Assembly (NCBI RefSeq): GCF_014252955.1
Contig: NZ_JACMIA010000001.1
Location: 1,240,001-1,304,000 of the forward strand
DNA length: 64,000 bases
Direction: 5' to 3'
Source: Stappia sp. 28M-7
GTDB taxonomy: Bacteria > Pseudomonadota > Alphaproteobacteria > Rhizobiales > Stappiaceae
Shown in pieces: positions 1-64,000 of this stretch (within the stretch, counting starts at the first letter, position 1; each line of letters begins with the position of its first letter). The notes below the pieces were generated by a model, which was not told where the DNA came from, did no database searches, and saw nothing but the letters and a program-made list of their open reading frames with translations. Position numbers and translations under genes: made by a program.

Positions 1-73
1 TGAGCTTGTCCGGGCGGTTCAGGGTCAAGGTGGCGATGCCGCCGTCGATATCGCACAGCACGGTGTCGGACAT
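1..73 (-). CDS. Enoyl-CoA hydratase/isomerase family protein (5' end only)
   Basis: Only the first 24 codons lie in the window; the gene continues past the left edge. The visible N-terminus contains GGIATLTLNRPDKL, the usual first beta-strand motif of crotonase-fold enzymes, in which the LNRP element leads into the CoA-binding region. The start is an ATG at 73-71, with a GAGGAG ribosome-binding site six bases upstream. Family members hydrate or isomerise acyl-CoA thioesters; the substrate cannot be judged from this fragment. A LysR gene on the same strand lies immediately upstream. The crotonase call is firm; subfamily is unknown. Confidence 0.8.
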   Translation of the reverse strand, partial: MSDTVLCDIDGGIATLTLNRPDKL

Positions 74-162
74 GGGGTTCTCCTCGTCGGTCCAGTCAAC
101 CCATGCTGGGCCGCAGGCGCGCCGGACACAAACGAGGAAAGCTTGCTTGAAATGACTGAAAT

Positions 163-1074
163 TCACTCGAAAAAGGGTGCGGCCTCGCCCTTCAGCCAGC
201 GCAGGAAGGCGGCGATCTCGCGGCGCGGCTCGTGGCCAGAGGGCAGCAACGCCCAATAGCCGGTGCGCACGGGCACGGGCGGGCAGCCGGCGAGCGGCGA
301 AAGGTCGGGCGCTGCCAGGGCGCTGGCGCAAAGCGGCAGGCGGGCAAGGGCGATACCGAGCCCTTGCGCGGCGGCTTCCAGCGCCAGGTCTACCGTGTCG
401 ACATGAAGGCCGCGGCCCGCAGGCGGCGGCGTGTCCGTCGCAGCTGAAACCCCTCCGGCAAACCAGGCCGCCCAGTCGTGCTCGACCGTCGCCACATGGA
501 TCAGCGGCGCCCGTGCCCAGTCGATCCGCCCCTCGCGCCGGGGCAGGCGGGCGGCGAGATCGGGATGCGCCACCGGCTGCAACGCCTCGCGGAACAGCAG
601 CTCGGAGCGCGCCGGCGGCCAGGGCGCGGGGCCCATGCGAATGGCAAGGTCGACGCCGTCGAGCGGAAAGACCGCCTGCCGGTGGCTGGTGTCGACATGC
701 AGGTCGATCTCCGGGTGCCGGCCGCGAAACCGGCCGAGCCGCGGCACCAGCCAGCGGCGGGCGAAGGTCGGGGCGACGCTGACGCGGATCCTGCGGGCGC
801 CGAGCAGCGGCGACACCCGGTGCGCGCCGGTGGCGATCATCGACAGACCCTCGCTGACATAAGGCAGCAGGTCTTCGCCGGCGGCGGTGAGCGCGACCGA
901 ACGTCCCGACCGGTCGAACAGCGGCGCGCCGAGCCAGGTTTCCAGCGTGTCGATGCCATGGCTGACGGCGGACGGGGTGAGGCCGAGCTCCTCGGCTGCC
1001 TGCTTGAAGCTGGCGTGCCGGGCAGCGGCCTCGAACAGGCGGAGCGAGGCAAGCGGCGGCAGGCGCAGGCCCAT
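163..1074 (-). CDS. LysR family transcriptional regulator (GcvA-like)
   Basis: A 303-residue LysR regulator. The N-terminal winged helix-turn-helix (about residues 5-65) contains FKQAAEELGLTPSAVSHGI, followed by the linker helix and a periplasmic-binding-protein-like effector domain to the C-terminus. The opening LPPLASLRLFEAAARHASF is typical of the GcvA-like branch. An in-frame ATG lies 33 bases further upstream, but the ATG at 1074 has an AAGGGGAG ribosome-binding site directly before it and is preferred. The acyl-CoA hydratase gene lies immediately downstream on the same strand and may be a target. A dyad TGAA-N10-TTCA at 148-165 in that gap is a possible but weak binding site. The effector is unknown. 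Confidence 0.9.
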   Translation of the reverse strand: MGLRLPPLASLRLFEAAARHASFKQAAEELGLTPSAVSHGIDTLETWLGAPLFDRSGRSVALTAAGEDLLPYVSEGLSMIATGAHRVSPLLGARRIRVSVAPTFARRWLVPRLGRFRGRHPEIDLHVDTSHRQAVFPLDGVDLAIRMGPAPWPPARSELLFREALQPVAHPDLAARLPRREGRIDWARAPLIHVATVEHDWAAWFAGGVSAATDTPPPAGRGLHVDTVDLALEAAAQGLGIALARLPLCASALAAPDLSPLAGCPPVPVRTGYWALLPSGHEPRREIAAFLRWLKGEAAPFFE

Positions 1075-1210
1075 GGGCGTCTCCCCTTGGAAATGAATTT
1101 CTCTCATTTAAATGCCGGAAAACCGCACCGGGCAAAGGAGATTTGGGCAGGCCGCCCCACCGCGTCGGCAGGCTGGCCGGAAGGCCTTGTCCCCGATTGC
1201 GAGACTTGCG

Positions 1211-1231
1211 ACGGTTTTTGCAAAAATCCGT
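1211..1231. promoter_or_regulatory. 21-bp near-palindrome between lysR and the MBL hydrolase gene
   Basis: The sequence ACGGTTTTTGCAAAAATCCG plus a final T pairs at 8 of 10 dyad positions. It lies 137 bases upstream of the lysR start and 100 bases past the end of the hydrolase gene. Its AT-rich core stands out in GC-rich surroundings. It could be an operator for the LysR protein or a weak transcript-end structure for the hydrolase gene; neither is proven. The rest of this 256-base gap holds nothing recognisable. Confidence 0.3.
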
Positions 1232-1330
1232 CTCAATTCTCGCGAAAATCGATGCGGACCGTCGCAAATTCCCGAAATCGGCGAAAACCGGCGTGTTGGG
1301 ACCGAGTCTGCCTCCGGGGTGCCGGCCCGC

Positions 1331-2176
1331 TCACACCCCCTTGCGGATGAAGACGGCGTCTTCCCAGTCGGGCTGGACGCGGGGATAAAGCGTGACGACG
1401 TCGGGGTCGTGGCCGGGCAGGATCTCGCAGCCGGCCTCGATCAGCTCGTGCAGCACGCGGTAGCCCTCGACCGTCCGGTAATAGTCGGCGAAGACCGGAA
1501 AGATCTGGCCGTCGGTCAGGTAGCGGCGCAGGTGTAGCGCGTCCGAGGCGATGACCAGCGGCGTCTCGCCGTCGACCACCAGGATCTGCAGCCCCTTCGA
1601 GTGACCGCCGATGAGGCGGGCGGTCAGACCCGGCAGCAGCGTGTAATCCCCCTCGTGGAAGCGCACCCGGTCGCGATAGACCATCTCCACCGCCGTCTTG
1701 ACGTCCTCGACCGCGAAGGGCTTGCGCATCCGGGCGTGGCACATGCAGCGCCCGGTCGCATAGGCCATCTCCGCGTCCTGCAGGTGGATGGTCGCGTTCG
1801 GAAAATGGCGCAGGTTTCCGGCGTGATCGTAGTGCAGGTGGGTGATGAAGACGTCGGTGACGTCCTGCGGCTCCACTCCGATACGCTTCAAGGCTTCGAC
1901 CGGGTGGGTCAGCAGGATCCGCTGGCGGGCGGCGCCTTCCTCCGGCGCGAAACCGGTGTCGACCAGCACGGTCCTGTCCCCGTTGCGGCAGAGCCAGATA
2001 TAATAGTCGAGACGGGCCTCGCCCTCGTGCGGGTCCGGGTCGAGCACCGCATGGTTCCCCGGCAGGTCCTTGGTGGCATAGCGCAGCGCGATCACCTCCC
2101 AGGGCTTGGCCGGCCCCTTGAGGGACTGCGCGCGGCCGGGCGCGGGGAAACCGGGGATCTTGCTGGTCGTCGTCAC
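1331..2176 (-). CDS. MBL-fold metallo-hydrolase (N-acyl homoserine lactonase-like)
   Basis: A 281-residue metallo-beta-lactamase-fold protein. The dinuclear metal motif HxHxDH is intact as THLHYDHAG (H113, H115, D117, H118). A later GGHSKG histidine and the SDALH aspartate complete the expected ligand set. The layout matches lactonases of the AHL-lactonase/BlcC type, which open lactone rings by hydrolysis in the cytoplasm. The start is taken as GTG at 2176 because GGAGG lies five bases upstream; a longer in-frame extension lacks a good site. It is divergent from the GntR gene, and the shared gap carries that regulator's candidate operator. This suggests co-regulation with the operon at 4506-13335. 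Substrate is inferred, not known. Confidence 0.85.
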   Translation of the reverse strand: MTTTSKIPGFPAPGRAQSLKGPAKPWEVIALRYATKDLPGNHAVLDPDPHEGEARLDYYIWLCRNGDRTVLVDTGFAPEEGAARQRILLTHPVEALKRIGVEPQDVTDVFITHLHYDHAGNLRHFPNATIHLQDAEMAYATGRCMCHARMRKPFAVEDVKTAVEMVYRDRVRFHEGDYTLLPGLTARLIGGHSKGLQILVVDGETPLVIASDALHLRRYLTDGQIFPVFADYYRTVEGYRVLHELIEAGCEILPGHDPDVVTLYPRVQPDWEDAVFIRKGV

Positions 2177-2246
2177 GGGAACCTCCCTCCCTTGTCTGCC
2201 CGCAGGCCGGTGCCGCAAAAGGGTGCGGCAAACGGAAACGGGCAGG

Positions 2247-2279
2247 TTGTCTGACAATCTGTCATTTTCGGTCTATACT
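2247..2279 (+). promoter_or_regulatory. Promoter of the GntR gene with overlapping operator
   Basis: A -35 box CTGACA (2251-2256) and a -10 box TATACT (2274-2279) are separated by 17 bases. The perfect 11-bp palindrome TTGTCTGACAA (2247-2257) covers the -35 box. The 15-base core TTGTCTGAYAATCTG recurs at 4438-4452 upstream of the catabolic operon. This is what an autoregulated FCD-type GntR repressor would be expected to show. The box positions are seen directly; binding by the adjacent regulator is inferred. Confidence 0.7.
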
Positions 2280-2384
2280 CGCCGGCGAGCCAGATGTCTA
2301 ACATCGAGCGCAGCCGCATTCGGATATGCTATGGAACGCGGAGCAACCGGTGCGGGACAGGCCGGACGGAAGAAAGTGGAATCG

Positions 2385-3068
2385 ATGGAACAGGCGAGAC
2401 TGCGAATCTCGAAACAGCGCGCGACGATTCGGCATCTGGTAGAGGAAAAGATGCGCGAGCTGATCGCCACCGGTCATTTCAAGCCGGGCGACCGTCTCAT
2501 CGAACGCGAACTCTGCGAGACATTCGATGTCGGCCGCACATCGGTGCGAGAGGCACTGCGTCAGCTGGAAGCGGAAGGCCTGATCCGCACCGAGCCGCAT
2601 CGCGGTCCCATCGTCACCAAGGTCTCCTTCGAGGAGGCGCAGCAGCTCTATCAGCTGCGTGCGCTGCTGGAAGGGTTTTGCGGCGCCGAATTCGCTGCCA
2701 AGGGCTCCGACGAGGAGCACCAGCGGCTGCATGCGGCCTGCGAGGCCTTCGCGGCGGCAGCCGAGGGAAAGGCCCCGACCGAGCAGCTGGTCGCGCGCAA
2801 GGCGGAGTTCTATCGCTGCCTGATCGCGGGCGCGCGCAACATCTATGTCGAGGACATGCTGACCTCGCTGCACAACCGCGTCTCGATGCTGCGCGCAACG
2901 ACGATGACCCAGCCGCACCGACTGCCGAAAAGCGTCGAGGAAATCCGCGACATCACCAAGGCGATCTGCGCCCGCGATGCCGAGTGGGCACGCCGCGCCA
3001 GCATCACCCACGTGGAAGAAAGCAGCAAGATCGCCCTGCAGCTGCTGAGCGACGCGGAAGTCGCCTGA
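2385..3068 (+). CDS. GntR family regulator with FCD domain
   Basis: A 227-residue regulator. An N-terminal winged helix (about 10-75) contains GDRLIERELCETFDVGRTSV, followed by RTEPHRGPIVTKVS and an all-helical FCD effector domain to residue 220. FCD domains bind small carboxylic acids, often through a metal held by D and H residues. Here the usual FH pair of the first helix reads FY (KAEFYRCLIAGARN), so metal binding may differ. The start at 2385 is chosen for the GGAAGAAAG site upstream; ATG 2331 is an alternative. It lies between the divergent lactonase-like gene and the catabolic operon and probably represses both and itself. Confidence 0.9.
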   Translation: MEQARLRISKQRATIRHLVEEKMRELIATGHFKPGDRLIERELCETFDVGRTSVREALRQLEAEGLIRTEPHRGPIVTKVSFEEAQQLYQLRALLEGFCGAEFAAKGSDEEHQRLHAACEAFAAAAEGKAPTEQLVARKAEFYRCLIAGARNIYVEDMLTSLHNRVSMLRATTMTQPHRLPKSVEEIRDITKAICARDAEWARRASITHVEESSKIALQLLSDAEVA

Positions 3069-3070
3069 GG

Positions 3071-4258
3071 GGCTCGGCAGGCGTGAGCCGGAAAGCATCG
3101 CCACCTCCTCGGCTGTCACGCCTGCGCAGGCAGGCGTCCAGTATCCGCTGGGGCAGATGGTGGCGCAAAGCTGGCCGCCGCCGGCGGTTCGGCCGCAGGG
3201 CCGAGGCCCGACTTCAATCGTCCGAGTGTACTGGATCCCGGTCTTCGGCTTCGCCGAAACCGGGATGACATCCTGTGGTCGGGGTTTGCGCGGGCGTGTC
3301 CTCACTGCCGCTCTGGGAACGAATGGGCCCCGGGTCGCGCTTCGCTTGCCCGGGGTGACGGCCGAGGGGATGTGGGTTCGTGCCTCTTTCTCGAGGACGG
3401 CAGAGGGGATGCGAGGCGTTCCTCCCTCTCGGAGGTCATCCCGGCCGCAGGCGAAGCCGGAGAGCCGGGACCCATTGGCATCCTCGGCAGGTGTGAGGCG
3501 GGAGTGCATCGCCACCTCCTCGGCTGTCACGCTTGCGCAGGCAGACGTCTAGTATCCGCTGGGGGTGATGGTGGTGCAAAGCTAGCCGCCGCCGGCGGTT
3601 CGGCCGCAGGGCCGAGGCGCGACTTCAACCGTTCGAGTGTACTGGATCCCGGTCTTCGGCTTCGCCGAAACCGGGATGACATCCTGTGGTCGGGGTTTGC
3701 GCGGGCGTGTCCTCACCACTGCTCTGGGAACGAATGGGCCCCGGGTCGCGCTTCGCTTGCCCGGGGTGACGGCCGAGGGGGCGGTTGACGGCCGAGGGGA
3801 TGTGGGGCCGTGCCTCTTTCTCGGGGACGGCCGAGGGGATGCGGGGTCGTGCCTCCCTCTCGGAGGTCATCCTGGCCGCAGGCGAAGCCGGAGAGCCGGG
3901 AGCCATTGGAACCCTCGGCAGGTGTGAGACGGGAGTGCATCGCCACCTCCTCGGCTGTCACGCCTGCGCAGGCAGGCGTCCAGTATCCGCTCGGGGTGAT
4001 GGTGGTGCAAAGCTAGCCGCCGCCGGCGGTTCGGCGGCAGGGCTGAGGCCCGATTTCAATCGTCCGAGTGTACTGGATCCCGGTCTTCGGCTTCGCCGAA
4101 ACCGGGACGACATCCTGTGGTCTGGGTTTGCGCGGGCGTGTCCCCACCACCGCTCTGGGAACGAATGGGCCCCGGGTCGCGCTTCGCTTGCCCGGGGTGA
4201 CGGCTGAGGGGATGCGGGTTGACGGCCGAGGGGATGCGGGGCCGCGCCTCCGTCTCAG
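3071..4258. repeat. Three tandem copies of a ~410-430 bp GC-rich intergenic repeat
   Basis: Three head-to-tail copies begin near 3071, 3482 and 3912. The marker GCATCGCCACCTCC falls at 3095, 3506 and 3937, giving periods of 411 and 431 bases. The longer second unit has about 20 extra bases where a GGTTGACGGCCGAGGGG segment is duplicated, and the third unit is truncated. Each unit carries a strong hairpin (3235-3266 in unit 1: ATCCCGGT, TTCGGC, TTC loop, GCCGAA, ACCGGGAT) and a second dyad, CCCCGGGTCGCGCTTCGC. Frames are open in several directions at once, as expected of a GC-rich palindromic repeat rather than genes. No coding sequence is supported. Confidence 0.85.
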
Positions 4259-4261
4259 GCT

Positions 4262-4350
4262 GAGGTTCAAGCTTTCTCCCAACCCGGCCTCCCCCAACCT
4301 GCGCCCCCAACCGCCTCCTGACCTCCCGCCTATTCCCCCTCCCAACCACC
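4262..4350. repeat. C-rich low-complexity tract after the repeat array
   Basis: A run of C2-C5 blocks separated by AA, TT or short spacers, in which G is scarce. A similar tract on the opposite strand (24778-24895) also borders a copy of the repeat, so tract and repeat seem to travel together. The complementary strand has enough G-runs to form a G-quadruplex in principle. No gene is present between here and the promoter at 4430. Confidence 0.55.
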
Positions 4351-4429
4351 CTCCTTGCGCGGTTTCACGCCCGTGTCGCGATCTTGCCGCGGCAGGTTTG
4401 CCTGCAAGCGCAGGCACTTGCGCGACTGA

Positions 4430-4457
4430 TTGACAGATTGTCTGATAATCTGATAAT
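4430..4457 (+). promoter_or_regulatory. Promoter and GntR-type operator of the catabolic operon
   Basis: A consensus -35 box TTGACA (4430-4435) and a -10 box GATAAT (4452-4457) have a 16-base spacer. The spacer holds TTGTCTGATAATCTG (4438-4452), which matches the site upstream of the GntR gene at 14 of 15 positions. A repressor bound here would block RNA polymerase. It is the strongest promoter-like sequence seen in the window and precedes an eight-gene operon. Confidence 0.72.
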
Positions 4458-4505
4458 GCCGCCCTGTCAGTTATGCAGAGGCTGAAAGCCAGGGAGTTAC
4501 GGAAA

Positions 4506-5405
4506 ATGGTCGAGCAAACGGTCGCCGCGAAAATCGCCTTCATCGGCCTTGGTCGGATGGGGCTGCCGATGGCGGTCAACCTGGTCTCGGCCGGCTATCA
4601 GGTCACCGGCTACGACCGCTCGAAGGAGGCCTGCGCGGCCTTCGCCGCCAAGGGCGGCACGGCGGCGGACAGCGCTCGTGCGGCGGCTGCCGGCGCCGAG
4701 ATCGTCATCACCATGCTGCCGACCTCGGCCATCGTCGCCTCCTGCCTCATTGGCGAGGAGAACGCGCTGGCGGACGTGGCGCCGGGCGCGCTGGTGATCG
4801 ACATGAGCTCGTCGGTGCCCGCCGACACGCTGAAGCTCGCCGAAGAGCTGAAGACGCGCGGTCTCTCGCTGGTCGATGCGCCGGTCTCCGGCGGCGTCGG
4901 CAAGGCCATCGACGGCACGCTGGCGATCATGGTCGGCGGCGAGGCGGGCGATGCGGCCCGCGCCGAGCCGGTGCTGAAGGCGATGGGCGACCGCATCTTC
5001 CTCGCCGGCAAGCTGGGCGCCGGCCATGTGATCAAGGTGCTGAACAACTACGTCTCGGCGGCCGGTGCGCTGGCCGCGGTCGAGGCGCTGATCGTCGGCC
5101 GCGAGTTCGGCCTCGACGAGGACGTGATCACCGACATTCTCAACGCCTCCACGGGGCGCAACAACACGACCGAGAACAAGGTCAAGAAGTTCATCCTGTC
5201 GGGCGCCTTCAACTCCGGTTTCGATCTGGCGCTGATGTCCAAGGATATCGGCATCGCGGCGGGGCTCGCCGGCGATCTCGGCCTCGACATGAAGCTGCTG
5301 GCGCGCACCTCGCAGGAGTGGAACGCAGCGACGGACGAACTGCCGGCCGGTGCCGACCACACCGAAATCTATCGTTATGTCGACGGCGGTTCGCGCCGTG
5401 GCTGA
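4506..5405 (+). CDS. NAD(P)-dependent beta-hydroxyacid dehydrogenase (3-hydroxyisobutyrate dehydrogenase family)
   Basis: A 299-residue two-domain dehydrogenase. The Rossmann motif FIGLGRMGLPMA is at the N-terminus, the substrate-binding signature DAPVSGG starts at D124, and the catalytic lysine is K177 in GHVIKVLNNY. The family oxidises beta-hydroxyacids, or reduces short semialdehydes such as succinic semialdehyde, with NAD(P). The start at 4506 follows AGGGAG; an 11-codon longer frame is less likely. It is the first gene after the operator-controlled promoter, and its 3' end overlaps the next gene. With the semialdehyde dehydrogenase at the end of the operon, a hydroxyacid to semialdehyde to acid sequence is plausible. 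The exact substrate is unknown. Confidence 0.88.
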   Translation: MVEQTVAAKIAFIGLGRMGLPMAVNLVSAGYQVTGYDRSKEACAAFAAKGGTAADSARAAAAGAEIVITMLPTSAIVASCLIGEENALADVAPGALVIDMSSSVPADTLKLAEELKTRGLSLVDAPVSGGVGKAIDGTLAIMVGGEAGDAARAEPVLKAMGDRIFLAGKLGAGHVIKVLNNYVSAAGALAAVEALIVGREFGLDEDVITDILNASTGRNNTTENKVKKFILSGAFNSGFDLALMSKDIGIAAGLAGDLGLDMKLLARTSQEWNAATDELPAGADHTEIYRYVDGGSRRG

Positions 5406-6654
5406 CCTGCTCGCCACCCTTGTCGGCCGTCTTCAGGCCGCCTCCGGCGACCCGGAGCTGACCCGGTTGTCGCCGGGCCTGGCCGTGGCGCTGTCGATCC
5501 GTTCGGGCGGCGCACGCGCCGTGCTGTGGATCGAGGAGGGCAGGGTGGAGCCAGCGGGTGCTGCAGTCGTCGCCGATATCGAGATGCGCCTCGGCGAGGG
5601 CGTGCTGGAGAAGATGCTTCAGGTACCGCCGCCGCCGCGCCATCAGGGTTTTACCGCGCTGCAGATCGCCAATCCGGATGTGACGGTCGAGGGCGATGCG
5701 CTGGGCCTTGCGAGGGCGCGCGCCGCGCTGGAGCGGCTGTTCGAGATGGCGCTGGCCGCGCCCGAGCTCGCAGCGCTGAGGCGCACCCGGCGCATCGAGG
5801 GGGTGACCGGGCGCAGGATAACGCTGAACTGCACCGAAGGTCCGCTGGAGATCCACACGGAGATTGCCGGCCGCAACGGCGCGGTGCCGCTGGTCTTCCT
5901 GCATACGGCGGGGGCGGACGCGCGCCAGTTCGAGGCGCAGATGGCCGACAGCGCGCTGGGCGATGCCTACGAGCTGCACGCGCCGGACATGCCCTTTCAC
6001 GGGCGCTCGATGCCGCCGCTCGGCTGGGACGGTGCGCCCTACACGCTGACGGCGGACCGCTATCTCGACTGGGTGAAGGCTTATCTGGCGCAGGTCGTCG
6101 GCCGGCCGGCGATCCTGGCCGGCTGCTCGATGGGCGCGGCGGTGACGCTGGTCTGCGCGGCCCGCGCGCCGGAGCTGCTGCGCGGCGTGCTGCCGATCGA
6201 GCCGCCTTACCGCTCCAAGGGGCGGATCAACCGGGGGCAGAACGACGTCGGCGTCCATGCCGGCCTGCACAACGGCGCCTTCGTGCGCGGGCTGATGGCG
6301 CCGACCTCGCCGGAGGGCTATCGCCGCCGCGCCGCCTGGATCTACTCGCAAGGCGCGCCGGGCGTCTATCAGGCCGATCTCGGCTTCTACTCGCTGGAAT
6401 TCGACGGCGAGGAGATCGCCCCGATGGTCGATGCCACCCGCCTGCCGGTGGTGCTGCTGTCTGGCGCCTACGACTACTCGGCAACGCCGGACGACGGTGC
6501 GCGGCTCTGCGCCCTGATGCCGGGCGCGCGCCAGATCGTCATGCCCGATCTCGGCCATTTCCCGATGACCGAACATCCCGACCTTTTCGCCGGCTACCTG
6601 GATCAGGCGCTGGCGCTTCTCGCCGCCGGACCCGGCGCCCCCTCTCACTCGTGA
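5377..6654 (+). CDS. Alpha/beta-fold hydrolase with N-terminal SCP2-like region
   Basis: A 425-residue protein with two parts. Residues 1 to about 125 resemble an SCP2/sterol-carrier-like fold, with an ALWIEEGRVE-type strand pattern ending in VTVEGDALGL. The rest is an alpha/beta hydrolase with nucleophile elbow GCSMGA (S251), acid D366 in GAYDYS and histidine H394 in DLGHFPM. The triad is complete, so an ester, lactone or C-C hydrolase activity is expected. The ATG at 5377 overlaps the dehydrogenase gene by 29 bases; GTG 5398 gives an 8-base overlap and is an equally good start. The SCP2-like assignment rests on pattern only and is uncertain. The fusion may help bind a hydrophobic substrate. 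Confidence 0.82.
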   Translation: MSTAVRAVADLLATLVGRLQAASGDPELTRLSPGLAVALSIRSGGARAVLWIEEGRVEPAGAAVVADIEMRLGEGVLEKMLQVPPPPRHQGFTALQIANPDVTVEGDALGLARARAALERLFEMALAAPELAALRRTRRIEGVTGRRITLNCTEGPLEIHTEIAGRNGAVPLVFLHTAGADARQFEAQMADSALGDAYELHAPDMPFHGRSMPPLGWDGAPYTLTADRYLDWVKAYLAQVVGRPAILAGCSMGAAVTLVCAARAPELLRGVLPIEPPYRSKGRINRGQNDVGVHAGLHNGAFVRGLMAPTSPEGYRRRAAWIYSQGAPGVYQADLGFYSLEFDGEEIAPMVDATRLPVVLLSGAYDYSATPDDGARLCALMPGARQIVMPDLGHFPMTEHPDLFAGYLDQALALLAAGPGAPSHS

Positions 6655-6673
6655 GCAACTGAAGGAAGCAACG

Positions 6674-7084
6674 ATGACCACCAAGACCATGCGCCCCGAT
6701 GGCACGCCGGCCGGCGAGCGCTTCGAGGCCGGCCTGAAGACCCGCCGCGAGGTGCTGGGCGATGCCTATGTCAACGCCTCGGTCAACAAGGCGACCGACT
6801 ACAACTGGCCGATGCAGCAGCTCGTGACCGAGTATTGCTGGGGCGACGTGTGGAACCGCGAGGGCCTCGGCCGCCGCGAGCGCTCGATCCTCAACCTCGG
6901 CATGATCTCGGCGCTCGGCCGCAGCCACGAGCTGCGCCTGCATGTGCGCGGCGCGATCAACAACGGCCTCACCAAGGAAGAGATCCGCGAGATCATGCTG
7001 CAGGTCGCCATCTATTGCGGCGTTCCGGCAGGCATCGACAGCTTCCGCACGGCCCAGGAAGTCTTCGAAGAAATGGGCATCTGA
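6674..7084 (+). CDS. Carboxymuconolactone decarboxylase family protein
   Basis: A 136-residue all-helical protein of the CMD/AhpD superfamily. The signature helix is present as SALGRSHELRLHVRGAINNG, followed by LTKEEIREIMLQVAIYCG and VPAG. The length and the SHELRLH pattern match the PcaC-type branch, which decarboxylates carboxymuconolactone, rather than peroxidase-type AhpD, which needs a CxxC pair; none is seen here. GAAGGA stands before the ATG. It lies 19 bases after the hydrolase and before the transporter, so it probably acts on an intermediate of the imported compound. Many family members have other or unknown substrates. Confidence 0.87.
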   Translation: MTTKTMRPDGTPAGERFEAGLKTRREVLGDAYVNASVNKATDYNWPMQQLVTEYCWGDVWNREGLGRRERSILNLGMISALGRSHELRLHVRGAINNGLTKEEIREIMLQVAIYCGVPAGIDSFRTAQEVFEEMGI

Positions 7085-7138
7085 ACTGCGCAGCGCCCGG
7101 AGCGATATCCGGGCAACCACCCCTGGGAGGAACCTAAG

Positions 7139-8368
7139 ATGACCAAAGACACGTCCAAGTCCCCGTTCAGCCTGTCGCGTCGCCAGGTGCTGGCGGCCGG
7201 TGCCGCTACGGCGCTGACCATGCCGTTCTACGCGCGCCGCGGCTTTGCCGCCGACACGATCAATGTCGGCGTGATCCAGCCGCTGTCGGGCGCCAACGCC
7301 CAGTTCGGCATCAACTCGCGCAACGGCATCCAGCTCGTCGCCGACGAGATCAACGCCGCCGGCGGCATCAAGTCGATGGGCGGGGCCAAGATCAACCTGA
7401 TCATCTCCGACGCCACGTCCAACCCGACGCAGGCCGCGACCGTGGCGCAGCGCATGATGTCGCAGGACGGCGTGTGCGCGGTGCTGGGCGCCTTCGCCTC
7501 GTCGCTGACGCTGGCGATCTCCGAGGTGACCGAGCGCCGCGGCGTGCCGCTGCTCACCATGTCCTTCTCGGACCAGGTGACCGGCCGCGGCTTCCGCAAC
7601 ATCTTCCAGGTGGTCTCCAAGGCCTCGCAGCTGGGCTCGGCGACGATCACCCACACGCTGGATCTGGCCCGCAAGGCCGGCGACGAGATCACCAAGATCG
7701 CCATCATGTACGAGGACACCGCCTACGGCACCTCGCAGGCCGGCGGCCTGCGCGCCGCGGCGGAAGCCAACGGCATCGAGGTGGTGATGGACGAGGCCTA
7801 TCCGCTGGGCATCACCGATGTGTCGCCGCTGATCAACCAGCTGCGCCGCACCGAGGCCCAGGCCGTGTTCCCGGTCTCCTACCTCAACGACAGCCTGCTG
7901 ATCATCCGCAACATGCGCCAGCAGGGCATCAACCTGCCGACCATCGGCGGCGCGGCCGGCTACATCATCCCGGACTTCCGCAACGGCCTCGGCGATCTCG
8001 CCGACGACGTGCTGTCGATCTCGCCGGCCGCCTACGACCAGGCGCCGGAGTTCACCGAGCGGTTCCGCGAGCGTTTCGGCTACTTCATGGTGCACGAGGC
8101 GCAGGAGCATGCGGCCTGCATGGGCGTCCTCGCCTCGGCTCTGGAGAAGGCCGGCAACGCCGACCCGCGCCAGCTGCGCGACGTCATCGCCTCGGAGACC
8201 TTCGACGAGGGTTGGGCCACCGTCATGTCGGGCGGCAAGATCAAGTTCGACGAGACCGGCCTCAACGTCCACGCGGTGCCGATGATGGTGCAGTGGCGCG
8301 GCGACGAGCTGGTGACCGTCGCTCCGGCCGAATACGCCAAGGCCGAGGCCGTCTGGCACAGCCTCTGA
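7139..8368 (+). CDS. ABC transporter substrate-binding protein (Liv/HAAT type)
   Basis: A 409-residue periplasmic binding protein. The N-terminus carries a twin-arginine-like signal (SRRQVLAAGAATA) with cleavage likely after FAA. The mature part begins DTINVGVIQPLSGANAQFG, the type I periplasmic-binding fold of the LivJ/amide-urea family. It follows a GGGAGGA ribosome-binding site and is the first gene of a five-gene import cassette. A perfect 10-bp GC hairpin (8406-8433) follows the stop, probably raising its level over the permease genes. The cargo is not evident from sequence; operon context suggests an organic acid, lactone or aromatic compound rather than an amino acid. Confidence 0.92.
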   Translation: MTKDTSKSPFSLSRRQVLAAGAATALTMPFYARRGFAADTINVGVIQPLSGANAQFGINSRNGIQLVADEINAAGGIKSMGGAKINLIISDATSNPTQAATVAQRMMSQDGVCAVLGAFASSLTLAISEVTERRGVPLLTMSFSDQVTGRGFRNIFQVVSKASQLGSATITHTLDLARKAGDEITKIAIMYEDTAYGTSQAGGLRAAAEANGIEVVMDEAYPLGITDVSPLINQLRRTEAQAVFPVSYLNDSLLIIRNMRQQGINLPTIGGAAGYIIPDFRNGLGDLADDVLSISPAAYDQAPEFTERFRERFGYFMVHEAQEHAACMGVLASALEKAGNADPRQLRDVIASETFDEGWATVMSGGKIKFDETGLNVHAVPMMVQWRGDELVTVAPAEYAKAEAVWHSL

Positions 8369-8405
8369 TCCCGACCTCAAGCCCCCGCTGAGGGGCTGCC
8401 AGGCT

Positions 8406-8433
8406 GCCGGGAGGGTGACCACGCCCTCCCGGC
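8406..8433 (+). promoter_or_regulatory. Intra-operon GC hairpin after the substrate-binding-protein gene
   Basis: GCCGGGAGGG and CCCTCCCGGC form a perfect 10-bp stem around an 8-base loop. There is no T-run, so it is unlikely to be a full terminator. It lies between the binding-protein gene and the first permease gene, where such stems usually protect the upstream mRNA end or cause partial termination. Confidence 0.7.
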
Positions 8434-8451
8434 GAACCTTGTGAGGGGACA

Positions 8452-9342
8452 ATGGAATACCTCATCATCCTGCTACAGACCCTGCTTGACGGGATCATGA
8501 TCGGCGGCGTCTACGCGGTGCTGGCGATCGGTCTCAGCCTCGTCTTCGGCGTCATGCACATCGTCAACTTCGCCCATGCGGAGTTCATGATGATCGGCAT
8601 GTTCATCGGCTGGGCGTGCTGGCACTTCTTCGGCCTCGACCCGATGCTCGGCGCCTTCATCGCGCTGGCGGTGACCTTCTGCTTCGGCATGGTGCTGCAG
8701 CGCGTGCTGATCCGCCCGGTGCTCGGCGCCCCGCAGGTCGCCCAGATCTTCCTGACCGTCGGCATGCTCTTCGCGCTGGAAAACGCCGCGCTGATGATCA
8801 TGGGCGCGGAATACCGCTCGGTCACGACCCCCTACCAGACCCAGTCGCTGACGCTGTTCTCCTTCGGCAGCGAACGCGTGCTGGTGGGCATGGACAAGCT
8901 CTACGCCTTCCTGATGGCCCTGCTGTCGGGCAGCGCGGTGTGGCTGTTCCTCAACAAGACCCGCTTCGGCGCAGCCATGCGCGCGACCTCGCAGGACCCG
9001 ATGGCGGCCAAGCTGATGGGCGTCAACACGGACCTGATGTACGCGGTCGCCTTCGGCCTCGGCGTCGGCACCACCGCCTTCGGCGGCTCGGTCGTGCTGC
9101 CCTACATCACCGCCTCGCCGGCGGTCGGCTCGGGCTACGCGGTGCTGATGTTCACGGTGGTTGTGCTCGGCGGTCTCGGCTCGGTGACCGGTGCGATCAT
9201 CGGCGGCATCGCCGTCGGCATCATCCAGTCCTTCTCCGCCCTGTTCATGCCGATCCAGCTGCAGAACCTCGCGCTGTTCGTGGTGTTCATCCTCGTGCTG
9301 GCGCTGCGGCCGGAAGGCATCGTCGCCCGGAGGCGTTCATGA
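8452..9342 (+). CDS. Branched-chain amino acid-type ABC permease (LivH family)
   Basis: A 296-residue inner-membrane permease with about eight hydrophobic segments. The family start is clear in LLDGIMIGGVYAVLAIGLSL and VMHIVNFAHAEFMMIG. The cytoplasmic coupling loop MRATSQDPMAAKLMGVN is the part expected to contact the ATPases. Its last codon overlaps the LivM-type start (ATGA). It forms the translocation channel with the next gene product. Confidence 0.92.
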   Translation: MEYLIILLQTLLDGIMIGGVYAVLAIGLSLVFGVMHIVNFAHAEFMMIGMFIGWACWHFFGLDPMLGAFIALAVTFCFGMVLQRVLIRPVLGAPQVAQIFLTVGMLFALENAALMIMGAEYRSVTTPYQTQSLTLFSFGSERVLVGMDKLYAFLMALLSGSAVWLFLNKTRFGAAMRATSQDPMAAKLMGVNTDLMYAVAFGLGVGTTAFGGSVVLPYITASPAVGSGYAVLMFTVVVLGGLGSVTGAIIGGIAVGIIQSFSALFMPIQLQNLALFVVFILVLALRPEGIVARRRS

Positions 9343-10328
9343 CCCGCTCCAACACGCTCTCCATCGCGCTCCCCGCGCTGGTGGTCCTGGCGCTGATCGT
9401 TGCGCCGCTCGGGCTCGATCCCTTCGGCTACACGCTGCGCATCCTGTGCCTGATGCTGCTGTTCTGCGCGATGGGTCAGGCCTGGAACATCGTCGGCGGT
9501 CTCGCCAACCAGATCTCGCTCGGCCACGCGGCCTATTTCGGCATCGGCGCCTACAGCTCGACGATCCTGTTCGGCTCGTTCGGCCTGTCGCCGTTGCTCG
9601 GCGTGTTCGTCGGCATGTTCCTGGCGGCGATCTTCGCCCTGGTGCTGTCGCTGCCGACGCTGAGGCTCAAGGGCCACTACTTCGCGCTGGCGACCCTTGC
9701 CGCCGGCGAGGTCGCCCGCGTCGTCGCCAACTCCTGGACCAGCGTCACCGGCGGGCCGGTCGGCATCTCGGTTCCCTACCGTCCCGATGCCGGCTTCTGG
9801 GCGCTGCAGTTCCAGACGGTGCTGCCGAACTACTATCTCTTCCTCGGCGCGATGATCCTGGTGTCGCTGGTGTTCTGGCTGGTCCAGACCTCGGCCTTCG
9901 GCTACCGGCTGCGCGCGATCAAGGAGAACGAGACGGCGGCCGAGGTGATCGGCGTCAACACCTACCGGGTGAAGCTGCATGCCTCGATCCTGTCGGCCGT
10001 TCTGACGGCGATGCTCGGCACGCTCTACGCCCAGTTCCAGTTCTTCTTCGATCCCGACACGATCTTCGGCGTGGCGACGATCTCGGTGAAGATGGCGCTG
10101 ATCGTGATCCTGGGCGGAGCCGGCCGGCTCTACGGTCCCTGGGTCGGGGCGGCGGTGATCATTCCGCTGGAAGAGATGGCCAACTCCTATCTCGGCAACT
10201 CCATCGCCGGCCTGTCGCAGTTCGCCTACGGCATGCTGCTGATCGTGGTGATCCTGCTCAACCCGCGCGGCCTGATCTCGCTGTTCGAGTCCGTGCGCGA
10301 CCGGCTCAAGGGGAGGCAGCGCGCATGA
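9339..10328 (+). CDS. Branched-chain amino acid-type ABC permease (LivM family)
   Basis: A 329-residue permease. It contains NIVGGLANQISLGHAAYFG, the LivM signature, a coupling loop RLRAIKENETAAEVIGVN and the terminal NPRGLISLFE. Several hydrophobic helices are visible. It starts at the ATG overlapping the livH-type stop and ends by overlapping the ATPase start, so translation of the cassette is coupled. It is the partner of the preceding permease. Confidence 0.92.
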   Translation: MTRSNTLSIALPALVVLALIVAPLGLDPFGYTLRILCLMLLFCAMGQAWNIVGGLANQISLGHAAYFGIGAYSSTILFGSFGLSPLLGVFVGMFLAAIFALVLSLPTLRLKGHYFALATLAAGEVARVVANSWTSVTGGPVGISVPYRPDAGFWALQFQTVLPNYYLFLGAMILVSLVFWLVQTSAFGYRLRAIKENETAAEVIGVNTYRVKLHASILSAVLTAMLGTLYAQFQFFFDPDTIFGVATISVKMALIVILGGAGRLYGPWVGAAVIIPLEEMANSYLGNSIAGLSQFAYGMLLIVVILLNPRGLISLFESVRDRLKGRQRA

Positions 10329-11065
10329 GCGGCCATCTTCTGGAAGTGCGGAACGTCACCCGGCGCTTCGGCGGCCTGGTGGCCAATTCCGACGTAACCT
10401 TCACCGTCTCGCCCGGCGAGATCATCGGCCTGATCGGCCCCAACGGCGCGGGCAAGACGACGCTCTTCAACGTGCTGGTGGGCATCTATCCGCCGAGCTC
10501 GGGCGAGGTGATCTTCGACGGCAAGAGCATCGGCGGCCTGAAGCCGCACCAGATCGCCAAGTCGGGCCTGACCAAGACGTTCCAGAACGTCGCGCTGTTC
10601 GCCGAGTCCTCCGTGCTCGACAACGTCGTGACCGGCGGGCTTGTCAACCGCAGCCTTGCGGACGCGCGCCGCTTTGCGGCCGAGTGCCTGGAGCGGGTCG
10701 GCATCGGCGCGATCGCGCAGAAGAAGGCGGGCGACCTGTCCTTCCCCGAGCGCGCCCGCGTCGAGGTGGCCCGTGCCCTGTGCACCTCGCCCAAGCTCCT
10801 GCTGCTGGACGAGGTGATGGCGGCGCTGACGCCGGCGGAGATGGAGGAGATCATCGAGCTCGTGCGCTCGCTGCGCGACGAGGGCATGACCTTCATCGTC
10901 GTCGAGCACCACATGAAGGCGGTGATGAAGCTGTGCGAACGGCTGATCGTGCTGAACTTCGGCGAGATGATCGCCGACGGCACGCCCGAGGAAATCGCCA
11001 GCAACCGCAAGGTGCTGGACGCCTATCTCGGCGCCAATTTCTCGACCGAAGGGGAGGGCCACTGA
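10325..11065 (+). CDS. ABC transporter ATP-binding protein (LivG family) with altered signature
   Basis: A 246-residue ATPase. Walker A is GPNGAGKTT and the Q-loop is KTFQNVALF. The signature position reads LSFPERARVEVARAL instead of LSYGQQRRLEIARAL, and Walker B is followed by V rather than P (LLLLDEVMAALTPAEM). The switch histidine is present (VVEHHMKAVM). The changes affect LSGGQ, which completes the ATP site of the partner subunit, yet the motif is preserved enough for a functional branch of the family rather than decay. The overlaps on both sides are intact, arguing for a working gene. Confidence 0.9.
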   Translation: MSGHLLEVRNVTRRFGGLVANSDVTFTVSPGEIIGLIGPNGAGKTTLFNVLVGIYPPSSGEVIFDGKSIGGLKPHQIAKSGLTKTFQNVALFAESSVLDNVVTGGLVNRSLADARRFAAECLERVGIGAIAQKKAGDLSFPERARVEVARALCTSPKLLLLDEVMAALTPAEMEEIIELVRSLRDEGMTFIVVEHHMKAVMKLCERLIVLNFGEMIADGTPEEIASNRKVLDAYLGANFSTEGEGH

Positions 11066-11799
11066 TGCAGGCCTCAGCCAACGACAAGGACGTCCTGCTG
11101 GAGATCGGCGATCTGACTGCCGGCTACGGCGCCCAGCCGGTCCTGCACGGCATCTCGCTGCATGTGGCGCGCAACGAGTTCGTTGCCGTGATCGGTGCCA
11201 ACACCGCCGGCAAGAGCACGCTTTTGCGCGCGATCTCGGGCCTTCTGCCCCAGTGCAAGGGTCGCATCGCCTTCGACGGCAAGGACCTGACGAAGCTGAA
11301 GGCGCACGAGATCGCCGGGCTGGGTATTGCCCATGTCCCGGAAGGGCGCCATGTGTTCCCGGAGATGACGGTCGAGGACAATCTGCGCATGGGGGCCTAC
11401 GCGCATGCCAATCAGGCAGCGACGCAGCAGTCCCTGGAGCGGGTGTTCGAGCTGTTCCCGCGGCTGAAGGAGCGGCGCATGCAATATGCCGGCTCCATGT
11501 CCGGCGGCGAGCAGCAGATGGTGGCGGTCGGCCGCGGCATGATGCTGGAGCCCAAGCTGCTGATCCTCGACGAACCGAGCCTCGGCCTTGCGCCGCTGGT
11601 GGTGGAGGAAATGCACCAGCGCTTCCTCGACATTCACCGCTCCGGCGTTACGGTGCTGCTCGTCGAGCAGAACGTCTCGCTGGCCCTGCACAGCGCGGAA
11701 CGCGCCTATGTGATGTCCTCGGGCTCCATCGAGATCGAGGGCTCGGCGCGCGAGCTGCTGCACGACGACCGCATCCGCAAGGCCTATCTGGGCATCTGA
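11065..11799 (+). CDS. ABC transporter ATP-binding protein (LivF family)
   Basis: A 244-residue ATPase. Walker A reads GANTAGKST, with T where LivF proteins usually have G. The signature is SGGEQQMVAVGRGMM, Walker B is LLILDEPSLGLAP and the switch histidine is replaced by Q in VLLVEQNV, normal for LivF. The first A of its ATG is the last base of the preceding stop codon. It should pair with the LivG-type subunit. The canonical signature here can compensate for the altered LivG signature in one of the two ATP sites. Confidence 0.9.
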   Translation: MQASANDKDVLLEIGDLTAGYGAQPVLHGISLHVARNEFVAVIGANTAGKSTLLRAISGLLPQCKGRIAFDGKDLTKLKAHEIAGLGIAHVPEGRHVFPEMTVEDNLRMGAYAHANQAATQQSLERVFELFPRLKERRMQYAGSMSGGEQQMVAVGRGMMLEPKLLILDEPSLGLAPLVVEEMHQRFLDIHRSGVTVLLVEQNVSLALHSAERAYVMSSGSIEIEGSARELLHDDRIRKAYLGI

Positions 11800-11868
11800 C
11801 GGCGCAAGGCCCGATGCCCCCCGCTCGGGCCTTGCCCCCGCACGGATACGAAGAAAGGACGACCCCGC

Positions 11869-13335
11869 ATGGCTGAGACTTCCCTCGCCCTGAAGGACCC
11901 CAGCCTGCTGAAGACGCAGGCCTATGTGAACGGACGCTGGATCGACGGCGAAAAGACCTTCCCGGTCTACAACCCGGCGACTGGCGAGCTGGTGGCGAAC
12001 GTGACGGATCTCGGTCCGTCCGACGTCGCTGGCGCGGTGGATGCGGCCCATGCGGCCCAGCCCGCCTGGGCGGCAAAGACCGGCAAGGAGCGGGCGGCGG
12101 TGCTGCGTCGCTGGTTCGACCTGATGGTCGAGAATGCCGACGACCTCGCCACCATCCTCACCGCCGAGATGGGCAAGCCGCTTGCCGAAGCGCGCGGCGA
12201 GATCCTCTACGGTGCCTCGTTTATCGAGTGGTTCGCCGAGGAGGCCAAGCGCATCTACGGCGAGACGATCCCCGGCCACCAGGCGGACAAGCGCATCGTC
12301 GTCATCCGCCAGCCGGTGGGCGTCGTCGGCTCGATCACGCCGTGGAACTTCCCCAATGCGATGATCGCCCGCAAGGTGGCGCCGGCGCTGGCCGTCGGCT
12401 GCTCCTTCGTCGCCCGTCCGGCCGAGCTGACGCCGCTTTCCGCCATCGCCATGGCCGTTCTGGCCGAGCGCGCCGGGGTGCCGGCCGGCATCTTCAACGT
12501 GCTGCCCTCGTCGGACTCGGCCGGTGTCGGCCAGGAGCTCTGCGCCAACCCGAAGGTCGCCAAGATCACCTTCACCGGCTCCACCCGCGTCGGGCGGATC
12601 CTGATGAAGCAGTGCGCCGACACGATCAAGAAGATGTCGCTGGAGCTCGGCGGCAACGCGCCGTTCATCGTCTTCGACGACGCCGATCTGGATGCGGCGG
12701 TCGAGGGCGCGCTGATCGCCAAGTACCGCAATGGCGGGCAGACCTGCGTCTGTGCCAATCGCATCTACGTCCAGTCCGGCATCTACGACGCCTTCGCCGC
12801 CAAGCTGGCGGAAAAGGTGCGCGGCATGAAGATCGGCAACGGCTTCGAGGAGGGGGTGACCGTCGGTCCCCTGATCAGCGAAGCGGCGCTGAAGAAGGTC
12901 GAGGAGCACGTGTCCGACGCGCTGTCCAAGGGCGCGCGGGTGCTGGAGGGCGGCGAGCGCGCCGAACTCGGCGGCACGTTCTATCGCCCGACGGTGCTCG
13001 CCGACGTGACCACCGACATGAAGGTAGCGCGCGAGGAGACCTTCGGTCCCGTCGCCCCGCTGTTCCGCTTCGAGGACGAGGCGGAAGCCGTGGCCATGGC
13101 CAACGATACCGAATTCGGCCTTGCCTCCTACTTCTACAGCAAGGATCTCGCCCGGGTCTGGCGGGTGGCTGAGGCGCTGGAAAGCGGCATGGTCGGCATC
13201 AACACCGGCCTGATCTCCACCGAGGTCGCGCCTTTCGGCGGCATCAAGCAGTCGGGCCTCGGCCGCGAGGGCTCGCGCCACGGCGTCGAGGACTATCTGG
13301 AGCTGAAGTATCTGTGCATGGGCGGCATCGGCTGA
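11869..13335 (+). CDS. gabD: NAD(P)-dependent succinate-semialdehyde dehydrogenase
   Basis: A 488-residue aldehyde dehydrogenase. The catalytic residues are present: E259 in LELGGNAPFIV and C293 in NGGQTCVCANR, with the SSADH-typical second cysteine two residues later. The SITPWNFP motif is intact. Family members oxidise succinic semialdehyde to succinate. One oddity is R183 in VARPAELTPL, where most members have lysine in the KPAxxTP nucleotide-binding motif. It is the last gene of the operon and ends at a strong terminator. The substrate may be another short semialdehyde, so the symbol is given by family. Confidence 0.88.
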   Translation: MAETSLALKDPSLLKTQAYVNGRWIDGEKTFPVYNPATGELVANVTDLGPSDVAGAVDAAHAAQPAWAAKTGKERAAVLRRWFDLMVENADDLATILTAEMGKPLAEARGEILYGASFIEWFAEEAKRIYGETIPGHQADKRIVVIRQPVGVVGSITPWNFPNAMIARKVAPALAVGCSFVARPAELTPLSAIAMAVLAERAGVPAGIFNVLPSSDSAGVGQELCANPKVAKITFTGSTRVGRILMKQCADTIKKMSLELGGNAPFIVFDDADLDAAVEGALIAKYRNGGQTCVCANRIYVQSGIYDAFAAKLAEKVRGMKIGNGFEEGVTVGPLISEAALKKVEEHVSDALSKGARVLEGGERAELGGTFYRPTVLADVTTDMKVAREETFGPVAPLFRFEDEAEAVAMANDTEFGLASYFYSKDLARVWRVAEALESGMVGINTGLISTEVAPFGGIKQSGLGREGSRHGVEDYLELKYLCMGGIG

Positions 13336-13366
13336 GGCCGAAGCGCACGCACGCAAGCAACAGGAA

Positions 13367-13400
13367 GGGCGGCCCGGCAGATGTCGGGCCGCCCTTTTTC
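13367..13400 (+). terminator. Rho-independent terminator of the catabolic operon
   Basis: A perfect 10-bp stem, GGGCGGCCCG with CGGGCCGCCC, around an 8-base loop is followed directly by TTTTT. It lies 31 bases after the dehydrogenase stop and before the convergent dadA-type gene. On the opposite strand the stem is not followed by a T-run, so it mainly serves the plus strand. Confidence 0.88.
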
Positions 13401-13420
13401 GTGCCGGCGTCCTTGTTCGC

Positions 13421-14668
13421 TCAGCGCGAGAGCGACAGGGCGGCGATGTCGATCTCCGGCGCGCGGCCGTCGACGAGATCGGCGACCACCCGGCCCGAGC
13501 CGCAGGCCATCGTCCAGCCGAGCGTGCCGTGGCCGGTGTTGAGGAAGAGCCGGCCGATCCCTGAGGGGCCGACATAGGGCGGGCCGTCCGGCGTCATTGG
13601 CCGGTGGCCGCACCAGAAGCTTGCCTCCGCCGGATCGGCGCTGCCGCCGAACAGATCGCCGAAGGAATGTTCCAGCGCTGCCCGCCGCGCCGGTCGCAGC
13701 GCCGTGTCGAAGCCGCCGAGCTCCGCCGTGCCGCCGACGCGAATGCGCGACCCGAGCCGGGTGATCGCGGTCTTGTAGGTCTCGTCCATGACGGTGGAGA
13801 CCGGCGCAAGCGCCTCGTCGCGGATCGGGATGGTGAGGGAATAGCCCTTCACCGGATAGATCGGCAGCTTGATCCCGAGCGGGCGCAGCGCGGCCGGCGA
13901 ATGGGCGGCAAGCGCCAGCACATAGGCGTCGGCCTTGCGGGTTCCCTTCGAGGTCAGGACCTCGGTGATCTCGTTGCCCTCGCGCGTGAAGCCGACGAAC
14001 TCCGTGCCGAAGGAAAAGCGCACGCCGAGCTCCGCCGCCATCTCGGCCAGGCGGGTGGTGAACATCTGGCAGTCGCCGGTCTCGTCATCCGGCAGGCGCA
14101 GGCCGCCGGCGAAATCGGCCTTGGCGTGGGCGAGCGCGGGTTCTGCGGCGATGCAGCCTTCGCGGTCGAGCACCTCGCAGGGCACGTCGAACTGGCGCAG
14201 CACGTCGACATCCTTGGCGACGCCGTCGAGCTGCTTCACCGAGCGGAACAGCTGCAGCGTGCCGAGGCTGCGCCCGTCATAGGCGATGCCGGTTTCCGCG
14301 CGCAGGGCGCGCAAAAGGTCGCGGCTGTACTCGGCGATCGGCACCATGCGCGCCTTGTTCACCGCGTAGCGCGCCGAGGTGCAGTTGCGCAGCATCTTCA
14401 GCATCCAGCCCCACATGGCCGGGTCTGCCTTGGGCCGCACCACCAGCGGGCCGTGCCGCATGGTCAGCCAGCCGAGCGCCTTGAGCGGCACGCCGGGCCC
14501 CGCCCAGGGGGCGGAATAGCCGGGCGAGACCTGGCCGGCATTGGCGAAGCTCGTTTCCATGCCCGCTGCCTCGCGCCGGTCGATCACCTCGACCTCGTGA
14601 CCGGCGCGGGCGAGATACCAGGCGGTCGTAACGCCGATGACGCCGCCGCCGAGAACCAGAACCTTCAT
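13421..14668 (-). CDS. dadA: D-amino acid dehydrogenase (FAD-dependent, DadA family)
   Basis: A 415-residue flavoprotein. The FAD dinucleotide motif VLGGGVIGVTTAWYLA starts at residue 5, followed by EVEVIDRR with the ribose-binding acid. The middle contains ETSFANAGQVSPGYSAPWA, a strong DadA signature. The C-terminus has FLNTGHGTLGWTMACGSG, the second FAD-contacting segment. The enzyme oxidatively deaminates D-amino acids and passes electrons to the respiratory chain from the membrane face. It is the last gene of a minus-strand group with the TauE/SafE exporter 28 bases upstream. Close relatives act on other secondary amines, so the substrate range is open. Confidence 0.9.
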   Translation of the reverse strand: MKVLVLGGGVIGVTTAWYLARAGHEVEVIDRREAAGMETSFANAGQVSPGYSAPWAGPGVPLKALGWLTMRHGPLVVRPKADPAMWGWMLKMLRNCTSARYAVNKARMVPIAEYSRDLLRALRAETGIAYDGRSLGTLQLFRSVKQLDGVAKDVDVLRQFDVPCEVLDREGCIAAEPALAHAKADFAGGLRLPDDETGDCQMFTTRLAEMAAELGVRFSFGTEFVGFTREGNEITEVLTSKGTRKADAYVLALAAHSPAALRPLGIKLPIYPVKGYSLTIPIRDEALAPVSTVMDETYKTAITRLGSRIRVGGTAELGGFDTALRPARRAALEHSFGDLFGGSADPAEASFWCGHRPMTPDGPPYVGPSGIGRLFLNTGHGTLGWTMACGSGRVVADLVDGRAPEIDIAALSLSR

Positions 14669-14696
14669 GACTTGACTGCCCGATGTTGCGGCACCC

Positions 14697-15440
14697 TCAG
14701 GAGAAGAGGCGCCAGAAGAAGACGATACTCATCACCGTGCCGACGACGATGACGATGGCCCGCACCGCCTGTCGCGGCAGGGCCTTGGCCACCGGTGCGC
14801 CGGCATAGCCGCCGATGGTGGCGGCGACCATCATCAGGATGGCCTGCGGCCAGCTGACGAGACCGGCCGCGGCGAAGGTCGCGACCGAAATGGCGGAAAG
14901 GACGAAGGAGAGGGCGTTCTTGAGCCCGTTCATGGCGTTGAGGTCGCGCATGCCCCACAGCGAGAACAGCGCCAGCAGCACGATGCCGAGGCCGCCGTTG
15001 AAATAACCGCCGTAGATCGCAACCAGCGTGGTGGCGAACAGCCCGCCGGAGGAGGCGCGGCGGCGGCGCGCCCAGCCCTGCAGCCGCTCGCCGAAGGCGA
15101 AGGCGAGGGTGGCGGCAAGCAGCAGGAACGGAACGACGGCCGAAAAGGCCTCGTTGGTGGAGACAAGCAGCAGAAGCGAGCCGAGGAAGCCGCCGAACGC
15201 GGTGGCGATGACGACGCGGATCAGCAGGCGCGGGTCGAGGGCGGCGATCTCCTTGCGAAAGCCGGCGACGCCGCCGAGATAGCCGGGAAACACCGCGACC
15301 GCGCTGGTCGCGTTGGCCGTCACCACCGGCACCCCGGTATAGACGAGCGCGGGGAAGGTCAGGAACGTGCCGCCCCCCGCGATCGTGTTGAGCATGCCGG
15401 CGGCGAAGGCTGCCGTCGCCAGCACCATGTAGTCGAGCAT
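14697..15440 (-). CDS. TauE/SafE family sulfite/organosulfonate exporter-like membrane protein
   Basis: A 247-residue inner-membrane protein with about eight hydrophobic segments. Two repeats typical of the family are visible: AGMLNTIAGGGTFLTFPALV near the N-terminus and GYFNGGLGIVLLALFSL in the second half. The family moves sulfur-containing anions or other small anions across the membrane. It lies 28 bases upstream of dadA and 36 bases downstream of an Rnk-like gene, so co-transcription is likely. A functional tie to D-amino acid oxidation is not obvious. Substrate is unknown. Confidence 0.88.
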   Translation of the reverse strand: MLDYMVLATAAFAAGMLNTIAGGGTFLTFPALVYTGVPVVTANATSAVAVFPGYLGGVAGFRKEIAALDPRLLIRVVIATAFGGFLGSLLLLVSTNEAFSAVVPFLLLAATLAFAFGERLQGWARRRRASSGGLFATTLVAIYGGYFNGGLGIVLLALFSLWGMRDLNAMNGLKNALSFVLSAISVATFAAAGLVSWPQAILMMVAATIGGYAGAPVAKALPRQAVRAIVIVVGTVMSIVFFWRLFS

Positions 15441-15476
15441 GGGTGGGTGTCCTCTCTCTTGTCCCTTGCGCGGACC

Positions 15477-16043
15477 TCAGGCGGCCGAGGGGCCGGGATC
15501 CTCAGGTCCGTTATATCCGCCTGCCCGGGGGCGGTCTGCGCCTGCCAAGGCGCCATGCACCAGTTTCAGCAAGGGCCGGCGGCGCGCCGGCTCGGGCATC
15601 GCCTGTGCCGCCGTCTCGCCGGTCTCTCCGGTGCTGCCGCCGCCGCTGCGCCGGGCGGCTTCCGGCTGGAAATGCACCTTCTGCAGCAGGATCCGCTCCT
15701 GCCGCCCGGCCCCGTCCTGAAGCACGAATTCCTCGCCTTCGGACAGGCCGAGCAGGGCCAGCCCCCGCCGGGTGGTGATCGGCAGGAACATGCCCATCGG
15801 CATGGACAGGTGGTCGTGCGAGATCACCCGCGTGTCGGGGGTGCGTCCGTCGACGCTGTAGGTGACGCGGCTGCTCAAGGTGGCGACCGTCTCCGGCACG
15901 TCCTCGCGGAAGACGATGGTCGCCGCCTCGAGCTTGCGCTTGAGGATCGGTGCGAGAGGGTCCTCGTGACCGCGGCGGCGGTCGCGCATCACCTCGAGAA
16001 TGGTGAAGTCCTTGGTGGTCAGGATGCAGGTGTCGATGGACAT
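15477..16043 (-). CDS. GreA/GreB C-terminal domain protein (nucleoside diphosphate kinase regulator-like)
   Basis: A 188-residue protein. A short N-terminal helix region is followed by a GreA/GreB C-terminal FKBP-like domain (about residues 50-125): RVTYSVDG, TRVISHDHLSMPMGMFLPIT and LALLGLSEGEEFVL. Unlike Rnk it has a basic, low-complexity tail of some 60 residues with an arginine-rich segment. The start at 16043 has GGAGA six bases upstream. Such proteins bind RNA polymerase near the secondary channel without the cleavage-stimulating coiled coil of GreA. A related gene lies 172 bases upstream on the same strand. Confidence 0.78.
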   Translation of the reverse strand: MSIDTCILTTKDFTILEVMRDRRRGHEDPLAPILKRKLEAATIVFREDVPETVATLSSRVTYSVDGRTPDTRVISHDHLSMPMGMFLPITTRRGLALLGLSEGEEFVLQDGAGRQERILLQKVHFQPEAARRSGGGSTGETGETAAQAMPEPARRRPLLKLVHGALAGADRPRAGGYNGPEDPGPSAA

Positions 16044-16215
16044 CGCAGGTCTCCAGCGCTCCGTCCGTGGAGCGGCAAAGGTGAAACGGATCGGAGTCCC
16101 CCTGGCCGCTTTCGGTCGCGGCACAGGGGTCAGGATCCTGCGATGAGACACCCTCCGAAAATCGCCAGCCGGTCGCGCGGCTTCGGCTCGGTGCTTGCCC
16201 CGGTTCCGGTGGTGG

Positions 16216-16647
16216 TCATGCCGGACGGGCCTCGGCCTCGGCCACGGCGGGGAACTCGACGCTCTCCACGGTCAGCCGGTGGGTGCGCCCGTCCAGCGAG
16301 GTCCAGTCGATGGACTGGCCGGCGGACAGGCCGATCAAGGCGGCGCCGATCGGGGTGAGGACGGAAATCTTGCCCTCGGCAATGTTGGCATCGCCCGGGA
16401 AGACCAGCGTCACGGTGCGGTCTTCGCCGGCATCGGTGGTGAAACGCAGCCGCGATCCCATGCGAACGACGTCGGCGGAAATGCGCCGGTCGTCGACGAC
16501 GCGGGCGCGGTCGAGCTCGCTCGCCAGCTGATCTGCGACAGCGGGATTGCGGGAGGAAATGGAATCGGCAAGCCCGGACAGCCGCTCGTGGTCCGAGCGG
16601 GTCAAGGTGATGGCGGGCTTGCGCTTCTTCTGGATGGCTGGAGCCAT
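16216..16647 (-). CDS. rnk: Nucleoside diphosphate kinase regulator (Rnk/GreA-like)
   Basis: A 143-residue protein of Rnk size. The N-terminal part has ITLTRSDHERLSGLADSI, a short coiled coil. The C-terminal GreA/GreB domain shows RMGSRLRFTT, VFPGDANIAEGKISVLTPIG and AALIGLSAGQSIDW. The family binds RNA polymerase and was named for effects on nucleoside diphosphate kinase levels. The ATG at 16647 is chosen over upstream ATGs because AAGGA lies eight bases before it. It is probably the first gene of the minus-strand group 16647-13421. Confidence 0.85.
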   Translation of the reverse strand: MAPAIQKKRKPAITLTRSDHERLSGLADSISSRNPAVADQLASELDRARVVDDRRISADVVRMGSRLRFTTDAGEDRTVTLVFPGDANIAEGKISVLTPIGAALIGLSAGQSIDWTSLDGRTHRLTVESVEFPAVAEAEARPA

Positions 16648-17082
16648 TCTCGGCATCCTTGCAATGTTGTAAGGCCGCCGACGCACGTGAGCGCGCGTCG
16701 GGCGGTCATGATCTGTTGTGGGAAGTTGTTCGCCGCCTTGGTGGCCTGCTGTCTGCCCGCGAGGGGACGAGCCGGCCTATGCCCCGCGGCCGGGGCGCGA
16801 CGCGACCGAGCCGGGGGTCAGTGTCCCGCGATGGGGCACACCCTGAAAATGGAAAGCAGGCGCGGAGCGGTCGTGTACATTCCAAGAAGGTCGGTGCTTG
16901 CGGGGCGAAAGTCAAGTCACGGCTTTCCCGGACGCGGCAAGCAGGCGCGCAGAACCCTGCGACGGGCCGGATTCGCGCAGCCCCCGGGTTGCCATGCCGG
17001 CCTGCGCGGCAGCCGGGAGCGGGCCGGCAGGCGTCCTGACGCAGCGTCTGGTTGTGCCTGCGAACAGGGCATCGACAGATGA

Positions 17083-17111
17083 TTGACTCCGGCGCGCGAA
17101 ACCGCTCTCTT
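17083..17111 (+). promoter_or_regulatory. Possible promoter upstream of the cobalamin riboswitch
   Basis: TTGACT (17083-17088) and TCTCTT (17106-17111) stand 17 bases apart, ten bases before the riboswitch. The -35 box is close to consensus, but the -10 box matches only three of six positions. The stretch 16648-17080 upstream contains nothing else recognisable. Confidence 0.35.
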
Positions 17112-17120
17112 TTACGGCGA

Positions 17121-17312
17121 CAGAGGTTCCGGACATGTCCGGATGAAAAGGGAACACGGTGAGGCGTACCCAACAGGGACCGAAACCGTGGCTGCCCCCG
17201 CAACTGTGAACGGAGAGTGGACGCTCGAAGGCCACTGACCCCGCCGCCAAAGGCAGGGTTGGGAAGGTGAATGTCCGCGATGACCCGTGAGCCAGGAGAC
17301 CTGCCCCTGTCG
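17121..17312 (+). ncRNA. Cobalamin (adenosylcobalamin) riboswitch
   Basis: This leader carries the landmarks of a B12 riboswitch in order: GGGAACACGGTGAGGC, GCTGCCCCCGCAACTGT, GCCACTG, GGGTTGGGAAGG and the B12 box AGCCAGGAGACCTGCC (17290-17305). All conserved core segments are intact. It lies about 190 bases before the btuB start; the intervening leader probably holds the expression platform, but no obvious terminator stem with T-run is seen, so control of translation start is more likely. High cobalamin should repress the whole uptake operon. Confidence 0.95.
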
Positions 17313-17502
17313 GTCACCCGACCTTCGATACGGGGTGTGTCGAGGCGCGGCTTTCCGTTGAGGTGACACCCGAAAACCGCCTGCGTCCGCAGGCCGCCGC
17401 CTTGCGTCTTCGCGCGGGGTTGCGCGGTCGCGTCCGCTGGCTCGTGCCGTATCGCGACGGGACGCCGAGGGGCGTTTCGGCGCACGTCAGGGGTGTGTCT
17501 GG

Positions 17503-19515
17503 ATGAATTCGATTTCGCGTGGCGCCTTGCGCGCCGGGCCGGTGGCCGCTGTGCTGGGGGCCGGATTGGGGGCCGCGATGGTGCTGGCGCCGGGAAGTGC
17601 CCGAGCCCAGGATTTCGAGGCACAAGGCTTCGACGCGCAAGGGGGATACGAGGAGCCGACGCAGCTGCGCCGGGTCGTCGTCTCCGCCGGGCGCACGCCG
17701 GTCGCCGCCGAAGCGGTGGGCCGTGCCCACACGGTGATCACGGGCGAGGAGCTGGAGACGACGCAGCAGCGCTATGTCGCCGATGCCCTGCGCAAGGTGC
17801 CGGGCCTTGCCGTGTCGCGCACCGGCGGCAATGGCGGCATGACCCAGATCCGCATCCGCGGCTCGGAAGCCAACCATGTGCTGGTGCTGATCGACGGCGT
17901 CGAGGTGGCGGCCACCTCCAGCGGCGAATTCGACTTCGGCGGGTTGCAGGTCGCCGACATCGAGCGGATCGAGGTGCTGCGCGGCCCGCAAAGCGCCATC
18001 TACGGCTCCAACGCCAGCTCCGGCGTCATCGCCATCACCACCAAGGGCGGTATCCGCAACGACCTGGAAATCACCGGCCGCACAGAAACGGGCACCGACA
18101 AGACGGTGGCCGGCCATCTGGGCGTGCGCGGCGGCGGCGAGAGGTTCGACATCGCGGTCTCCGGCGCCTGGCGGCAGAACGAGGGCTTCAACATCTCCCA
18201 GTTCGGCTCGGAGAAGGACGGCGACCGCAACGCCACGCTGAACGGCCGTTTCAACTGGGACATCACCGATGCCCTGAGCCTCGATCTCAGCGCCCGCTAT
18301 GTCGACCGCAAGTCGGACACGGACGACCAGGACTCCTCCTGGCCGCCGACCCCGACGGAAGGCCTTGTCATCGACACGCCCGGATACAACGCGACGAAGG
18401 AGTTCTACTCCGGCGTCGGCCTGTCCTGGTCGCTGTTCGACGACCGGCTGGTGCAGAAGGCGCGCGCCGAATACTCCGGACTGGAGCGGCGCGGCTTCAA
18501 CTCCGGCAGCATGAACGGCAACGACGACCGCCGCCTGCACCTCAGCTATCAGGCGACGGTGACGGCGACGACGCCGGATTTCCTCGACGCCGAACACAGC
18601 CTGACCGGCGCCATCGAGTGGGAGCGCGAGCACTACAAGAACGCCTTTCCCGCCTACGATCCCTCGCAGGTTCCCGGCAAGCAGCGCGACCTGACCAGCT
18701 ATGTCGCCGAGTATCGCGGCGCGTTCCTCGACGCCCTGTTCTTCAGCGCAGGCCTGCGTTACGACCGCAACGACCAGTTCAAGGACACGCTGACCTACAG
18801 CGCCAGCGCCGCCTATCAGCTGCACGAGACCGGTACGCGCTTCCACGCCTCCATCGGCACAGGCATCACCAACCCGACCTTTTTCGAGCAGTTCGGCTTC
18901 ATTCCGGCGACCTTCACCGGAAACCCGAACCTGCGGCCGGAAAAGAACTTCGCCTGGGACATCGGCATCGAGCAAAGGTTCTGGGGCGGGCGGGCGGTCG
19001 CCGACGTGACCTATTTCAACGAGCGGCTGGAAGACGAGATCTGGACGCCCTGGGTGGCGGGCGCCGGCTCCTCGCCGGCCAACATGGACGGGATCAGCAG
19101 GCGCCAGGGCATCGAGGTGTCGCTCGGCGTGGAACTGCTGGCCGACCTCTACGCCAAGGGCACCTACACCTATCTGGATGCGACCGAGCCGACGGGCCTG
19201 CAGGAGGTGCGCCGGCCCAAGCACTCGGGCTCGCTCAGCCTCGTCTATGCCTTCCACGAAGGGCGGGGAAACCTCTTCCTCGACACGATCTTCAACGGCC
19301 GGATGAAGGACAACGAGTTCATCAGCGCAACGCCGCAGACCCGGGTGACACTGTCCGAGTATTTCCTCGTGAATGTCGGTGCCGACTACAGGGTTTCTGA
19401 CAATTTCACGGTCTATGGCCGGGTGGAGAACCTGCTCGATCAGCAGTACCAGGAAGTCTACAGCTACAACTCACAAGGACTGACCGCCTATGCGGGCATC
19501 AAGGCAAGCTTCTGA
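17503..19515 (+). CDS. btuB: TonB-dependent vitamin B12 outer-membrane receptor BtuB
   Basis: A 670-residue outer-membrane receptor. A signal peptide ends near ARAQDF, and the TonB-box region RRVVVSAGRTP precedes the plug domain (about 60-170), which shows VADALRKVPGL, IRIRGSEANHVLVLIDGVE and the IEVLRGPQSAIYGSNA signature. The remainder is a beta-barrel ending in the aromatic-terminal KASF typical of outer-membrane proteins. AGGGGT stands eight bases before the ATG. The cobalamin riboswitch directly upstream makes the B12 assignment firm. Its end overlaps the next gene by 26 bases. Confidence 0.95.
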   Translation: MNSISRGALRAGPVAAVLGAGLGAAMVLAPGSARAQDFEAQGFDAQGGYEEPTQLRRVVVSAGRTPVAAEAVGRAHTVITGEELETTQQRYVADALRKVPGLAVSRTGGNGGMTQIRIRGSEANHVLVLIDGVEVAATSSGEFDFGGLQVADIERIEVLRGPQSAIYGSNASSGVIAITTKGGIRNDLEITGRTETGTDKTVAGHLGVRGGGERFDIAVSGAWRQNEGFNISQFGSEKDGDRNATLNGRFNWDITDALSLDLSARYVDRKSDTDDQDSSWPPTPTEGLVIDTPGYNATKEFYSGVGLSWSLFDDRLVQKARAEYSGLERRGFNSGSMNGNDDRRLHLSYQATVTATTPDFLDAEHSLTGAIEWEREHYKNAFPAYDPSQVPGKQRDLTSYVAEYRGAFLDALFFSAGLRYDRNDQFKDTLTYSASAAYQLHETGTRFHASIGTGITNPTFFEQFGFIPATFTGNPNLRPEKNFAWDIGIEQRFWGGRAVADVTYFNERLEDEIWTPWVAGAGSSPANMDGISRRQGIEVSLGVELLADLYAKGTYTYLDATEPTGLQEVRRPKHSGSLSLVYAFHEGRGNLFLDTIFNGRMKDNEFISATPQTRVTLSEYFLVNVGADYRVSDNFTVYGRVENLLDQQYQEVYSYNSQGLTAYAGIKASF

Positions 19516-20422
19516 CGCAAGGGGCGGGGCGGCGGGGATTGTCCTCGCCGCCCTGCTGGCGCTGTCGTTTCCGGGCGCCGCTGCTCTGGCGGCAGGCGAT
19601 GCGCCCCGGCGCGTCGTCTCGATGAACCTGTGCACCGACCAGATCGCCATGCTGGTGGCTGCGCCCGGCCAGCTCATCTCGGTCTCCTACCTGGCGGCCC
19701 GGCCCGACGTCTCGTTGATGAGCGCGCAGACGGCCGGGCTGACCATCAATCACGGGCTGGCGGAGGAGATCTTCCGCCTCGACCCGGATCTGGTGATTTC
19801 GGGCACCTACACGCGGCGGGCGACGGTCAACATGTTGCGGCGGCTCGGCCGCCGGGTAGAGGAATTCGCCCCGGCGAACGGCTTTGCCGACATTCGGCAG
19901 AATGTCCGCCGGATGGGCGAACTGCTCGGGCGCGAGGCGCAGGCCGCGCGGCTGATCGCCGCCTTCGACGCAGAGGCCGACGCCCTTGCCGCCGCGCCGC
20001 CGGAGAGGCATGAGCCGGGAAAGGAGAGGTTGGGAAAGGGGGCGCCGGTGCTCGGCTCCTTCGGCGCCAACAGCTTCACCACCGGCGGCGGCACGCTGGA
20101 AAACGAGATTGTCGGCGCGGCGGGCCTGCGCCATCTCGGCGAGGAACTCGAGATCACCGGGACGACGCGGCTGCCGCTGGAAGCGCTGGTGCTGGCCGAT
20201 CCGGACTATGTGCTGCTATGGGAGCGCTCGCTCGCCGATCCTTCGCGCGCGACCGAGATCCTGCGCCATCCGGCGCTCGACGCGCGCTTCGGCAGCGAGC
20301 GGCGGCTTTCCGCCGACAGCCGCTACTGGATCTGCGGCACGCCGCTGACACTGGAGGCGGTGGCACGATTGCGCGCCGAGGCCGGCGGCGGGACCTCACT
20401 GCGGCCGGAGGCGAACCGATGA
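19490..20422 (+). CDS. btuF: Cobalamin ABC transporter substrate-binding protein (BtuF-like)
   Basis: A 310-residue periplasmic binding protein with signal peptide (LLALSFPGAAALAAGDA). The mature start RRVVSMNLCTDQIAMLVA and the helical-backbone fold (GLAEEIFRLDPDLVISGTY; LGSFGANSFTTGGGTLENEI) match class III B12/siderophore binding proteins. It begins inside the btuB 3' end and overlaps the permease start (ATGA), so it is part of the riboswitch-controlled operon. It should hand cobalamin to the permease. Iron-siderophore binding is the main alternative but is made unlikely by the riboswitch. Confidence 0.88.
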   Translation: MRASRQASDARGGAAGIVLAALLALSFPGAAALAAGDAPRRVVSMNLCTDQIAMLVAAPGQLISVSYLAARPDVSLMSAQTAGLTINHGLAEEIFRLDPDLVISGTYTRRATVNMLRRLGRRVEEFAPANGFADIRQNVRRMGELLGREAQAARLIAAFDAEADALAAAPPERHEPGKERLGKGAPVLGSFGANSFTTGGGTLENEIVGAAGLRHLGEELEITGTTRLPLEALVLADPDYVLLWERSLADPSRATEILRHPALDARFGSERRLSADSRYWICGTPLTLEAVARLRAEAGGGTSLRPEANR

Positions 20423-21417
20423 CCGCGGACCGGCGCTACCCGCTGTTGCTGGCCGGCCTTGGCCTGCTGGCCGCGCTGCTGTTCCTCGCCTCGCTCGGGC
20501 TGGGGCAGGTGTGGATCGATCCGCTGACGCTCGTCACAGCCTTCAACGACACTGACAGCGCGGAGGCGGTGATCCTCGTCGAGATCCGCCTGCCGCGCGC
20601 GCTGCTGGGCGCGGCCATCGGTGCGATCCTTGGCCTGTCGGGGGCGGTGCTGCAGGGCTTCCTGCGCAATCCGCTGGCCGAGCCGGGCCTGCTGGGCATT
20701 TCCGCCACCGCTTCGCTCGGCGCGGTGATCGCCATCTATGCCGGGCTGACGGCATTGCACCCCTATGCGTTGCCGCTCTGCGCGCTGGCCGGGGCGCTGA
20801 TCGCGGTGACCCTGGTGCAGATGCTGGTGGGGCGCTCGGGCGACATTCTCGTCATCATCCTGGCCGGCGTCGCGCTGTCCTCGCTCGCAGGCGCGCTGAC
20901 CTCGCTGGCGCTGAACCTGGCGCCGAGCCCCTTTGCGGCGCTGGAAATCGTCTTCTGGATGCTGGGTTCGCTGACCGACCGCAGCCTCGTCCATGCCGGG
21001 CTGGCGCTGCCCTTCATCGCGGTCGGGGGCGTCATGCTGGCGCTGACGGGGCGGGCGCTGGACGCGCTGGCGCTGGGGCCCGATGTCGCCCGCAGCCTTG
21101 GCGTCAATCTCGACCGCACCCGGGTGCTGGCGGTGGTGGGAACCGCCATCGGCGTCGGCGGGGCGACGGCGGTGAGCGGCGCCATCGGTTTCGTCGGGCT
21201 GATCGTGCCGCATCTGCTCCGCCCGCTCGTCGGCCACCGGCCCTCGCGCCTGCTGCCGGCAAGCGCGCTGGGCGGGGCGGCCTTCCTGCTGGCCGCCGAT
21301 ATCGCGGTGCGCCTGGTGATGCCGGACCGGGACCTGAAGCTCGGCGTCGTCACCGCCATTCTCGGCGCGCCGTTCTTCCTCTGGCTGCTGATCAGCCTGC
21401 GCCGGAGGACGTCATGA
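20419..21417 (+). CDS. btuC: Cobalamin ABC transporter permease (BtuC/FecCD family)
   Basis: A 332-residue permease with around ten membrane helices. Family motifs include RLPRALLGAAIGAILGLSGA, QGFLRNPLAEPGLLGIS and GAIGFVGLIVPHLLRPLVGH. Starts and stops overlap neighbours by four bases on both sides. It forms the inner-membrane channel for cobalamin with the next gene product. Confidence 0.9.
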   Translation: MTADRRYPLLLAGLGLLAALLFLASLGLGQVWIDPLTLVTAFNDTDSAEAVILVEIRLPRALLGAAIGAILGLSGAVLQGFLRNPLAEPGLLGISATASLGAVIAIYAGLTALHPYALPLCALAGALIAVTLVQMLVGRSGDILVIILAGVALSSLAGALTSLALNLAPSPFAALEIVFWMLGSLTDRSLVHAGLALPFIAVGGVMLALTGRALDALALGPDVARSLGVNLDRTRVLAVVGTAIGVGGATAVSGAIGFVGLIVPHLLRPLVGHRPSRLLPASALGGAAFLLAADIAVRLVMPDRDLKLGVVTAILGAPFFLWLLISLRRRTS

Positions 21418-22202
21418 TCCGTCTCGACTGCGAGAGCGTGACCGTGCGCCGGGGCACGCGCGAGACATTGCGGGGGATCTCGTTTTCCTGCGAGCGGCCG
21501 CAGCTTGTCGGCGTGATCGGCCCGAACGGGGCCGGCAAGTCGACGCTGATGCGGGCGATGACCGGATTGCAGCCCCACGCGGGCAGCATCCGCTGGGGGG
21601 GCTGCGAGCTTGCCGCGATGCCGGCAAGCGAACGGGCCCGGCTGATCGCCTACATGCCGCAGGAGCGGACGGTCCACTGGCCGATGGACTGTATCGAGGT
21701 GGTGCTGCTGGGCCGCCTGCCGCATCGCGGCGGCTTTGGCGGGGCGTCGGCCGAAGACCTGCGCCAGGCCCGCGAGGCGATGGAGCGGATGGATGTGGCC
21801 GGCTTTGCCCGCCGGCCCTTCGACACGCTGTCGGGCGGCGAACAGGCCCGGGTGCTGATCGCGCGCATGCTGGCGCAGGCCCCCCATGCCTGTATCGCCG
21901 ACGAGCCGGTGAACGGCCTCGACCCGGCGCACCAGATCGCCCTGATGCAGGTGCTGGCCGGGCTGGTGGCGGAAGGGCGCCCGGTCTTCGTATCGCTGCA
22001 CGACCTGACGCTGGCGAGCCGGTGGTGCGACCGGCTGCTGCTCCTCGACGGTGGGCGGCTCGTCGCCGACGGGACGCCGGGCGAGGTGCTGGATGCCGAG
22101 CGTCTTGCCGGCGTCTACGGCATCCGCGCCGAACATATCGACATCGGGGGGCGGCCGTCCGTCGTCCCCAGCGATCTGATTGCCAGGGAGAGACCACGTT
22201 GA
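21414..22202 (+). CDS. btuD: Cobalamin ABC transporter ATP-binding protein (BtuD-like)
   Basis: A 262-residue ATPase. Walker A is GPNGAGKST, the Q-loop AYMPQERTV, the signature LSGGEQARVLIARMLA, and Walker B is followed by the variant ACIADEPVNGLDP. The switch histidine is in FVSLHDLTLA. It energises uptake with the BtuC-type permease. The end overlaps the next gene's TTG start through TTGA, giving tight translational coupling. Confidence 0.9.
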   Translation: MIRLDCESVTVRRGTRETLRGISFSCERPQLVGVIGPNGAGKSTLMRAMTGLQPHAGSIRWGGCELAAMPASERARLIAYMPQERTVHWPMDCIEVVLLGRLPHRGGFGGASAEDLRQAREAMERMDVAGFARRPFDTLSGGEQARVLIARMLAQAPHACIADEPVNGLDPAHQIALMQVLAGLVAEGRPVFVSLHDLTLASRWCDRLLLLDGGRLVADGTPGEVLDAERLAGVYGIRAEHIDIGGRPSVVPSDLIARERPR

Positions 22203-23227
22203 GCCTCATCGACATTCTCGCGGAACGGCTGGCCGACCGCGATGCCGCCTGGAGCATCGGCTCCTTCGGCGCCATTGCCGAGTTTCACCAGCGCGCCGAC
22301 GACGAACTGCTGGTCGACCGGCCGCAGGAGCTGTACCGGGTGACCGAAAAGGGCGGCATCCGCCTCGACATGTCGGCGCTGGGGGAGGCGCGGGCGCTCG
22401 CCTTCGAGACGCTGAGCCCGCGAACGAACCGCTGGGGGCAGGGGCTGGCGCTGTGCCTGCCCGAGGAGCAGGCCGCGGTGATGCAAAGGGCGGTGCTGAG
22501 CGAGCTGGGGCCGGATGTGGACGCCCTGCGCGAGGAGGACCGGGATGCGGTGCTCTTCGACATGGGGCTGGCACAGCCGCAGATCGAGTTCTGCATCCGC
22601 ACCGGCGATCCCGACCTGCTGGCGATCCTGCGGGAGAATGCCGGCCGCTCGGTGGCCAATCCGCAGAGCCCGGCGATGGCGGCGATCCTGCGGGCGCATC
22701 CGCACCGCATCGCCCGCTCGAAGCTGGGGCGGGTCGAGGTCTACCAGATGATCGGCGGGCCGGACACGGGCGGCGTCTCGCCCGACGGGCCGCATACCCA
22801 TGTGCTGCCCAAGCTGCTGCGCTCCGGGCGCACGCACTCCGCCAACACGCCGATCCCGCAAGGGCTGGTGCCATGCGCCATGCTGCATCCGGCAAGCGCG
22901 GTTTCGGGCGCGCGGGGCGAGGACATCGCCTTCGACGCGGCGCGCCACGAGGAGTTCCAGGAGCTGCTGCGCCGCTATGGCCTGCCGGACTATGTGGCGA
23001 TCAAGGACAAGGTGCTGGACGCGCTGGAAGAGGGGATGGAAGACGCGCTCGCCGAGCCCGACAGCCGGCTGACCCGCACGGGCCTGCGCATCGCGCTGCG
23101 CCAGCTCGGCCGGCAGGCGGAGGCGGTCGGCCGGCCGAACCTTGCCCGCCGCATCGAGCGGCTGCGCCAGCGCTTCGACAGGCTGGAGGAGCCAGGCGAG
23201 GCAGACGAGGAACGCCCGGGCCACTGA
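22199..23227 (+). CDS. Unrecognised protein, last gene of the B12 uptake operon (TTG start)
   Basis: A 342-residue soluble protein with no signal peptide or membrane helix. The start is TTG at 22199, overlapping the btuD stop, with AGGGAG eight bases before it. I do not recognise a characterised family. Visible features are an acidic N-terminal domain, the segment GGPDTGGVSPDGPHTHVLPK with a histidine pair around residues 200-205, and a charged helical C-terminus (RLRQRFDRLEEPGEADEE). Codon use matches its neighbours. Coupling to B12 import suggests a role in cobalamin handling or use, but nothing in the sequence proves it. Confidence 0.8.
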   Translation: MSLIDILAERLADRDAAWSIGSFGAIAEFHQRADDELLVDRPQELYRVTEKGGIRLDMSALGEARALAFETLSPRTNRWGQGLALCLPEEQAAVMQRAVLSELGPDVDALREEDRDAVLFDMGLAQPQIEFCIRTGDPDLLAILRENAGRSVANPQSPAMAAILRAHPHRIARSKLGRVEVYQMIGGPDTGGVSPDGPHTHVLPKLLRSGRTHSANTPIPQGLVPCAMLHPASAVSGARGEDIAFDAARHEEFQELLRRYGLPDYVAIKDKVLDALEEGMEDALAEPDSRLTRTGLRIALRQLGRQAEAVGRPNLARRIERLRQRFDRLEEPGEADEERPGH

Positions 23228-23249
23228 AGCCGCCGGGCTACCGGGCCTA

Positions 23250-23564
23250 TCAGGCGGTGCCGGGCGCGCTCCGGTACAGGCGCAGCGGCTTGGTCGGCGC
23301 GCGGGCGATGGTGCCCTTGGCCTCGAGGTCGAGCTGGACCGCCTTGAGCCACCAGCCGGCGGTCGCGCCTGCCGGAAACAGTGCGTCCGGCAGGTGCGCA
23401 AGGAGCGCTGCCTTGGCCTCCGCCACCGTCAGCCCCGGCTTGTCCGGCGTCAGCACGGACAGCAGGGCGGCGCGCATTGCCTCGTATTTCGCCCGGTCGA
23501 CACGCGAGGTCTTGCCGGGGATGTTGACGTTCTCGATCTCGATCCTGTCGTCAGGCGGGGACAT
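23250..23564 (-). CDS. Small DUF6958-like protein
   Basis: A 104-residue protein without signal peptide or membrane segment. The sequence reads as a compact winged-helix-like domain: ALLSVLTPDKPGLTVAEAKA, then GATAGWWLKAVQLDLEAKG and a basic tail PTKPLRLYR. It resembles a family of unknown function (DUF6958, from memory). The start overlaps the end of the preceding DUF6151-like gene by 14 bases, so it is the third gene of the TetR operon. The pattern could suit nucleic acid binding, but this is speculation. Confidence 0.7.
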   Translation of the reverse strand: MSPPDDRIEIENVNIPGKTSRVDRAKYEAMRAALLSVLTPDKPGLTVAEAKAALLAHLPDALFPAGATAGWWLKAVQLDLEAKGTIARAPTKPLRLYRSAPGTA

Positions 23565-24096
23565 CCAGCACTCCTTTCACGTAGTCGGCGCGCGGGCGGC
23601 GGAAGCCCATCGCGGCCCAGGCAAGGATCAGGCGAAGGAAGAACCCGGCCGAATGGGTCCTCAGGTTGGGAACGTCATTCGGCAGCGTCGAGGGATCGTC
23701 CATGTCGCCGGTCATGGTGCGCATCTGCAGGGGCGGCAGGGTGCCGGCAGGCCACAGGGGGCCGTAGAGGTCGATCCAGTGGCCGCTGGTGAAGTCGAGG
23801 AAGATCGGCGTGTTGCAGCAGGTGGCCACCACGCGGCGGGTTGTGGTCTGCGCCGTCAGGCGGTGTTCCCGCAGGTGGTCGGCGCCCTTGACGCAGCGGA
23901 CGCGGTCCTTGCGATACATCTCCGTCCGGGTGCCGCCGGTCGCTTCCCTGAGGCGCGGCGCGCCGGGCAGGGCCTCGAACACGCCGGCCGCGGTCCGGCA
24001 GGACGTGCAAAGGCATTCGGTGCTCATGATCGGCGGGTCGACGGCCTCCATCTCGACCGAGCCGCAGGCACAGGAGAGCTTGATGGTCTGGGTCAC
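23551..24096 (-). CDS. DUF6151-like protein with GFA-type cysteine motifs
   Basis: A 181-residue protein. The first half has cysteine pairs in the arrangement of the glutathione-dependent formaldehyde-activating (GFA/Mss4-like) zinc fold: LSCACGS, ECLCTSCRTA and TCCNTP. The second half contains GHWIDLYGPLWPAG and a hydrophobic C-terminal stretch. It starts at GTG 24096, overlapping the TetR stop as GTGA, with GGAGG upstream. A zinc-dependent thiol-adduct or electrophile response is suggested by the cysteines and by its regulator. The family has no proven activity known to me. Confidence 0.78.
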   Translation of the reverse strand: MTQTIKLSCACGSVEMEAVDPPIMSTECLCTSCRTAAGVFEALPGAPRLREATGGTRTEMYRKDRVRCVKGADHLREHRLTAQTTTRRVVATCCNTPIFLDFTSGHWIDLYGPLWPAGTLPPLQMRTMTGDMDDPSTLPNDVPNLRTHSAGFFLRLILAWAAMGFRRPRADYVKGVLDVPA

Positions 24097-24731
24097 GGTG
24101 TTTTTTCCTCCCGGGGCTGGCCGAACAGGTGGCGGATATAGCGGTCGAGATGGTCGAGGCTCTCGCGGGCAAGGCCGGGATCGTTGCCCGCCTTGGCGAG
24201 GATGAAGGCGCCCTGGATGACCGCCTGCGTGTGGCGGGCAAGGCTTTCGGCCGTCCACTCGCCGCGAATGCCGCGCGCCTCCATCGCCGCGCGGATGTCG
24301 CTCTCCAGGGTTGCGGCGTGGCCGAAGATGCTCCTGCCGCAGGCATCGCGAATGGCCGGCGAGGCGGCGTGGACCTCCTGCACCAGGGTCCCGACAAGGC
24401 AGGTGAACTCCGCGAACTCGCCCTCGATGATCGACTTGCGGAAGGCGACATAGGCCAGAACGCGGTCCAGCGGATCGTCCGGCAGGTGATAGGGCGCCGC
24501 CTCGAAGAAGGCCGTCGTGCCGCTCTCCCAATACTCGGCCGCGGCAACGCCGAGCGCTTCCTTGGAACCGAACTGGTGGAAGAACGCGCCTTTCGTCACC
24601 TCGGCGAGGCGGCACAGGTCGTCGACGGAGGTGGCGGCAAACCCCTTCGCACGAATGCTGTGCTGGGCGGCCTCCAGAAGGCGGGTGCGGGCATCGCCGC
24701 GTTCGGGGGACTGTTTGGATGGTCTCGGCAT
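24093..24731 (-). CDS. TetR/AcrR family transcriptional regulator
   Basis: A 212-residue regulator. The N-terminal DNA-binding domain (about 10-60) contains TRLLEAAQHSIRAKGFAATS, VDDLCRLAEVTKGAFFHQFG and SKEALG. The helical C-terminal domain has a cysteine in EFTCLVGTLVQEVH, as in several electrophile-sensing TetR proteins. A palindromic operator lies 10 bases upstream of the ATG. It leads a three-gene operon through overlapping codons and most likely represses itself and the two following genes. Confidence 0.92.
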   Translation of the reverse strand: MPRPSKQSPERGDARTRLLEAAQHSIRAKGFAATSVDDLCRLAEVTKGAFFHQFGSKEALGVAAAEYWESGTTAFFEAAPYHLPDDPLDRVLAYVAFRKSIIEGEFAEFTCLVGTLVQEVHAASPAIRDACGRSIFGHAATLESDIRAAMEARGIRGEWTAESLARHTQAVIQGAFILAKAGNDPGLARESLDHLDRYIRHLFGQPREEKTP

Positions 24732-24740
24732 GACAGATAC

Positions 24741-24758
24741 ATACCATACGGTTGGTAT
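24741..24758. promoter_or_regulatory. TetR-type operator upstream of the regulator gene
   Basis: ATACCATACGGTTGGTAT has inverted arms ATACCA and TGGTAT around six bases. It sits 10 bases before the tetR start, where a bound dimer would block transcription or initiation. It stands out as AT-rich in this region. Binding by the adjacent TetR protein is inferred from position and form. Confidence 0.72.
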
Positions 24759-24777
24759 CTATGCAACGGGGAGTCCT

Positions 24778-24895
24778 GGGCAATTGGGGGAAGGGGGCGC
24801 TGGAGGGGAGGCTTGGGTGAGGCTGGGGAAGGGTTTGGGGTGGGCTGGATGGGGGCTGGGGAGGTCGGTTGGCGGGCTGATTGGGGGAGGCGCGG
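24778..24895. repeat. G-rich low-complexity tract
   Basis: About 118 bases with repeated G2-G5 runs (GGGGGAAGGGGGCG, GGGGCTGGGGAGG) and few C residues. It is similar in make-up, on the opposite strand, to the tract at 4262-4350, and like it borders a copy of the intergenic repeat. Four or more closely spaced G-runs could form a G-quadruplex. No gene is supported between 24759 and 25274. Confidence 0.55.
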
Positions 24896-24911
24896 CCCTA
24901 CATCACCCACA

Positions 24912-25060
24912 GGTGGTCACCCCGGGCAAGCGTAGCGCGACCCGGGGCCTATTGGTTTCCAGAGCGGCAGCGAGGACGCCCCCCCATCCGCGAGTCATCC
25001 CGCACGGAGCGAAGCGCAGATGCGGGATCGGAGAGCCGAGGACGATTGCCGCAGCGCTCA
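24912..25060. repeat. Inverted, diverged copy of part of the 3.1-4.3 kb repeat
   Basis: The segment 24914-24963 is the reverse complement, with a few changes, of the CTCTGGGAACGAATGGGCCC to CCCGGGGTGAC part of the tandem units. Nearby, CATCCCGCACGGAGCGAAGC is another hairpin-forming element of the same style. The copy is partial and single. The remaining bases to 25274 are GC-rich and contain no recognisable feature. Confidence 0.65.
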
Positions 25061-25274
25061 GGAAGCTCCACAGCCGCCGTGCCTCCCCGGTCCCGGATCT
25101 TCGGCCTCCGGCCTCGTCCGGGAAGACGCCAAGGAGAGGGTGGAGCGACAAGACACCCGCTGAGGGTGCCAATGGCTCCCGGCTCTGCGCTTGCGCGGGG
25201 CCGGGATGACCTCCTGAGAAAGAGGCGACCGGAAGAGCGGTCCGTCGTGAGCGGTCGGCCGGAACTCCCGGTTT

Positions 25275-27071
25275 CTAGAACTCCCGGACCATGTGACCCT
25301 CGCCGACCGGATACATGCGAGATGGCGGGCGAGCCCAGTCGAGGGCGCGCACCGGGCTCTTCAGCTCGTCGGTGAGCAGCCCGCCGCGCTGGCGCTTGTC
25401 GGCGGGATCGGGCACCGGAACCGCCTCGATGAGCTTCTTGGTGTAGGGGTGCTGCGGGTTGCGCAGCACCGCGTCGCGCGGGCCGATCTCGACGATCTCG
25501 CCGAGCAGCATGACGGCGATGCGGTGGCTGACCCGCTCGACCACGGCGATGTCGTGGCTGATGAAGAGATAGGCAAGGCCCAGCTCCCGCTGCAGGTCGA
25601 GCATCAGGTTGACCACCTGCGCCTTGATCGAGGCGTCCAGCGCGGAGACGGACTCGTCCGCCACGATCATCTTCGGCTCGAGCGCCAGACTGCGGGCGAT
25701 GCAGATGCGCTGGCGCTGGCCGCCGGAAAACTCGTGCGGGAAGCGCAGCGCGTGCTCCTCCTTCAGCCCGACGAGGCGCAGCAGCTCGTTGACCCGGTCG
25801 GGGATCGCCTCGTCGGCCATCAGCTTGTGCACGCGGATCGGTTCGGCAATGGCCGAGCCGACCGCCTGACGCGGGTTGAGCGAGCCGTAGGGATCCTGGA
25901 AGATCATCTGCAGCCGCTGGCGGGCAAGGCGCAGCTCGGAATGGCTCGCCGCCATCAGGTCCTTGCCCTCGAACAGGATCTCGCCGCCGGCCGGCTGCAC
26001 CAGCCGCAGGATCGAGCGGCCCGTTGTCGACTTGCCGCAGCCCGATTCCCCGACGAGCGCCAGCGTCTCGCCGGCGGCAAGCGTCAGCGACACGTCCTCG
26101 ACCGCATGGACATTGCCGACCGGCCGGTTGAGGAGCCCGCCGCGCACGGAAAACCGCGTCGTCAGGTTGCGCACCTCAAGCAGCGGCGCGCCGCGCATGT
26201 CCGGCTCGTTGTCGGGCTCGGGCCCCGCGCCCGTGTCGTCGAGCTTGGGAAAGCGGCGTGGCGTCCTGGTGTCGCCGAGCCCGCCGAGGCGGGGAACGGC
26301 GCCGAGCAGCATCTTGGTATAGGGATGCTCGGGCGCGGCGAACAGCCGGTCGACGGGCGCTTCCTCCACCTTGTCGCCGCGCAGCATGACGACGACCCGG
26401 TCGGAGATTTCCGCGACGACGCCCATGTCGTGGGTGATGAACATCACCGCCATGCCGATCTCGGTCTGCAGCTCGCGCACGAGCTGGAGGATCTGGGCCT
26501 GGATGGTGACGTCGAGGGCGGTGGTCGGCTCGTCGGCGATCAGGAGCTTGGGCTGGCAGGCGAGCGCCATGGCGATCATCGCCCGCTGGCGCATGCCGCC
26601 GGAGAAGGAGTGCGGATACTCGCCGATCCGCCGCTTCGCATCGGGAATGCGCACCAGATCGAACAGGCGCAGCACCTCGGTTTCGGCCTGGGCCTGGCTC
26701 ATGCCGCGGTGTCGGCGCAGCACCTCGGCGATCTGGAAGCCGATCTTCAGCACCGGGTTGAGGCTGGTCATCGGCTCCTGGAAGATCATGCCGATCTCGC
26801 CGCCGCGCACGTCGCGCATCGCCTCCTCGTCGAGCGTGAGAAGATCGCGCCCGGACAGGCGGACGGAGCCCTCGATGCGGCTGGTGCCTTCCTGCAGCAG
26901 CCGCATGATCGAGAGCGCGGTGACCGACTTGCCGGAGCCGGATTCGCCGACGATGGCGACGGTTTCGCCGGTGTCGATGGCGAAGTCGAGATTGCGCACC
27001 ACCGGCACCAGCGCACCGTCGACGCGGAAGGAGGTGGTGAGGCCTTCGACCTTGAGAACGGGCTCGGTCAT
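25275..27071 (-). CDS. Peptide/opine-type ABC transporter, two fused ATPase domains
   Basis: A 598-residue protein holding two complete ATPases. The first (about 5-265) has GESGSGKSV, MIFQEPMTSLNP, SFSGGMRQRAMIAMALA and LLIADEPTTALD. The second (about 310-560) has [38 protein letters not shown] and MIVADESVSALD, where S replaces P after the Walker B glutamate. Each is followed by an HPYTK oligopeptide-transporter C-terminal element. The arrangement equals DppD plus DppF in one chain, as in GsiA or YejF. The start at 27071 overlaps the permease stop. It powers the importer encoded upstream. Confidence 0.92.
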   Translation of the reverse strand: MTEPVLKVEGLTTSFRVDGALVPVVRNLDFAIDTGETVAIVGESGSGKSVTALSIMRLLQEGTSRIEGSVRLSGRDLLTLDEEAMRDVRGGEIGMIFQEPMTSLNPVLKIGFQIAEVLRRHRGMSQAQAETEVLRLFDLVRIPDAKRRIGEYPHSFSGGMRQRAMIAMALACQPKLLIADEPTTALDVTIQAQILQLVRELQTEIGMAVMFITHDMGVVAEISDRVVVMLRGDKVEEAPVDRLFAAPEHPYTKMLLGAVPRLGGLGDTRTPRRFPKLDDTGAGPEPDNEPDMRGAPLLEVRNLTTRFSVRGGLLNRPVGNVHAVEDVSLTLAAGETLALVGESGCGKSTTGRSILRLVQPAGGEILFEGKDLMAASHSELRLARQRLQMIFQDPYGSLNPRQAVGSAIAEPIRVHKLMADEAIPDRVNELLRLVGLKEEHALRFPHEFSGGQRQRICIARSLALEPKMIVADESVSALDASIKAQVVNLMLDLQRELGLAYLFISHDIAVVERVSHRIAVMLLGEIVEIGPRDAVLRNPQHPYTKKLIEAVPVPDPADKRQRGGLLTDELKSPVRALDWARPPSRMYPVGEGHMVREF

Positions 27072-27982
27072 TGTTCCCCCTTCAGTCGCGGGTCGACCGC
27101 ATCGCGCAGGCCGTCGCCCAGGAGGTTGAGAGAGAAGACGACGACGAGGATCGCCAGCGAGGGGAAGAGGGCCAGCCAGAAGCTGTCGAGAATGTTCTCG
27201 AAGCCCTCGCGGATCATGCCGCCCCAGGTTGCCGTCGGCGGATTGACGCCAAGGCCGATGAAGGCGAGCGAAGCCTCGACGCGGATGGCGGTGGCCAGCC
27301 ACAGCGAACCCATCACCAGCACTTCCGGCGCGATGTTCGGCAGGATGTGACGGAACATCAGCCGCATATGCGAGTAGCCGAGCGCATGGCCGGCCTCGAT
27401 GAACTCGCGGTTCTTGACCGCGATCGTCGGCGCCCGGGCAATCCGCGCAAACGGCGGGATCGCGGTGAGCGCGATGGCGATCACGAGGTTGCTGACCGAC
27501 GGGCCGAGCATGGCGACGACGATCAGGCCGAGGATCAGCGAGGGGAAGGCCAGCAGCACGTCCATCACCTGCATGGTGAGAAGGTCCGTGCGGCCGCCGA
27601 AATAGCCGGCGACCATGCCGATCAGCGTGCCGATGATCATCGCCGAGCCGATGGCGAGCAGGCCGATGGTCAGCGAGATGCGCGCGCCCCACAGGATGCG
27701 CGAGAGCGTGTCGCGGCCATAGTAGTCGGTGCCGAACCAGTGCGCTTCGGACGGCGGTTTGAGACGGAACAGGATGTTCTGCTGCAAGGGATCGTAAGGG
27801 GCGATCACCGGCGCCAGGATCGCCAGAAGGGCGACGATCAGGAACACGGCAAGGCCGACCCACGAGGTCTTGTTGGCGTTGAAGGCGTTGAACAGACCCG
27901 AAAGCACCGTCGCGATCGCGAGGCGGTAATAGGTCATGCGCGACGGGCGTTGGCCGGTCGCGGCGGTCGGCTGTGTCGTCAT
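27068..27982 (-). CDS. Peptide/opine-type ABC permease (DppC family)
   Basis: A 304-residue inner-membrane permease. The N-terminal helix is followed by LAPVIAPYDPLQQNILFRLK and HWFGTDYYGRDTLSRILWGA, a hallmark of DppC/OppC proteins. The coupling loop EFIEAGHALGYSHMRLMFRH and the C-terminal DPRLKGEQ are present. Both ends overlap neighbours by four bases. It pairs with the DppB-type permease. Confidence 0.92.
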   Translation of the reverse strand: MTTQPTAATGQRPSRMTYYRLAIATVLSGLFNAFNANKTSWVGLAVFLIVALLAILAPVIAPYDPLQQNILFRLKPPSEAHWFGTDYYGRDTLSRILWGARISLTIGLLAIGSAMIIGTLIGMVAGYFGGRTDLLTMQVMDVLLAFPSLILGLIVVAMLGPSVSNLVIAIALTAIPPFARIARAPTIAVKNREFIEAGHALGYSHMRLMFRHILPNIAPEVLVMGSLWLATAIRVEASLAFIGLGVNPPTATWGGMIREGFENILDSFWLALFPSLAILVVVFSLNLLGDGLRDAVDPRLKGEQ

Positions 27983-28920
27983 GAGTATTTGATCCTCGGG
28001 TCGATCAGGCCGTAGGTCAGGTCGGTGATCAGGTTCACCAGCACGACGATCAGCGTGTAGATGACCATCATGCCCTGCAGCATCGTGTAGTCGCGCTGGT
28101 TGAGCGCGCCGACGATCAGCTTGCCGAGACCGGGGCGGTTGAAGACGATCTCGGTCAGCACCGAATTGCCGATGAGGATGCCGAGATAGAGGCCGACGAC
28201 GGTCACCACCGGGATCAGGGCGTTGCGCAGGCAGTGCCGCCAGACGATGACCGCGAAGGCGAGGCCCTTGGCCCTGGCCGTGCGCACATAGTCCTGGTTC
28301 AGCACCTCCAGCATCGCCGAGCGGGTGACGCGGGTGATGTAGGCGGCCATGATCAGGCCGAGATTGATCGCCGGCAGGGCAAGGTCGCGCAGCCGGTCGG
28401 CGAGGCCGCTGCCCTGGCCCGAGCTGATCACCGGGAACCAGCGCAGGTGGATCGAGAAGAACAGGAGCAGCAGCACCGCCGAGACGAAGGCCGGGAAGGA
28501 AAGCCCCAGCAGCGAAGCGATGCGGGCGAGATAGTCCGGTAGCTTGTTGCGCCGCACTGCCGACCACACGCCGAAGGGCACGCCGACGACGATGCCGAGG
28601 ATCAGCGAGGCCACGGTGAGCTCGATGGTCGCTGGAAGGACCTTGAGGATTTCCTCGATCACGGGCCGGCCGGAAACCATGGAAACGCCCCAGTCGCCCA
28701 CCACGACGCCGCCGAGAAAGACGAAATACTGCTGGTAGAGCGGGACATCGAGGCCAAGGCGGATGCGCAGGGCCTCCAGCGCCGACTGGCTGGCCTGGTC
28801 GCCCAGGATTGCCAGCGCCGGATCGCCCGGCAGCACGCGGACGATGAAGAAGACGATGGTCAGCACGGCGAAAAGCGTGATCGCCGCGAAACCAAGCCGC
28901 TTGAGAACGAATGCGGTCAT
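27979..28920 (-). CDS. Peptide/opine-type ABC permease (DppB family)
   Basis: A 313-residue permease. The start FVLKRLGFAAITLFAVLTIV and RVLPGDPA are typical of DppB. The coupling loop is DYVRTARAKGLAFAVIVWRH, and the end YGLIDPRIKYS matches the family. The ATG at 28920 has GGAGG ten bases upstream; an upstream in-frame start is less likely. About 167 bases separate it from the binding-protein gene; this gap holds a strong hairpin. Confidence 0.92.
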   Translation of the reverse strand: MTAFVLKRLGFAAITLFAVLTIVFFIVRVLPGDPALAILGDQASQSALEALRIRLGLDVPLYQQYFVFLGGVVVGDWGVSMVSGRPVIEEILKVLPATIELTVASLILGIVVGVPFGVWSAVRRNKLPDYLARIASLLGLSFPAFVSAVLLLLFFSIHLRWFPVISSGQGSGLADRLRDLALPAINLGLIMAAYITRVTRSAMLEVLNQDYVRTARAKGLAFAVIVWRHCLRNALIPVVTVVGLYLGILIGNSVLTEIVFNRPGLGKLIVGALNQRDYTMLQGMMVIYTLIVVLVNLITDLTYGLIDPRIKYS

Positions 28921-28994
28921 GTAAGGCGAGCCTCCGTCGCCCACGGTCGGGATGCGCCTGCACGCACCCACCGTGGCGGATGAGATCGCTGCCC

Positions 28995-29023
28995 CCGCCG
29001 GGCACGCGCTGGGCGCCCGGCGG
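28995..29023 (-). promoter_or_regulatory. Intra-operon GC hairpin after the peptide-binding-protein gene
   Basis: CCGCCGGGC and GCCCGGCGG form a perfect 9-bp stem with an 11-base loop. It lies between the binding-protein stop and the DppB-type start, without a T-run. The position equals that of hairpins in three other transporter operons here. Confidence 0.65.
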
Positions 29024-29087
29024 AAGAAGCGTCGTCACTTGCCGGCAAGGCCGGTCAGGGCCCTCCGGTGCGGAGCTTACGCGCTTC

Positions 29088-30629
29088 TCACTGCGAGAAG
29101 GACGCGGCTTCGGTGACGGGCGGGCTGAGGTTCAGCGAACCCTTCACATCGACGCCGAGGTCGAGCGTGTCCTTCCAGGCCCACAGCTGCATGCTCTGCA
29201 CGATCGGCACGGCGCAGACTTCCGCCATGATCTTGCGCTGGGCCTCGGCCCAGTACTCGAGCTGCTTCTGCTTGTCGCCTTCCACGCGCGCGGCCTCGAT
29301 CTCCGCATCGGCAACCGCGCAATGGGAGAAGTTGGTGATGGCCGTCGGCGTGCCGACGATCGACGGGGAGTAGAAGAACTGCGTCAGGTAGACGTCCGCG
29401 ACGGGGAAGCGGGCGGCCGCGTAATGCGTCACCTGGCTCATGTCCTTGCGGATCTGCTCGTGGAACGTCGCGTGCTCGACGGTCTCGATCTCAAGGTTGA
29501 TGTTCGCCTCGCGCAGCAGGGCCTGGATCGCCTCCATGGTGGTCAGCATGCCCGGCAGCGTGGTGTGGATCGCCTTGATCGTCACGCCGTCCGGATGGCC
29601 GGCCTCGGCGAGCAGGGCCTTGGCCTTCTCGACCGAATACTCGTAGGTCGGCACGTCGGCGGTGTAGCCCAGATGCCCCTCGGGCACCGGCGAGATCGCC
29701 GCGAGCGTGACGTCCGGGCCCTTGAACTGGACCATGGCGTCGCGGCTGATCGCATGGGCGACGGCCTTGCGCACGCGCAGATCGTCGAGCGGCGGCATCG
29801 TCATGTTGAGGTGGATGACCGACATCTCACCCGGCGTCATCACCGAGACGACCGTGCCCGGCACCTGCTTGATGCGCTCGACCCAGGTCTGTTCCTGCTT
29901 GCCGTAGATCATGTCGACCTCGCCGGACTGGAAGGCCAGGTCACGCGAGGAGTCGGACGGGATGTAACGGTAGTAGATTTCCTTGATCTTCGGCTCGCCG
30001 CGGAAATATTCCGGGTTGGCGACCAGCTTCACATATTGCTGCGGCTGGTATTCGGCGAACATGAAGGGGCCGGTGCCCACGGGAGTGCGCTGATAGTTCT
30101 CGCCGAGCGCCTCGACCGCGTCCTTACATACGATGTTGCCGCCATGATACGGCACCAGCAGGCCGAGCAGGCTCGGGATCTTGTTCTTGAGCTTGATGGT
30201 GACTTCCATCGGGCCGGTCGCCTCGACGCTGTCGAAGGCGGTGTAGTCCTTGGCAAAGGCGGAGATGTCCGTATTGGCCGAGCGCTTCAGCGAGTAGACC
30301 ACGTCCTCCGCGTCGATCTTGCCGTAGTCGCCGTGGCACTCCACGTCGTCGCGCAGGGAGAAGACCCAGGTCAGGCCGTCCTCGGAGGTGGTCCAGCTGC
30401 TGGCGATGTCCGGCTCGATGAATTCCGGGCTCGCCTCGCCCGGCTTGATCCGCACCAGACCGTTGAACATCCAGTGAAGGAGGCCCTTGTCGGGGGTGGA
30501 GGTCGCCACATGCGGGTCGAGCTTGCCCGCATCCGCGCTCGCCATACCCACATTCAGGGTCGTTCCGGCGGCATAGGCCTGTCCTGTCGCCAGCAAGGCT
30601 GCAAGTGCAATTCCCAGTCCGGTTTTCAT
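29088..30629 (-). CDS. ABC transporter substrate-binding protein (peptide/opine/nickel family 5)
   Basis: A 513-residue periplasmic binding protein with a signal peptide ending near AYAAG. The mature start TTLNVGMASADAGKLDPHVA and motifs LRDDVECHGDYGKIDAEDVV, GTGPFMFAEYQ and LRVRKAVAHAISRDA are those of SBP family 5 (DppA/OppA). Two unusual features are a third-domain cysteine (FSHCAVADAE) and the absence of heme- or nickel-specific motifs. GAGGACAGGACC precedes the ATG. The downstream permeases and upstream flavoenzymes suggest that it binds an N-substituted amino acid or opine rather than a general peptide. Confidence 0.92.
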   Translation of the reverse strand: MKTGLGIALAALLATGQAYAAGTTLNVGMASADAGKLDPHVATSTPDKGLLHWMFNGLVRIKPGEASPEFIEPDIASSWTTSEDGLTWVFSLRDDVECHGDYGKIDAEDVVYSLKRSANTDISAFAKDYTAFDSVEATGPMEVTIKLKNKIPSLLGLLVPYHGGNIVCKDAVEALGENYQRTPVGTGPFMFAEYQPQQYVKLVANPEYFRGEPKIKEIYYRYIPSDSSRDLAFQSGEVDMIYGKQEQTWVERIKQVPGTVVSVMTPGEMSVIHLNMTMPPLDDLRVRKAVAHAISRDAMVQFKGPDVTLAAISPVPEGHLGYTADVPTYEYSVEKAKALLAEAGHPDGVTIKAIHTTLPGMLTTMEAIQALLREANINLEIETVEHATFHEQIRKDMSQVTHYAAARFPVADVYLTQFFYSPSIVGTPTAITNFSHCAVADAEIEAARVEGDKQKQLEYWAEAQRKIMAEVCAVPIVQSMQLWAWKDTLDLGVDVKGSLNLSPPVTEAASFSQ

Positions 30630-30703
30630 GGTCCTGTCCTCTGGTCGATGTTTTGTTTTGTATTTTTTTGTCTATGGGGCCCTTTTTACGGTCACGCTGC
30701 TCC

Positions 30704-31417
30704 TCACAGCGTGTCTTCAAGCCGGCAGTTTACCAGCATTTCCGCCATGGCTGCCGTGTTCGGCAGGGCCAGCGCCAGGGCGGTGATCTCGGCGAAATCG
30801 TCGGGGTGGATCATCTCCTCCCGGGAGATCTTGGTGACCCCGTCGGTGAGGTCGGTCGCGACGAAGCTCGGGCAGACGGCGGTGGCGCGTACGCCATGAT
30901 CCCAGCCGATGCGGCGGGTGCCGTGGGTCAGCGCCATGAGGGCGTGCTTGGTCATGTTATAGGCAATGTTCTCATTGCGCACGCGTTTGCCCGAGAGCGA
31001 GGCGACATTGATCACCCGGCCGCTGCCGGCGGCCTTCAGATGCGGCAGGCAGGCCCGCGTCAGGAACAGCGGCCCCTTGACGTTGATCGTCCACAGCGCG
31101 TCGAGGTCCTCCTCCTCGCCGCTCTCGATGGAGAAGGTGTTGGAGGTGCCGGCATTGTTGACCAGCCCGTCGAGGCGGCCGAAGCGGGCAAGCGTCGCCG
31201 CCAGCCACGCGCCATGGGTCGTGCGGTCGGCGGCATCGTAACGGGCGCACAGGAACCGGTCGCCCGGCGCATCCGCCAAGAGCTCGGCGAGCGCATCCGG
31301 GTTCCGCGCGCCGGCGCTGACGCTGTAGCCCTTGTCGAGCAGCTTGCGGGTGATCGCCAGCCCGATGCCCCGGCTGGCGCCGGACACCATGACCACGCGG
31401 CCTTCGGGATTGAGCAT
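30704..31417 (-). CDS. Short-chain dehydrogenase/reductase (SDR)
   Basis: A 237-residue classical SDR. The nucleotide motif is VVMVSGASRGIGLAITRKLL (TGxxxGxG with S for T), the structural NNAGTSN motif is present and the active site is Y in NIAYNMTKHALM with K four residues later. The substrate serine lies in NVASLSGK. It is probably NAD(P)-dependent and acts on a carbonyl or alcohol released from the imported compound. It lies 74 bases before the binding-protein gene and 13 bases after the first flavoenzyme gene. Confidence 0.9.
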   Translation of the reverse strand: MLNPEGRVVMVSGASRGIGLAITRKLLDKGYSVSAGARNPDALAELLADAPGDRFLCARYDAADRTTHGAWLAATLARFGRLDGLVNNAGTSNTFSIESGEEEDLDALWTINVKGPLFLTRACLPHLKAAGSGRVINVASLSGKRVRNENIAYNMTKHALMALTHGTRRIGWDHGVRATAVCPSFVATDLTDGVTKISREEMIHPDDFAEITALALALPNTAAMAEMLVNCRLEDTL

Positions 31418-31430
31418 GGGCTTGTCTCCT

Positions 31431-32609
31431 CTATCCGTGCAGGGTCAGCGGCGCATCGGGGCCGGTTTGTGCGGCAAAGCGGCCGTAGCGGAAGGCGGAC
31501 ACATCGTGGCCGGGCTCCCGCCCGAGCGCGATGCGGCCGGCGATGGGGCCCGTGATCGGGCCGATGCCGAAGCCGTGGCCGGAAAAGCCCGCCGCCACGA
31601 CCGCATTGTCGAGGCCGGGCAGCCGGTCGATCACCGGGAGCGCATCCGGCGTCAGGTCGAGCGCGCCGGCCCAGCACTCGGCCAGTTCGACCTCGGCAAA
31701 GCCCGGCAGCACCTCGGCGACCTTGGCGATGGTCTCGCCAAGGGCCCGCATGCGCGGGCGGATGGTGGGGCGCCCGCCGGTCTCGACGATCTCGCCGGCC
31801 CACTCCTCCATGCCGCTGGTGACGCGCATGCGCCCGTCGTTCTCCTGGCGCGCGGCCATGTTGGCATTGGCGACGCCGAGCACGGGGGTGAGCAGGGGCG
31901 GGCAGGGCACGCTGCGCAGCACCGTGACCATCGGCCGGCGCAGCGGAATGCCGTGGCCGAGCGGGGCGAGCAGCTCGTTGACAAGGAAACCGGCGGCGAT
32001 CAGCACCGTGCCGGGGCTGAGGGTGCGGCGGTCGGTGACGACGCGCACGATGCGCCCGCCCTCCGCCTCCAGCCGCAAGACCCGCTCGCCGAAGGAAAGG
32101 CGCGCACCGAGGCTCTCGGCACGGGTCGCATAGGCGGTGACGGTCGCAAGCGGGTCGGCATGGCCGTCGGAGGGACAGAACGAGGCGGCAAGCACCCGGT
32201 CCGATAGGGTCGGGGCGATCTCGCGCACGCTGGTGAGGTCCGGCAGGAAGGAAAGCTGCAGGCCGGCCCGGGTCTGGTCCTCGACGAGGGCGCGGATCGT
32301 GGCGACTTCCGCATCCGTGCGGGCAAGGCGCAGGTTGCCGGAGCGGCGGTAGCCGGTCGGCGCGCCGAGGTCTTCGTGAAGATCCTGCCAGAGTTCGACG
32401 GCGGCGAGTGCCAGCGGCAGCTCCGCCGGATGGCGGCCCGACTGGCGCACGCCCGCAAGCGTCCAGCCCGAGGCCATGGCGGCCGGGCCGTAGGCGTCGA
32501 TGACCTCCACACTCCCGCCCGCCCTGGCGATTTCGAGCGCTGCCGAGGTGCCGGTGATACCGGCGCCGATGACGAGCACGTCGGGCGTGGCGAGGGCGGG
32601 ATGGTTCAT
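31431..32609 (-). CDS. FAD-dependent oxidoreductase, DAO family (first of two)
   Basis: A 392-residue flavoenzyme of the D-amino-acid/glycine oxidase fold. The FAD motif is VLVIGAGITGTSAALEIARA with the ribose acid in VEVIDAYG. The middle holds SGRHPAELPLALAAVELWQ, and the end has VVAAGFSGHGFGIGPITG, the second FAD-contacting motif. The start overlaps the stop of the next flavoenzyme gene by four bases, so the two are made in fixed ratio. It is likely to oxidise the C-N bond of a secondary amine. Both proteins share the GHGFGIGP ending, so they may form a heteromer. Confidence 0.9.
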   Translation of the reverse strand: MNHPALATPDVLVIGAGITGTSAALEIARAGGSVEVIDAYGPAAMASGWTLAGVRQSGRHPAELPLALAAVELWQDLHEDLGAPTGYRRSGNLRLARTDAEVATIRALVEDQTRAGLQLSFLPDLTSVREIAPTLSDRVLAASFCPSDGHADPLATVTAYATRAESLGARLSFGERVLRLEAEGGRIVRVVTDRRTLSPGTVLIAAGFLVNELLAPLGHGIPLRRPMVTVLRSVPCPPLLTPVLGVANANMAARQENDGRMRVTSGMEEWAGEIVETGGRPTIRPRMRALGETIAKVAEVLPGFAEVELAECWAGALDLTPDALPVIDRLPGLDNAVVAAGFSGHGFGIGPITGPIAGRIALGREPGHDVSAFRYGRFAAQTGPDAPLTLHG

Positions 32610-33907
32610 GCGGCCGCCTTCGATTTTCTGCCGAAACGGGTGTAGGCGAAGGGCTTCATGTCGACCAGCGGCGTGTCGCCCTCGATCTGCTGGACCACCA
32701 GGCGGGCAACGCCGGGGCCGATGCCGAAGCCGTGGCCGGAGAGGCCCGTGGCGACGACGAGGCCCGACCAGCCGGCGGGCTCGTCGACGACGGGAATCTC
32801 GTCGGGCATGACGTCGATCAACCCGCCCCAGCTATGGGCGATCTCGACGCCGTCGAGGCGCGGATGCAGCGCCTTGGCGCCGGCCAGCACATCGGCGAGA
32901 AGACGCGGATCGGGCACCGGATCCATCACCCGCACCTGTTCGAACGGGGTAACCTCGTCGGCCTGCCAGCGATGGCGGCCGAGCGGGCCGAAGAAATCGC
33001 CGCTGAGACGGATCTTCATCATCTGCCAGCGGTCGGCCAGCACGGGCAGGAAGTCGAGGAAATGACGGAAGGCGGCCGGCACCAGCTGGAACTCCGCCGC
33101 GCCCGAGCGGGCGATGGTGTAGCCGCCGTCGGCGCGCCGGCGCAGCGAGGCTTTCGTGGCGCCGACGGCGCCGGCGATGACCTCGGGACCGGGCGTCGTG
33201 CGCAGGACCGAGGACTTCACCGCCAGCTGCGGCAGCGACAGGCCGAGATTTTCCAGGAAGGTGCGCGACCACACGCCGCCTGCCAGAACCACGCTCTGGC
33301 AGGCGATCTCGCCATGTTCGGTGACGACGGAGCGGACCTTGCCGCCGGCGCGCTCGATGGAGCGGACGGCGCAGCCCTCGATGATCGTGGCGCCGAGACG
33401 CGCTGCGTAGCGCGCCATCGCCGGAACGGCGAGGGACGGCTCGGCGGTGGCATCTGACGGGGTGTGCAGGGCGCCGGCGAACTGTCGGTCGTTGCGCTTG
33501 AGCAGGTCGTCCGTCTCCTGCGGGCTGAGGAGAACGGAACCGTGGTTGAAACCGGCATTGTCGCGCAGCCAGGTCTGGTGCTTCTCCAGCTCCTTCTCGT
33601 TGGCCGCGAGATAGGTGGTGCCGCGAATGCCGTAGCCGATGTCCTCGCCAAGGCGCGGAGCGAGGTCGCGCCACATGCCGGCGCTCTCGATCATCAGCTG
33701 GAGTTCGCGGTTGTCGCGGCCGGCCTTGCGGATCCAGCCCCAGTTGCGCGAGGACTGTTCGCCGGCGATGCGGCCCTTCTCGCACAGGACGACGGGAATG
33801 CCCTTTTCGGCGAGGAAGAGGGCGGTACAGACACCGACGATGCCTCCGCCGATGACCACGACCTGCGTGCTTGCCGGAACCTGCCGGTGATCGTCTGCCG
33901 CGCTCAC
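32606..33907 (-). CDS. FAD-binding oxidoreductase, DAO family (second of two)
   Basis: A 433-residue flavoenzyme. The FAD motif VVVIGGGIVGVCTALFLAEK lies at about residue 15, the ribose acid in VVLCEKG, and the segment EQSSRNWGWIRKAGRD is typical of a rhizobial group of amine oxidoreductases. The C-terminus has VVATGLSGHGFGIGPGVARL. It starts at GTG 33907 with GGAGGGG upstream and leads the seven-gene operon. A divergent LysR gene is only 92 bases away. Substrates cannot be read from sequence; an opine or D-amino acid is a reasonable guess. Confidence 0.9.
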   Translation of the reverse strand: MSAADDHRQVPASTQVVVIGGGIVGVCTALFLAEKGIPVVLCEKGRIAGEQSSRNWGWIRKAGRDNRELQLMIESAGMWRDLAPRLGEDIGYGIRGTTYLAANEKELEKHQTWLRDNAGFNHGSVLLSPQETDDLLKRNDRQFAGALHTPSDATAEPSLAVPAMARYAARLGATIIEGCAVRSIERAGGKVRSVVTEHGEIACQSVVLAGGVWSRTFLENLGLSLPQLAVKSSVLRTTPGPEVIAGAVGATKASLRRRADGGYTIARSGAAEFQLVPAAFRHFLDFLPVLADRWQMMKIRLSGDFFGPLGRHRWQADEVTPFEQVRVMDPVPDPRLLADVLAGAKALHPRLDGVEIAHSWGGLIDVMPDEIPVVDEPAGWSGLVVATGLSGHGFGIGPGVARLVVQQIEGDTPLVDMKPFAYTRFGRKSKAAA

Positions 33908-33953
33908 GTCGCCCCTCCAGACTGTCTGCTGTTGTCAGAGTGCGAAGGTGCCG

Positions 33954-33970
33954 GGTATAAGGCAAATACC
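33954..33970. promoter_or_regulatory. Candidate LysR-type binding site between the flavoenzyme operon and lysR
   Basis: GGTATAAGGCAAATACC is a dyad with 5-bp arms GGTAT and ATACC and contains the T-N11-A pattern expected for LysR proteins. It lies mid-way in the divergent gap, 30 bases before the lysR start, where an activator controlling both directions would be expected. Binding is inferred. Confidence 0.55.
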
Positions 33971-33999
33971 GTTTCCTTCCACGAATATGCGGAAATGTT

Positions 34000-34905
34000 A
34001 TGGTCTCGTCGATTTCGCAGCGCTCCCTGGAAGCTTTCCGCTGCGTCATGCGCGCGGGAACGGTCTCCGCCGCCGCCGACGAGATGGCGATCTCGCAACC
34101 TGCCGTCAGCCGTCTGATCCGCGATCTGGAGGAGCGGCTGCAGCTGCCGCTGTTCAGCCGCAGGGGCGGGCGGGTCGTCGCCACCCGCGAGGCGCACGAG
34201 CTGTGGACCGAGGTCGAGCGCAGCTTCGTCGGCCTCGGCCAGATCGAGCGGGCCGCGACCCAGATCCGCCAGGGCTACCGGGCGACGCTGACCATCGCCG
34301 CGGCCCCGGCCATCGCCCAGTCGGCGCTGCCCGGCGTCATCGCGCTGCTGTCGCAGGAGCGGCCCGAGTTCCGCGCCGAGTTCCTGTCGATGACGACGCT
34401 GCCGGTGGTGCGGCAGGTGGCGCTGCGCCAGTGCCAGATCGGCTTCGGCATTCCCACGCGCCACAAGCACGAGGTGGATGTGGTGGGCAGCGGCTCGGTG
34501 CCGTTCCGCTTCATCGGGCCGCCCGGCCACCCGCTCGGCGAGCAGGACATCGTGCGCGAGGAGGATCTGGCGGGCGTCGACTTCATCGGCTTCGTGGACT
34601 CCACCATGTCCGGCCGCGCCTTCGACCGCGTGTTCGCCAAGATGCGGCGGCCGCCGGTGCAGAAGATGAAATCCTACCTCTCGCACATCGTCTCGGCGCT
34701 GGTGATGCGGGGGCTGGGCGTCGGGATCGTCGATGCGTTCACCGCGCGCGACCACATGCTGATGGGCGGGGTGATGCGCCCGGTCGAGATCGCCGACCGG
34801 TTCGAATACTCGATCATCAAGCCGCATGGCGACAAGCTGAGCCCCGAGGCGCTGGCGCTGGTCGACGGGTTCGAGCGCTACGTGCGCGGTTATCAGGACG
34901 ACTGA
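34000..34905 (+). CDS. LysR family transcriptional regulator
   Basis: A 301-residue regulator. The winged helix (about 5-65) has RAGTVSAAADEMAISQPAVS, followed by RLIRDLEERLQLPLF. The effector domain begins near residue 90 (ATLTIAAAPAIAQSALPGVI) and includes FIGPPGHPLGEQD. The sequence is of the NocR/OccR-like branch in feel: these respond to opines and drive uptake and oxidase genes, which fits the divergent operon. GGAA stands before the ATG. It ends near the convergent sugar-transporter operon. Confidence 0.9.
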   Translation: MVSSISQRSLEAFRCVMRAGTVSAAADEMAISQPAVSRLIRDLEERLQLPLFSRRGGRVVATREAHELWTEVERSFVGLGQIERAATQIRQGYRATLTIAAAPAIAQSALPGVIALLSQERPEFRAEFLSMTTLPVVRQVALRQCQIGFGIPTRHKHEVDVVGSGSVPFRFIGPPGHPLGEQDIVREEDLAGVDFIGFVDSTMSGRAFDRVFAKMRRPPVQKMKSYLSHIVSALVMRGLGVGIVDAFTARDHMLMGGVMRPVEIADRFEYSIIKPHGDKLSPEALALVDGFERYVRGYQDD

Positions 34906-34945
34906 CGCGGCTCAGTCCGCGCCGGGCAGGACGACTGACGCCAGA

Positions 34946-34977
34946 ACGAAAATGGCCGCACCCGAAGGTGCGGCCAT
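34946..34977 (-). terminator. Terminator of the sugar ABC operon
   Basis: ATGGCCGCACC and GGTGCGGCCAT form a perfect 11-bp stem with the stable CGAA loop. On the minus strand the stem is followed by TTTTCGTT, so it ends the transcript of the binding-protein gene at 35006. Read on the plus strand there is no T-run, though the stem may still stabilise the lysR mRNA end. Confidence 0.85.
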
Positions 34978-35005
34978 CTCCAATCCGGTCTTGGGAGAGA
35001 CCGGC

Positions 35006-36256
35006 TTATTTCATGCCGAGCTGGACGCGCAGCGTTTCGGCAAGATCCTTGATGGTCGCCTCGGCATCGGCGCCTTCTGTCACTTCCACCAGGGCGGCGG
35101 CGATCAGGTCGGTGACCGCGACGCCCTCGGCGCCCGGATAGGCGTACCAGGGGCCGGCATGGCGGGCGATCTGGGTGTGGGCCACGAGCGCGTTCGGGTC
35201 CTTCTCGTAGAAGGCGCCGAGATACTCCTTGTCCTCGACCACGATGGAGTTGGCCGGAGCATAGCCGGTGTTCTCCACGATGATCTTCTGGCCCTCAGGC
35301 CCGGTGACGAAGGAAATGTACTCCCACGCCGCCTTCTGCTTGGCCTCGTCCTTGGTCAGCATGACGATGCCCGAGCCGCCGGTCGGGAAGTAGACGGACG
35401 CCTCGTCGTCGGTGCCCAGCGGCAGCGGCTTGACGGTGACCTTGAAGGCATCGCCCGCGCCCTGCTCGAAGCGGGTCTGCAGAGAGGAGCTCTCGAACAT
35501 GATGCCGAGCGTGCCGGCCGGAAGGGCCTGGCGTGCGTCGCTGTCGGCGTAGGACTTCATGCCCGCTTCCTTGGCGAAGCGCTGGTAGAGGCGCGCGGCC
35601 TCGATGCCCGCTTCGCTGTCGAAGGTGATGTCGGTCTCGTCCTCGTTCATCGGACGGCCGCCGAAGGCGCCGAGCAGCGACTGGTAGCGCCAGTCGTGAC
35701 GGTCGATCCACACGCCGTCGATCGTGTCGCTGAGCGCGTTGATCTTGGCGGCGAGCTCGATCACCCCGTCGAAGGTGGTCGGGAAGTTGTCCATGGACCC
35801 GCCGGCCTGCTCGACCAGCTTCGGGTTCACATACATGACCAGCGTCGAGGCGGAGGTCGCCAGCGCGTGCTGCTGGCCCTTGAAGCTGCCGAGCGACAGC
35901 AGCGCCGGGGTGTAGCCCTGCTCTGCCGGGTTGTCGCCGAGGAAGCCGTCGAGCGGCTGGGTCAGGCCGCGATCCTGCAGGATGCGCCAGCGGTTGAGGC
36001 CGACATAGGCAACGTCCGGCGCGGTGCCGGCGACGGCCTCGCGCAGCAGGCGCTGCACGCCTTCCGGATAGCCCTCGGCCGGGCCGTCCAGGGTGACCTT
36101 GATGTCGGGATGCTTGGCCATGAAGGCCTCGGCAAGCGCCTTCTGCGTATCGGCCCAGATGGTCGGGATCGCATAGTGCACGCGGATCTCGGTCTCCTGG
36201 GCAGTGGCGCTGCTGGCGACGAGCGCGAAAGCCGCGGCGAATAGGGCACGTCTCAT
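35006..36256 (-). CDS. Sugar ABC transporter substrate-binding protein (CUT1 family)
   Basis: A 416-residue periplasmic binding protein. A signal peptide ends at SATAQET. The mature region starts EIRVHYAIPTIWADTQKALA and has the GTAPDVAYVGLNRWRILQDRG and FPTGGSGIVML segments of the extracellular family 1 (MalE/UgpB) fold. The start at 36256 has GGAG eight bases upstream; an in-frame GTG three codons earlier is less likely. It is the last gene of the operon, unlike the usual order. The bound sugar or polyol phosphate is unknown. Confidence 0.92.
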   Translation of the reverse strand: MRRALFAAAFALVASSATAQETEIRVHYAIPTIWADTQKALAEAFMAKHPDIKVTLDGPAEGYPEGVQRLLREAVAGTAPDVAYVGLNRWRILQDRGLTQPLDGFLGDNPAEQGYTPALLSLGSFKGQQHALATSASTLVMYVNPKLVEQAGGSMDNFPTTFDGVIELAAKINALSDTIDGVWIDRHDWRYQSLLGAFGGRPMNEDETDITFDSEAGIEAARLYQRFAKEAGMKSYADSDARQALPAGTLGIMFESSSLQTRFEQGAGDAFKVTVKPLPLGTDDEASVYFPTGGSGIVMLTKDEAKQKAAWEYISFVTGPEGQKIIVENTGYAPANSIVVEDKEYLGAFYEKDPNALVAHTQIARHAGPWYAYPGAEGVAVTDLIAAALVEVTEGADAEATIKDLAETLRVQLGMK

Positions 36257-36326
36257 GCTTGACACTCCTGGTTGACGTTTCGTGCTGCGCGGTTTTTCCC
36301 GCGTCTGTGGTTGTCGGGTACCCGCT

Positions 36327-37151
36327 TCACTTCAGGCCGCTTGCGGCGAGACCTTGCGTGAACTTGCGCTGCGCCAGCAGGAACGCGATGACCAGCGGCG
36401 CGGTGATGATGAGAGCCGCGGCCATGAGCGGACCGACATCGTCGCCCGACTCCTCGTCGCGGAAGTAGAGGATGCCGCGCGGCGGCGTGGCGAGCTGCGG
36501 ATCGGTGGTGGCGATCAGCGGCCAGAACAGGTCGTTCCAGTGCGCGGTCACCGAGAAGATCGCAAAGGCGGTTGCCGCCGGCAGCACCAGGGGGAAGGTG
36601 ATGCGCCAGACGATGGCCGTCTCGCTCAACCCGTCGACGCGCGCCGCCTCGAACAGCTCTGTGGGGAGCTGCGAAATCGCCTGGCGGAACAGGAAGATGC
36701 CGAAGGCGGTGGGGATGAACGGCAGGATCAGCGCCCAGTAGGTGTTGAGGATGCCGGCCTGGGCGAAGCCGAGGAAGATCGGGATCGCGGTGACGTGGAA
36801 CGGCACCAGGAGCCCCGCCAGAACGAGGCCGAAGACCAGCGCGCGGGCCCGGAAGGTCCGCTGCGCCAGCGCATAGGCGCAAGGCACGGCGAACACCAGC
36901 TGGAAGACGAGGATGCCGACAACGACGACCAGCCCGTTCCACAGGAACAGCGGCACGTCGGTGCTGGTCAGCGCCACGACGAAATTGCGCCATTCCAGCC
37001 GCGAGGGCAGCAGGGCGATCTCGGTGCTGAAGATCTCGTCGCGCGGCTTCACCGACAGCGACAGCATCCAGATGAAGGGCAGGAGGATCGCGGCGGCTCC
37101 CAGGAGCAGCAGCGCGGTGGAAACGGTACGGCCGACCAGCTTGCGGATCAT
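36327..37151 (-). CDS. Sugar ABC transporter permease (MalG/UgpE family)
   Basis: A 274-residue inner-membrane permease with six helices. The EAA coupling loop is ELFEAARVDGLSETAIVWRI, and LLVPFHVTAIPIFLGFAQAG is typical of the MalG group. The C-terminus reads QRKFTQGLAASGLK, close to the consensus QRyfvxGltxGavK ending. The start overlaps the previous permease stop by four bases. A 70-base gap separates it from the binding-protein gene. Confidence 0.92.
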   Translation of the reverse strand: MIRKLVGRTVSTALLLLGAAAILLPFIWMLSLSVKPRDEIFSTEIALLPSRLEWRNFVVALTSTDVPLFLWNGLVVVVGILVFQLVFAVPCAYALAQRTFRARALVFGLVLAGLLVPFHVTAIPIFLGFAQAGILNTYWALILPFIPTAFGIFLFRQAISQLPTELFEAARVDGLSETAIVWRITFPLVLPAATAFAIFSVTAHWNDLFWPLIATTDPQLATPPRGILYFRDEESGDDVGPLMAAALIITAPLVIAFLLAQRKFTQGLAASGLK

Positions 37152-38050
37152 CTGTAATGCACCTTCTTCTCGACGATGCGGATCTGCGCGAAGGTCAGGA
37201 TCAGCAGGAAGGCGAAGAAGACCATCGTGATGGCGCTGGCATAGCCCGCCTTGAAGTAGACGAAGCCTTCCCGGTAGAGCGCGTAGACCAGCGTGTCGGA
37301 GGCGAAGGCCGGGCCGCCGCGCGTCAGCGTGGCGACGGTCTCGAACACCCGGAAGGCGTTGGTCGCCGTCACCACCAGCACGAAGAGGGTGGTGGGCCCG
37401 AGCATCGGCCAGGTGACGGTCCAGAAGCGCGACCAGCCGCCGCCCGCTCCGTCGACCTCTGCCGCGTCGTAGAGCTCCGGCGGGATGGCGACGAGGCCGG
37501 CCAGGAACAGCACCATGTTGTAGCCGACGGTCTGCCAGATGCCGATCACCGCCAGCGTGTAGAGCACCAGGCCCCGGTCGCTGAGCCAGTTGCGCGGCTC
37601 GCCGCCAAGGGCCGCAAGCACGTGGTTGACCACGCCGAGCGAGGGATGCAGCACCATCTGCCAGGCGACCGACATGGCGACCAGCGTCGCGGCGACGGGC
37701 AGGAAGTAGACGGCGCGCAGCGCATGGGCGAGACCCGGTGCCCAGCCGGTCATCCGGTGCAGGCCGAGCGCGACCAGCAGGCCGAGCGCGACGGAGGCCG
37801 GAATGACGATGGCCACGTAAAGCAGGGTGTTGGTGATGGCCCGCTGCCCCAGCGTCGAGCCGAGCAGGCGCTGGTAGTTCTCCAGCCCCGTCCAGTTCAG
37901 CGTGGTGGCGCCGAACTGATAGTCGGTGAAGGAGAGCAGGGCGACGATGGCGACGGGCAGGAAGATGAACAGCACCATCGCCAGCGTCGCGGGACCTGCG
38001 AGCCAGAGCGTGGTCAGGGCCTCGCGGCGGGCAATCGACATGCGCCTCAT
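37148..38050 (-). CDS. Sugar ABC transporter permease (MalF/UgpA family)
   Basis: A 300-residue permease. An early helix (TLAMVLFIFLPVAIVALLSF) is followed by a periplasmic loop, and the EAA loop is ELYDAAEVDGAGGGWSRFWT with PMLGPTT after it. These place it in the MalF/UgpA group. The ATG at 38050 overlaps the ATPase stop; an internal ATG three codons later is an alternative. It pairs with the MalG-type permease. Confidence 0.92.
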   Translation of the reverse strand: MRRMSIARREALTTLWLAGPATLAMVLFIFLPVAIVALLSFTDYQFGATTLNWTGLENYQRLLGSTLGQRAITNTLLYVAIVIPASVALGLLVALGLHRMTGWAPGLAHALRAVYFLPVAATLVAMSVAWQMVLHPSLGVVNHVLAALGGEPRNWLSDRGLVLYTLAVIGIWQTVGYNMVLFLAGLVAIPPELYDAAEVDGAGGGWSRFWTVTWPMLGPTTLFVLVVTATNAFRVFETVATLTRGGPAFASDTLVYALYREGFVYFKAGYASAITMVFFAFLLILTFAQIRIVEKKVHYR

Positions 38051-39138
38051 GCCGCTTCTCCGATGCGCTGGCCGGATGCGGCGTCGAAGACATGCACCTG
38101 GGCCGGGTCGAAGCCGAGGCGCACGGCGCTGCCGGGGGCGGGAATGGCGTAGTTGCCGGGCGCGATGGCCCGCAGCTCAGCGCCGCTCTCCGCCCGCAGG
38201 GCCAGCACCACCTCCGAGCCGAGATATTCCGCCGTCTCGAGCCGGGCCTCGACCGTGCCGGAGGCGGCCGGGCTCAGATGCTCGGGCCGCAGCGCGATCA
38301 CCGCCGAGCCGGCCGCCGGGTGCAGGCCGGCCGGCGCGCTGCCGGGTTCGAAGAAGTTGATGGCATTGGTGCCGATGAAGCCGGCGACCTCGCGCGAGGC
38401 GGGGCGCTCGTAAAGGTCCTGCGGGGTGCCGGCCTGGGCGACCCGTCCGCCGATCATCACGACGATCTGGTCGGCCATCGCCATGGCCTCGGACTGGTCG
38501 TGGGTGACGTAGACGAAGGGCCGGCCGGTGCGCTTGTGCAGGGCGACGAGCTCGGAGCGCATCTTCACGCGCAGCCGGGCATCGAGATTGGACAGTGGCT
38601 CGTCGAGCAGGAAGAGCACGGGATCGCGCACCAATGCGCGGCCGAGCGCGACACGCTGCTTCTGGCCGCCGGAGAGCTGCGCCGGCTTGCGGTGCAGCAG
38701 CTGCTCCAGGCCGAGCATTTCCGCCACTTCGCCGACCGCACGGCGGATCTTCGCGCGCGCCTCGCCGCTGCCGGGGGCGAAGCGGCCGAGGACAGGCATG
38801 CGGCCGAGCGTCGTCAGGTGGCGCATGGCCAGCGGCAGGGCGATGTTCTGCTCCACGCTCAGATGCGGGTAGAGCGCATAGGACTGGAACACCATCGCGA
38901 CGTTGCGCTCGTGGGCGGTGCGGTCGGCCACATCCGCGCCGTTCAGGAGCACGGCCCCCTCGCTCGGCCGGTCGAGCCCGGCCATGATGCGCAGGGTCGT
39001 CGACTTGCCGCAGCCGGACGCGCCCAGCAGCGCGGTGAAGCTGCCGGAGGGAATGGAGACGTTGACGCGGTCGAGAACGGTTTGCGGTCCGAACCGGCGC
39101 GTGACGCCCTGCAGTTCCAGTGTCGGGGTGGTGCTCAT
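38047..39138 (-). CDS. Sugar ABC transporter ATP-binding protein (MalK/UgpC family)
   Basis: A 363-residue ATPase. Walker A is GASGCGKST, the Q-loop MVFQSYALYPHL, the signature [16 protein letters not shown], Walker [13 protein letters not shown] and the switch histidine is in YVTHDQSEAMAMAD. The C-terminal third is a TOBE/OB regulatory domain (FIGTNAINFF; ALRPEHLSP). The insert of about 20 residues after LPLAMRHLTTLG is longer than usual. It is the first gene of the operon, and a DeoR-type palindrome lies 15 bases upstream. Confidence 0.92.
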   Translation of the reverse strand: MSTTPTLELQGVTRRFGPQTVLDRVNVSIPSGSFTALLGASGCGKSTTLRIMAGLDRPSEGAVLLNGADVADRTAHERNVAMVFQSYALYPHLSVEQNIALPLAMRHLTTLGRMPVLGRFAPGSGEARAKIRRAVGEVAEMLGLEQLLHRKPAQLSGGQKQRVALGRALVRDPVLFLLDEPLSNLDARLRVKMRSELVALHKRTGRPFVYVTHDQSEAMAMADQIVVMIGGRVAQAGTPQDLYERPASREVAGFIGTNAINFFEPGSAPAGLHPAAGSAVIALRPEHLSPAASGTVEARLETAEYLGSEVVLALRAESGAELRAIAPGNYAIPAPGSAVRLGFDPAQVHVFDAASGQRIGEAA

Positions 39139-39152
39139 CGTGTGTGCCAGCC

Positions 39153-39168
39153 TGTAAGCTTTCTTACA
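39153..39168. promoter_or_regulatory. DeoR-type operator upstream of the sugar ABC operon
   Basis: TGTAAGCTTTCTTACA is an inverted repeat (arms TGTAA and TTACA, imperfect centre). It matches the sequence at 39846-39861 in front of the deoR gene at 14 of 16 positions, and both are followed by TT and an A-rich stretch. A related partial site, TGTAACTTTTATGAC, lies 16 bases further. Binding by the nearby DeoR protein is inferred from this match. Confidence 0.72.
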
Positions 39169-39192
39169 TTGTGAAGGGCATGCGTGTAACTT

Positions 39193-39825
39193 TTATGACG
39201 AACTCGCCATTGCCATCAGATGCCCGCAAAGCCGCTCGACCGCATCGTCCGGATCGCTGGCCATTTCCAGTCCCTCGACCTCCGGCGCGCCGAGCAGGCC
39301 GATGACGGGCTTGGAGAAATGCAGGCCGTAGGCGATCTCCGACAGGGTGCCGTAGGACCCGCCGACGGCGACCAGCACGGCCGACGACTTGGCGATGATC
39401 ATGTTGCGGCCCTCGCTGAGGCCGGTGGCGATCGGAATGGCGATGTGGTCGTTGGCGCAGCGCCAGTCATGGTCAGGCAGCATGCCGATGGTGAGGCCGC
39501 CGGCCTCGCGGCAACCCTTGGCTGCAGCCTCCATGACGCCGCTCTTGCCGCCGCAGATCACGGTCAGGCCGAGGGCGCCGAGCGCCCGGCCCACGGCCTC
39601 GGCCCCGGCATACTGTTCCGGCGTTGCCGCGCGCGGCCCGATGATGCCGACGGGCACGCGGCGGGCGCCGCCCTTCGCACCGATGGCGGCCAGCGCCTCG
39701 TGGGCGGAAACGGCGCGGGCATCGGCGGGAAGCGCGCAGACCTGCCAGCGCCAGCTCCATACATCGAGGCGACCCTGCTCGCTGTGGACGGTGTCATCAG
39801 ACAGAAAATAACGCGTGTTACCCAT
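39193..39825 (-). CDS. LOG-family/TIGR00725-like nucleotide-binding protein
   Basis: A 210-residue Rossmann-like protein. The first 55 residues are a family-specific extension; then VGIIGPRAATPEQYAGAEAV, VICGGKSGVMEAAAKGCREA and AVLVAVGGSYGTLSEIAYGL follow. The last corresponds to the PGGxGTxxE motif of LOG and MoCo-carrier proteins with S-Y in place of G-P. Family members cleave nucleotide-ribose bonds or carry molybdenum cofactor. GGAGCC precedes the ATG. It is divergent from deoR and shares its operator region. Its function in sugar metabolism is unclear. Confidence 0.82.
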   Translation of the reverse strand: MGNTRYFLSDDTVHSEQGRLDVWSWRWQVCALPADARAVSAHEALAAIGAKGGARRVPVGIIGPRAATPEQYAGAEAVGRALGALGLTVICGGKSGVMEAAAKGCREAGGLTIGMLPDHDWRCANDHIAIPIATGLSEGRNMIIAKSSAVLVAVGGSYGTLSEIAYGLHFSKPVIGLLGAPEVEGLEMASDPDDAVERLCGHLMAMASSS

Positions 39826-39845
39826 TGGCCGGCTCCGATCGTTGA

Positions 39846-39861
39846 TGTAAACTTTTTTACA
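39846..39861. promoter_or_regulatory. DeoR-type operator between the LOG-family gene and deoR
   Basis: TGTAAACTTTTTTACA is a 16-base palindrome with arms TGTAA and TTACA. It nearly repeats the site at 39153-39168. It lies in the 62-base divergent gap, so one bound dimer could control both the LOG-family gene and deoR. The AT-rich core contrasts with the surrounding sequence. Confidence 0.75.
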
Positions 39862-39887
39862 TTCAAATAGCGGAGTACGACAAGTCC

Positions 39888-40634
39888 ATGAATCGAGTCG
39901 AGCCCTTGTCGGCCTTCAGCCCCCGCCAGCGCGAGATCCTGGCGCTCACCGAGCGCAACGGGTTCGTCACCATCGAGAGCCTTGCCGAGGAGTTCGGCGT
40001 ATCGGCGCAGACGATCCGGCGCGACATCATCGCGCTGGCCGATGCCGGCCGGTTGCAGCGCTTCCACGGCGGGGCCGGGGTCACCGGCCAGACCGAGACG
40101 TTGCGGCTCGACCACGGGCAGAAGGAACAGCTCTCCGTGGAGGACAAGGTGCGGGTCGCGCAGACGGCGGCGGCCTGCGTGCCCGACGGGGCGAGCCTCT
40201 TCCTCGATGTCGGGACCACGGTCGAAATGGCCGCCAAGGCGCTCAATGCTCGCCCGGGCTTTCGCGTCTTCACCAACAGCATGCGTGCCGCGCTCGCCTT
40301 CGATCCCTCGCGCCACGACGTCAACGTGATCGGCCGGCGGGTGGCCGGGCGAGACGGCTCGCTGGTCGGCGAGGAGACGATGCTGGCGCTGCAGGGCCTG
40401 CGGCTCGACTATGCGCTGATCGGCTGCTCCGCGGTGGATGCCGAGGGGCGGGTGATGGACTACGACCTGTCGAAGATCGCCGTGAAGAAGGTGGCGATGC
40501 AGGCGGCGCGCAAGTCGCTGCTCCTGGCGACGGCGAGCAAGTTCGGCCGCTCGGCGCTGTCCACCATCGCCATGCTGTCGGACTTCGAGCAGGTGATCGA
40601 CGGTCGCCAGGACCTGGCGGCAGAAGCCGGCTGA
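39888..40634 (+). CDS. DeoR/GlpR family transcriptional regulator
   Basis: A 248-residue repressor. The N-terminal helix-turn-helix (about 10-65) shows RQREILALTERNGFVTIESL, EEFGVSAQTIRRDI and LQRFHGGAGV. The C-terminal sugar-phosphate sensor domain has FLDVGTTVEMAAKAL, ALIGCSAVDAEG and LLATASKFGRSAL, all standard for GlpR/DeoR. The effector is probably a phosphorylated sugar. CGGAG stands 12 bases before the ATG. Two near-identical palindromes, at its own promoter and at the sugar ABC operon, support local control of 35006-39825. Confidence 0.92.
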   Translation: MNRVEPLSAFSPRQREILALTERNGFVTIESLAEEFGVSAQTIRRDIIALADAGRLQRFHGGAGVTGQTETLRLDHGQKEQLSVEDKVRVAQTAAACVPDGASLFLDVGTTVEMAAKALNARPGFRVFTNSMRAALAFDPSRHDVNVIGRRVAGRDGSLVGEETMLALQGLRLDYALIGCSAVDAEGRVMDYDLSKIAVKKVAMQAARKSLLLATASKFGRSALSTIAMLSDFEQVIDGRQDLAAEAG

Positions 40635-40652
40635 GCCGTCCTGCCGTCGGTG

Positions 40653-40677
40653 TCCGGCCCGCGCGTGGCGGGCCGGA
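40653..40677 (+). terminator. Terminator-like hairpin between deoR and the dab operon
   Basis: TCCGGCCCGC and GCGGGCCGGA form a perfect 10-bp stem with loop GCGTG. On the plus strand GCTTCTGTTTT follows, so the T-run starts a few bases late. It lies between convergent genes and may end deoR transcription and also stabilise the dabA message. Confidence 0.7.
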
Positions 40678-40686
40678 GCTTCTGTT

Positions 40687-43089
40687 TTATGCCGCTTCCT
40701 GCAGCGGCAACGTCACGGTTTCAAAGGCAAGGCCGGGCCGGTAGCGGGCCGAGACCTTGCCGTCTTCCAGCAGCAACAGGTGCATCCAGCCCTTGTCGAA
40801 CAGGGCGCGCAAGCCCTCGTGCCGGGACAGGATGTCGTGCACCGCCTCGCGCGGGGCCTCCACCAGCACCGACAGCCGCAGCGGCTCGTGCATCAGCCGC
40901 GCCCCGTCGCTGACCGCCTGCAGCGGCAGGCCGGCGCGCAACCGCCCGCCATTGCCCTCCACGACGCCGATGCCGCCGACCACGTTGTGCAGCAGCTTGT
41001 TGCCGCCGCCGAAGAGCTCTGGCGCGACGGTCGAGCCGTAATATTGCAGCGAGATCCAGCTCGCCACGACCACCGGCGCGGTGAGGATCAGCTCCAGCAC
41101 TTTCATGCCCTCGTCCGCCCGCCAGTCGTAGGAATGCAGGAAGACTCGCCCGCCGAGATCCGCCCCGGCGGTGACGCCGCGCGGCGCGGCGATGAAAGCG
41201 GAGCAGCCGGCAAGGCCCCATTCGGGCCGGGTTTCTGCCCAGTTGCGCGCCCGCAAGGCCAGCCGGTCGTGGCTGGCGCCCGGCAGCCGGGTTGCCCGCT
41301 CGATCCGGGCGAGCCGTCCCGCCTCGGCGAGCTTTTCCCGCGCGAAGGCGAGATCCGCCGCATGCTCCTCCGACGGCGCGTCCTTCGCAAAGAGCGTCAC
41401 CTCGTCGGTGGTGGTGTCGTGCAGGCCCGCGACGAACAGCGTGTCGGCGGCGACGGGCAGGCCCATCTCGGCAAGCCCGGTGCGGGTCTCGGGATCGTTG
41501 AGAAGCTGCGCCAGCAGCCGCGCGGAAACCTCGCCGGTGTGACCGCCGCAGGCACCGCAGTGATAGGCGCTCTCCTGCGGGTTGTTGGTCGTGCTGGCGC
41601 CGTGGCCGAGCAGCAGCACCAGCCGGGCATGGCCCTGCGTCATCGACATCGCCTTGAGCACGGTCGCCGCGGTCTCGGCCTTTTGCCGGGCGGTCAGTGC
41701 CGGATCGAGCCGCGGCGCGCAGCCGTGGTGGTGGGCGTGGTGATGTGCGGGCGCCAGCGACAGCGCATCGCGCAGCAGCTTTGCCGCATAGAGCGGGCCG
41801 GCCGCCTCCACGAAGGCGAACGAGGAGACGGCGGCCTGCCGGAAGCGGTTCCACGCCCGCCGCGCCCGCGCCGTGATCCGCCCGGCCGTCTCGGCCTGCG
41901 GCTCCAGCTGCGCGGTGGAGGTCATGCCCGGCGTCAGCAGCACGGGAAGATGCGCTTCGCTCTCCACCGAACCGTGCGGGTGGTGGGCGACCGGCAGGCC
42001 GAAGAAGCCGGCAAAGCCGAGCGTCCGGATGCCGGCATCCTGGCTTTCCAGCGCCCGCCGGAACACTTCCGAGCGCACATCGATGCAGAAGGCCGCCTGC
42101 AGGGCGGGCCGTTCGGTTTTCGCGTTTTTCTCCGGAGCCTGGAGACGGGCGGCGAGCCGCCGCTGGAACGCACGCTCGGCCGCGTCCTGCAGGATGGCAT
42201 CGGCGATCTGGTCGGCGGTGGGCCTGGGCGCCTCGGTATGAGCGGCGAGCACGCCCCGCCAGTCCTGGCTTACCCGATCCGCAAAGGTCAGCAACAGGGC
42301 CTCCTCGAAGACGAGCCTGATGGCGAGAAGATCCGTCAGCGTGGCGTCGGTGCTTCCTGAAAGCTCTGCCTGCCAGAGCAGGTAGCGGGCGTGCTGGGCC
42401 CAGCCGCCGAGATCGACCAGCAGCCGGTGGAACAGGGTTTCCGCTGCCGGGCCGGCAATGCCGAGCGCAGCGGATGCGCGCAGGATCGCCCGCTCCGGCG
42501 TGTCCGGACAGGCGGCGACATGCCGGCAGAAGCCGGAAAGTCCGGCAAGCTCGGGCGTCAGGTCGTGCTGCGCCCATTCCCGCCAGGCGGCGAAGGCGGA
42601 GCGGCCGGGCGCCGGCGTCCACAGCGCCTGTCCCCGGTCGAAATGGCCGGCGGCCCAAAGCCCGGTGGTGCGGGCGACGATCTCCGGCCAGTCGGTGCCG
42701 GTGGCGCCGGCGGCAAGATCGGCGAGCGTCGGCAGCGGCGAGGGGGCGGCAGCGGGCTGCGCAAGGCGCGCCCGCAAGGTCTCGATGTCCGCCGGCTTGT
42801 CGGCGAAGGAGGCGGCATCGAGCGCGTCCTGCAGGTCCTGCGCGGTGATCTTGTGCGCGGCGAGCGCGCCGGCATGGAGACGCCGTGCCGGCACGATGTC
42901 GCTGCCGGCGACCCGCGCAAGGCGCGCGGCGGCTTCTGCCATGTCCTCGCCGGTCTGGCCGAGGAACGGATTGACGGCGACGGTGGCGTCCAGCGGGAAG
43001 GCCGGCGGCACCCGCCGGGCGGCCCGGTCTGCCGCCTGGAGAAGAGCGGTAACCTGCGGCGTGGCAAGGGAGGTCGGAGGCGTAAGCAT
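40687..43089 (-). CDS. dabA: DabA-type inorganic carbon transporter subunit (DUF2309)
   Basis: An 800-residue protein of the DabA/UPF0753 family. Its metal site resembles that of beta-carbonic anhydrases: C335 and D337 in FCIDVRSE, H496 in LLGHGAST and C511 in YHCGACGG, fifteen residues later, matching the spacing known for DabA. With DabB it forms a membrane-associated, energy-coupled complex that hydrates CO2 to bicarbonate in one direction. GGAAGG precedes the ATG. It follows dabB after 18 bases. The presence of all four ligands argues for an active subunit. Confidence 0.93.
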   Translation of the reverse strand: MLTPPTSLATPQVTALLQAADRAARRVPPAFPLDATVAVNPFLGQTGEDMAEAAARLARVAGSDIVPARRLHAGALAAHKITAQDLQDALDAASFADKPADIETLRARLAQPAAAPSPLPTLADLAAGATGTDWPEIVARTTGLWAAGHFDRGQALWTPAPGRSAFAAWREWAQHDLTPELAGLSGFCRHVAACPDTPERAILRASAALGIAGPAAETLFHRLLVDLGGWAQHARYLLWQAELSGSTDATLTDLLAIRLVFEEALLLTFADRVSQDWRGVLAAHTEAPRPTADQIADAILQDAAERAFQRRLAARLQAPEKNAKTERPALQAAFCIDVRSEVFRRALESQDAGIRTLGFAGFFGLPVAHHPHGSVESEAHLPVLLTPGMTSTAQLEPQAETAGRITARARRAWNRFRQAAVSSFAFVEAAGPLYAAKLLRDALSLAPAHHHAHHHGCAPRLDPALTARQKAETAATVLKAMSMTQGHARLVLLLGHGASTTNNPQESAYHCGACGGHTGEVSARLLAQLLNDPETRTGLAEMGLPVAADTLFVAGLHDTTTDEVTLFAKDAPSEEHAADLAFAREKLAEAGRLARIERATRLPGASHDRLALRARNWAETRPEWGLAGCSAFIAAPRGVTAGADLGGRVFLHSYDWRADEGMKVLELILTAPVVVASWISLQYYGSTVAPELFGGGNKLLHNVVGGIGVVEGNGGRLRAGLPLQAVSDGARLMHEPLRLSVLVEAPREAVHDILSRHEGLRALFDKGWMHLLLLEDGKVSARYRPGLAFETVTLPLQEAA

Positions 43090-43107
43090 GATGGAACCTT
43101 CCGAGGA

Positions 43108-44661
43108 TCAGTGGGACGAGGGGAGCCGGAAGCCGCCGATCAGGCGGTCGACGGCGGCATTCACGTAGAAGCCGTTGGCGAAGTGGACCCGCAGCCCGGC
43201 GGTCGCCGGGTGATGCGCCCAGTGCGGGAACAGCGCCTGTGCGACGGCAACACCGCCGAAGGAGGCGAGCGCCAGGGCGATCAGCGCCCATTCCAGCGGG
43301 CCGGCCTGGGGCGGGGCGGGCAGCGCGCCGCCGACCACCAGCCCGGCCAGCACGTGGAAGCCGAAATAGCCGATGGCGGCCGCGACCGAGGCCTTGGCGG
43401 TCTTGCGGGTGAGGGCGGCGGGGGCGGCGTCGGCCAGACCCTGCGCCACCAGATAGGCGACGCCGAAGATCAGGATCGCGCCGAGCGCCAGCGCCTGTGC
43501 AGACTTTTCCAGCGGCAGCAGCGAGAAGGCACCGGCAACGGCCGCATAAAGAGCGAGGGCGAGCAGGAAGGCGCGCGCCACCGCGGCAAGGCCTGGCGCG
43601 GCGACGGGGCCGGGCCGCCGCGTTGCCTGCACGGCGTGCACCGCCGTGCCGGAGGAGAGGAAGGCGTGTGCCTTGTAGAGCGAGTGGGCAAGGATGTGCA
43701 GCAGGGCGAGCGGCCACAGGCCGAGGCCGCATTGCAGCAGCATGAAGCCCATCTGCGCGACCGTCGACCAGGCGAGCGCCGTCTTCACCGCGCTCTGGGT
43801 CAGCATGACCAGCGCGCCGAACAGGGCCGAGAAACCGCCGAGCATGACCAGCAGCGTCATCGCCGCCGGGCTTGCCTGCACCGGCTCGGCAAGGCGGATG
43901 AGCAGCAGGCCGCCGGCATTGATGATGCCCGCATGCAGCAGCGCCGAGACCGGGGTGGGGGCTTCCATCACCTCGGTCAGCCAGCCGTGCAGGGGAAAGG
44001 CCGCCGTCTTCAGCAGCGCGGCGAGCACGACCAGCAACACGGCGATGTCGGCGGCAAGCGGCATGTCGCCGGCCCGTGCCGCATCGCCGATCCCAGCGAG
44101 CGACAGCGTGCCGAAGGCGGCCCAGAAGCCGAGCGCGGCAAGCAGCAGCGCAGCGTCGCCGGCGGTCCAGGCGAGGGTGAACTTGGCCGCGGCCCGCCGG
44201 GCCTGTGGCCGCTCGCGGTAAAACAGCAGCAACTGCCGCAGCAGCACACCGACGAGGACGAAGCTGAGGATCAGGACCGGCAGGGTGGCGGCCTGTACCA
44301 GCATGAGGACGGCGGCGACGGCGGCGAGCAGCAGGCCGTGGAAGGCGCCCTCCCGCGCCTCGCCGTCGAGATAGCTGCGCGAGAAGCGCACCACCACCCA
44401 GCCGACGAAGGCGACCAGAACCGACATGACCGCCGACACCGTGTCGAGGGTGAGCGCCAGGGCAAAGGCGCCGCTGCCGACGGCGAGCGTTGCCGGGCCG
44501 CCGATGGCCAGATGGAGCGCGCCGGCAAGGGCAAGCGCGAGGGAGAGCAGCGCGGCGCCCTCGGCGAGCACCGGCAATGCGCCCGGTCGGCGACCGGGGC
44601 GGGCCAGGGCGCAGGCGGCAATGAGCAGAAGCGGCAGGGGGGCGAGCGCCGTGGGGAACAT
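43108..44661 (-). CDS. dabB: DabB-type proton/cation-conducting membrane subunit (NuoL-like)
   Basis: A 517-residue polytopic membrane protein of the proton-conducting transporter family (complex I NuoL/MrpA-like). The core helices contain the expected FPLHGWLTEVMEAPTPVSAL and LLHAGIINAGGLLLIRL motifs and a lysine/glutamate membrane path. It is much shorter than NuoL, as expected for DabB. The start at 44661 has GGAG seven bases upstream; an 18-codon longer frame lacks one. It should supply cation flow to drive DabA. The pair is the first two genes leftward of a divergent LysR gene. Confidence 0.92.
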   Translation of the reverse strand: MFPTALAPLPLLLIAACALARPGRRPGALPVLAEGAALLSLALALAGALHLAIGGPATLAVGSGAFALALTLDTVSAVMSVLVAFVGWVVVRFSRSYLDGEAREGAFHGLLLAAVAAVLMLVQAATLPVLILSFVLVGVLLRQLLLFYRERPQARRAAAKFTLAWTAGDAALLLAALGFWAAFGTLSLAGIGDAARAGDMPLAADIAVLLVVLAALLKTAAFPLHGWLTEVMEAPTPVSALLHAGIINAGGLLLIRLAEPVQASPAAMTLLVMLGGFSALFGALVMLTQSAVKTALAWSTVAQMGFMLLQCGLGLWPLALLHILAHSLYKAHAFLSSGTAVHAVQATRRPGPVAAPGLAAVARAFLLALALYAAVAGAFSLLPLEKSAQALALGAILIFGVAYLVAQGLADAAPAALTRKTAKASVAAAIGYFGFHVLAGLVVGGALPAPPQAGPLEWALIALALASFGGVAVAQALFPHWAHHPATAGLRVHFANGFYVNAAVDRLIGGFRLPSSH

Positions 44662-44742
44662 GGGGAATCTCCGCAAGTGAAGTGCGCGCCGGAGATATCG
44701 CTTGCCAATATTCAAGAAAATTACATATTTAAGCGGAAATCA

Positions 44743-44757
44743 TTCTATTCAATAGAA
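44743..44757. promoter_or_regulatory. Candidate LysR-type site between dabB and lysR
   Basis: TTCTATTCAATAGAA is a perfect 15-bp palindrome with the T-N11-A pattern. It sits in an AT-rich divergent gap, 19 bases upstream of the lysR ATG and 81 bases from the dabB start. This is the expected place for an autoregulating LysR protein that also activates the divergent operon. Confidence 0.68.
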
Positions 44758-44776
44758 CGATCAGCGGAAAGGGATC

Positions 44777-45691
44777 ATGCCGCCGCTCAACCTCCATCAT
44801 CTTCGCCTGTTCAGTGCCGTCGCCGAGGACGGGACGCTGACCGGAGCGGCGCGCCGGCTCAACCTGTCGGCCTCTGCCCTGTCGGCGCAGGTGAAAGCGC
44901 TGGAAGGATCGCTGGGGCACGACCTCTTCGAGAGGCGCGGGCGCGGGCTGGTGCTGACCGAGGCGGGGCGCATCGCCCTCGACCATGCGCAGGCGATCTT
45001 CCGCACCGCAGAAGACCTGTCGGCGACGCTGAAAGGCGGCGGGCAGAAGCCGCGCGCCCTGCGGGTCGGCGCGCTGAGCACCCTGTCGCGCAACCTGCAG
45101 ATCCAGTTCCTGCTGCCGGTCATCGGCAAGCCGGATGTGGACGTGGTGGTGCGCTCGGGCAGCCAGAAGGAACTGCTCGCCGGGCTGGAATCGCTGGCGC
45201 TGGACGTGGTGCTGACCAACGTGGCGCCGGCGCGCGACGAGGCCCGCCGGTATCTGGTTCACCGCGTTGCCGAACAGGCGGCCGGTCTGATCGGAACGCC
45301 GGAGCGGGCGGGGCAGGGGCGTCCGCTGGTGGAGCTGCTGGCGCGCGAGCCCCTGGTTCTGCCGACCCGCGAGACGGCGATCCGCTCCGGCTTCGACGTG
45401 CTGGCCGCGCGCCTCGGCGTGGTCCCGCGCATCGCGGCCGAAGTCGACGACATGACGATGATCCGCCTGCTGGCCCGCGAAGACGCGGGACTTGCGGTCA
45501 TTCCGCCGATTGTCGTGCGGGACGAACTGGCAAACGGAATGCTGGTGGAGGCCAGCCCCTTGCCCGGCATCACCGAGGTCTTCCTGGCGGTGACGGTGGA
45601 GCGCCGGTTCCCCAATCCGCTGCTGGCTGATCTCCTGTTCCGCACACCGGACGGTGTTCCGGCAAGGTCCGGGGACGGGGCGACAACATGA
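44777..45691 (+). CDS. LysR family regulator divergent from dabAB
   Basis: A 304-residue LysR protein. The winged helix (about 3-62) holds LHHLRLFSAVAEDGTLTGAA and LNLSASALSAQVKALEGSLG. The effector domain starts near residue 92. The sequence has the compact look of the NhaR/CbbR neighbourhood of the family; regulators of this kind next to dab genes in other bacteria respond to CO2 status. AAAGGGATC precedes the ATG. The perfect palindrome upstream is a likely binding site. The effector is unknown. Confidence 0.9.
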   Translation: MPPLNLHHLRLFSAVAEDGTLTGAARRLNLSASALSAQVKALEGSLGHDLFERRGRGLVLTEAGRIALDHAQAIFRTAEDLSATLKGGGQKPRALRVGALSTLSRNLQIQFLLPVIGKPDVDVVVRSGSQKELLAGLESLALDVVLTNVAPARDEARRYLVHRVAEQAAGLIGTPERAGQGRPLVELLAREPLVLPTRETAIRSGFDVLAARLGVVPRIAAEVDDMTMIRLLAREDAGLAVIPPIVVRDELANGMLVEASPLPGITEVFLAVTVERRFPNPLLADLLFRTPDGVPARSGDGATT

Positions 45692-45849
45692 TCGGCGTGC
45701 AAACGCGCTAGACGCGAAAGACAATCCCTGAAAACGCGCATGGGTTGAAATGTCTGCCCGCCTTTTGGGCAGGCATTGCCTACCCGCTTTTTCGACGGCT
45801 TTGAAGTTTAGAAAGCTCATTCTCCAGTGGACTTGGATTTCCATTTTTG

Positions 45850-45865
45850 TAGGATGAATATCCTA
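45850..45865. promoter_or_regulatory. Palindrome upstream of the Lrp gene
   Basis: TAGGAT-GAAT-ATCCTA is a perfect inverted repeat with 6-bp arms, 28 bases before the Lrp start codon. AsnC/Lrp proteins commonly bind such AT-rich sites in front of their own gene. The surrounding 150 bases are strikingly AT-rich for this genome. Confidence 0.58.
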
Positions 45866-45892
45866 ACAAAAATTCCAGAGGTAGAATGTGTG

Positions 45893-46369
45893 ATGCAAAT
45901 TGATGAGTTTGATAGGAAAATACTTTCTGTAATTCAAGATGATGCTAGCCTATCTATAGCTCAGGTTTCTGAGAAGGTAGGTCTCTCGACAACGCCGTGT
46001 TGGCGTCGCCTCCAGAAGCTCGAGCGAGAGGGGTATATCGACGGCCGCGTAACGCTTTTGAATCAAAGCAGGATCGGCCTCGAGCTCACGGTTTTCGTGA
46101 TGATACGGACCAGCCAGCATAACACCGCATGGCTGGAGAAGTTCAACAACGTCGTGAGTTTATTCCCGGAAATCGTGGAAGTGAACCGACTGGCGGGCGA
46201 GTATGACTATCTCTTGAAGGTAATCACCAAGAGCAATTCGTCCTACGACGCCTTCTACAAGAAGTTCATCAATCTCATCGAGCTCAATGATGTCACATCC
46301 TGTTTCTCAATGGAACAAATCAAGCGAAGTACCCGACTACCACTCGACGCTGTCGATGGCGGACGCTGA
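45893..46369 (+). CDS. Lrp/AsnC family transcriptional regulator
   Basis: A 158-residue regulator. The N-terminal helix-turn-helix is IDEFDRKILSVIQDDASLSI, VSEKVGLSTTPCWRRLQKLE and EGYIDGRVTLL; the C-terminal RAM ligand domain has NRLAGEYDYLLKVI and FSMEQIK. It has the usual length. ATG 45893 is chosen, though GTG 45890 is nearly as good given AGAGG upstream. The first 200 bases of the gene have much lower GC than its neighbours, suggesting separate acquisition. It overlaps the PLP-enzyme gene and probably controls the operon to 55215, perhaps sensing a sulfur amino acid. Confidence 0.92.
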   Translation: MQIDEFDRKILSVIQDDASLSIAQVSEKVGLSTTPCWRRLQKLEREGYIDGRVTLLNQSRIGLELTVFVMIRTSQHNTAWLEKFNNVVSLFPEIVEVNRLAGEYDYLLKVITKSNSSYDAFYKKFINLIELNDVTSCFSMEQIKRSTRLPLDAVDGGR

Positions 46370-48095
46370 CGCGCGCATCGCGCGGATCCGCGCCGGCGTC
46401 ATCGGTGAGGGGCGGGCGATCGAAACGCCGTTCGGCGTGCGCCCGCTCGTCTATGCGGACTACGTGGCCTCCGGGCGCGGGCTGTCCTTCATCGAAGACC
46501 TGATCCGCGACCGCATCCTGCCCGACTACGGCAACACCCACACCGAAACCTCGTATACCGGCCGGCAGACGACGGTGCTGCGCGAAGCCGCCCGCGAGAC
46601 GATCCGCAAGGCGGTCGGTGCCGACGCGCGCCATGCGGTGATCTTCACAGGCTCCGGCGCCACCTCCGGCGTCAACAAGCTGGTGCGCGCCCTGCAGCTG
46701 CAGGGCCGTCTGCCGCGACGCGCAACGGCGGCCGAGACGCCCGAGAGCGAGCTGCCGGTGGTCTTCGTCGGCCCCTACGAACACCATTCCAACGATCTGC
46801 CCTGGCGCGAGACCGGCGCCCGCATCCGTCGCATTCCGTTGAATGCGGCCGGCGGGATCTGCCTCGACACGCTGGCGAGCGAGCTTGCCGCCGTCGGCGA
46901 GGGCGTGCCGCGCATCGGTGTGTTTTCGGCTGCCTCCAACGTCACCGGCGTCAAGAGCGATGTGCGGGCGATTGCGAAGCTGCTGCATGCGCATGATGCG
47001 CTGTTCTTCTGCGACTATGCGGCCGGCGCCCCCTACATGCCGATCTGCATTTCCGGAACTGCCGAGGGCGCGGGCGACCATATTGACGCGCTGTTCCTGT
47101 CGCCGCACAAGTTCGTCGGCGGGCCGGGCGCGTCCGGCCTCCTGATCTGCGACAAGGCGCTGTTCGAGGGCATCGAGCCGACCGCCACCGGCGGCGGCAC
47201 GGTCAGCTATGTGACCGCGGAAGGGCATTGCTACGTCTCCAGCGTCGAGCGGCGCGAGGAAGCGGGCACGCCCAACATCGTCGGCGACATCAAGGCCGGC
47301 CTTGCGCTGGAACTGAAGGACCGGGTCGGCGCGCACGAAATCGAGCGCCGCGAGGCGGCGATGGTGGTCCGCGCCATGCGCAACTGGGCGCAGGATCCGA
47401 ACATCGAGCTGCTGGGCCCGCTTGAGGCCGAGCGCATCGGCGTCTTCGCGCTGAACATCCGCAGCGGCACCAAGAAGCTGCATTACGGCCTCGTCGTCGC
47501 CCTGCTGAACGATTTGTTCGGCATCCAGGCGCGCGGCGGCTGCTCCTGCGCCGGGCCCTACGGCCATGCGCTGCTGGGGATCGGCGACGACGATGCACTG
47601 CGTCACCAGCAGGAAGTGCGCGGCGGGCAGAGCGTACTGCGTCCGGGCTGGGTGCGTCTCGGCTTCAACTACTTCTTCGACGAGCGCACCACCGACTATA
47701 TCATCGAGGCGGTGCGTTTCGTCGCGGCCCATGGCGCAGCCTTCATGTCGCTGTACAAGGTCAACCCGCAGTCGGGCGTGTGGACGATGAACGGGGCTGA
47801 GCGTCCCAAGGCTCGGCCGGCAACGCTGCTCGAAGCGCTGGCTCCCGATGCTGCATCGCCTGTGGAAATGGGGGCCGAGGTGCCGGACTTCGAAACCTGC
47901 CTTGCAACGGCGCACCGGCTGGCGGACGAGCAGGAAGCAGCGCTCGCAGGCCTTGCAAGCGAGCCGTGCGGGGACTGCGGCGAGGCCGACAGCCTGCGCT
48001 GGTTCTGGCGGCCCGAGGAGCTGCCGCTTCTTCACAGCCAGTTGATCGCCGGGGCGAGAGCTTCTATCCACAAACCCCCATCACGGGTCTCCTGA
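46356..48095 (+). CDS. Class V aminotransferase-fold PLP enzyme (cysteine desulfurase-like)
   Basis: A 579-residue PLP-dependent enzyme. The cofactor lysine is K252 in LFLSPHKFVGGPG, and YEHHSNDLPWRE and FCDYAAGAPY line the PLP pocket. RGGCSCAGPYGH (C396, C398) sits where cysteine desulfurases carry the catalytic cysteine loop. A C-terminal extension of about 110 residues, with EPCGDCGEADSLRWFW, is beyond the usual family length. ATG 46356 overlaps the Lrp gene by 14 bases; ATG 46287 would extend it by 23 residues. Sulfur removal or C-S cleavage on a cysteine-like substrate is plausible in this operon. An epimerase role is an alternative. Confidence 0.85.
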   Translation: MADADARIARIRAGVIGEGRAIETPFGVRPLVYADYVASGRGLSFIEDLIRDRILPDYGNTHTETSYTGRQTTVLREAARETIRKAVGADARHAVIFTGSGATSGVNKLVRALQLQGRLPRRATAAETPESELPVVFVGPYEHHSNDLPWRETGARIRRIPLNAAGGICLDTLASELAAVGEGVPRIGVFSAASNVTGVKSDVRAIAKLLHAHDALFFCDYAAGAPYMPICISGTAEGAGDHIDALFLSPHKFVGGPGASGLLICDKALFEGIEPTATGGGTVSYVTAEGHCYVSSVERREEAGTPNIVGDIKAGLALELKDRVGAHEIERREAAMVVRAMRNWAQDPNIELLGPLEAERIGVFALNIRSGTKKLHYGLVVALLNDLFGIQARGGCSCAGPYGHALLGIGDDDALRHQQEVRGGQSVLRPGWVRLGFNYFFDERTTDYIIEAVRFVAAHGAAFMSLYKVNPQSGVWTMNGAERPKARPATLLEALAPDAASPVEMGAEVPDFETCLATAHRLADEQEAALAGLASEPCGDCGEADSLRWFWRPEELPLLHSQLIAGARASIHKPPSRVS

Positions 48096-48108
48096 ATACG
48101 GACCATCC

Positions 48109-49407
48109 ATGTTTTCCAGCAAACAGATCTCGGCATCCCTTTGGGCGGACACCGCCCCGTCGCGCCAGGCCGCACCGGCCGTTGCCGGTCGGCTCGATAC
48201 CGACGTTGCGGTTATCGGCGGGGGATTCTCGGGCCTTTCCACGGCGCTGCACCTGGCAAGGGCAGGGCACCAGGTCACGGTTCTGGAAGGCATGGAGGTC
48301 GGCTTCGGCGGATCGGGCCGCAACAACGGCCAGGTGATCCCGACCATGACGGCCGCCGAGCCGGACGCGATCGAGACGCGATTCGGCGATGCCGGCGAGC
48401 GGTTCGTCGCCCTGGTGCGCGACAGCGCTTCATACCTGTTCGACACCGTCCGCGAGGAAGGGATCGACTGCGAGGCCGAGCAGACGGGCTGGTTCCAGCC
48501 CGCGCACCGGGAAAGCCGGCTGAAGCTGAGCCGGGCCCGCGTCGACGCCTGGGCAAAGCGCGGCGCACCGGCCCGCCTGGTCGAGGCGGCCGAATGCGCC
48601 GAGCTGCTCGGCTCGGATCGCTGGTTCGGCGGCATGTACAACCCGACCGGCGGCCATATCAATCCGCTGGCACTGGCGCGCGGCCTGGCAAGCGCCTGCG
48701 AGGCGAAGGGCGTCGCGATCCGCGAGAAAAGCCCGGTCGAGGCGGTGGAACGCCGCGACGGCCGCTGGCACCTGCGCACGCCGACCGGAGAGGTCGTCGC
48801 CCGCGCAGTGATGCTGGCCAGCAACGCCTATACCGGTTTCCTGTCCTCTGAGCTGGCGCCGAAGGTGGCGCGCTCCGTCGTGCCGGTCCTGTCCTGGCAG
48901 ATGGCGACGCGTCCGCTCACCGATGACCAGCGCAAGGTGGTGGTGCCGGGCCGTCAGGCGGTTTCCGACACCCATGGCGACCTGCATTTCTTCCGCTACG
49001 ACAAGCGGGGTCGCCTGGTGACCGGCGGCGCGCTGGCACTCGGTCACAACGGCCCGGATCGGCTGCGCGAGATCGTCGGCCGCCGCCTGCAGACGGCCTT
49101 CCCGGTGCTCGGCAAGCCGGAGTTCGACTTCGTGTGGAACGGCTATATCGGCATGACCGAGGACCGCTTCCCCTTCATCTGCCAGCTCGGCCCCGATTTC
49201 TGGTGCTGGGCCGGCTGCAACGGCCGCGGCGTCGCCCTTTCGGTGTCGCTCGGCCGGGAATTCGCAGCGGCGATCGCCGGCATGCCGGTCTCGCAGCTCG
49301 CCCTGCCGATGTCCGATCCCAAGCCAATCCCCATGCACGGTCTCGTCAAGACCTTCGCCCCGCCGGCCATGCTTCAGCTGTACCGGTGGCGCGACGGCCG
49401 CGACTGA
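48109..49407 (+). CDS. FAD-dependent oxidoreductase (DAO family)
   Basis: A 432-residue flavoenzyme. The FAD motif DVAVIGGGFSGLSTALHLAR starts near residue 31, with the ribose acid in VTVLEGME. GFGGSGRNNGQVIPTMT is typical of PuuB/DadA-like amine oxidoreductases. The C-terminal FAD segment is FWCWAGCNGRGVALSVSLG, and LSWQMATRPL precedes it. It follows the PLP-enzyme gene after 13 bases. It is expected to oxidise a C-N bond of an amino acid or imine-forming heterocycle, fitting a route through a thiazoline or thiazolidine. Confidence 0.9.
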   Translation: MFSSKQISASLWADTAPSRQAAPAVAGRLDTDVAVIGGGFSGLSTALHLARAGHQVTVLEGMEVGFGGSGRNNGQVIPTMTAAEPDAIETRFGDAGERFVALVRDSASYLFDTVREEGIDCEAEQTGWFQPAHRESRLKLSRARVDAWAKRGAPARLVEAAECAELLGSDRWFGGMYNPTGGHINPLALARGLASACEAKGVAIREKSPVEAVERRDGRWHLRTPTGEVVARAVMLASNAYTGFLSSELAPKVARSVVPVLSWQMATRPLTDDQRKVVVPGRQAVSDTHGDLHFFRYDKRGRLVTGGALALGHNGPDRLREIVGRRLQTAFPVLGKPEFDFVWNGYIGMTEDRFPFICQLGPDFWCWAGCNGRGVALSVSLGREFAAAIAGMPVSQLALPMSDPKPIPMHGLVKTFAPPAMLQLYRWRDGRD

Positions 49408-49442
49408 CCCAAGCAAAGACAAGCAAAAGGACGATGCCCCAT

Positions 49443-49952
49443 ATGACCCAGGAAACCACCAACGAGCCGGTCGTCACGCTCGACATGCTGAAGGCGGCCT
49501 TCGCCATGCGCGCCAAGGCCTATGCGCACATGTTCGACGTCCTGCGAGAGGCGTATGGCGCCGACCGCGCCGTCGAGCTGATCGCCGAGTCCACCCGTCG
49601 TCTCGGCCAGGACATGGGCAAGAAGTTCGCGCATCTGGGCCCCGACAACCTGCCGGGCCTGAAGGACGCCTTCATCGGCGGCATCCCGTGCTCGGCACAG
49701 ATGTTTGCGCCCGAGATCAAGAAGTGCGACGACGAGAGACTGGAAATCCAGTTCCACCGCTGTCCGCTGAAGGACACGTGGACGGAACAGGGCCGCAACG
49801 AGGAAGATCTCGAGCTGCTCTGCAAGGCTGCCGGCGCCATCGACGGTGGCCTGTTCACCGAGGCCGGGTTTACCTTCAAGGGCGAAACCTGGACAAAGGG
49901 CAAGACCGGTTGCTGCCTGCTGCGGGTAGAGCCGGGCGCAAGTGCAGGCTGA
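49443..49952 (+). CDS. L-2-amino-thiazoline-4-carboxylic acid hydrolase family protein (first copy)
   Basis: A 169-residue protein of the ATC hydrolase family. Recognisable segments are AFAMRAKAYAHMFDVLREA, VELIAESTRRLGQDMGKKFA, LEIQFHRCPLKDTW and the C-terminal KTGCCLLRVEP. Family members open the ring of L-ATC to give carbamoyl-cysteine in cysteine synthesis from the racemic thiazoline. ATG 49434 lies only two bases from AAAGGA, so ATG 49443 is preferred. The several conserved cysteines (residues near 78, 94, 107, 126 and 160) may bind metal or act in catalysis. Whether ATC itself is the substrate is open. Confidence 0.8.
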   Translation: MTQETTNEPVVTLDMLKAAFAMRAKAYAHMFDVLREAYGADRAVELIAESTRRLGQDMGKKFAHLGPDNLPGLKDAFIGGIPCSAQMFAPEIKKCDDERLEIQFHRCPLKDTWTEQGRNEEDLELLCKAAGAIDGGLFTEAGFTFKGETWTKGKTGCCLLRVEPGASAG

Positions 49953-50032
49953 GCTGACTGTCATCCCGGCTGCGGGGTGATCCCATCAAACAACAAACCA
50001 AAATCTCTTCCAGAAGACAGGAGAAGATCACT

Positions 50033-51157
50033 ATGACGATGTCTCGCAGGACCACTCTCGGGTTGCTCGCCGGCGTTGCCGGCATGCTCGCCGTTCCCTT
50101 CGGCGCGATGGCCGAAGGGCCGGTCTATCTCGGTTACCAGCTGCCGCTGACCGGCAACACCGCCCAGTACGGCCAGGACTTCAAGACGGCCGCCGAGATC
50201 GCCCTCAAGGACTTCAACGCCTCCGGCAAGCTGAAGGTGCCGGTGGAGATCATCTTCGAGGACTCCCGCTCCGACGCCAAGGAAGGCGTGGCCATCGCCC
50301 GCAAGTTCGTCGACGACAGCCGCATCGTCGCGGCGCTCGGCGACTTCACCTCCACCGTCTCGATGGCCGCTGCCCAGGTCTACAAGCGCGCCGAGATGGC
50401 CCAGCTGAGCCAGACCGCCTCGCACCCGGATTTCGCCAAGATCTCCGAGTGGCAGTTCCGCAACATCACCACCCAGGCCCAGGAAGGCGTCTACAACGCC
50501 GACTGGATGAACGAGCAGGGCCTGAAGAAGATCGCGGTGATCGCCGAGCAGACCGACTGGGGCCAGTCGGTGGTCAAGGACTTCGCCGAGAAGGTGAAGG
50601 CCAATGGCGGCGAGGTGGTCTTCACCGAGTTCTTCAACCGCGGCCTGCCGGACTTCCGTTCGATCATCACCAAGATCGAGCGCGCCAAGCCGGACGCGAT
50701 CTACACGGGCTTCTTCTATGAGGACGGCGCCCAGTTCCTGAAGCAGATGAAGCAGCTGAACGTCGAGACCCCGGTCTATTCGACCTCGGCCGCTTACAAC
50801 CAGAAGCTCGTCGAGCTGGCCGGTCCTGCCGCCGAAGGCCTGTTCCTGACGGTCACCTTCCTGCCCAACAGCGAGAACGAGAACGTCAAGACCTTCGTCG
50901 ACGAGTGGAAGGCCGCCCGCGACGGCGCCGAGCCCGGCCAGTTCCCGGCCCAGGCCTACGACGCGGTGAACATCATGCTCGAGGCCGTTGCCCGCGCCTA
51001 TCCGGACGTCTCGCGCCAGAACGTCCGCGACGAGCTGGCCAAGACCAAGGACTTCCCGGGCGTCACCGGTGTCACGTCCTTCGACGAGAACGGCGAGGCC
51101 CTGAAGCAGCTCACCAAGGCGACGGTGACCGACGGCCAGTTCGTCCCGCTCAAGTAA
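50033..51157 (+). CDS. ABC transporter substrate-binding protein (Liv/HAAT type)
   Basis: A 374-residue periplasmic binding protein with a twin-arginine-like signal (MSRRTTLGLLAGVAG) ending near AMAEG. The mature start VYLGYQLPLTGNTAQYG and EDSRSDAKEGVAIARKFVDD, ALGDFTSTVSMAAAQ are those of LivJ-type proteins. AGGAGA precedes the ATG by eight bases. It follows the first ATC-hydrolase gene after 80 bases, linking import to ring opening. A strong hairpin follows the stop. The ligand is unknown; an amino-acid-like heterocycle would fit. Confidence 0.92.
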   Translation: MTMSRRTTLGLLAGVAGMLAVPFGAMAEGPVYLGYQLPLTGNTAQYGQDFKTAAEIALKDFNASGKLKVPVEIIFEDSRSDAKEGVAIARKFVDDSRIVAALGDFTSTVSMAAAQVYKRAEMAQLSQTASHPDFAKISEWQFRNITTQAQEGVYNADWMNEQGLKKIAVIAEQTDWGQSVVKDFAEKVKANGGEVVFTEFFNRGLPDFRSIITKIERAKPDAIYTGFFYEDGAQFLKQMKQLNVETPVYSTSAAYNQKLVELAGPAAEGLFLTVTFLPNSENENVKTFVDEWKAARDGAEPGQFPAQAYDAVNIMLEAVARAYPDVSRQNVRDELAKTKDFPGVTGVTSFDENGEALKQLTKATVTDGQFVPLK

Positions 51158-51170
51158 CGTTCGCGCTTTT

Positions 51171-51201
51171 CCCTCTCCGGGCGCCCATGGCCCGGGGAGG
51201 G
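51171..51201 (+). promoter_or_regulatory. Intra-operon GC hairpin after the Liv-type binding-protein gene
   Basis: CCCTCTCCGGGC and GCCCGGGGAGGG pair over 12 positions with one mismatch around loop GCCCATG. It begins 14 bases after the binding-protein stop and lacks a following T-run. It probably protects or partly terminates the upstream mRNA. Confidence 0.68.
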
Positions 51202-51327
51202 AAGACGCAGCCGGGCTCCGCAGGCCTGCGCGTATCGGTGACCTGCCGCCGCCATCACCCGGACCCCGGGGGCGGGGAGCGTCACCCTTTCGCCTGGTCC
51301 CCGTGTTCCTAGCCAGGACAGACACCC

Positions 51328-52242
51328 GTGATCGATCCCTACTACCTCCAGCAGCTGACGATCGGCATATCGCTGGGCATGGTCTATGCCCTGATGGCCA
51401 TCGGTTTCACGCTGATCTTCGGCGTTCTCAACGTCGTCAACTTCGCCCATGGCGAGGTCTACACGATCGGCGCCTTCGCCGGCATCATGGCGATCGCCGC
51501 CTTCGGCCCGCCGTTCCTCGTCATCGTCTTCATCGTCCTGGCGGTCGGTGCGCTGGCGGGCTTCAGCCTGGAAAGGGTGGCGTTCAGACCATTCCGAAGA
51601 TTCTCGGACGAAGCCTCGCTGAAATCGCGGGCCATGCGCGAGGCGACGCTGATGTCTTCGCTGGCCATGTCGATCATCGCCCGCGAGGCCATGGAGCTGC
51701 TGTTCGGGTCCGAGTTCCAGACCATCGACATCAGCTACCTGATCAACAAGCCGATTTCGCTCGGCCCGGTCACCATCGTCAACGGCGACATCATCATCTT
51801 CGTGGTCTCGGTGCTGATGCTGGGCGGCCTGCAGTGGCTGCTGCGCTACAGCTCCATCGGCCTGTCGATCCGCGCGGTGTCGAACAATCCGCTGGGCGCG
51901 AAATATGTCGGCATCAACACCGACCGCACCATCGTGCTGACCTTCGTCATCGGCTCGATGATGGGCGCGCTCGCCGGCATTCTCGTCGGCCTCTACTACG
52001 GCGCGGTGTTCCCCTCGATGGGCTTCATCCCCGGCGTCAAGGCGTTCGTCGCCATGGTCATGGGCGGGTTGAGCTCGATTCCGGGAGCGGTGATCGCGGC
52101 GCTGGTGCTGGGCGTGGCGGAGAGCCTGTCGACGACCTTCGTTTCGTCGGTCTGGGCCGACATGGTCGCGTACATCTTCCTCATCGTCACCTTGGTGTTC
52201 TTCCCGCAGGGGCTCTTCGGAGCGAGGAGGGAACGTGTCTAA
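51328..52242 (+). CDS. Branched-chain amino acid-type ABC permease (LivH family)
   Basis: A 304-residue permease. The start region LTIGISLGMVYALMAIGFTL and GVLNVVNFAHGEVYTIGAFA are diagnostic. The coupling loop IRAVSNNPLGAKYVGIN is conserved. It begins at GTG 51328 behind AGGACAG and overlaps the next gene by 8 bases. It is the first membrane subunit of the transporter in the putative sulfur-heterocycle operon. Confidence 0.92.
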   Translation: MIDPYYLQQLTIGISLGMVYALMAIGFTLIFGVLNVVNFAHGEVYTIGAFAGIMAIAAFGPPFLVIVFIVLAVGALAGFSLERVAFRPFRRFSDEASLKSRAMREATLMSSLAMSIIAREAMELLFGSEFQTIDISYLINKPISLGPVTIVNGDIIIFVVSVLMLGGLQWLLRYSSIGLSIRAVSNNPLGAKYVGINTDRTIVLTFVIGSMMGALAGILVGLYYGAVFPSMGFIPGVKAFVAMVMGGLSSIPGAVIAALVLGVAESLSTTFVSSVWADMVAYIFLIVTLVFFPQGLFGARRERV

Positions 52243-53245
52243 GGACTTCATTCAGTCGGCGGGCCTGAAGCTCGCCATCCTGGCGGTGCTTTTCGTCGCC
52301 CTGCCGTTCCTGCTCGAATATCTCAGCAAGGGCTACATCTACCAGGTGGTCATGACCGCCCTGATCTTCTCGCTGCTGGCGGTGTCGCTGCAGCTGGTCA
52401 CGGGCATTGCCGGTCTTCTGCATCTGGGCCATGCCGCCTTCTACGGCGTCGGCGCCTATATCGCGGCGCTGGCCGGGGCCGACTACGGTATCGGCTTCAC
52501 CCTCGGCCTGCCGCTGGCGGGCCTGGGCGCGGCGGCCATCGCCTTCGTCGTCGCACTGCCGACCATGCGTCTCGTCAGCATCTACTTCGCCGTCGCCACG
52601 CTCGGCATCGGCCAGATGATCTTCCTCGTCCTGCAGAACTGGGTCGAGGTGACGAAGGGACCGAACGGCGTCAGCCTGAACTCCGAGATCGAACTGTTCG
52701 GCTATCCTGTCGAGAGCGAGCTGGGCATCTACTTCGTGGTCGCGACCATCGTCTGCATCTCGATCTGGGTCATCCACCGGCTGAGCCATTCCTACTACGG
52801 CAATGCCCTGCGCAGCCTGCGCGAGGACGACCAGTGCGCCGATGCGATGGGCATCAACACGGTGCGGCTGAAGATCGAGTCCTTCATGATCTCGTCCTTC
52901 TTCGCCGGCATCGCGGGCGCCCTGTGGGCCTACACCACGCGCTATATCTCGCCGGTGGACTTCGACTTCGCGGAATCGATCCTGATCCTCGCCATGGTCG
53001 TGGTCGGCGGGTTGGGCAGCATTCCCGGCGCCATCATCGGTGCCCTGCTCTTGATCCTGCTGCCCGAGGCGCTGCGCGACGTCGGCGACATGCGCAATGT
53101 CATCGTCGGCTTCGTGCTGTTCTTCTCGATCCTGTTCCTGCCCAAGGGACTGTTCGGGGAGGTGCCCTCGCTCAACTTCATCCGCCGTCAGTTCGGGTCC
53201 GCCTGGCAGGACAATCCCGACAAGCAGAAGGTGGGCTGGAAATGA
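52235..53245 (+). CDS. Branched-chain amino acid-type ABC permease (LivM family)
   Basis: A 336-residue permease. LVTGIAGLLHLGHAAFYGVG, PTMRLVSIYFAVATLGIGQM and ALRSLREDDQCADAMGIN identify it as LivM-like. The end, LPKGLFGEVPSLN, is typical. It starts at GTG 52235 inside the preceding gene and overlaps the following ATPase start. It is the channel partner of the LivH-type protein. Confidence 0.92.
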   Translation: MSKDFIQSAGLKLAILAVLFVALPFLLEYLSKGYIYQVVMTALIFSLLAVSLQLVTGIAGLLHLGHAAFYGVGAYIAALAGADYGIGFTLGLPLAGLGAAAIAFVVALPTMRLVSIYFAVATLGIGQMIFLVLQNWVEVTKGPNGVSLNSEIELFGYPVESELGIYFVVATIVCISIWVIHRLSHSYYGNALRSLREDDQCADAMGINTVRLKIESFMISSFFAGIAGALWAYTTRYISPVDFDFAESILILAMVVVGGLGSIPGAIIGALLLILLPEALRDVGDMRNVIVGFVLFFSILFLPKGLFGEVPSLNFIRRQFGSAWQDNPDKQKVGWK

Positions 53246-53997
53246 CCGCCATGCTTGAGGTGGACAACGTGTCCCGGCGCTTCGGCGGCCTCATGGCTGT
53301 CGACAGCGTCACCACCACCGTCGCGGAGCGGGAGCTCGTCGGCCTGATCGGTCCGAACGGCGCCGGCAAGACGACGCTGTTCAACCTGATCTCCGGCTTC
53401 ACCCCGGTCTCGTCGGGAGAGATCCGCTATCGCGGCGAGAAGATCAGCGGCCTCAAGCCGTCGGTCATCGCCTCGAAGGGCATCTCGCGCACGTTCCAGA
53501 ACCTGCGCGTGTTCCCGAACATGACCGTGTTCGACAACGTGTCCGTCGGCGCGGTCGGGGCCATCGGCCAGAGCCCGTGGCAGGCGATCGCCGGCGGGGC
53601 GAAGGGCTCGAAGCAGATCTCCGAGCGCAGCTGGGAGGCGCTGGAGAAGGTCCAGCTGACCCAGTATGCCAACGATCTTGCGGCCAACCTTGCCTATGGC
53701 AAGCGCAAGTATCTGGAGATCGCCCGCGCGCTGGCGATGAACCCGGACCTGCTGATCCTTGACGAACCGGCCGCGGGACTGAACGATTCCGAGACGGCGG
53801 AGCTGGCCTCCTTCATCAAGGACCTGCATTCCAGCGGCATCACCGTCATGCTCGTCGAGCACGACATGGGCCTCGTGATGAGCATTTGCGAGCGTATCGT
53901 CGTGCTGGCGTCGGGCAAGAAGATCGCCGATGCGGAACCGTCGGTCGTCCGGCAGAACCGCGAGGTGCTGGAAGCCTATCTGGGGGTGGACGAGTGA
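53242..53997 (+). CDS. ABC transporter ATP-binding protein (LivG family)
   Basis: A 251-residue ATPase. Walker A is GPNGAGKTT, the Q-loop RTFQNLRVFPNM, the signature LAYGKRKYLEIARALA, Walker B LLILDEPAAGLN and the switch histidine is in MLVEHDMGLVMSI. All are canonical, unlike the LivG-type protein at 10325-11065. It overlaps both neighbours by four bases. Confidence 0.92.
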   Translation: MTAMLEVDNVSRRFGGLMAVDSVTTTVAERELVGLIGPNGAGKTTLFNLISGFTPVSSGEIRYRGEKISGLKPSVIASKGISRTFQNLRVFPNMTVFDNVSVGAVGAIGQSPWQAIAGGAKGSKQISERSWEALEKVQLTQYANDLAANLAYGKRKYLEIARALAMNPDLLILDEPAAGLNDSETAELASFIKDLHSSGITVMLVEHDMGLVMSICERIVVLASGKKIADAEPSVVRQNREVLEAYLGVDE

Positions 53998-54704
53998 ACG
54001 TTCTCGAAATCGCAAACCTGTCCCTGCGGATCGGCGTCCAGGACATCCTGCACGACATCAGCCTGGACCTCCCCGAGAAGGGCATCTACGCCATTCTCGG
54101 CGCCAACGGTGTCGGCAAGACCAGCCTGATGCGCTGCATCTCCGGCATCTACCACCCGACCGGCGGCGAGATCCGCTACGAGGGCAAGAACATCGTCGGC
54201 CTGAAGAGCCACCAGATCGTCGATCTGGGCATTCTCCAGGCCCCCGAGGGGCGGCAGATCTTCTCCAACATGAGCGTGCTGGAGAACCTGACCATCGGCG
54301 GCGGGCCGCTGAAGACGGCCGAGCTGGACCGGGTGCTGGGGCTGTTCCCCAAGCTGAAGGAGCGGCTCAAGCAGGGCGCGGGCTCCCTGTCGGGCGGCGA
54401 GCAGCAGATGCTGTGCATCGGCCGTGCGCTGATGCGCCGGCCCAAGGTGCTGCTGCTCGACGAGCCCTCGCTCGGCCTTGCGCCGATGCTGGTGCGCTTC
54501 ATCTTCGACCTGGTGGAAGAGATCCGCGCGCAGGGCTACTCGATCCTGATCGTCGAGCAGAACGCCAAGGCGGCGCTGCGCATCGCCGACCGGGCCGCCG
54601 TCATCGAGGGCGGCAAGATCGTCATGGAAGGCTCCGCCAAGGAGCTGGCGAGTGACAGCCGCGTCGCCGATGCCTATCTGGGTGGGCATGTCGCGGCTCA
54701 CTGA
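53994..54704 (+). CDS. ABC transporter ATP-binding protein (LivF family)
   Basis: A 236-residue ATPase. Walker A is GANGVGKTS, the signature SLSGGEQQMLCIGRALM, Walker B LLLDEPSLGLAP and the LivF-type LIVEQNAKAAL replaces the switch histidine. It starts at GTG 53994, overlapping the livG-type stop as GTGA. It completes the five-part importer. The second ATC-hydrolase gene follows after 40 bases. Confidence 0.92.
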   Translation: MNVLEIANLSLRIGVQDILHDISLDLPEKGIYAILGANGVGKTSLMRCISGIYHPTGGEIRYEGKNIVGLKSHQIVDLGILQAPEGRQIFSNMSVLENLTIGGGPLKTAELDRVLGLFPKLKERLKQGAGSLSGGEQQMLCIGRALMRRPKVLLLDEPSLGLAPMLVRFIFDLVEEIRAQGYSILIVEQNAKAALRIADRAAVIEGGKIVMEGSAKELASDSRVADAYLGGHVAAH

Positions 54705-54744
54705 GCCGCGACATCGGGCACGACACACGAAAGAGGGATCCACG

Positions 54745-55215
54745 ATGACGCTGCCGATGATCGAGAAACGCCGGATCGAGGCCGCGGTCCTCAAGCACGT
54801 CTTCGATGTGCTGGTGGAGCGGCACGGGCGCGAGGAAGCGGAAAAGGTGATCGGCGAGGCCGTCTCCAACTCCGCCATCGCGCAGGGCAAGGAGTTCCGG
54901 GAGAAGGAGCCGCAGGAGCCCAACCTCGAGAACTTCGCCGACCTGCTGCCGCTGTGGCAGATGGACGACGCGCTGCAGATCGAGGTGCTGGAGAAGGGGC
55001 CGGACCGGCTCGACTTCAACGTCAAGCGCTGCCGCTATTCCGAGGTCTACAAGGAGATGGGGCTCGGCGATATCGGCCACCTGCTCTCCTGCAATCGCGA
55101 TGGCGACTTCTGCATCGGCTACAATCCGAAGATGGAGCTGACGCGCACCCAGACGATCATGAAGGGCGCGTCCCATTGCGACTTCCGCTACCGGCTGAAG
55201 CCGGCGGCCGAATAA
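54745..55215 (+). CDS. L-2-amino-thiazoline-4-carboxylic acid hydrolase family protein (second copy)
   Basis: A 156-residue protein. It reads as a clear member of the ATC hydrolase family: VFDVLVERHGREEAEKVIGE, LDFNVKRCRYSEVYKEMGLG, IGHLLSCNRDGDFCIGYNP and MKGASHCDFRYRLK. The start follows AGAGGGATC. It lacks the long middle of the first copy and differs in its cysteine pattern, so the two are diverged paralogues, possibly subunits or enzymes for successive steps. It is the last gene of the operon before a strong terminator. Confidence 0.88.
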   Translation: MTLPMIEKRRIEAAVLKHVFDVLVERHGREEAEKVIGEAVSNSAIAQGKEFREKEPQEPNLENFADLLPLWQMDDALQIEVLEKGPDRLDFNVKRCRYSEVYKEMGLGDIGHLLSCNRDGDFCIGYNPKMELTRTQTIMKGASHCDFRYRLKPAAE

Positions 55216-55243
55216 GCCTCCTCGCTTTCCCTTTGCATTTCGG

Positions 55244-55275
55244 CGGCGCGGCTCTCACGGGCCGCGCCGTTTTCT
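55244..55275 (+). terminator. Terminator of the Lrp-linked operon
   Basis: CGGCGCGGC and GCCGCGCCG form a perfect 9-bp stem with an 8-base loop, followed by TTTTCTTTCT. It lies 28 bases after the second ATC-hydrolase stop and overlaps the 3' end of the convergent EamA gene. Confidence 0.82.
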
Positions 55276-56190
55276 TTCTGTGAAGACGAGGCCGATACCG
55301 CAGGCAGCGATCAGCGCGGCGCCGACCAGCGTCAGCGGGCGCGGCGGCAGGTCGAACAGCACCAGATCGAACAGGGCGGCCCAGATGACCGCCGAATAGC
55401 GGGTGGCGGCGACCATGGTCGAATGGCGGGCCCGTGTCGCCGAGGCGATCAGCAGGTTGCTGAGGATGTAGAAGACGATCATCGCCGCGATGATGCCCGT
55501 CTCTCCCGCGACCAGCGGCCGCCAGTCGCCGACAACGCCCATGGCCAGCGCCAGGATCAGCGTCGCGACGCTGGCCGTGAAGGACAGCTCGAGGCTGGGC
55601 ACGTTGGAGGCGCGCCGGCTCGTCAGCATGTCGCGGGCGACGTAGAAGGCGGCTGAGCCGACAGCGGAGAGGGCGCCTTCCATGCTGCCGGCCAGCGCCG
55701 GGCCGGTGGCGATCAACGCGCCGGAAAACGCCAGCAGCAGCAGGATGCGCCCACGTGGCGACAGGGGCTCGCCCGCCAGCAGCCAGTTCATCGCCATGAC
55801 CCCGATGGGAATGGTCATCATCACCGTGGCGACGAAGCTGAGCGGGGCGAGGGTGAGCGCGTGCATCAAGCCGGCCGTCGCTATGGCCTCGAGCGCCGCA
55901 CGCGCCAGCACCACGCGCGGCGGCCAGCGCAGGCCGCGCCGGATCATCAGCGGCAGCAGGATGAAGATCGTGCCGACCGCCCGCAGCAGGATCAGCTGGC
56001 TGGTCGGCATCACCCCCAGCAGCTTGACGCAGGCATTGTTGATGTTGCCGGCACCGGTGGCCAGCAAGCCCTCGATCAGCGGCCGCCGGTCGCTAGGGGG
56101 CGGCGGCTGGCCCTGATCGGTCCCGTTCGGATCGGGTGCAGGCTGCCCGGATGTGGGGTGATCGCGCAATCGGCCGGCATCTGACGGCAT
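55255..56190 (-). CDS. EamA/DMT family transporter
   Basis: A 311-residue inner-membrane protein with about ten hydrophobic segments in two EamA repeats. Typical segments are LIEGLLATGAGNINNACVKL at the start, LTLAPLSFVATVMMTIPIGV mid-way and YSAVIWAALFDLVLFDLPPR in the second repeat. Family members export amino acids or other metabolites. ATG 56190 is used, although no good ribosome-binding site is visible; it starts 31 bases after dgoA. A longer in-frame start further upstream would run into dgoA. It may share the dgo transcript. Confidence 0.85.
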   Translation of the reverse strand: MPSDAGRLRDHPTSGQPAPDPNGTDQGQPPPPSDRRPLIEGLLATGAGNINNACVKLLGVMPTSQLILLRAVGTIFILLPLMIRRGLRWPPRVVLARAALEAIATAGLMHALTLAPLSFVATVMMTIPIGVMAMNWLLAGEPLSPRGRILLLLAFSGALIATGPALAGSMEGALSAVGSAAFYVARDMLTSRRASNVPSLELSFTASVATLILALAMGVVGDWRPLVAGETGIIAAMIVFYILSNLLIASATRARHSTMVAATRYSAVIWAALFDLVLFDLPPRPLTLVGAALIAACGIGLVFTERKRRGP

Positions 56191-56221
56191 GGCGGTGGGA
56201 ATCCCGGAGGGAGGAAGTGGG

Positions 56222-56854
56222 TCAGCCGGCGGGGAAGGCGGTACGGGCGGCCGCGACCAGGCCGCGTGCCTTTTCCGCAAGCTGGTCGAGGGAGATGCCC
56301 GGCCGGTAAAGCGAGGAGCCGAGGCCGAAGCCGCTGGCGCCGGCCTGGCACCAGGGCGCCATCGTCGTGGTGTCGATGCCGCCGACGGGCAGCAGCAGCG
56401 CGTCCTTCGGCATGACGCTGCGCCAGGCCTTCAGCGCGCGGGGCTCCATCGCCTCGGCCGGGAAGAGCTTCAGCGCGTCAGCCCCCTGGCGCAGCGCGGC
56501 GAAGGCCTCCGACGGGGTGGCAACGCCCGGAAGCGTCGTGAGCCCGCTCGCCTGGGCTTCCGCTACCACGTCGGGAGCATAGTTCGGCGCGACCATCAGC
56601 CGGCCGCCAACATCGGCAAGCCGGCGGCACTGCTCAGGCTCAAGCACCGTTCCGGCGCCGATCAGCGCGCGTTCGCCGTGGGATTTCGCCAGCTTGCCGA
56701 TGCTGGCGAAGGGATCGGGCGAGTTGAGCGGAACCTCGATGATGCGGAAGCCGGCCTCGAACAGGACGTCGGCGACATCGGTGATTTCCGCCGGCGTGAC
56801 GCCGCGCAGGATGGCGACGAGCGGGCAGGCGGCGAGCGCTTCGCGCAAGGTCAT
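56222..56854 (-). CDS. dgoA: 2-dehydro-3-deoxy-6-phosphogalactonate aldolase
   Basis: A 210-residue class I aldolase of the KDPG/KHG family. The N-terminal CPLVAILRGV holds the conserved glutamate-neighbour region, LIGAGTVLEPEQC and MVAPNYAPDVV follow, and the Schiff-base lysine is K129 in DALKLFPAEAM. GGIDTTTMAPWCQAGASGFG binds phosphate. It splits KDPGal to pyruvate and glyceraldehyde 3-phosphate in the De Ley-Doudoroff pathway. The start overlaps the dgoK stop by four bases. Confidence 0.9.
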   Translation of the reverse strand: MTLREALAACPLVAILRGVTPAEITDVADVLFEAGFRIIEVPLNSPDPFASIGKLAKSHGERALIGAGTVLEPEQCRRLADVGGRLMVAPNYAPDVVAEAQASGLTTLPGVATPSEAFAALRQGADALKLFPAEAMEPRALKAWRSVMPKDALLLPVGGIDTTTMAPWCQAGASGFGLGSSLYRPGISLDQLAEKARGLVAAARTAFPAG

Positions 56855-57816
56855 GTCAGGTCTCCCATGGCCGCGGCGAGGATCTGCCGGGCGCCGTCGA
56901 TTGCGGCATGGTCGCTCCCCTCCACGACATCCAGTCCGAAATGGCGGGCGACGATGGCATAGCGGCGGTTGAGCCCGTCATTGCCGACGATGCCGATGCG
57001 ATTGCCCTTGCTGAACTCGCTTTTGGCGAAGAAGCCGCAATTGCGGGCCTGGCGGAACTCCTGCGCGATCAGGAGCCCCGAGACGTAGTCGCGAATTTCG
57101 CCAGGGGCAAGCTTGCCGGCGAGCATTCCGGTGCGTGCGGCAAAGACCAGCGAGAGCATGGCATCGCCCTCCGCGCCCTCGGGCGAGCCGTCAGCGATGC
57201 CGCGCTCGAAGGCGGCCATGTCCTCGCCCGTGCTTTCCGAGCCGGCGGCCGCGCGGGCAATGAAGGAATGTTGCGTCAGAAGAGCGAAGAACTCGCCGGT
57301 GACGAAGGTGCGGAAGCCCGAGATCCGTCCGCCGGCAACCCGCGCCCACTTGCTGTGGGTGCCGGGCAGCACGAGCGTTGCGTCCTTTTCCAGGCCGAAG
57401 CCGACGATCTGGGTCTCTTCGCCGCGCATCACATCGGGGAAGGGCGCGCGGGCCGGATCGTTGATGCCGGCGAGCAGGATGGCGCGCGAGCCGTTGGCGA
57501 GGGTCCGCGTGATCGTGCCTTTCGCGAGATCCTCGACCGAGCACGGGCAGGGGACATAGGGCACCTCGATCCAGCCGTTGCGGCTGGTGACCATGCCGAC
57601 CAGCACGATGTCGAGCGGACCTTCCGCCGCAAGCCACGGCGCGAGCAGGGCCAGCAGACGATCCTCGAAGGCGTGCTTTTCCACAAACTGGATGCCGTCG
57701 CCCGTCTCGATGCGGTCGCGCTGCGTGCCGTCGGCGGCAAGCAACACCGCGCGGAAGGAGGTGGTGCCCCAGTCGACCACGACATGCGGCGCATTGAGGG
57801 CGGAGGCTGAAGGCAT
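56851..57816 (-). CDS. dgoK: 2-dehydro-3-deoxygalactonokinase
   Basis: A 321-residue sugar-acid kinase. The N-terminal VVDWGTTSFRAVLLAADG is the phosphate-binding motif of the DgoK family. GMVTSRNGWIEVPYVPCP, LVLPGTHSKWA and GFRTFVTGEFFALL are further hallmarks. It phosphorylates KDGal with ATP to KDPGal. ATG 57816 has AAAGGA eight bases upstream; a 14-codon longer start is less likely. A promoter with TTGACA lies upstream. Confidence 0.92.
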   Translation of the reverse strand: MPSASALNAPHVVVDWGTTSFRAVLLAADGTQRDRIETGDGIQFVEKHAFEDRLLALLAPWLAAEGPLDIVLVGMVTSRNGWIEVPYVPCPCSVEDLAKGTITRTLANGSRAILLAGINDPARAPFPDVMRGEETQIVGFGLEKDATLVLPGTHSKWARVAGGRISGFRTFVTGEFFALLTQHSFIARAAAGSESTGEDMAAFERGIADGSPEGAEGDAMLSLVFAARTGMLAGKLAPGEIRDYVSGLLIAQEFRQARNCGFFAKSEFSKGNRIGIVGNDGLNRRYAIVARHFGLDVVEGSDHAAIDGARQILAAAMGDLT

Positions 57817-57863
57817 GAATCGGTCCTTTCGGGGAGCGGCGGTAGGGCGAGCATTCATGCTTG

Positions 57864-57911
57864 TCTTAGCCCTAGAAACAAGATAGTGTCAATTTATGAA
57901 ACATAGTCTCA
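57864..57911. promoter_or_regulatory. Divergent dgo control region: promoter and phased direct repeats
   Basis: On the minus strand TTGACA (57892-57887) and CTAAGA (57869-57864) are 17 bases apart and would drive dgoK. The -35 box overlaps ATAGTGTCA (57883-57891), which is repeated as ATAGTCTCA at 57903-57911, exactly 20 bases or two helical turns away. TATGAAACATA between them is a small dyad. This looks like a control site for both operons; no regulator gene lies nearby. Confidence 0.55.
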
Positions 57912-57930
57912 CATATTGGACATAGACGAC

Positions 57931-58854
57931 ATGGCTGATCTCGCCGGCATCCTTCCGGTTCTCCCCACGCCCTTCACGCAAGACGGGAAGGTGGATCTTC
58001 AGGCGATGCGCCGCCTGGTGCGCTTCGCACTCGATTGCGACGTGGATGGTGTGGTCTTCCCGGGCTTTGCCAGCGAGGTGGAGCAGCTGGAGGCGGACGA
58101 GCGTGCCGAGTTGCTGGGCCTGGTGGCGCAGGAGGTCGGCGGCAAGGTGCCGGTGGTTGCCGGCGCCAGTGCGCCGACCGCCGCGGACGTGATTGCCCAT
58201 GGCCGCGTGGCGGCCTCTGTCGGCGTCATCTGGCTGATGATCCAGCCGCCGGTCTCCATCGGCCGCGAGGCGGCGGCGGTGACCGCGTTCTTCAGCGAGG
58301 TGGCGGCCGGTCTGCCGGAGGCGCGCATCGTGCTGCAGAATGCGCCGGCGCCGCGCGGCTCCGACATCGCGCCGCAGGTGCTGGTCGAGGTGGCGCGCGC
58401 CGTGCCGCAGATCGCCTATGTCAAGGAAGAGACCCTGCCGGCCGGGCCGGCAATCAGCCATCTGCTGGCCCATCGGCCGCAGACGCTGGCCGGCGTCATC
58501 GGCGGCGGCGGGGCGCGTTACATCCTCGATGAATATGCGCGCGGCGCCTGCGCGGCCATGCCGGCCATCGAGATCGCCGACGAGCATGTCGCGCTCGACC
58601 GGGCCTGGCGGGCCGGTCGGATCGCCGAGGCGCGGGAGGTCTATGTGCGGACCCTGCCGCTGCTGACCCTGCAGGCCGTCTACCGGATGCGCCTGACCAA
58701 GTATGTGATGGTCCGTCGCGGAATTCTAGAGAACACCATCGTGCGCGCGCCGACGCCGGAGCTCGACGGCCCGGCTTGCTCGGACATCGATGCCAACCTT
58801 GCCGCGCTCGGCATCGGCGCGCCGCGGGCGGCTCTCGCCGGGAGTGCCCGATGA
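57931..58854 (+). CDS. Dihydrodipicolinate synthase (DapA) family lyase/aldolase
   Basis: A 307-residue class I lyase of the DHDPS/NAL family. The start GILPVLPTPFTQDGKVDL and VVFPGFASEVEQLEADER show the barrel, and the Schiff-base lysine is K165 in IAYVKEET. The usual proton-relay tyrosine of YNxP is replaced in VLQNAPAPRG, so the reaction differs from true DHDPS. Relatives in sugar-acid pathways cleave or dehydrate 2-keto-3-deoxy acids. ATG 57931 is used; TTG 57916 is an alternative. The stop overlaps the next gene by four bases. Confidence 0.85.
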   Translation: MADLAGILPVLPTPFTQDGKVDLQAMRRLVRFALDCDVDGVVFPGFASEVEQLEADERAELLGLVAQEVGGKVPVVAGASAPTAADVIAHGRVAASVGVIWLMIQPPVSIGREAAAVTAFFSEVAAGLPEARIVLQNAPAPRGSDIAPQVLVEVARAVPQIAYVKEETLPAGPAISHLLAHRPQTLAGVIGGGGARYILDEYARGACAAMPAIEIADEHVALDRAWRAGRIAEAREVYVRTLPLLTLQAVYRMRLTKYVMVRRGILENTIVRAPTPELDGPACSDIDANLAALGIGAPRAALAGSAR

Positions 58855-60020
58855 GCGACGCTGTCCGCAGCATCGAGGTCTTCACGCTGACGCAGACGCG
58901 GGACAAGCCCTATCTCGGGATGGCCCGCAAGGGCGAGGAGCCGAATGCGCGCGGCTATCTGGTGCGCAAGGGCAACCGCACCGTCTATCCGACCTTCGAC
59001 CGCAGCGTGCTGTTGCGCATCGAGACGCGCGACGGCGTTACCGGCTGGGGCGAGACCTACGGCCTCGTCGCACCGGGCGCCGTTGCCGAGATCGTCAAGG
59101 ACCTGCTCGCCGACTTCACCATCGGCCGCGATCCGTCCGATCCGTCGGCCATCTACGACGACCTCTACGACCTGATGCGGGTGCGCGGCTATACGGGGGG
59201 CTTCTATGTCGACGCGCTGGCCGCCATCGACATCGCCCTTTGGGACATCGCCGGGCAGATCGCCGGCAAACCGGTGGCGGAGCTTCTGGGCGGCGACCGC
59301 TCGAAGACCATCCCTGCCTATGTCTCGGGCCTGCCCGAGGCGACCCGCAAGGCCCGCGCCGAGCTCGCCCTGTCCTGGCAGGCGCGCGGGTTCGACGCGT
59401 TCAAGTTTGCAACGCCGGTCGCCGACGACGGCCCGGCGGCGGAGATGGAGAGCTTGCGCGCGGCGCTGGGCCCCGACGCGCGGATCGCCGCCGACATGCA
59501 CTGGAACCAGAGCGCGGACGAGGCGCTGGCCCTGATCGAGGCGATGAAGCCGCACGGCCTGTGGTTCGCCGAGGCGCCGGTCTACACCGAGGACATTGCC
59601 GGTCTGGAGGCAGTGTCGAAGGGCACGGACGTGTCGATCGCCGTCGGCGAGGAATGGCGCACGGTCTGGGACATGCGCCACCGGGTGGAGCGCTGCCGCA
59701 TCGCCATCGTCCAGCCGGAGATGGGGCACAAGGGCATCACCAATTTCACCCGCATCGGCGCGCTGGCGGCGGAGCGGGGCATCGAGGTGATCCCGCATGC
59801 GACCATCGGCGCCGGGATCTTCCTGGCCGCCAGCCTGCAGGCGAGCGCATCGCTGCCGACGCTGACCGGCCACGAGTTCCAGCATTCGATCTTCGAACCT
59901 AACCGGCGCCTTCTTGCAGGCGACATGGACTGCGCGGACGGCGTCTACCGCCTCCCGACCGGTCCAGGTCTTGGAGTGCGCCCGTCGGAGGAAGCGCTGC
60001 GCCTGATGCAGCGGATATAA
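58851..60020 (+). CDS. Mandelate racemase/muconate lactonizing enzyme family dehydratase (galactonate dehydratase-like)
   Basis: A 389-residue enolase-superfamily enzyme. The metal ligands D215 (AADMHW), E241 (FAEAP) and E267 (GEEW) are each 26 residues apart. General bases are K185 in FKFATP and H316 in HATIGAG. H217 next to D215 and the single lysine match the galactonate/arabinonate dehydratase type rather than the KxK racemase type. It is likely to dehydrate a sugar acid to a 2-keto-3-deoxy acid feeding DgoK or the adjacent lyase. The specific sugar acid is inferred from context. Confidence 0.87.
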   Translation: MSDAVRSIEVFTLTQTRDKPYLGMARKGEEPNARGYLVRKGNRTVYPTFDRSVLLRIETRDGVTGWGETYGLVAPGAVAEIVKDLLADFTIGRDPSDPSAIYDDLYDLMRVRGYTGGFYVDALAAIDIALWDIAGQIAGKPVAELLGGDRSKTIPAYVSGLPEATRKARAELALSWQARGFDAFKFATPVADDGPAAEMESLRAALGPDARIAADMHWNQSADEALALIEAMKPHGLWFAEAPVYTEDIAGLEAVSKGTDVSIAVGEEWRTVWDMRHRVERCRIAIVQPEMGHKGITNFTRIGALAAERGIEVIPHATIGAGIFLAASLQASASLPTLTGHEFQHSIFEPNRRLLAGDMDCADGVYRLPTGPGLGVRPSEEALRLMQRI

Positions 60021-60041
60021 GAGCCAAGTGGAGGAAACACG

Positions 60042-61319
60042 ATGACCAAGACTTTCGGACGGTTCGTCAGGACCGCAACCGCAGCTGCCATGCTCTCGGC
60101 GACCATGCTGTCGCCGGCGTTGGCTGATGCGACACTCAAGTTCGTCTCCTGGCAAGTGGACGATGCCGGCACCGGCGACTGGTGGAAAGCCGCCATCGCC
60201 GCCTTCGAGGAGGCCCATCCGGGCGTGAAGGTGGAGTTCACCAAGGTCGAGCGCGCGGCCTATGCCGACACGATGACGACCCTGTTTGCCGGCGGCCAGC
60301 CGCCGCACATCGTCCATCTCGCCTCGTTCGAGTTCCAGTCCTTCGCCGAGAACGGCTGGATGGAAAATCTCGGCCCCTGGCTCGACAAGGACGGCGTCGA
60401 CATGACCGGCTGGGCCGGCCAGGGCAAGTGCGTGTGGAACGGTGAAACCGCTTGCATCATGATGAACTACTTCGGCTTCATCATGGCCTACAACAAGGCG
60501 ATCCTGGAGAAGGAAGGCCTGTCGGTTCCCACCACCTATGCCGAGTTCCTCGATGTCGCGCGCAAGACGACCAAGGATCTCAACGGCGACGGCATCACCG
60601 ACCAGTACGGCACCGGCCACGAGACCAAGGGCGGCGCCGGCCAGTACCTGACCGAGATGCTGAGCTACATCCTCGATGCCGGCGCCTACTGGACCGACAA
60701 GGACGGCAACATCACCATCGACACGCCCGAGATGGTCGAGGGTCTGACCCGCTGGAAGACCGTCGTCAAGGAAGGTCTGACCCCCGTCGACCTGTCCGCC
60801 GGCGACATCCGCAAGCTCTTCGCCGACGGCAAGATGGCCCTGCGCCTCGACGGCCCCTGGCTCTACGGCATCATGCAGAAGGGCGCAGCGTCCGCCGACA
60901 CGGCGGTTGCCGAGCCGGCCTTCTCTCCGCCGGTCGGTGGCTCGTCCAACGTGCTGGGCATGGCGAGCGAGATTTCCGATGAGGAAAAGGCGCTCGTGTG
61001 GGACTTCATCAAGCTGGTTATGTCGCCCGAGTGGCAGCGCAAATACGCCACCATCGGCAAGAACACCCCGCCGAGCCCGGCTGCCGACGTCTCCGGCGTC
61101 GAGCAGGAGGTGCCGCACTTCCCGCTGCTGATCAAGACGATGAAGGCGGCCTCGGATGCCGGCGTCGACCGCATCCCGACGGGCCTTGAGATCCAGTACA
61201 ACGAGTTCGGCAAGATGGTGCAGGAGGAGGTCCAGCGCATGCTGATCGAGGATCTCGATCCGGCCGAGGTGGTCAAGGTCATGCAGGAGCGGGCCGAGAC
61301 CATCAAGAACGGCGGCTGA
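60042..61319 (+). CDS. Sugar ABC transporter substrate-binding protein (CUT1 family)
   Basis: A 425-residue periplasmic binding protein. A signal peptide ends at SPALADA. The mature part starts TLKFVSWQVDDAGTGDWWKA, then VKVEFTKVERAAYADTMTTL and VAEPAFSPPVGGSSNVLG, as in family 1 binding proteins. GTGGAGGAA precedes the ATG. It follows the dehydratase gene after 21 bases, so its ligand is probably the sugar acid or glycoside consumed by this operon. A hairpin follows it. Confidence 0.92.
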   Translation: MTKTFGRFVRTATAAAMLSATMLSPALADATLKFVSWQVDDAGTGDWWKAAIAAFEEAHPGVKVEFTKVERAAYADTMTTLFAGGQPPHIVHLASFEFQSFAENGWMENLGPWLDKDGVDMTGWAGQGKCVWNGETACIMMNYFGFIMAYNKAILEKEGLSVPTTYAEFLDVARKTTKDLNGDGITDQYGTGHETKGGAGQYLTEMLSYILDAGAYWTDKDGNITIDTPEMVEGLTRWKTVVKEGLTPVDLSAGDIRKLFADGKMALRLDGPWLYGIMQKGAASADTAVAEPAFSPPVGGSSNVLGMASEISDEEKALVWDFIKLVMSPEWQRKYATIGKNTPPSPAADVSGVEQEVPHFPLLIKTMKAASDAGVDRIPTGLEIQYNEFGKMVQEEVQRMLIEDLDPAEVVKVMQERAETIKNGG

Positions 61320-61332
61320 CCGCACTTTCGCA

Positions 61333-61357
61333 GCCGGCCCCCGCCACGGGGGCCGGC
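61333..61357 (+). promoter_or_regulatory. Intra-operon GC hairpin after the sugar-binding-protein gene
   Basis: GCCGGCCCCC and GGGGGCCGGC form a perfect 10-bp stem around GCCAC, followed by TTGTCTTTTCG. With this broken T-run it could act as a partial terminator. It starts 14 bases after the binding-protein stop. Confidence 0.72.
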
Positions 61358-61407
61358 TTGTCTTTTCGTTCCTGCGCCGCGGCACCGCGCCCGCGGCAGG
61401 AGGTTGC

Positions 61408-62316
61408 ATGTCCCGAGTCCGGCTCTTCGATCTGGCCAGGCCGAGCCGTCAACATCTGCTGGGCTACATTCTGCTTGCCCCCGCGGTGCTGCTGGTCGGC
61501 CTGATCATCGTCTATCCCCTGATCATCTCGATCGACCTGTCGCTGCAGGCGGTCAAGCTGCCGCGAATGGGCGCCCCGCGCGCGCCCTTCACCACGGCGA
61601 ACTACCAGAAGCTCTTTGCCTCGAGCGAATTCTGGATGGCCTGCTGGGTGACGCTGAAACTCGTTGTCGTCGTGACCGCCGGCAGCCTGATCACCGGCGT
61701 CTCGACCGCGCTTCTGGTCAACAACCGCTTCCGAGGGCGCACGCTCGCCCGGCTCGCCATGGCGCTGCCCTGGGCGGTGCCGGAAGTGATCGCGGTGGTG
61801 ATCTTTGCCTGGATCTTCGACAGCTCCTTCGGGCTGATGAGCTGGCTGCTGGTCACGCTCGGCCTGTCCGACGGCATGATCGCCTGGGTCTCGACACCGG
61901 GCGCTGCCTTCTGGGCCGTGGCGATCACCATGATCTGGAAGGGCTTTCCCTTCGTCTCGATCATGACGCTGGCTGGCCTGCAGTCGATCCCGACCGATTT
62001 CTACAATGCCGCCAAGGTGGACGGGGCCAACGTCTTCCAGCGCTTCCGATGGATCACGCTGCCGCTCCTGATGCCGGTGCTCGGCGTCACCCTGGTGCTG
62101 GTCATCCTGTGGGTGTTCCGCGACTTCTCGATCATCAAGGTGCTGACCGAGGGCGGGCCGCTGAAGTCGACCCAGACCCTGTCGATCATGACTTACGACC
62201 AGGCCTTCGGCTTCTTCAACTTCGGCTATGCCTCGGCGGTGGGCGTCGTCACGCTGGTCATCTGCGTCGTCGCGAGCCTGTTGATGCTCGGTCGCCAGAC
62301 CCGCGCCATGTATTGA
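61408..62316 (+). CDS. Sugar ABC transporter permease (MalF/UgpA family)
   Basis: A 302-residue permease. Early helix YILLAPAVLLVGLIIVYPLI, then LPWAVPEVIAVVIFAWIFDS and the EAA loop DFYNAAKVDGANVFQRFRWI place it in the MalF/UgpA group. AGGAGG stands before the ATG. It is followed by the MalG-type gene after 13 bases. Confidence 0.92.
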   Translation: MSRVRLFDLARPSRQHLLGYILLAPAVLLVGLIIVYPLIISIDLSLQAVKLPRMGAPRAPFTTANYQKLFASSEFWMACWVTLKLVVVVTAGSLITGVSTALLVNNRFRGRTLARLAMALPWAVPEVIAVVIFAWIFDSSFGLMSWLLVTLGLSDGMIAWVSTPGAAFWAVAITMIWKGFPFVSIMTLAGLQSIPTDFYNAAKVDGANVFQRFRWITLPLLMPVLGVTLVLVILWVFRDFSIIKVLTEGGPLKSTQTLSIMTYDQAFGFFNFGYASAVGVVTLVICVVASLLMLGRQTRAMY

Positions 62317-62329
62317 GAAAGGGGATCCC

Positions 62330-63160
62330 ATGAACCGCACACCCCTGCAAAGCCTGGCGCTCTACGGCACCGTCATCCTGCTCGCCGCGCTGATCCTGTT
62401 CCCCGTCTACTGGCTGCTGGTGACGGCAGTCTCCACCTCGGCGGACCTGTCGCAACTGCCGCCCAGCTTCTGGCCGGACGATGCCCAATGGGGCACCTTC
62501 GCCAAGGTCTGGGAGGAGCGGCCGATCCCGCTCTGGCTGACGAACTCGATGCTGGCGGCCATAGGCTCGGTCACCCTGTCGATGGTGGTCTCGGTGCTGG
62601 CAGGCTATGCCCTGTCGCGCTTCACGATCCGCGGCGGCCATTCGCTCGGCCTGTTCATCCTTACGGCGAAGATGCTGCCGGCGACGCTGCTGGTGATCCC
62701 GCTCTTCTCGATCTTCCGCAACTTCGGGATGATCGGCAGCCTGTGGACGCTGGTGCTGGCGCATTCGACGCTGATCATTCCCTTCACCACCTGGATGCTG
62801 AAGGGCTATTTCGACACGATCCCGCGCGAGCTGGAACAGGCGGCGATGGTCGACGGCTGCTCGCCGATGGGCGCGATGGTGCGGGTCGTGTTGCCCGTGG
62901 CAACGCCCGGACTGGCGGCGACCTCGCTCTATGCCTTCGTGCTGAGCTGGGCCGACTACGCCTATGCGCGGACCTTCCTCGTCAATGCACCGGACAGCTG
63001 GACCGCCAATCTCGGCATCACGACGATGCGCGGCGAATACAGCACCGACTGGAACGAGATCTCGGCCGCGGCCGTCTTCGTCGCCGTTCCGATCATCGTC
63101 ATCTACCTGTTCCTTGAGCGCTACCTGGTCGGCGGACTGACCGCGGGCGCGGAGAAGTAA
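62330..63160 (+). CDS. Sugar ABC transporter permease (MalG/UgpE family)
   Basis: A 276-residue permease with six helices. The EAA loop is ELEQAAMVDGCSPMGAMVRV, preceded by LKGYFDTIP. The C-terminal ERYLVGGLTAGAEK matches the MalG-group ending. AAAGGGGATCCC precedes the ATG. It pairs with the preceding permease. Confidence 0.92.
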   Translation: MNRTPLQSLALYGTVILLAALILFPVYWLLVTAVSTSADLSQLPPSFWPDDAQWGTFAKVWEERPIPLWLTNSMLAAIGSVTLSMVVSVLAGYALSRFTIRGGHSLGLFILTAKMLPATLLVIPLFSIFRNFGMIGSLWTLVLAHSTLIIPFTTWMLKGYFDTIPRELEQAAMVDGCSPMGAMVRVVLPVATPGLAATSLYAFVLSWADYAYARTFLVNAPDSWTANLGITTMRGEYSTDWNEISAAAVFVAVPIIVIYLFLERYLVGGLTAGAEK

Positions 63161-63163
63161 TCC

Positions 63164-64000
63164 ATGGCAAATATCTCCATTCGAAACGTCCACAAGAGCT
63201 ACGGCGCGCACGAGGTGCTGAAGCCGTTCTCCCTCGAGATCGCGGACGGGGAGTTCATCGTGCTGGTCGGCCCGTCGGGCTGCGGCAAGTCGACGATGCT
63301 CAAGATCCTGGCGGGCCTCGAGCCGGCGACCGGCGGCGACATTTACCTCGGCGAGCGGGAGGTCACCGACCTTGCTCCCGGCGACCGCGACATCGCGATG
63401 GTGTTCCAGAACTACGCGCTCTATCCGCACCTGACCGTGCGCGAGAATATCGGCTTCGGGCTGAAGATGCGCGGCACGCCAAAGGCGGAGATCGAGCGCC
63501 GGGTGCTGGAGGCCGCGAGCACCCTGGAGGTGGAGAAATATCTCGAACGCCGCCCGAAGGACCTGTCCGGTGGCCAGCGCCAGCGCGTTGCGCTGGGCCG
63601 GGCCATCGTGCGCCAGCCCCAGGCCTTCCTGATGGACGAGCCGCTCTCCAATCTCGACGCCAAGCTGCGCGTCCACATGCGGGCCGAGATCGGTGCCCTG
63701 CACCAGCGCCTCGGCGTCACCACCGTCTATGTCACGCATGACCAGATCGAGGCGATGACCATGGCCGACCGGGTTGTGATCATGCGCGACGGCGAGATCC
63801 AGCAGATCGCCGATCCCGACACGCTGTTCCAGCGGCCCGACAATCTGTTCGTCGCCGGCTTCATCGGCTCGCCCGGCATGAACTTCCTTTCCGCCGATGT
63901 GGAGCGGTCGGCCGGCGGGGCGACCATCACCCTGTTCGGCAACCGGATCGCCGTCGACGAGGCGCGGCTTGCCGGCGCCTCGACCGTTATCGCCGGTATC
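63164..64000 (+). CDS. Sugar ABC transporter ATP-binding protein (MalK/UgpC family), 3' end missing
   Basis: The first 279 codons lie in the window; the C-terminal regulatory domain continues beyond it. Walker A is GPSGCGKST, the Q-loop [12 protein letters not shown], the signature [16 protein letters not shown], Walker [13 protein letters not shown], and the switch histidine is in [28 protein letters not shown] begins the TOBE region. The start is three bases after the permease stop. It completes the second CUT1 transporter. Confidence 0.92.

Follow-up and report, generated by a model that had tools for sequence, protein, structure and literature searches.

Cysteine reacts with formaldehyde or other aldehydes to form ring-shaped thiazolidine amino acids. 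The Pseudomonas route from L-ATC to L-cysteine uses an ATC racemase, an ATC hydrolase and an N- or S-carbamoylcysteine amidohydrolase. The racemase is reported as a step of the classical route (PMC10821248); the hydrolase reportedly cuts the thiazoline C-S bond and its family, PF14196, is described as having a three-cysteine cluster (PMC5847659). Thioproline is reportedly converted to N-formylcysteine in bacteria and mitochondria (PMC9814826); proline dehydrogenase or P5C reductase is said to oxidise it at N-C2, with N-formylcysteine following (PMC9814826, PMC12899673), and a sarcosine oxidase to accept L-thioproline as a minor substrate (PMC12582975). Among the matches listed in our literature search, which covered titles and abstract openings and left subscription journals mostly outside, there was no dedicated gene cluster for thiazolidine carboxylates.

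In this study, we analysed a window of 64,000 nucleotides from Stappia sp. 28M-7. It carries an operon-like gene set that shares with the L-ATC route a PF14196 hydrolase, a proposed thiazoline opening to an N-substituted cysteine with subsequent amide cleavage and, in one variant of the related loci, a racemase. The set differs from that route in its upstream DAO-family flavoenzyme, its desulfurase-like PLP enzyme and its Liv or Dpp importers, and an M20 aminoacylase replaces the carbamoylase in most relatives of the window operon. With thioproline oxidation by the proline enzymes it would share N-C2 oxidation and then N-formylcysteine, but we propose that in this case the work falls to genes dedicated to it, which bring their own hydrolase, deacylase and importer. 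The set probably represents an undescribed pathway.

Gene content and enzyme families of the locus

The set comprises ten compactly arranged genes (45893-55215), every one of them open on the + strand in the order of Table 1. Open reading frames and Pfam matches bore out the first-pass annotation, which had described an Lrp-linked set with a PLP enzyme, a DAO, a full Liv-type importer and two members of the ATC hydrolase family, closed by a terminator. The Lrp and PLP genes overlap by 14 bases, and livH/livM, livM/livG and livG/livF also overlap. For the PLP gene, the ATG at 46356 is a likelier start than 46287, which lies well within the Lrp gene. We infer a single transcript from gene spacing and overlaps only, because the promoter scan did no better than expectation: it gave a single site, within the PLP gene, where 1.2 were expected. 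The hairpin had the most pairs among 10 matches in 45500-55400; since shuffled versions of this sequence gave a mean of 5.8 matches, a hairpin match is not rare in itself.

Table 1. Features of the gene set, with window positions
Feature	Position	Strand	Evidence and remarks
Lrp/AsnC-family regulator	45893..46369	+	PF13412/PF13404/PF01037; start ATG 45893 or GTG 45890
SufS-like class-V PLP enzyme, putative cysteine desulfurase/lyase, 579 aa	46356..48095	+	PF00266 (Aminotran_5) 145.1 bits
DAO-family flavoenzyme, proposed thiazolidine-carboxylate oxidase	48109..49407	+	PF01266 231.7 bits
ATC1, diverged PF14196 protein	49434..49952	+	50.1 bits (match 49434-49949); start 49434 or 49443
Periplasmic amino-acid-type binding protein	50033..51157	+	PF13458 (Peripla_BP_6) 208.5 bits
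LivH-type permease	51328..52242	+	PF02653 (BPD_transp_2); GTG start
LivM-type permease	52235..53245	+	PF02653 (BPD_transp_2); GTG start
LivG-type ATPase	53242..53997	+	PF00005 (ABC_tran); LivG model 254.1 bits, cut-off 362
LivF-type ATPase	53994..54704	+	PF00005 (ABC_tran); LivF model 216.9 bits, cut-off 441; GTG start
ATC2, PF14196, proposed thiazoline-4-carboxylate hydrolase	54745..55215	+	135.7 bits (match 54652-55212); start approximate
Intrinsic-terminator-like hairpin, then TTTTCTTT	55242..55271	+	13 pairs, 10 GC, T-rich tail

Both small proteins scored above the PF14196 cut-off of 28.1 bits, as anticipated when they were first assigned to the ATC hydrolase family. Cys96, Cys116 and Cys145 of ATC2 were invariant in 63 ATC2 rows including that of the window, and Cys107, Cys127, Cys157 and Cys158 of ATC1 in 17 ATC1 rows. 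Predicted models reached a pLDDT of 92.8 for ATC1 and 94.7 for ATC2. The predicted ATC2 fold resembles sensor and TRAPP folds, so that a binding rather than a catalytic role is possible, and among sensor folds that of MopR/PoxR is similar to the PF14196 models. A sequence search of ATC2 against solved structures returned weak matches to acid-sensing ion channels (E about 0.1), which were taken as noise.

The best NCBIfam match of the DAO was the L-pipecolate oxidase AmaA, a member of the same DAO family, but at 264.8 bits it fell below the cut-off of 600, indicating that the window enzyme is not AmaA. The PLP enzyme had SufS proteins as its nearest solved structures and scored 139.4 bits against the NCBIfam sufS model, below the cut-off of 475.1. 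It shares the fold class and the Lys/His/Cys motifs of SufS/CsdA cysteine desulfurases: Lys252, His143/144 and Cys398 were invariant across six relatives including the window and align with the SufS SHK, EHH and HCA stretches, of which we take SHK to hold the PLP lysine and HCA the catalytic cysteine. It differs from SufS/CsdA in a C-terminal extension of about 150 residues and in a catabolic rather than an Fe-S context.

Linkage and clades across genomes

We scanned 80 of 84 confirmed loci. Genes were first called with a simple in-house program, which overlooked some of them, and presence counts were redone with tblastn. The DAO was found in 45 of the 80 loci, always on the same strand as ATC2 (45/45) and immediately upstream of it in 39/45. 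The linkage of ATC2 with DAO, PLP and Liv genes in other genomes, on which the original proposal depended, recurs across the surveyed loci. Gene order varies: the Stappia/Hoeflea arrangement is unlike those of Rhodobacterales and Cohaesibacter, and a fixed order was rejected.

In the PF14196 tree, from which L025, L057 and L082 are omitted for want of a called ATC2, the window ATC2 falls into one DAO-linked clade (support 100/99). A DAO stood beside ATC2 far more often than chance would give, in 44/46 rows of this clade versus 1/32 other ATC2 rows (Fisher P = 3e-18, a value that overstates independence because near-identical rows, the window and L011 among them, were counted singly); the two members without a DAO are L018 and L022. 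The ATC1 sequences are monophyletic (support 100/100) and occur in the identical 13/80 loci as the Liv binding protein. ATC1 is a paralogue that goes with the Liv importer, and it may serve as an additional hydrolase for rings that differ in substituent or stereochemistry. A class-level search gave an ATC2-type match at E 1e-20 in 19/190 genomes. Some order-level ATC2 rows (G149, G239 and G273) contain apparent stops.

The window importer is a full Liv/HAAT set, with one binding protein, two permeases and two ATPases. The best solved relative of the binding protein is 3hut, and its score against the branched-chain binding-protein model, 138.6 bits with a cut-off of 477, argues against a canonical LivJ. 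Besides the 13 loci with the Liv binding protein, a Dpp-type dppA was found in 30/80, namely in 29 DAO loci other than the Liv ones and in L057, which lacks a DAO; judged by gene content, the importer is exchangeable between Liv and Dpp. Ordinary import of branched-chain amino acids beside unrelated neighbours would agree with the Liv type of the importer, but the binding protein lies far under the branched-chain cut-off and the same enzymes recur with either importer. We rejected plain branched-chain uptake as highly improbable, the linkage being kept with two unrelated importers. The Dpp variant also carries VOC and SDR genes, and the window's genome holds just a 25% VOC relative. As a general rule, the lack of a dedicated ABC importer in ATC hydrolase routes seems mistaken: contigs of P. 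stutzeri and H. parainfluenzae place a relative from PF14196 between an N-carbamoylase-type gene and a gene that fuses binding protein, permease and ATPase.

The PLP gene was present in 35/45 DAO loci, and tblastn found none in the examined DNA of the other 10, which include another Stappia (L013) and L054, where almost no upstream DNA is in view. Sulfur release from cysteine is therefore not obligatory, and the PLP enzyme was ruled out as a core enzyme. Lrp genes lie next to many related modules and PLP cousins. Sulfur-dioxygenase-like MBL genes were near the PLP gene in just 2/12 opened cousin loci, and a sulfur dioxygenase was dismissed as its general partner. Lrp-PLP pairs without surrounding ATC or DAO genes (L008, L009, L010, L151 and L152), together with the sensor-like PF14196 models, would suit a system for cysteine/cystine uptake and degradation in which the PF14196 proteins act as partners in ligand binding or regulation and not as hydrolases. 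We consider this rather unlikely, as DAO-ATC2 pairs survive without a PLP gene (L013, L021, L029, L030, L040 and L071), catalysis is reported for a PF14196 member in the available literature text, and the M20 enzyme would be left without a role.

Substrate class and proposed route

The M20 aminoacylase gene lay directly downstream of ATC2, within 250 bases, in 34/45 DAO loci and was not found beside it in 11/45. In a separate scoring, based on the initial gene calls, M20 lay within 3 kb of ATC2 in 32/43 DAO versus 1/37 non-DAO loci, and an N-carbamoylase in 0/43 DAO versus 5/37 non-DAO loci, a contrast resting on 5 loci that do not form one clade. This M20-for-carbamoylase contrast is expected if C2 carries hydrogen or carbon and not NH2. 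M20 is not among the window operon genes, and Pfam found no carbamoylcysteine amidohydrolase among the ten. The window's genome has a 61-62% M20 homologue elsewhere; the best copy lies beside TauE at C1:4596300, around which no other module gene was labelled.

The carbamoylase counts speak against L-ATC or a close 2-amino-thiazoline as the substrate, which would be imported and hydrolysed by ATC2 to N-carbamoylcysteine before desulfuration, with the DAO acting on a side product. PF14196 is named for that activity, and the hydantoin-type racemase just before the DAO in four loci (L116, L117, L118 and L131) resembles the ATC racemase step. We nevertheless consider this substrate quite unlikely: L-ATC requires no oxidase, and the DAO clade has no carbamoylase-linked row, though its sister group has one (L069). 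The classical ATC route was rejected, with no carbamoylase adjoining and the oxidase extra.

The swap of carbamoylase for M20, together with the oxidase, points instead to a thiazolidine-4-carboxylate that is oxidised to a thiazoline and then opened to an N-acylcysteine, from which deacylation would give cysteine and the PLP enzyme would release the sulfur. On balance we lean towards an operon for catabolism of thiazolidine-4-carboxylates, rings formed from cysteine and aldehydes, of which thioproline, from formaldehyde, is the simplest. In its favour are also the likeness of the DAO to L-pipecolate oxidase, the reported thioproline and thiazoline chemistry, the SufS motifs of the PLP enzyme and the four racemase loci, which parallel the ATC racemase of the classical route. 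From gene content, conserved linkage, clades, predicted folds and motifs, we infer the substrates, products and order of steps as follows. The Liv importer would take up the thiazolidine amino acid, and the DAO would oxidise the ring N-C2 bond to give a delta2-thiazoline-4-carboxylate. ATC2 would then hydrolyse the thiazoline C2-S bond to an N-acyl-L-cysteine (N-formylcysteine from thioproline), from which the M20 aminoacylase, encoded beside ATC2 in relatives and perhaps by a distant gene in the window's genome, would release cysteine. The SufS-like enzyme may finally take the sulfur off cysteine, leaving alanine, and Lrp may sense some amino acid of the route.

An oxazolidine, an imidazolidine or a six-membered S,N-ring, opening to an N-acyl amino acid that is not a cysteine derivative, would fit the optional PLP gene, and the module M20 also scores on the ectoine-route deacetylase model DoeB2 (330.4 of 550 bits). 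This substrate class is unlikely, since the PLP enzyme keeps its desulfurase motifs and the chemistry given for PF14196 in the available literature text is on thiazoline. The comparison supports the direction first proposed and alters its details: a thiazolidine or thiazoline that is imported, oxidised, ring-opened and relieved of its sulfur remains the best fit, but the PLP enzyme is not core, the importer is not fixed and a deacylase step had been missed.

Implications for cysteine-aldehyde adducts

The comparison joins orphan genes in a pathway with precedented chemistry and yields a testable reassignment of the DAO-linked clade, whose genes, currently annotated as ATC hydrolases, would need a new name if the proposal is true. 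We propose a bacterial sink for cysteine-aldehyde adducts. Somewhat tentatively, the set may represent a widespread alphaproteobacterial pathway for environmental adducts of this kind, built of an oxidase, a thiazoline hydrolase, an N-acylcysteine deacylase and interchangeable importers. If so, a spontaneous product of formaldehyde or aldehyde trapping would become usable cysteine, sulfur and carboxylate, and cysteine-aldehyde adducts would make up a real share of the sulfur and nitrogen dissolved in the sea.

Gene content of the operon

The operon comprises ten closely packed genes, all on the plus strand, in the order Lrp, class-V PLP enzyme (PLP), DAO flavoenzyme (DAO), ATC1, periplasmic binding protein, LivH, M, G, F and ATC2, followed by a terminator-like hairpin. 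The gene set claimed in the first-pass annotation was present as stated, and its assignment of both small proteins to the ATC-hydrolase family was borne out by Pfam, ATC2 passing the PF14196 cut-off strongly and ATC1 weakly. Four PF14196 matches were found in the whole window genome, three of them exceeding the cut-off. ATC2 of Stappia indica is identical to the window ATC2 over 152 residues.

Coordinates of features in the window, its genome and related loci (L-numbers)
Sequence	Position	Strand	Feature
Window	43108-44715	-	Proton_antipo_M membrane protein, just upstream of operon
Window	44777-45691	+	LysR-type regulator, adjoining the Proton_antipo_M gene, just upstream of operon
Window	45893-55215	+	Operon
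Window	46356-48095	+	PLP
Window	48109-49407	+	DAO
Window	49434-49952	+	ATC1
Window	50033-51157	+	Binding protein
Window	54745-55215	+	ATC2
Window	56222-57858	-	KDPG/KHG-type aldolase and 2-keto-3-deoxy-galactonokinase pair, downstream of terminator
G000:C2	22318-22515		Further PF14196 match, partial, 39.4 bits
G000:C1	2702730-2703134		Further PF14196 match, 24.2 bits, under cut-off
G000:C1	4596300		M20 gene
G000:C3	58385		Relative of L010 MBL protein
L078, L087	near 9965-10470		PF14196 relative (H. parainfluenzae and P. stutzeri contigs)
L116	4531-14259		Racemase variant
L125	locus end up to 10361		PLP-ATC2 pair
L141	8258-17276		PLP cluster
L145	5632-14271		PLP-Liv cluster

AlphaFold models had pLDDT values of 94.7 (ATC2) and 92.8 (ATC1), and their PDB matches were the TRAPP Bet3 and MopR/PoxR sensor folds (query-normalised TM about 0.5 to 0.6 in the best rows). 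The MopR/PoxR matches agree with the relation between ATC hydrolase and V4R domains in PMC5847659, which describes a three-cysteine cluster common to ATC hydrolase and the V4R domains of PoxR and MopR. Three cysteines are invariant across 63 ATC2 rows, and ATC1 has cysteines at matching positions; a zinc or thiol active site in these two proteins would be a guess.

A conserved enzyme core with two importers

With ATC2 and two plasmid relatives as queries, a scan covering a single genome for each species confirmed 84 relatives, and 80 loci were kept. By tblastn, DAO was present in 45 of these loci, PLP in 35, an M20 aminoacylase in 34 and dppA in 30, while the Liv binding protein and ATC1 occurred in the identical 13. 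DAO and ATC2 lay on the same strand in 45/45 DAO loci, and DAO was directly upstream of ATC2 in 39; the six exceptions were L049 and five Stappia/Hoeflea loci with ATC1 and the importer in between. M20 followed ATC2 within 250 bases in 34/34 loci carrying it, and in 29 of the 35 loci with PLP this gene lay at most 250 bases ahead of DAO. The 45 DAO loci span ten named families, most of them falling in Roseobacteraceae (18) and Paracoccaceae (10), with three loci lacking a named family.

Two layouts were observed, indicating that one enzyme core is served by two importers, Liv or Dpp. The first has Liv genes with ATC1 ahead of the binding protein (Stappia, Hoeflea, Tropicimonas, Celeribacter, Cohaesibacter, Actibacterium); the second has a Dpp-type importer followed by PLP-DAO-ATC2-M20, with divergent Lrp, VOC and SDR genes. 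Three loci speak against a strict pairing of ATC1 with Liv: in L130 and L131 no ATC1 was called alongside the Liv genes and ATC2, and in L049 ATC1 adjoins DAO, while the Liv set close by is a different one (36-40% identity). In Stappia L013, a TRAP transporter stands ahead of DAO in place of PLP. Four loci carry an Lrp-type gene, an Asp/Glu/hydantoin racemase (by Pfam in L116, L117 and L131, by BLAST in L118) and DAO, followed by Liv genes and ATC2; L116-L118 also carry ATC1 and M20, both absent from L131.

Partner enzymes and the proposed chemistry

In the ATC2 tree, the DAO clade (support 100/99) held 46 rows, 44 with DAO, compared with 1/32 outside it. Its usual neighbour is a TIGR01891-type M20 amidohydrolase, and no carbamoylase was adjacent to ATC2 in this clade. 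Outside this clade, P. stutzeri and H. parainfluenzae loci have alike neighbours, the PF14196 relative lying between an M20 gene and a fused transporter gene (SBP_bac_3/BPD_transp_1/ABC_tran: family-3 binding protein, permease and ATPase). Of these two M20 genes, that of P. stutzeri scores as a hydantoinase/carbamoylase, and its H. parainfluenzae counterpart matches it by BLAST; this is likely a classical ATC or related uptake cassette. The classical ATC route fits these loci and two actinobacterial loci that also have a carbamoylase-type gene. The contrast has its limits: just 5/37 non-DAO loci have an adjacent carbamoylase, these are not one clade, one of them (L069) belongs to the DAO clade's sister group, and in L034 a carbamoylase-family gene lies about 8 kb from ATC2.

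A 2-amino-thiazoline would leave a carbamoyl group on the ring-opened product, and a thiazoline with hydrogen or carbon at C2 an acyl group. The closest named relative of DAO is L-pipecolate oxidase, which oxidises the N-adjacent ring carbon that does not bear the carboxylate; an imino-acid oxidase would make such a C2-H or C2-carbon thiazoline from a thiazolidine. Whereas the gene linkage is directly observed, the chemistry is inferred: thiazolidine-4-carboxylate would be converted to a thiazoline, N-acylcysteine, cysteine and finally alanine plus persulfide sulfur. Published reports describe L-thioproline as a minor substrate of sarcosine oxidase (PMC12582975), its oxidation by ProC (PMC12899673), thiazoline C-S cleavage by ATC hydrolase (PMC5847659), and an ATC route with N- and S-carbamoyl versions that includes ATC racemase (PMC10821248).

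No M20 gene was found in the window operon. An M20 gene elsewhere in the genome, adjoining a TauE-type gene, has 61-62% identity to the Sagittula module enzyme and is a candidate deacylase for the route. In a quick tree it grouped on the side of Roseobacter-type module enzymes, as did the genome's other copy (45%), with racemase-variant M20s on the opposite side, so the tree does not establish the module M20s as one clade.

The PLP enzyme and the sulfur step

The window PLP enzyme aligns with SufS across the lysine, histidine and cysteine motifs. Among 12 opened loci of PLP relatives outside the module, two had a sulfur-dioxygenase-kind MBL gene near PLP and the other ten had none. The MBL protein of Aminobacter L010 reached 561.4 bits with the Blh sulfur transferase/dioxygenase model, whose cut-off is 625, and the Rhodococcus L007 product is an MBL-rhodanese protein. 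In the window genome the L010 protein has a 47% relative, with one stop within the matched frame. The argument from sulfur-dioxygenase neighbours was given less weight and that from the racemase variant more, without a change in the overall likelihood of the route.

Matches were found in 79/297 genomes of the order for ATC2 (E at most 0.001) and 41/297 for PLP (E at most 1e-60). By the match tables, 15 genomes have both, eight with the pair less than 20 kb apart (four of these eight are the window's genome and others of its genus), indicating that PLP and ATC2 also occur separately.

Other PLP clusters were also observed. In L141 a close PLP relative (56%) follows an Lrp gene; the locus also encodes a GNAT acetyltransferase, Tct-type transporter, Lyase_1 protein and M20 enzyme, with no ATC or DAO gene labelled within 18 kb, and is perhaps an N-acylcysteine route. 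L145 has a Liv cluster that includes a PLP enzyme (43%) and a 34% DAO together with a SIR2-family protein; no ATC gene was labelled there. In L125, PLP (44%) and an ATC2 relative (53%) stand beside an Lrp-type gene, and no DAO occurs in the 10.5 kb covered.

The operon had initially been read as import, oxidation, ring opening and sulfur release from a thiazoline- or thiazolidine-type compound. That direction holds, with its details revised: the importer is exchangeable, PLP is optional and an M20 deacylase is usual in relatives. Because PLP was not found in 10 of the 45 DAO loci (one of which, L054, has hardly any sequence visible upstream), and given the L013 TRAP and racemase variants, desulfuration seems to be one of several endpoints of the route.
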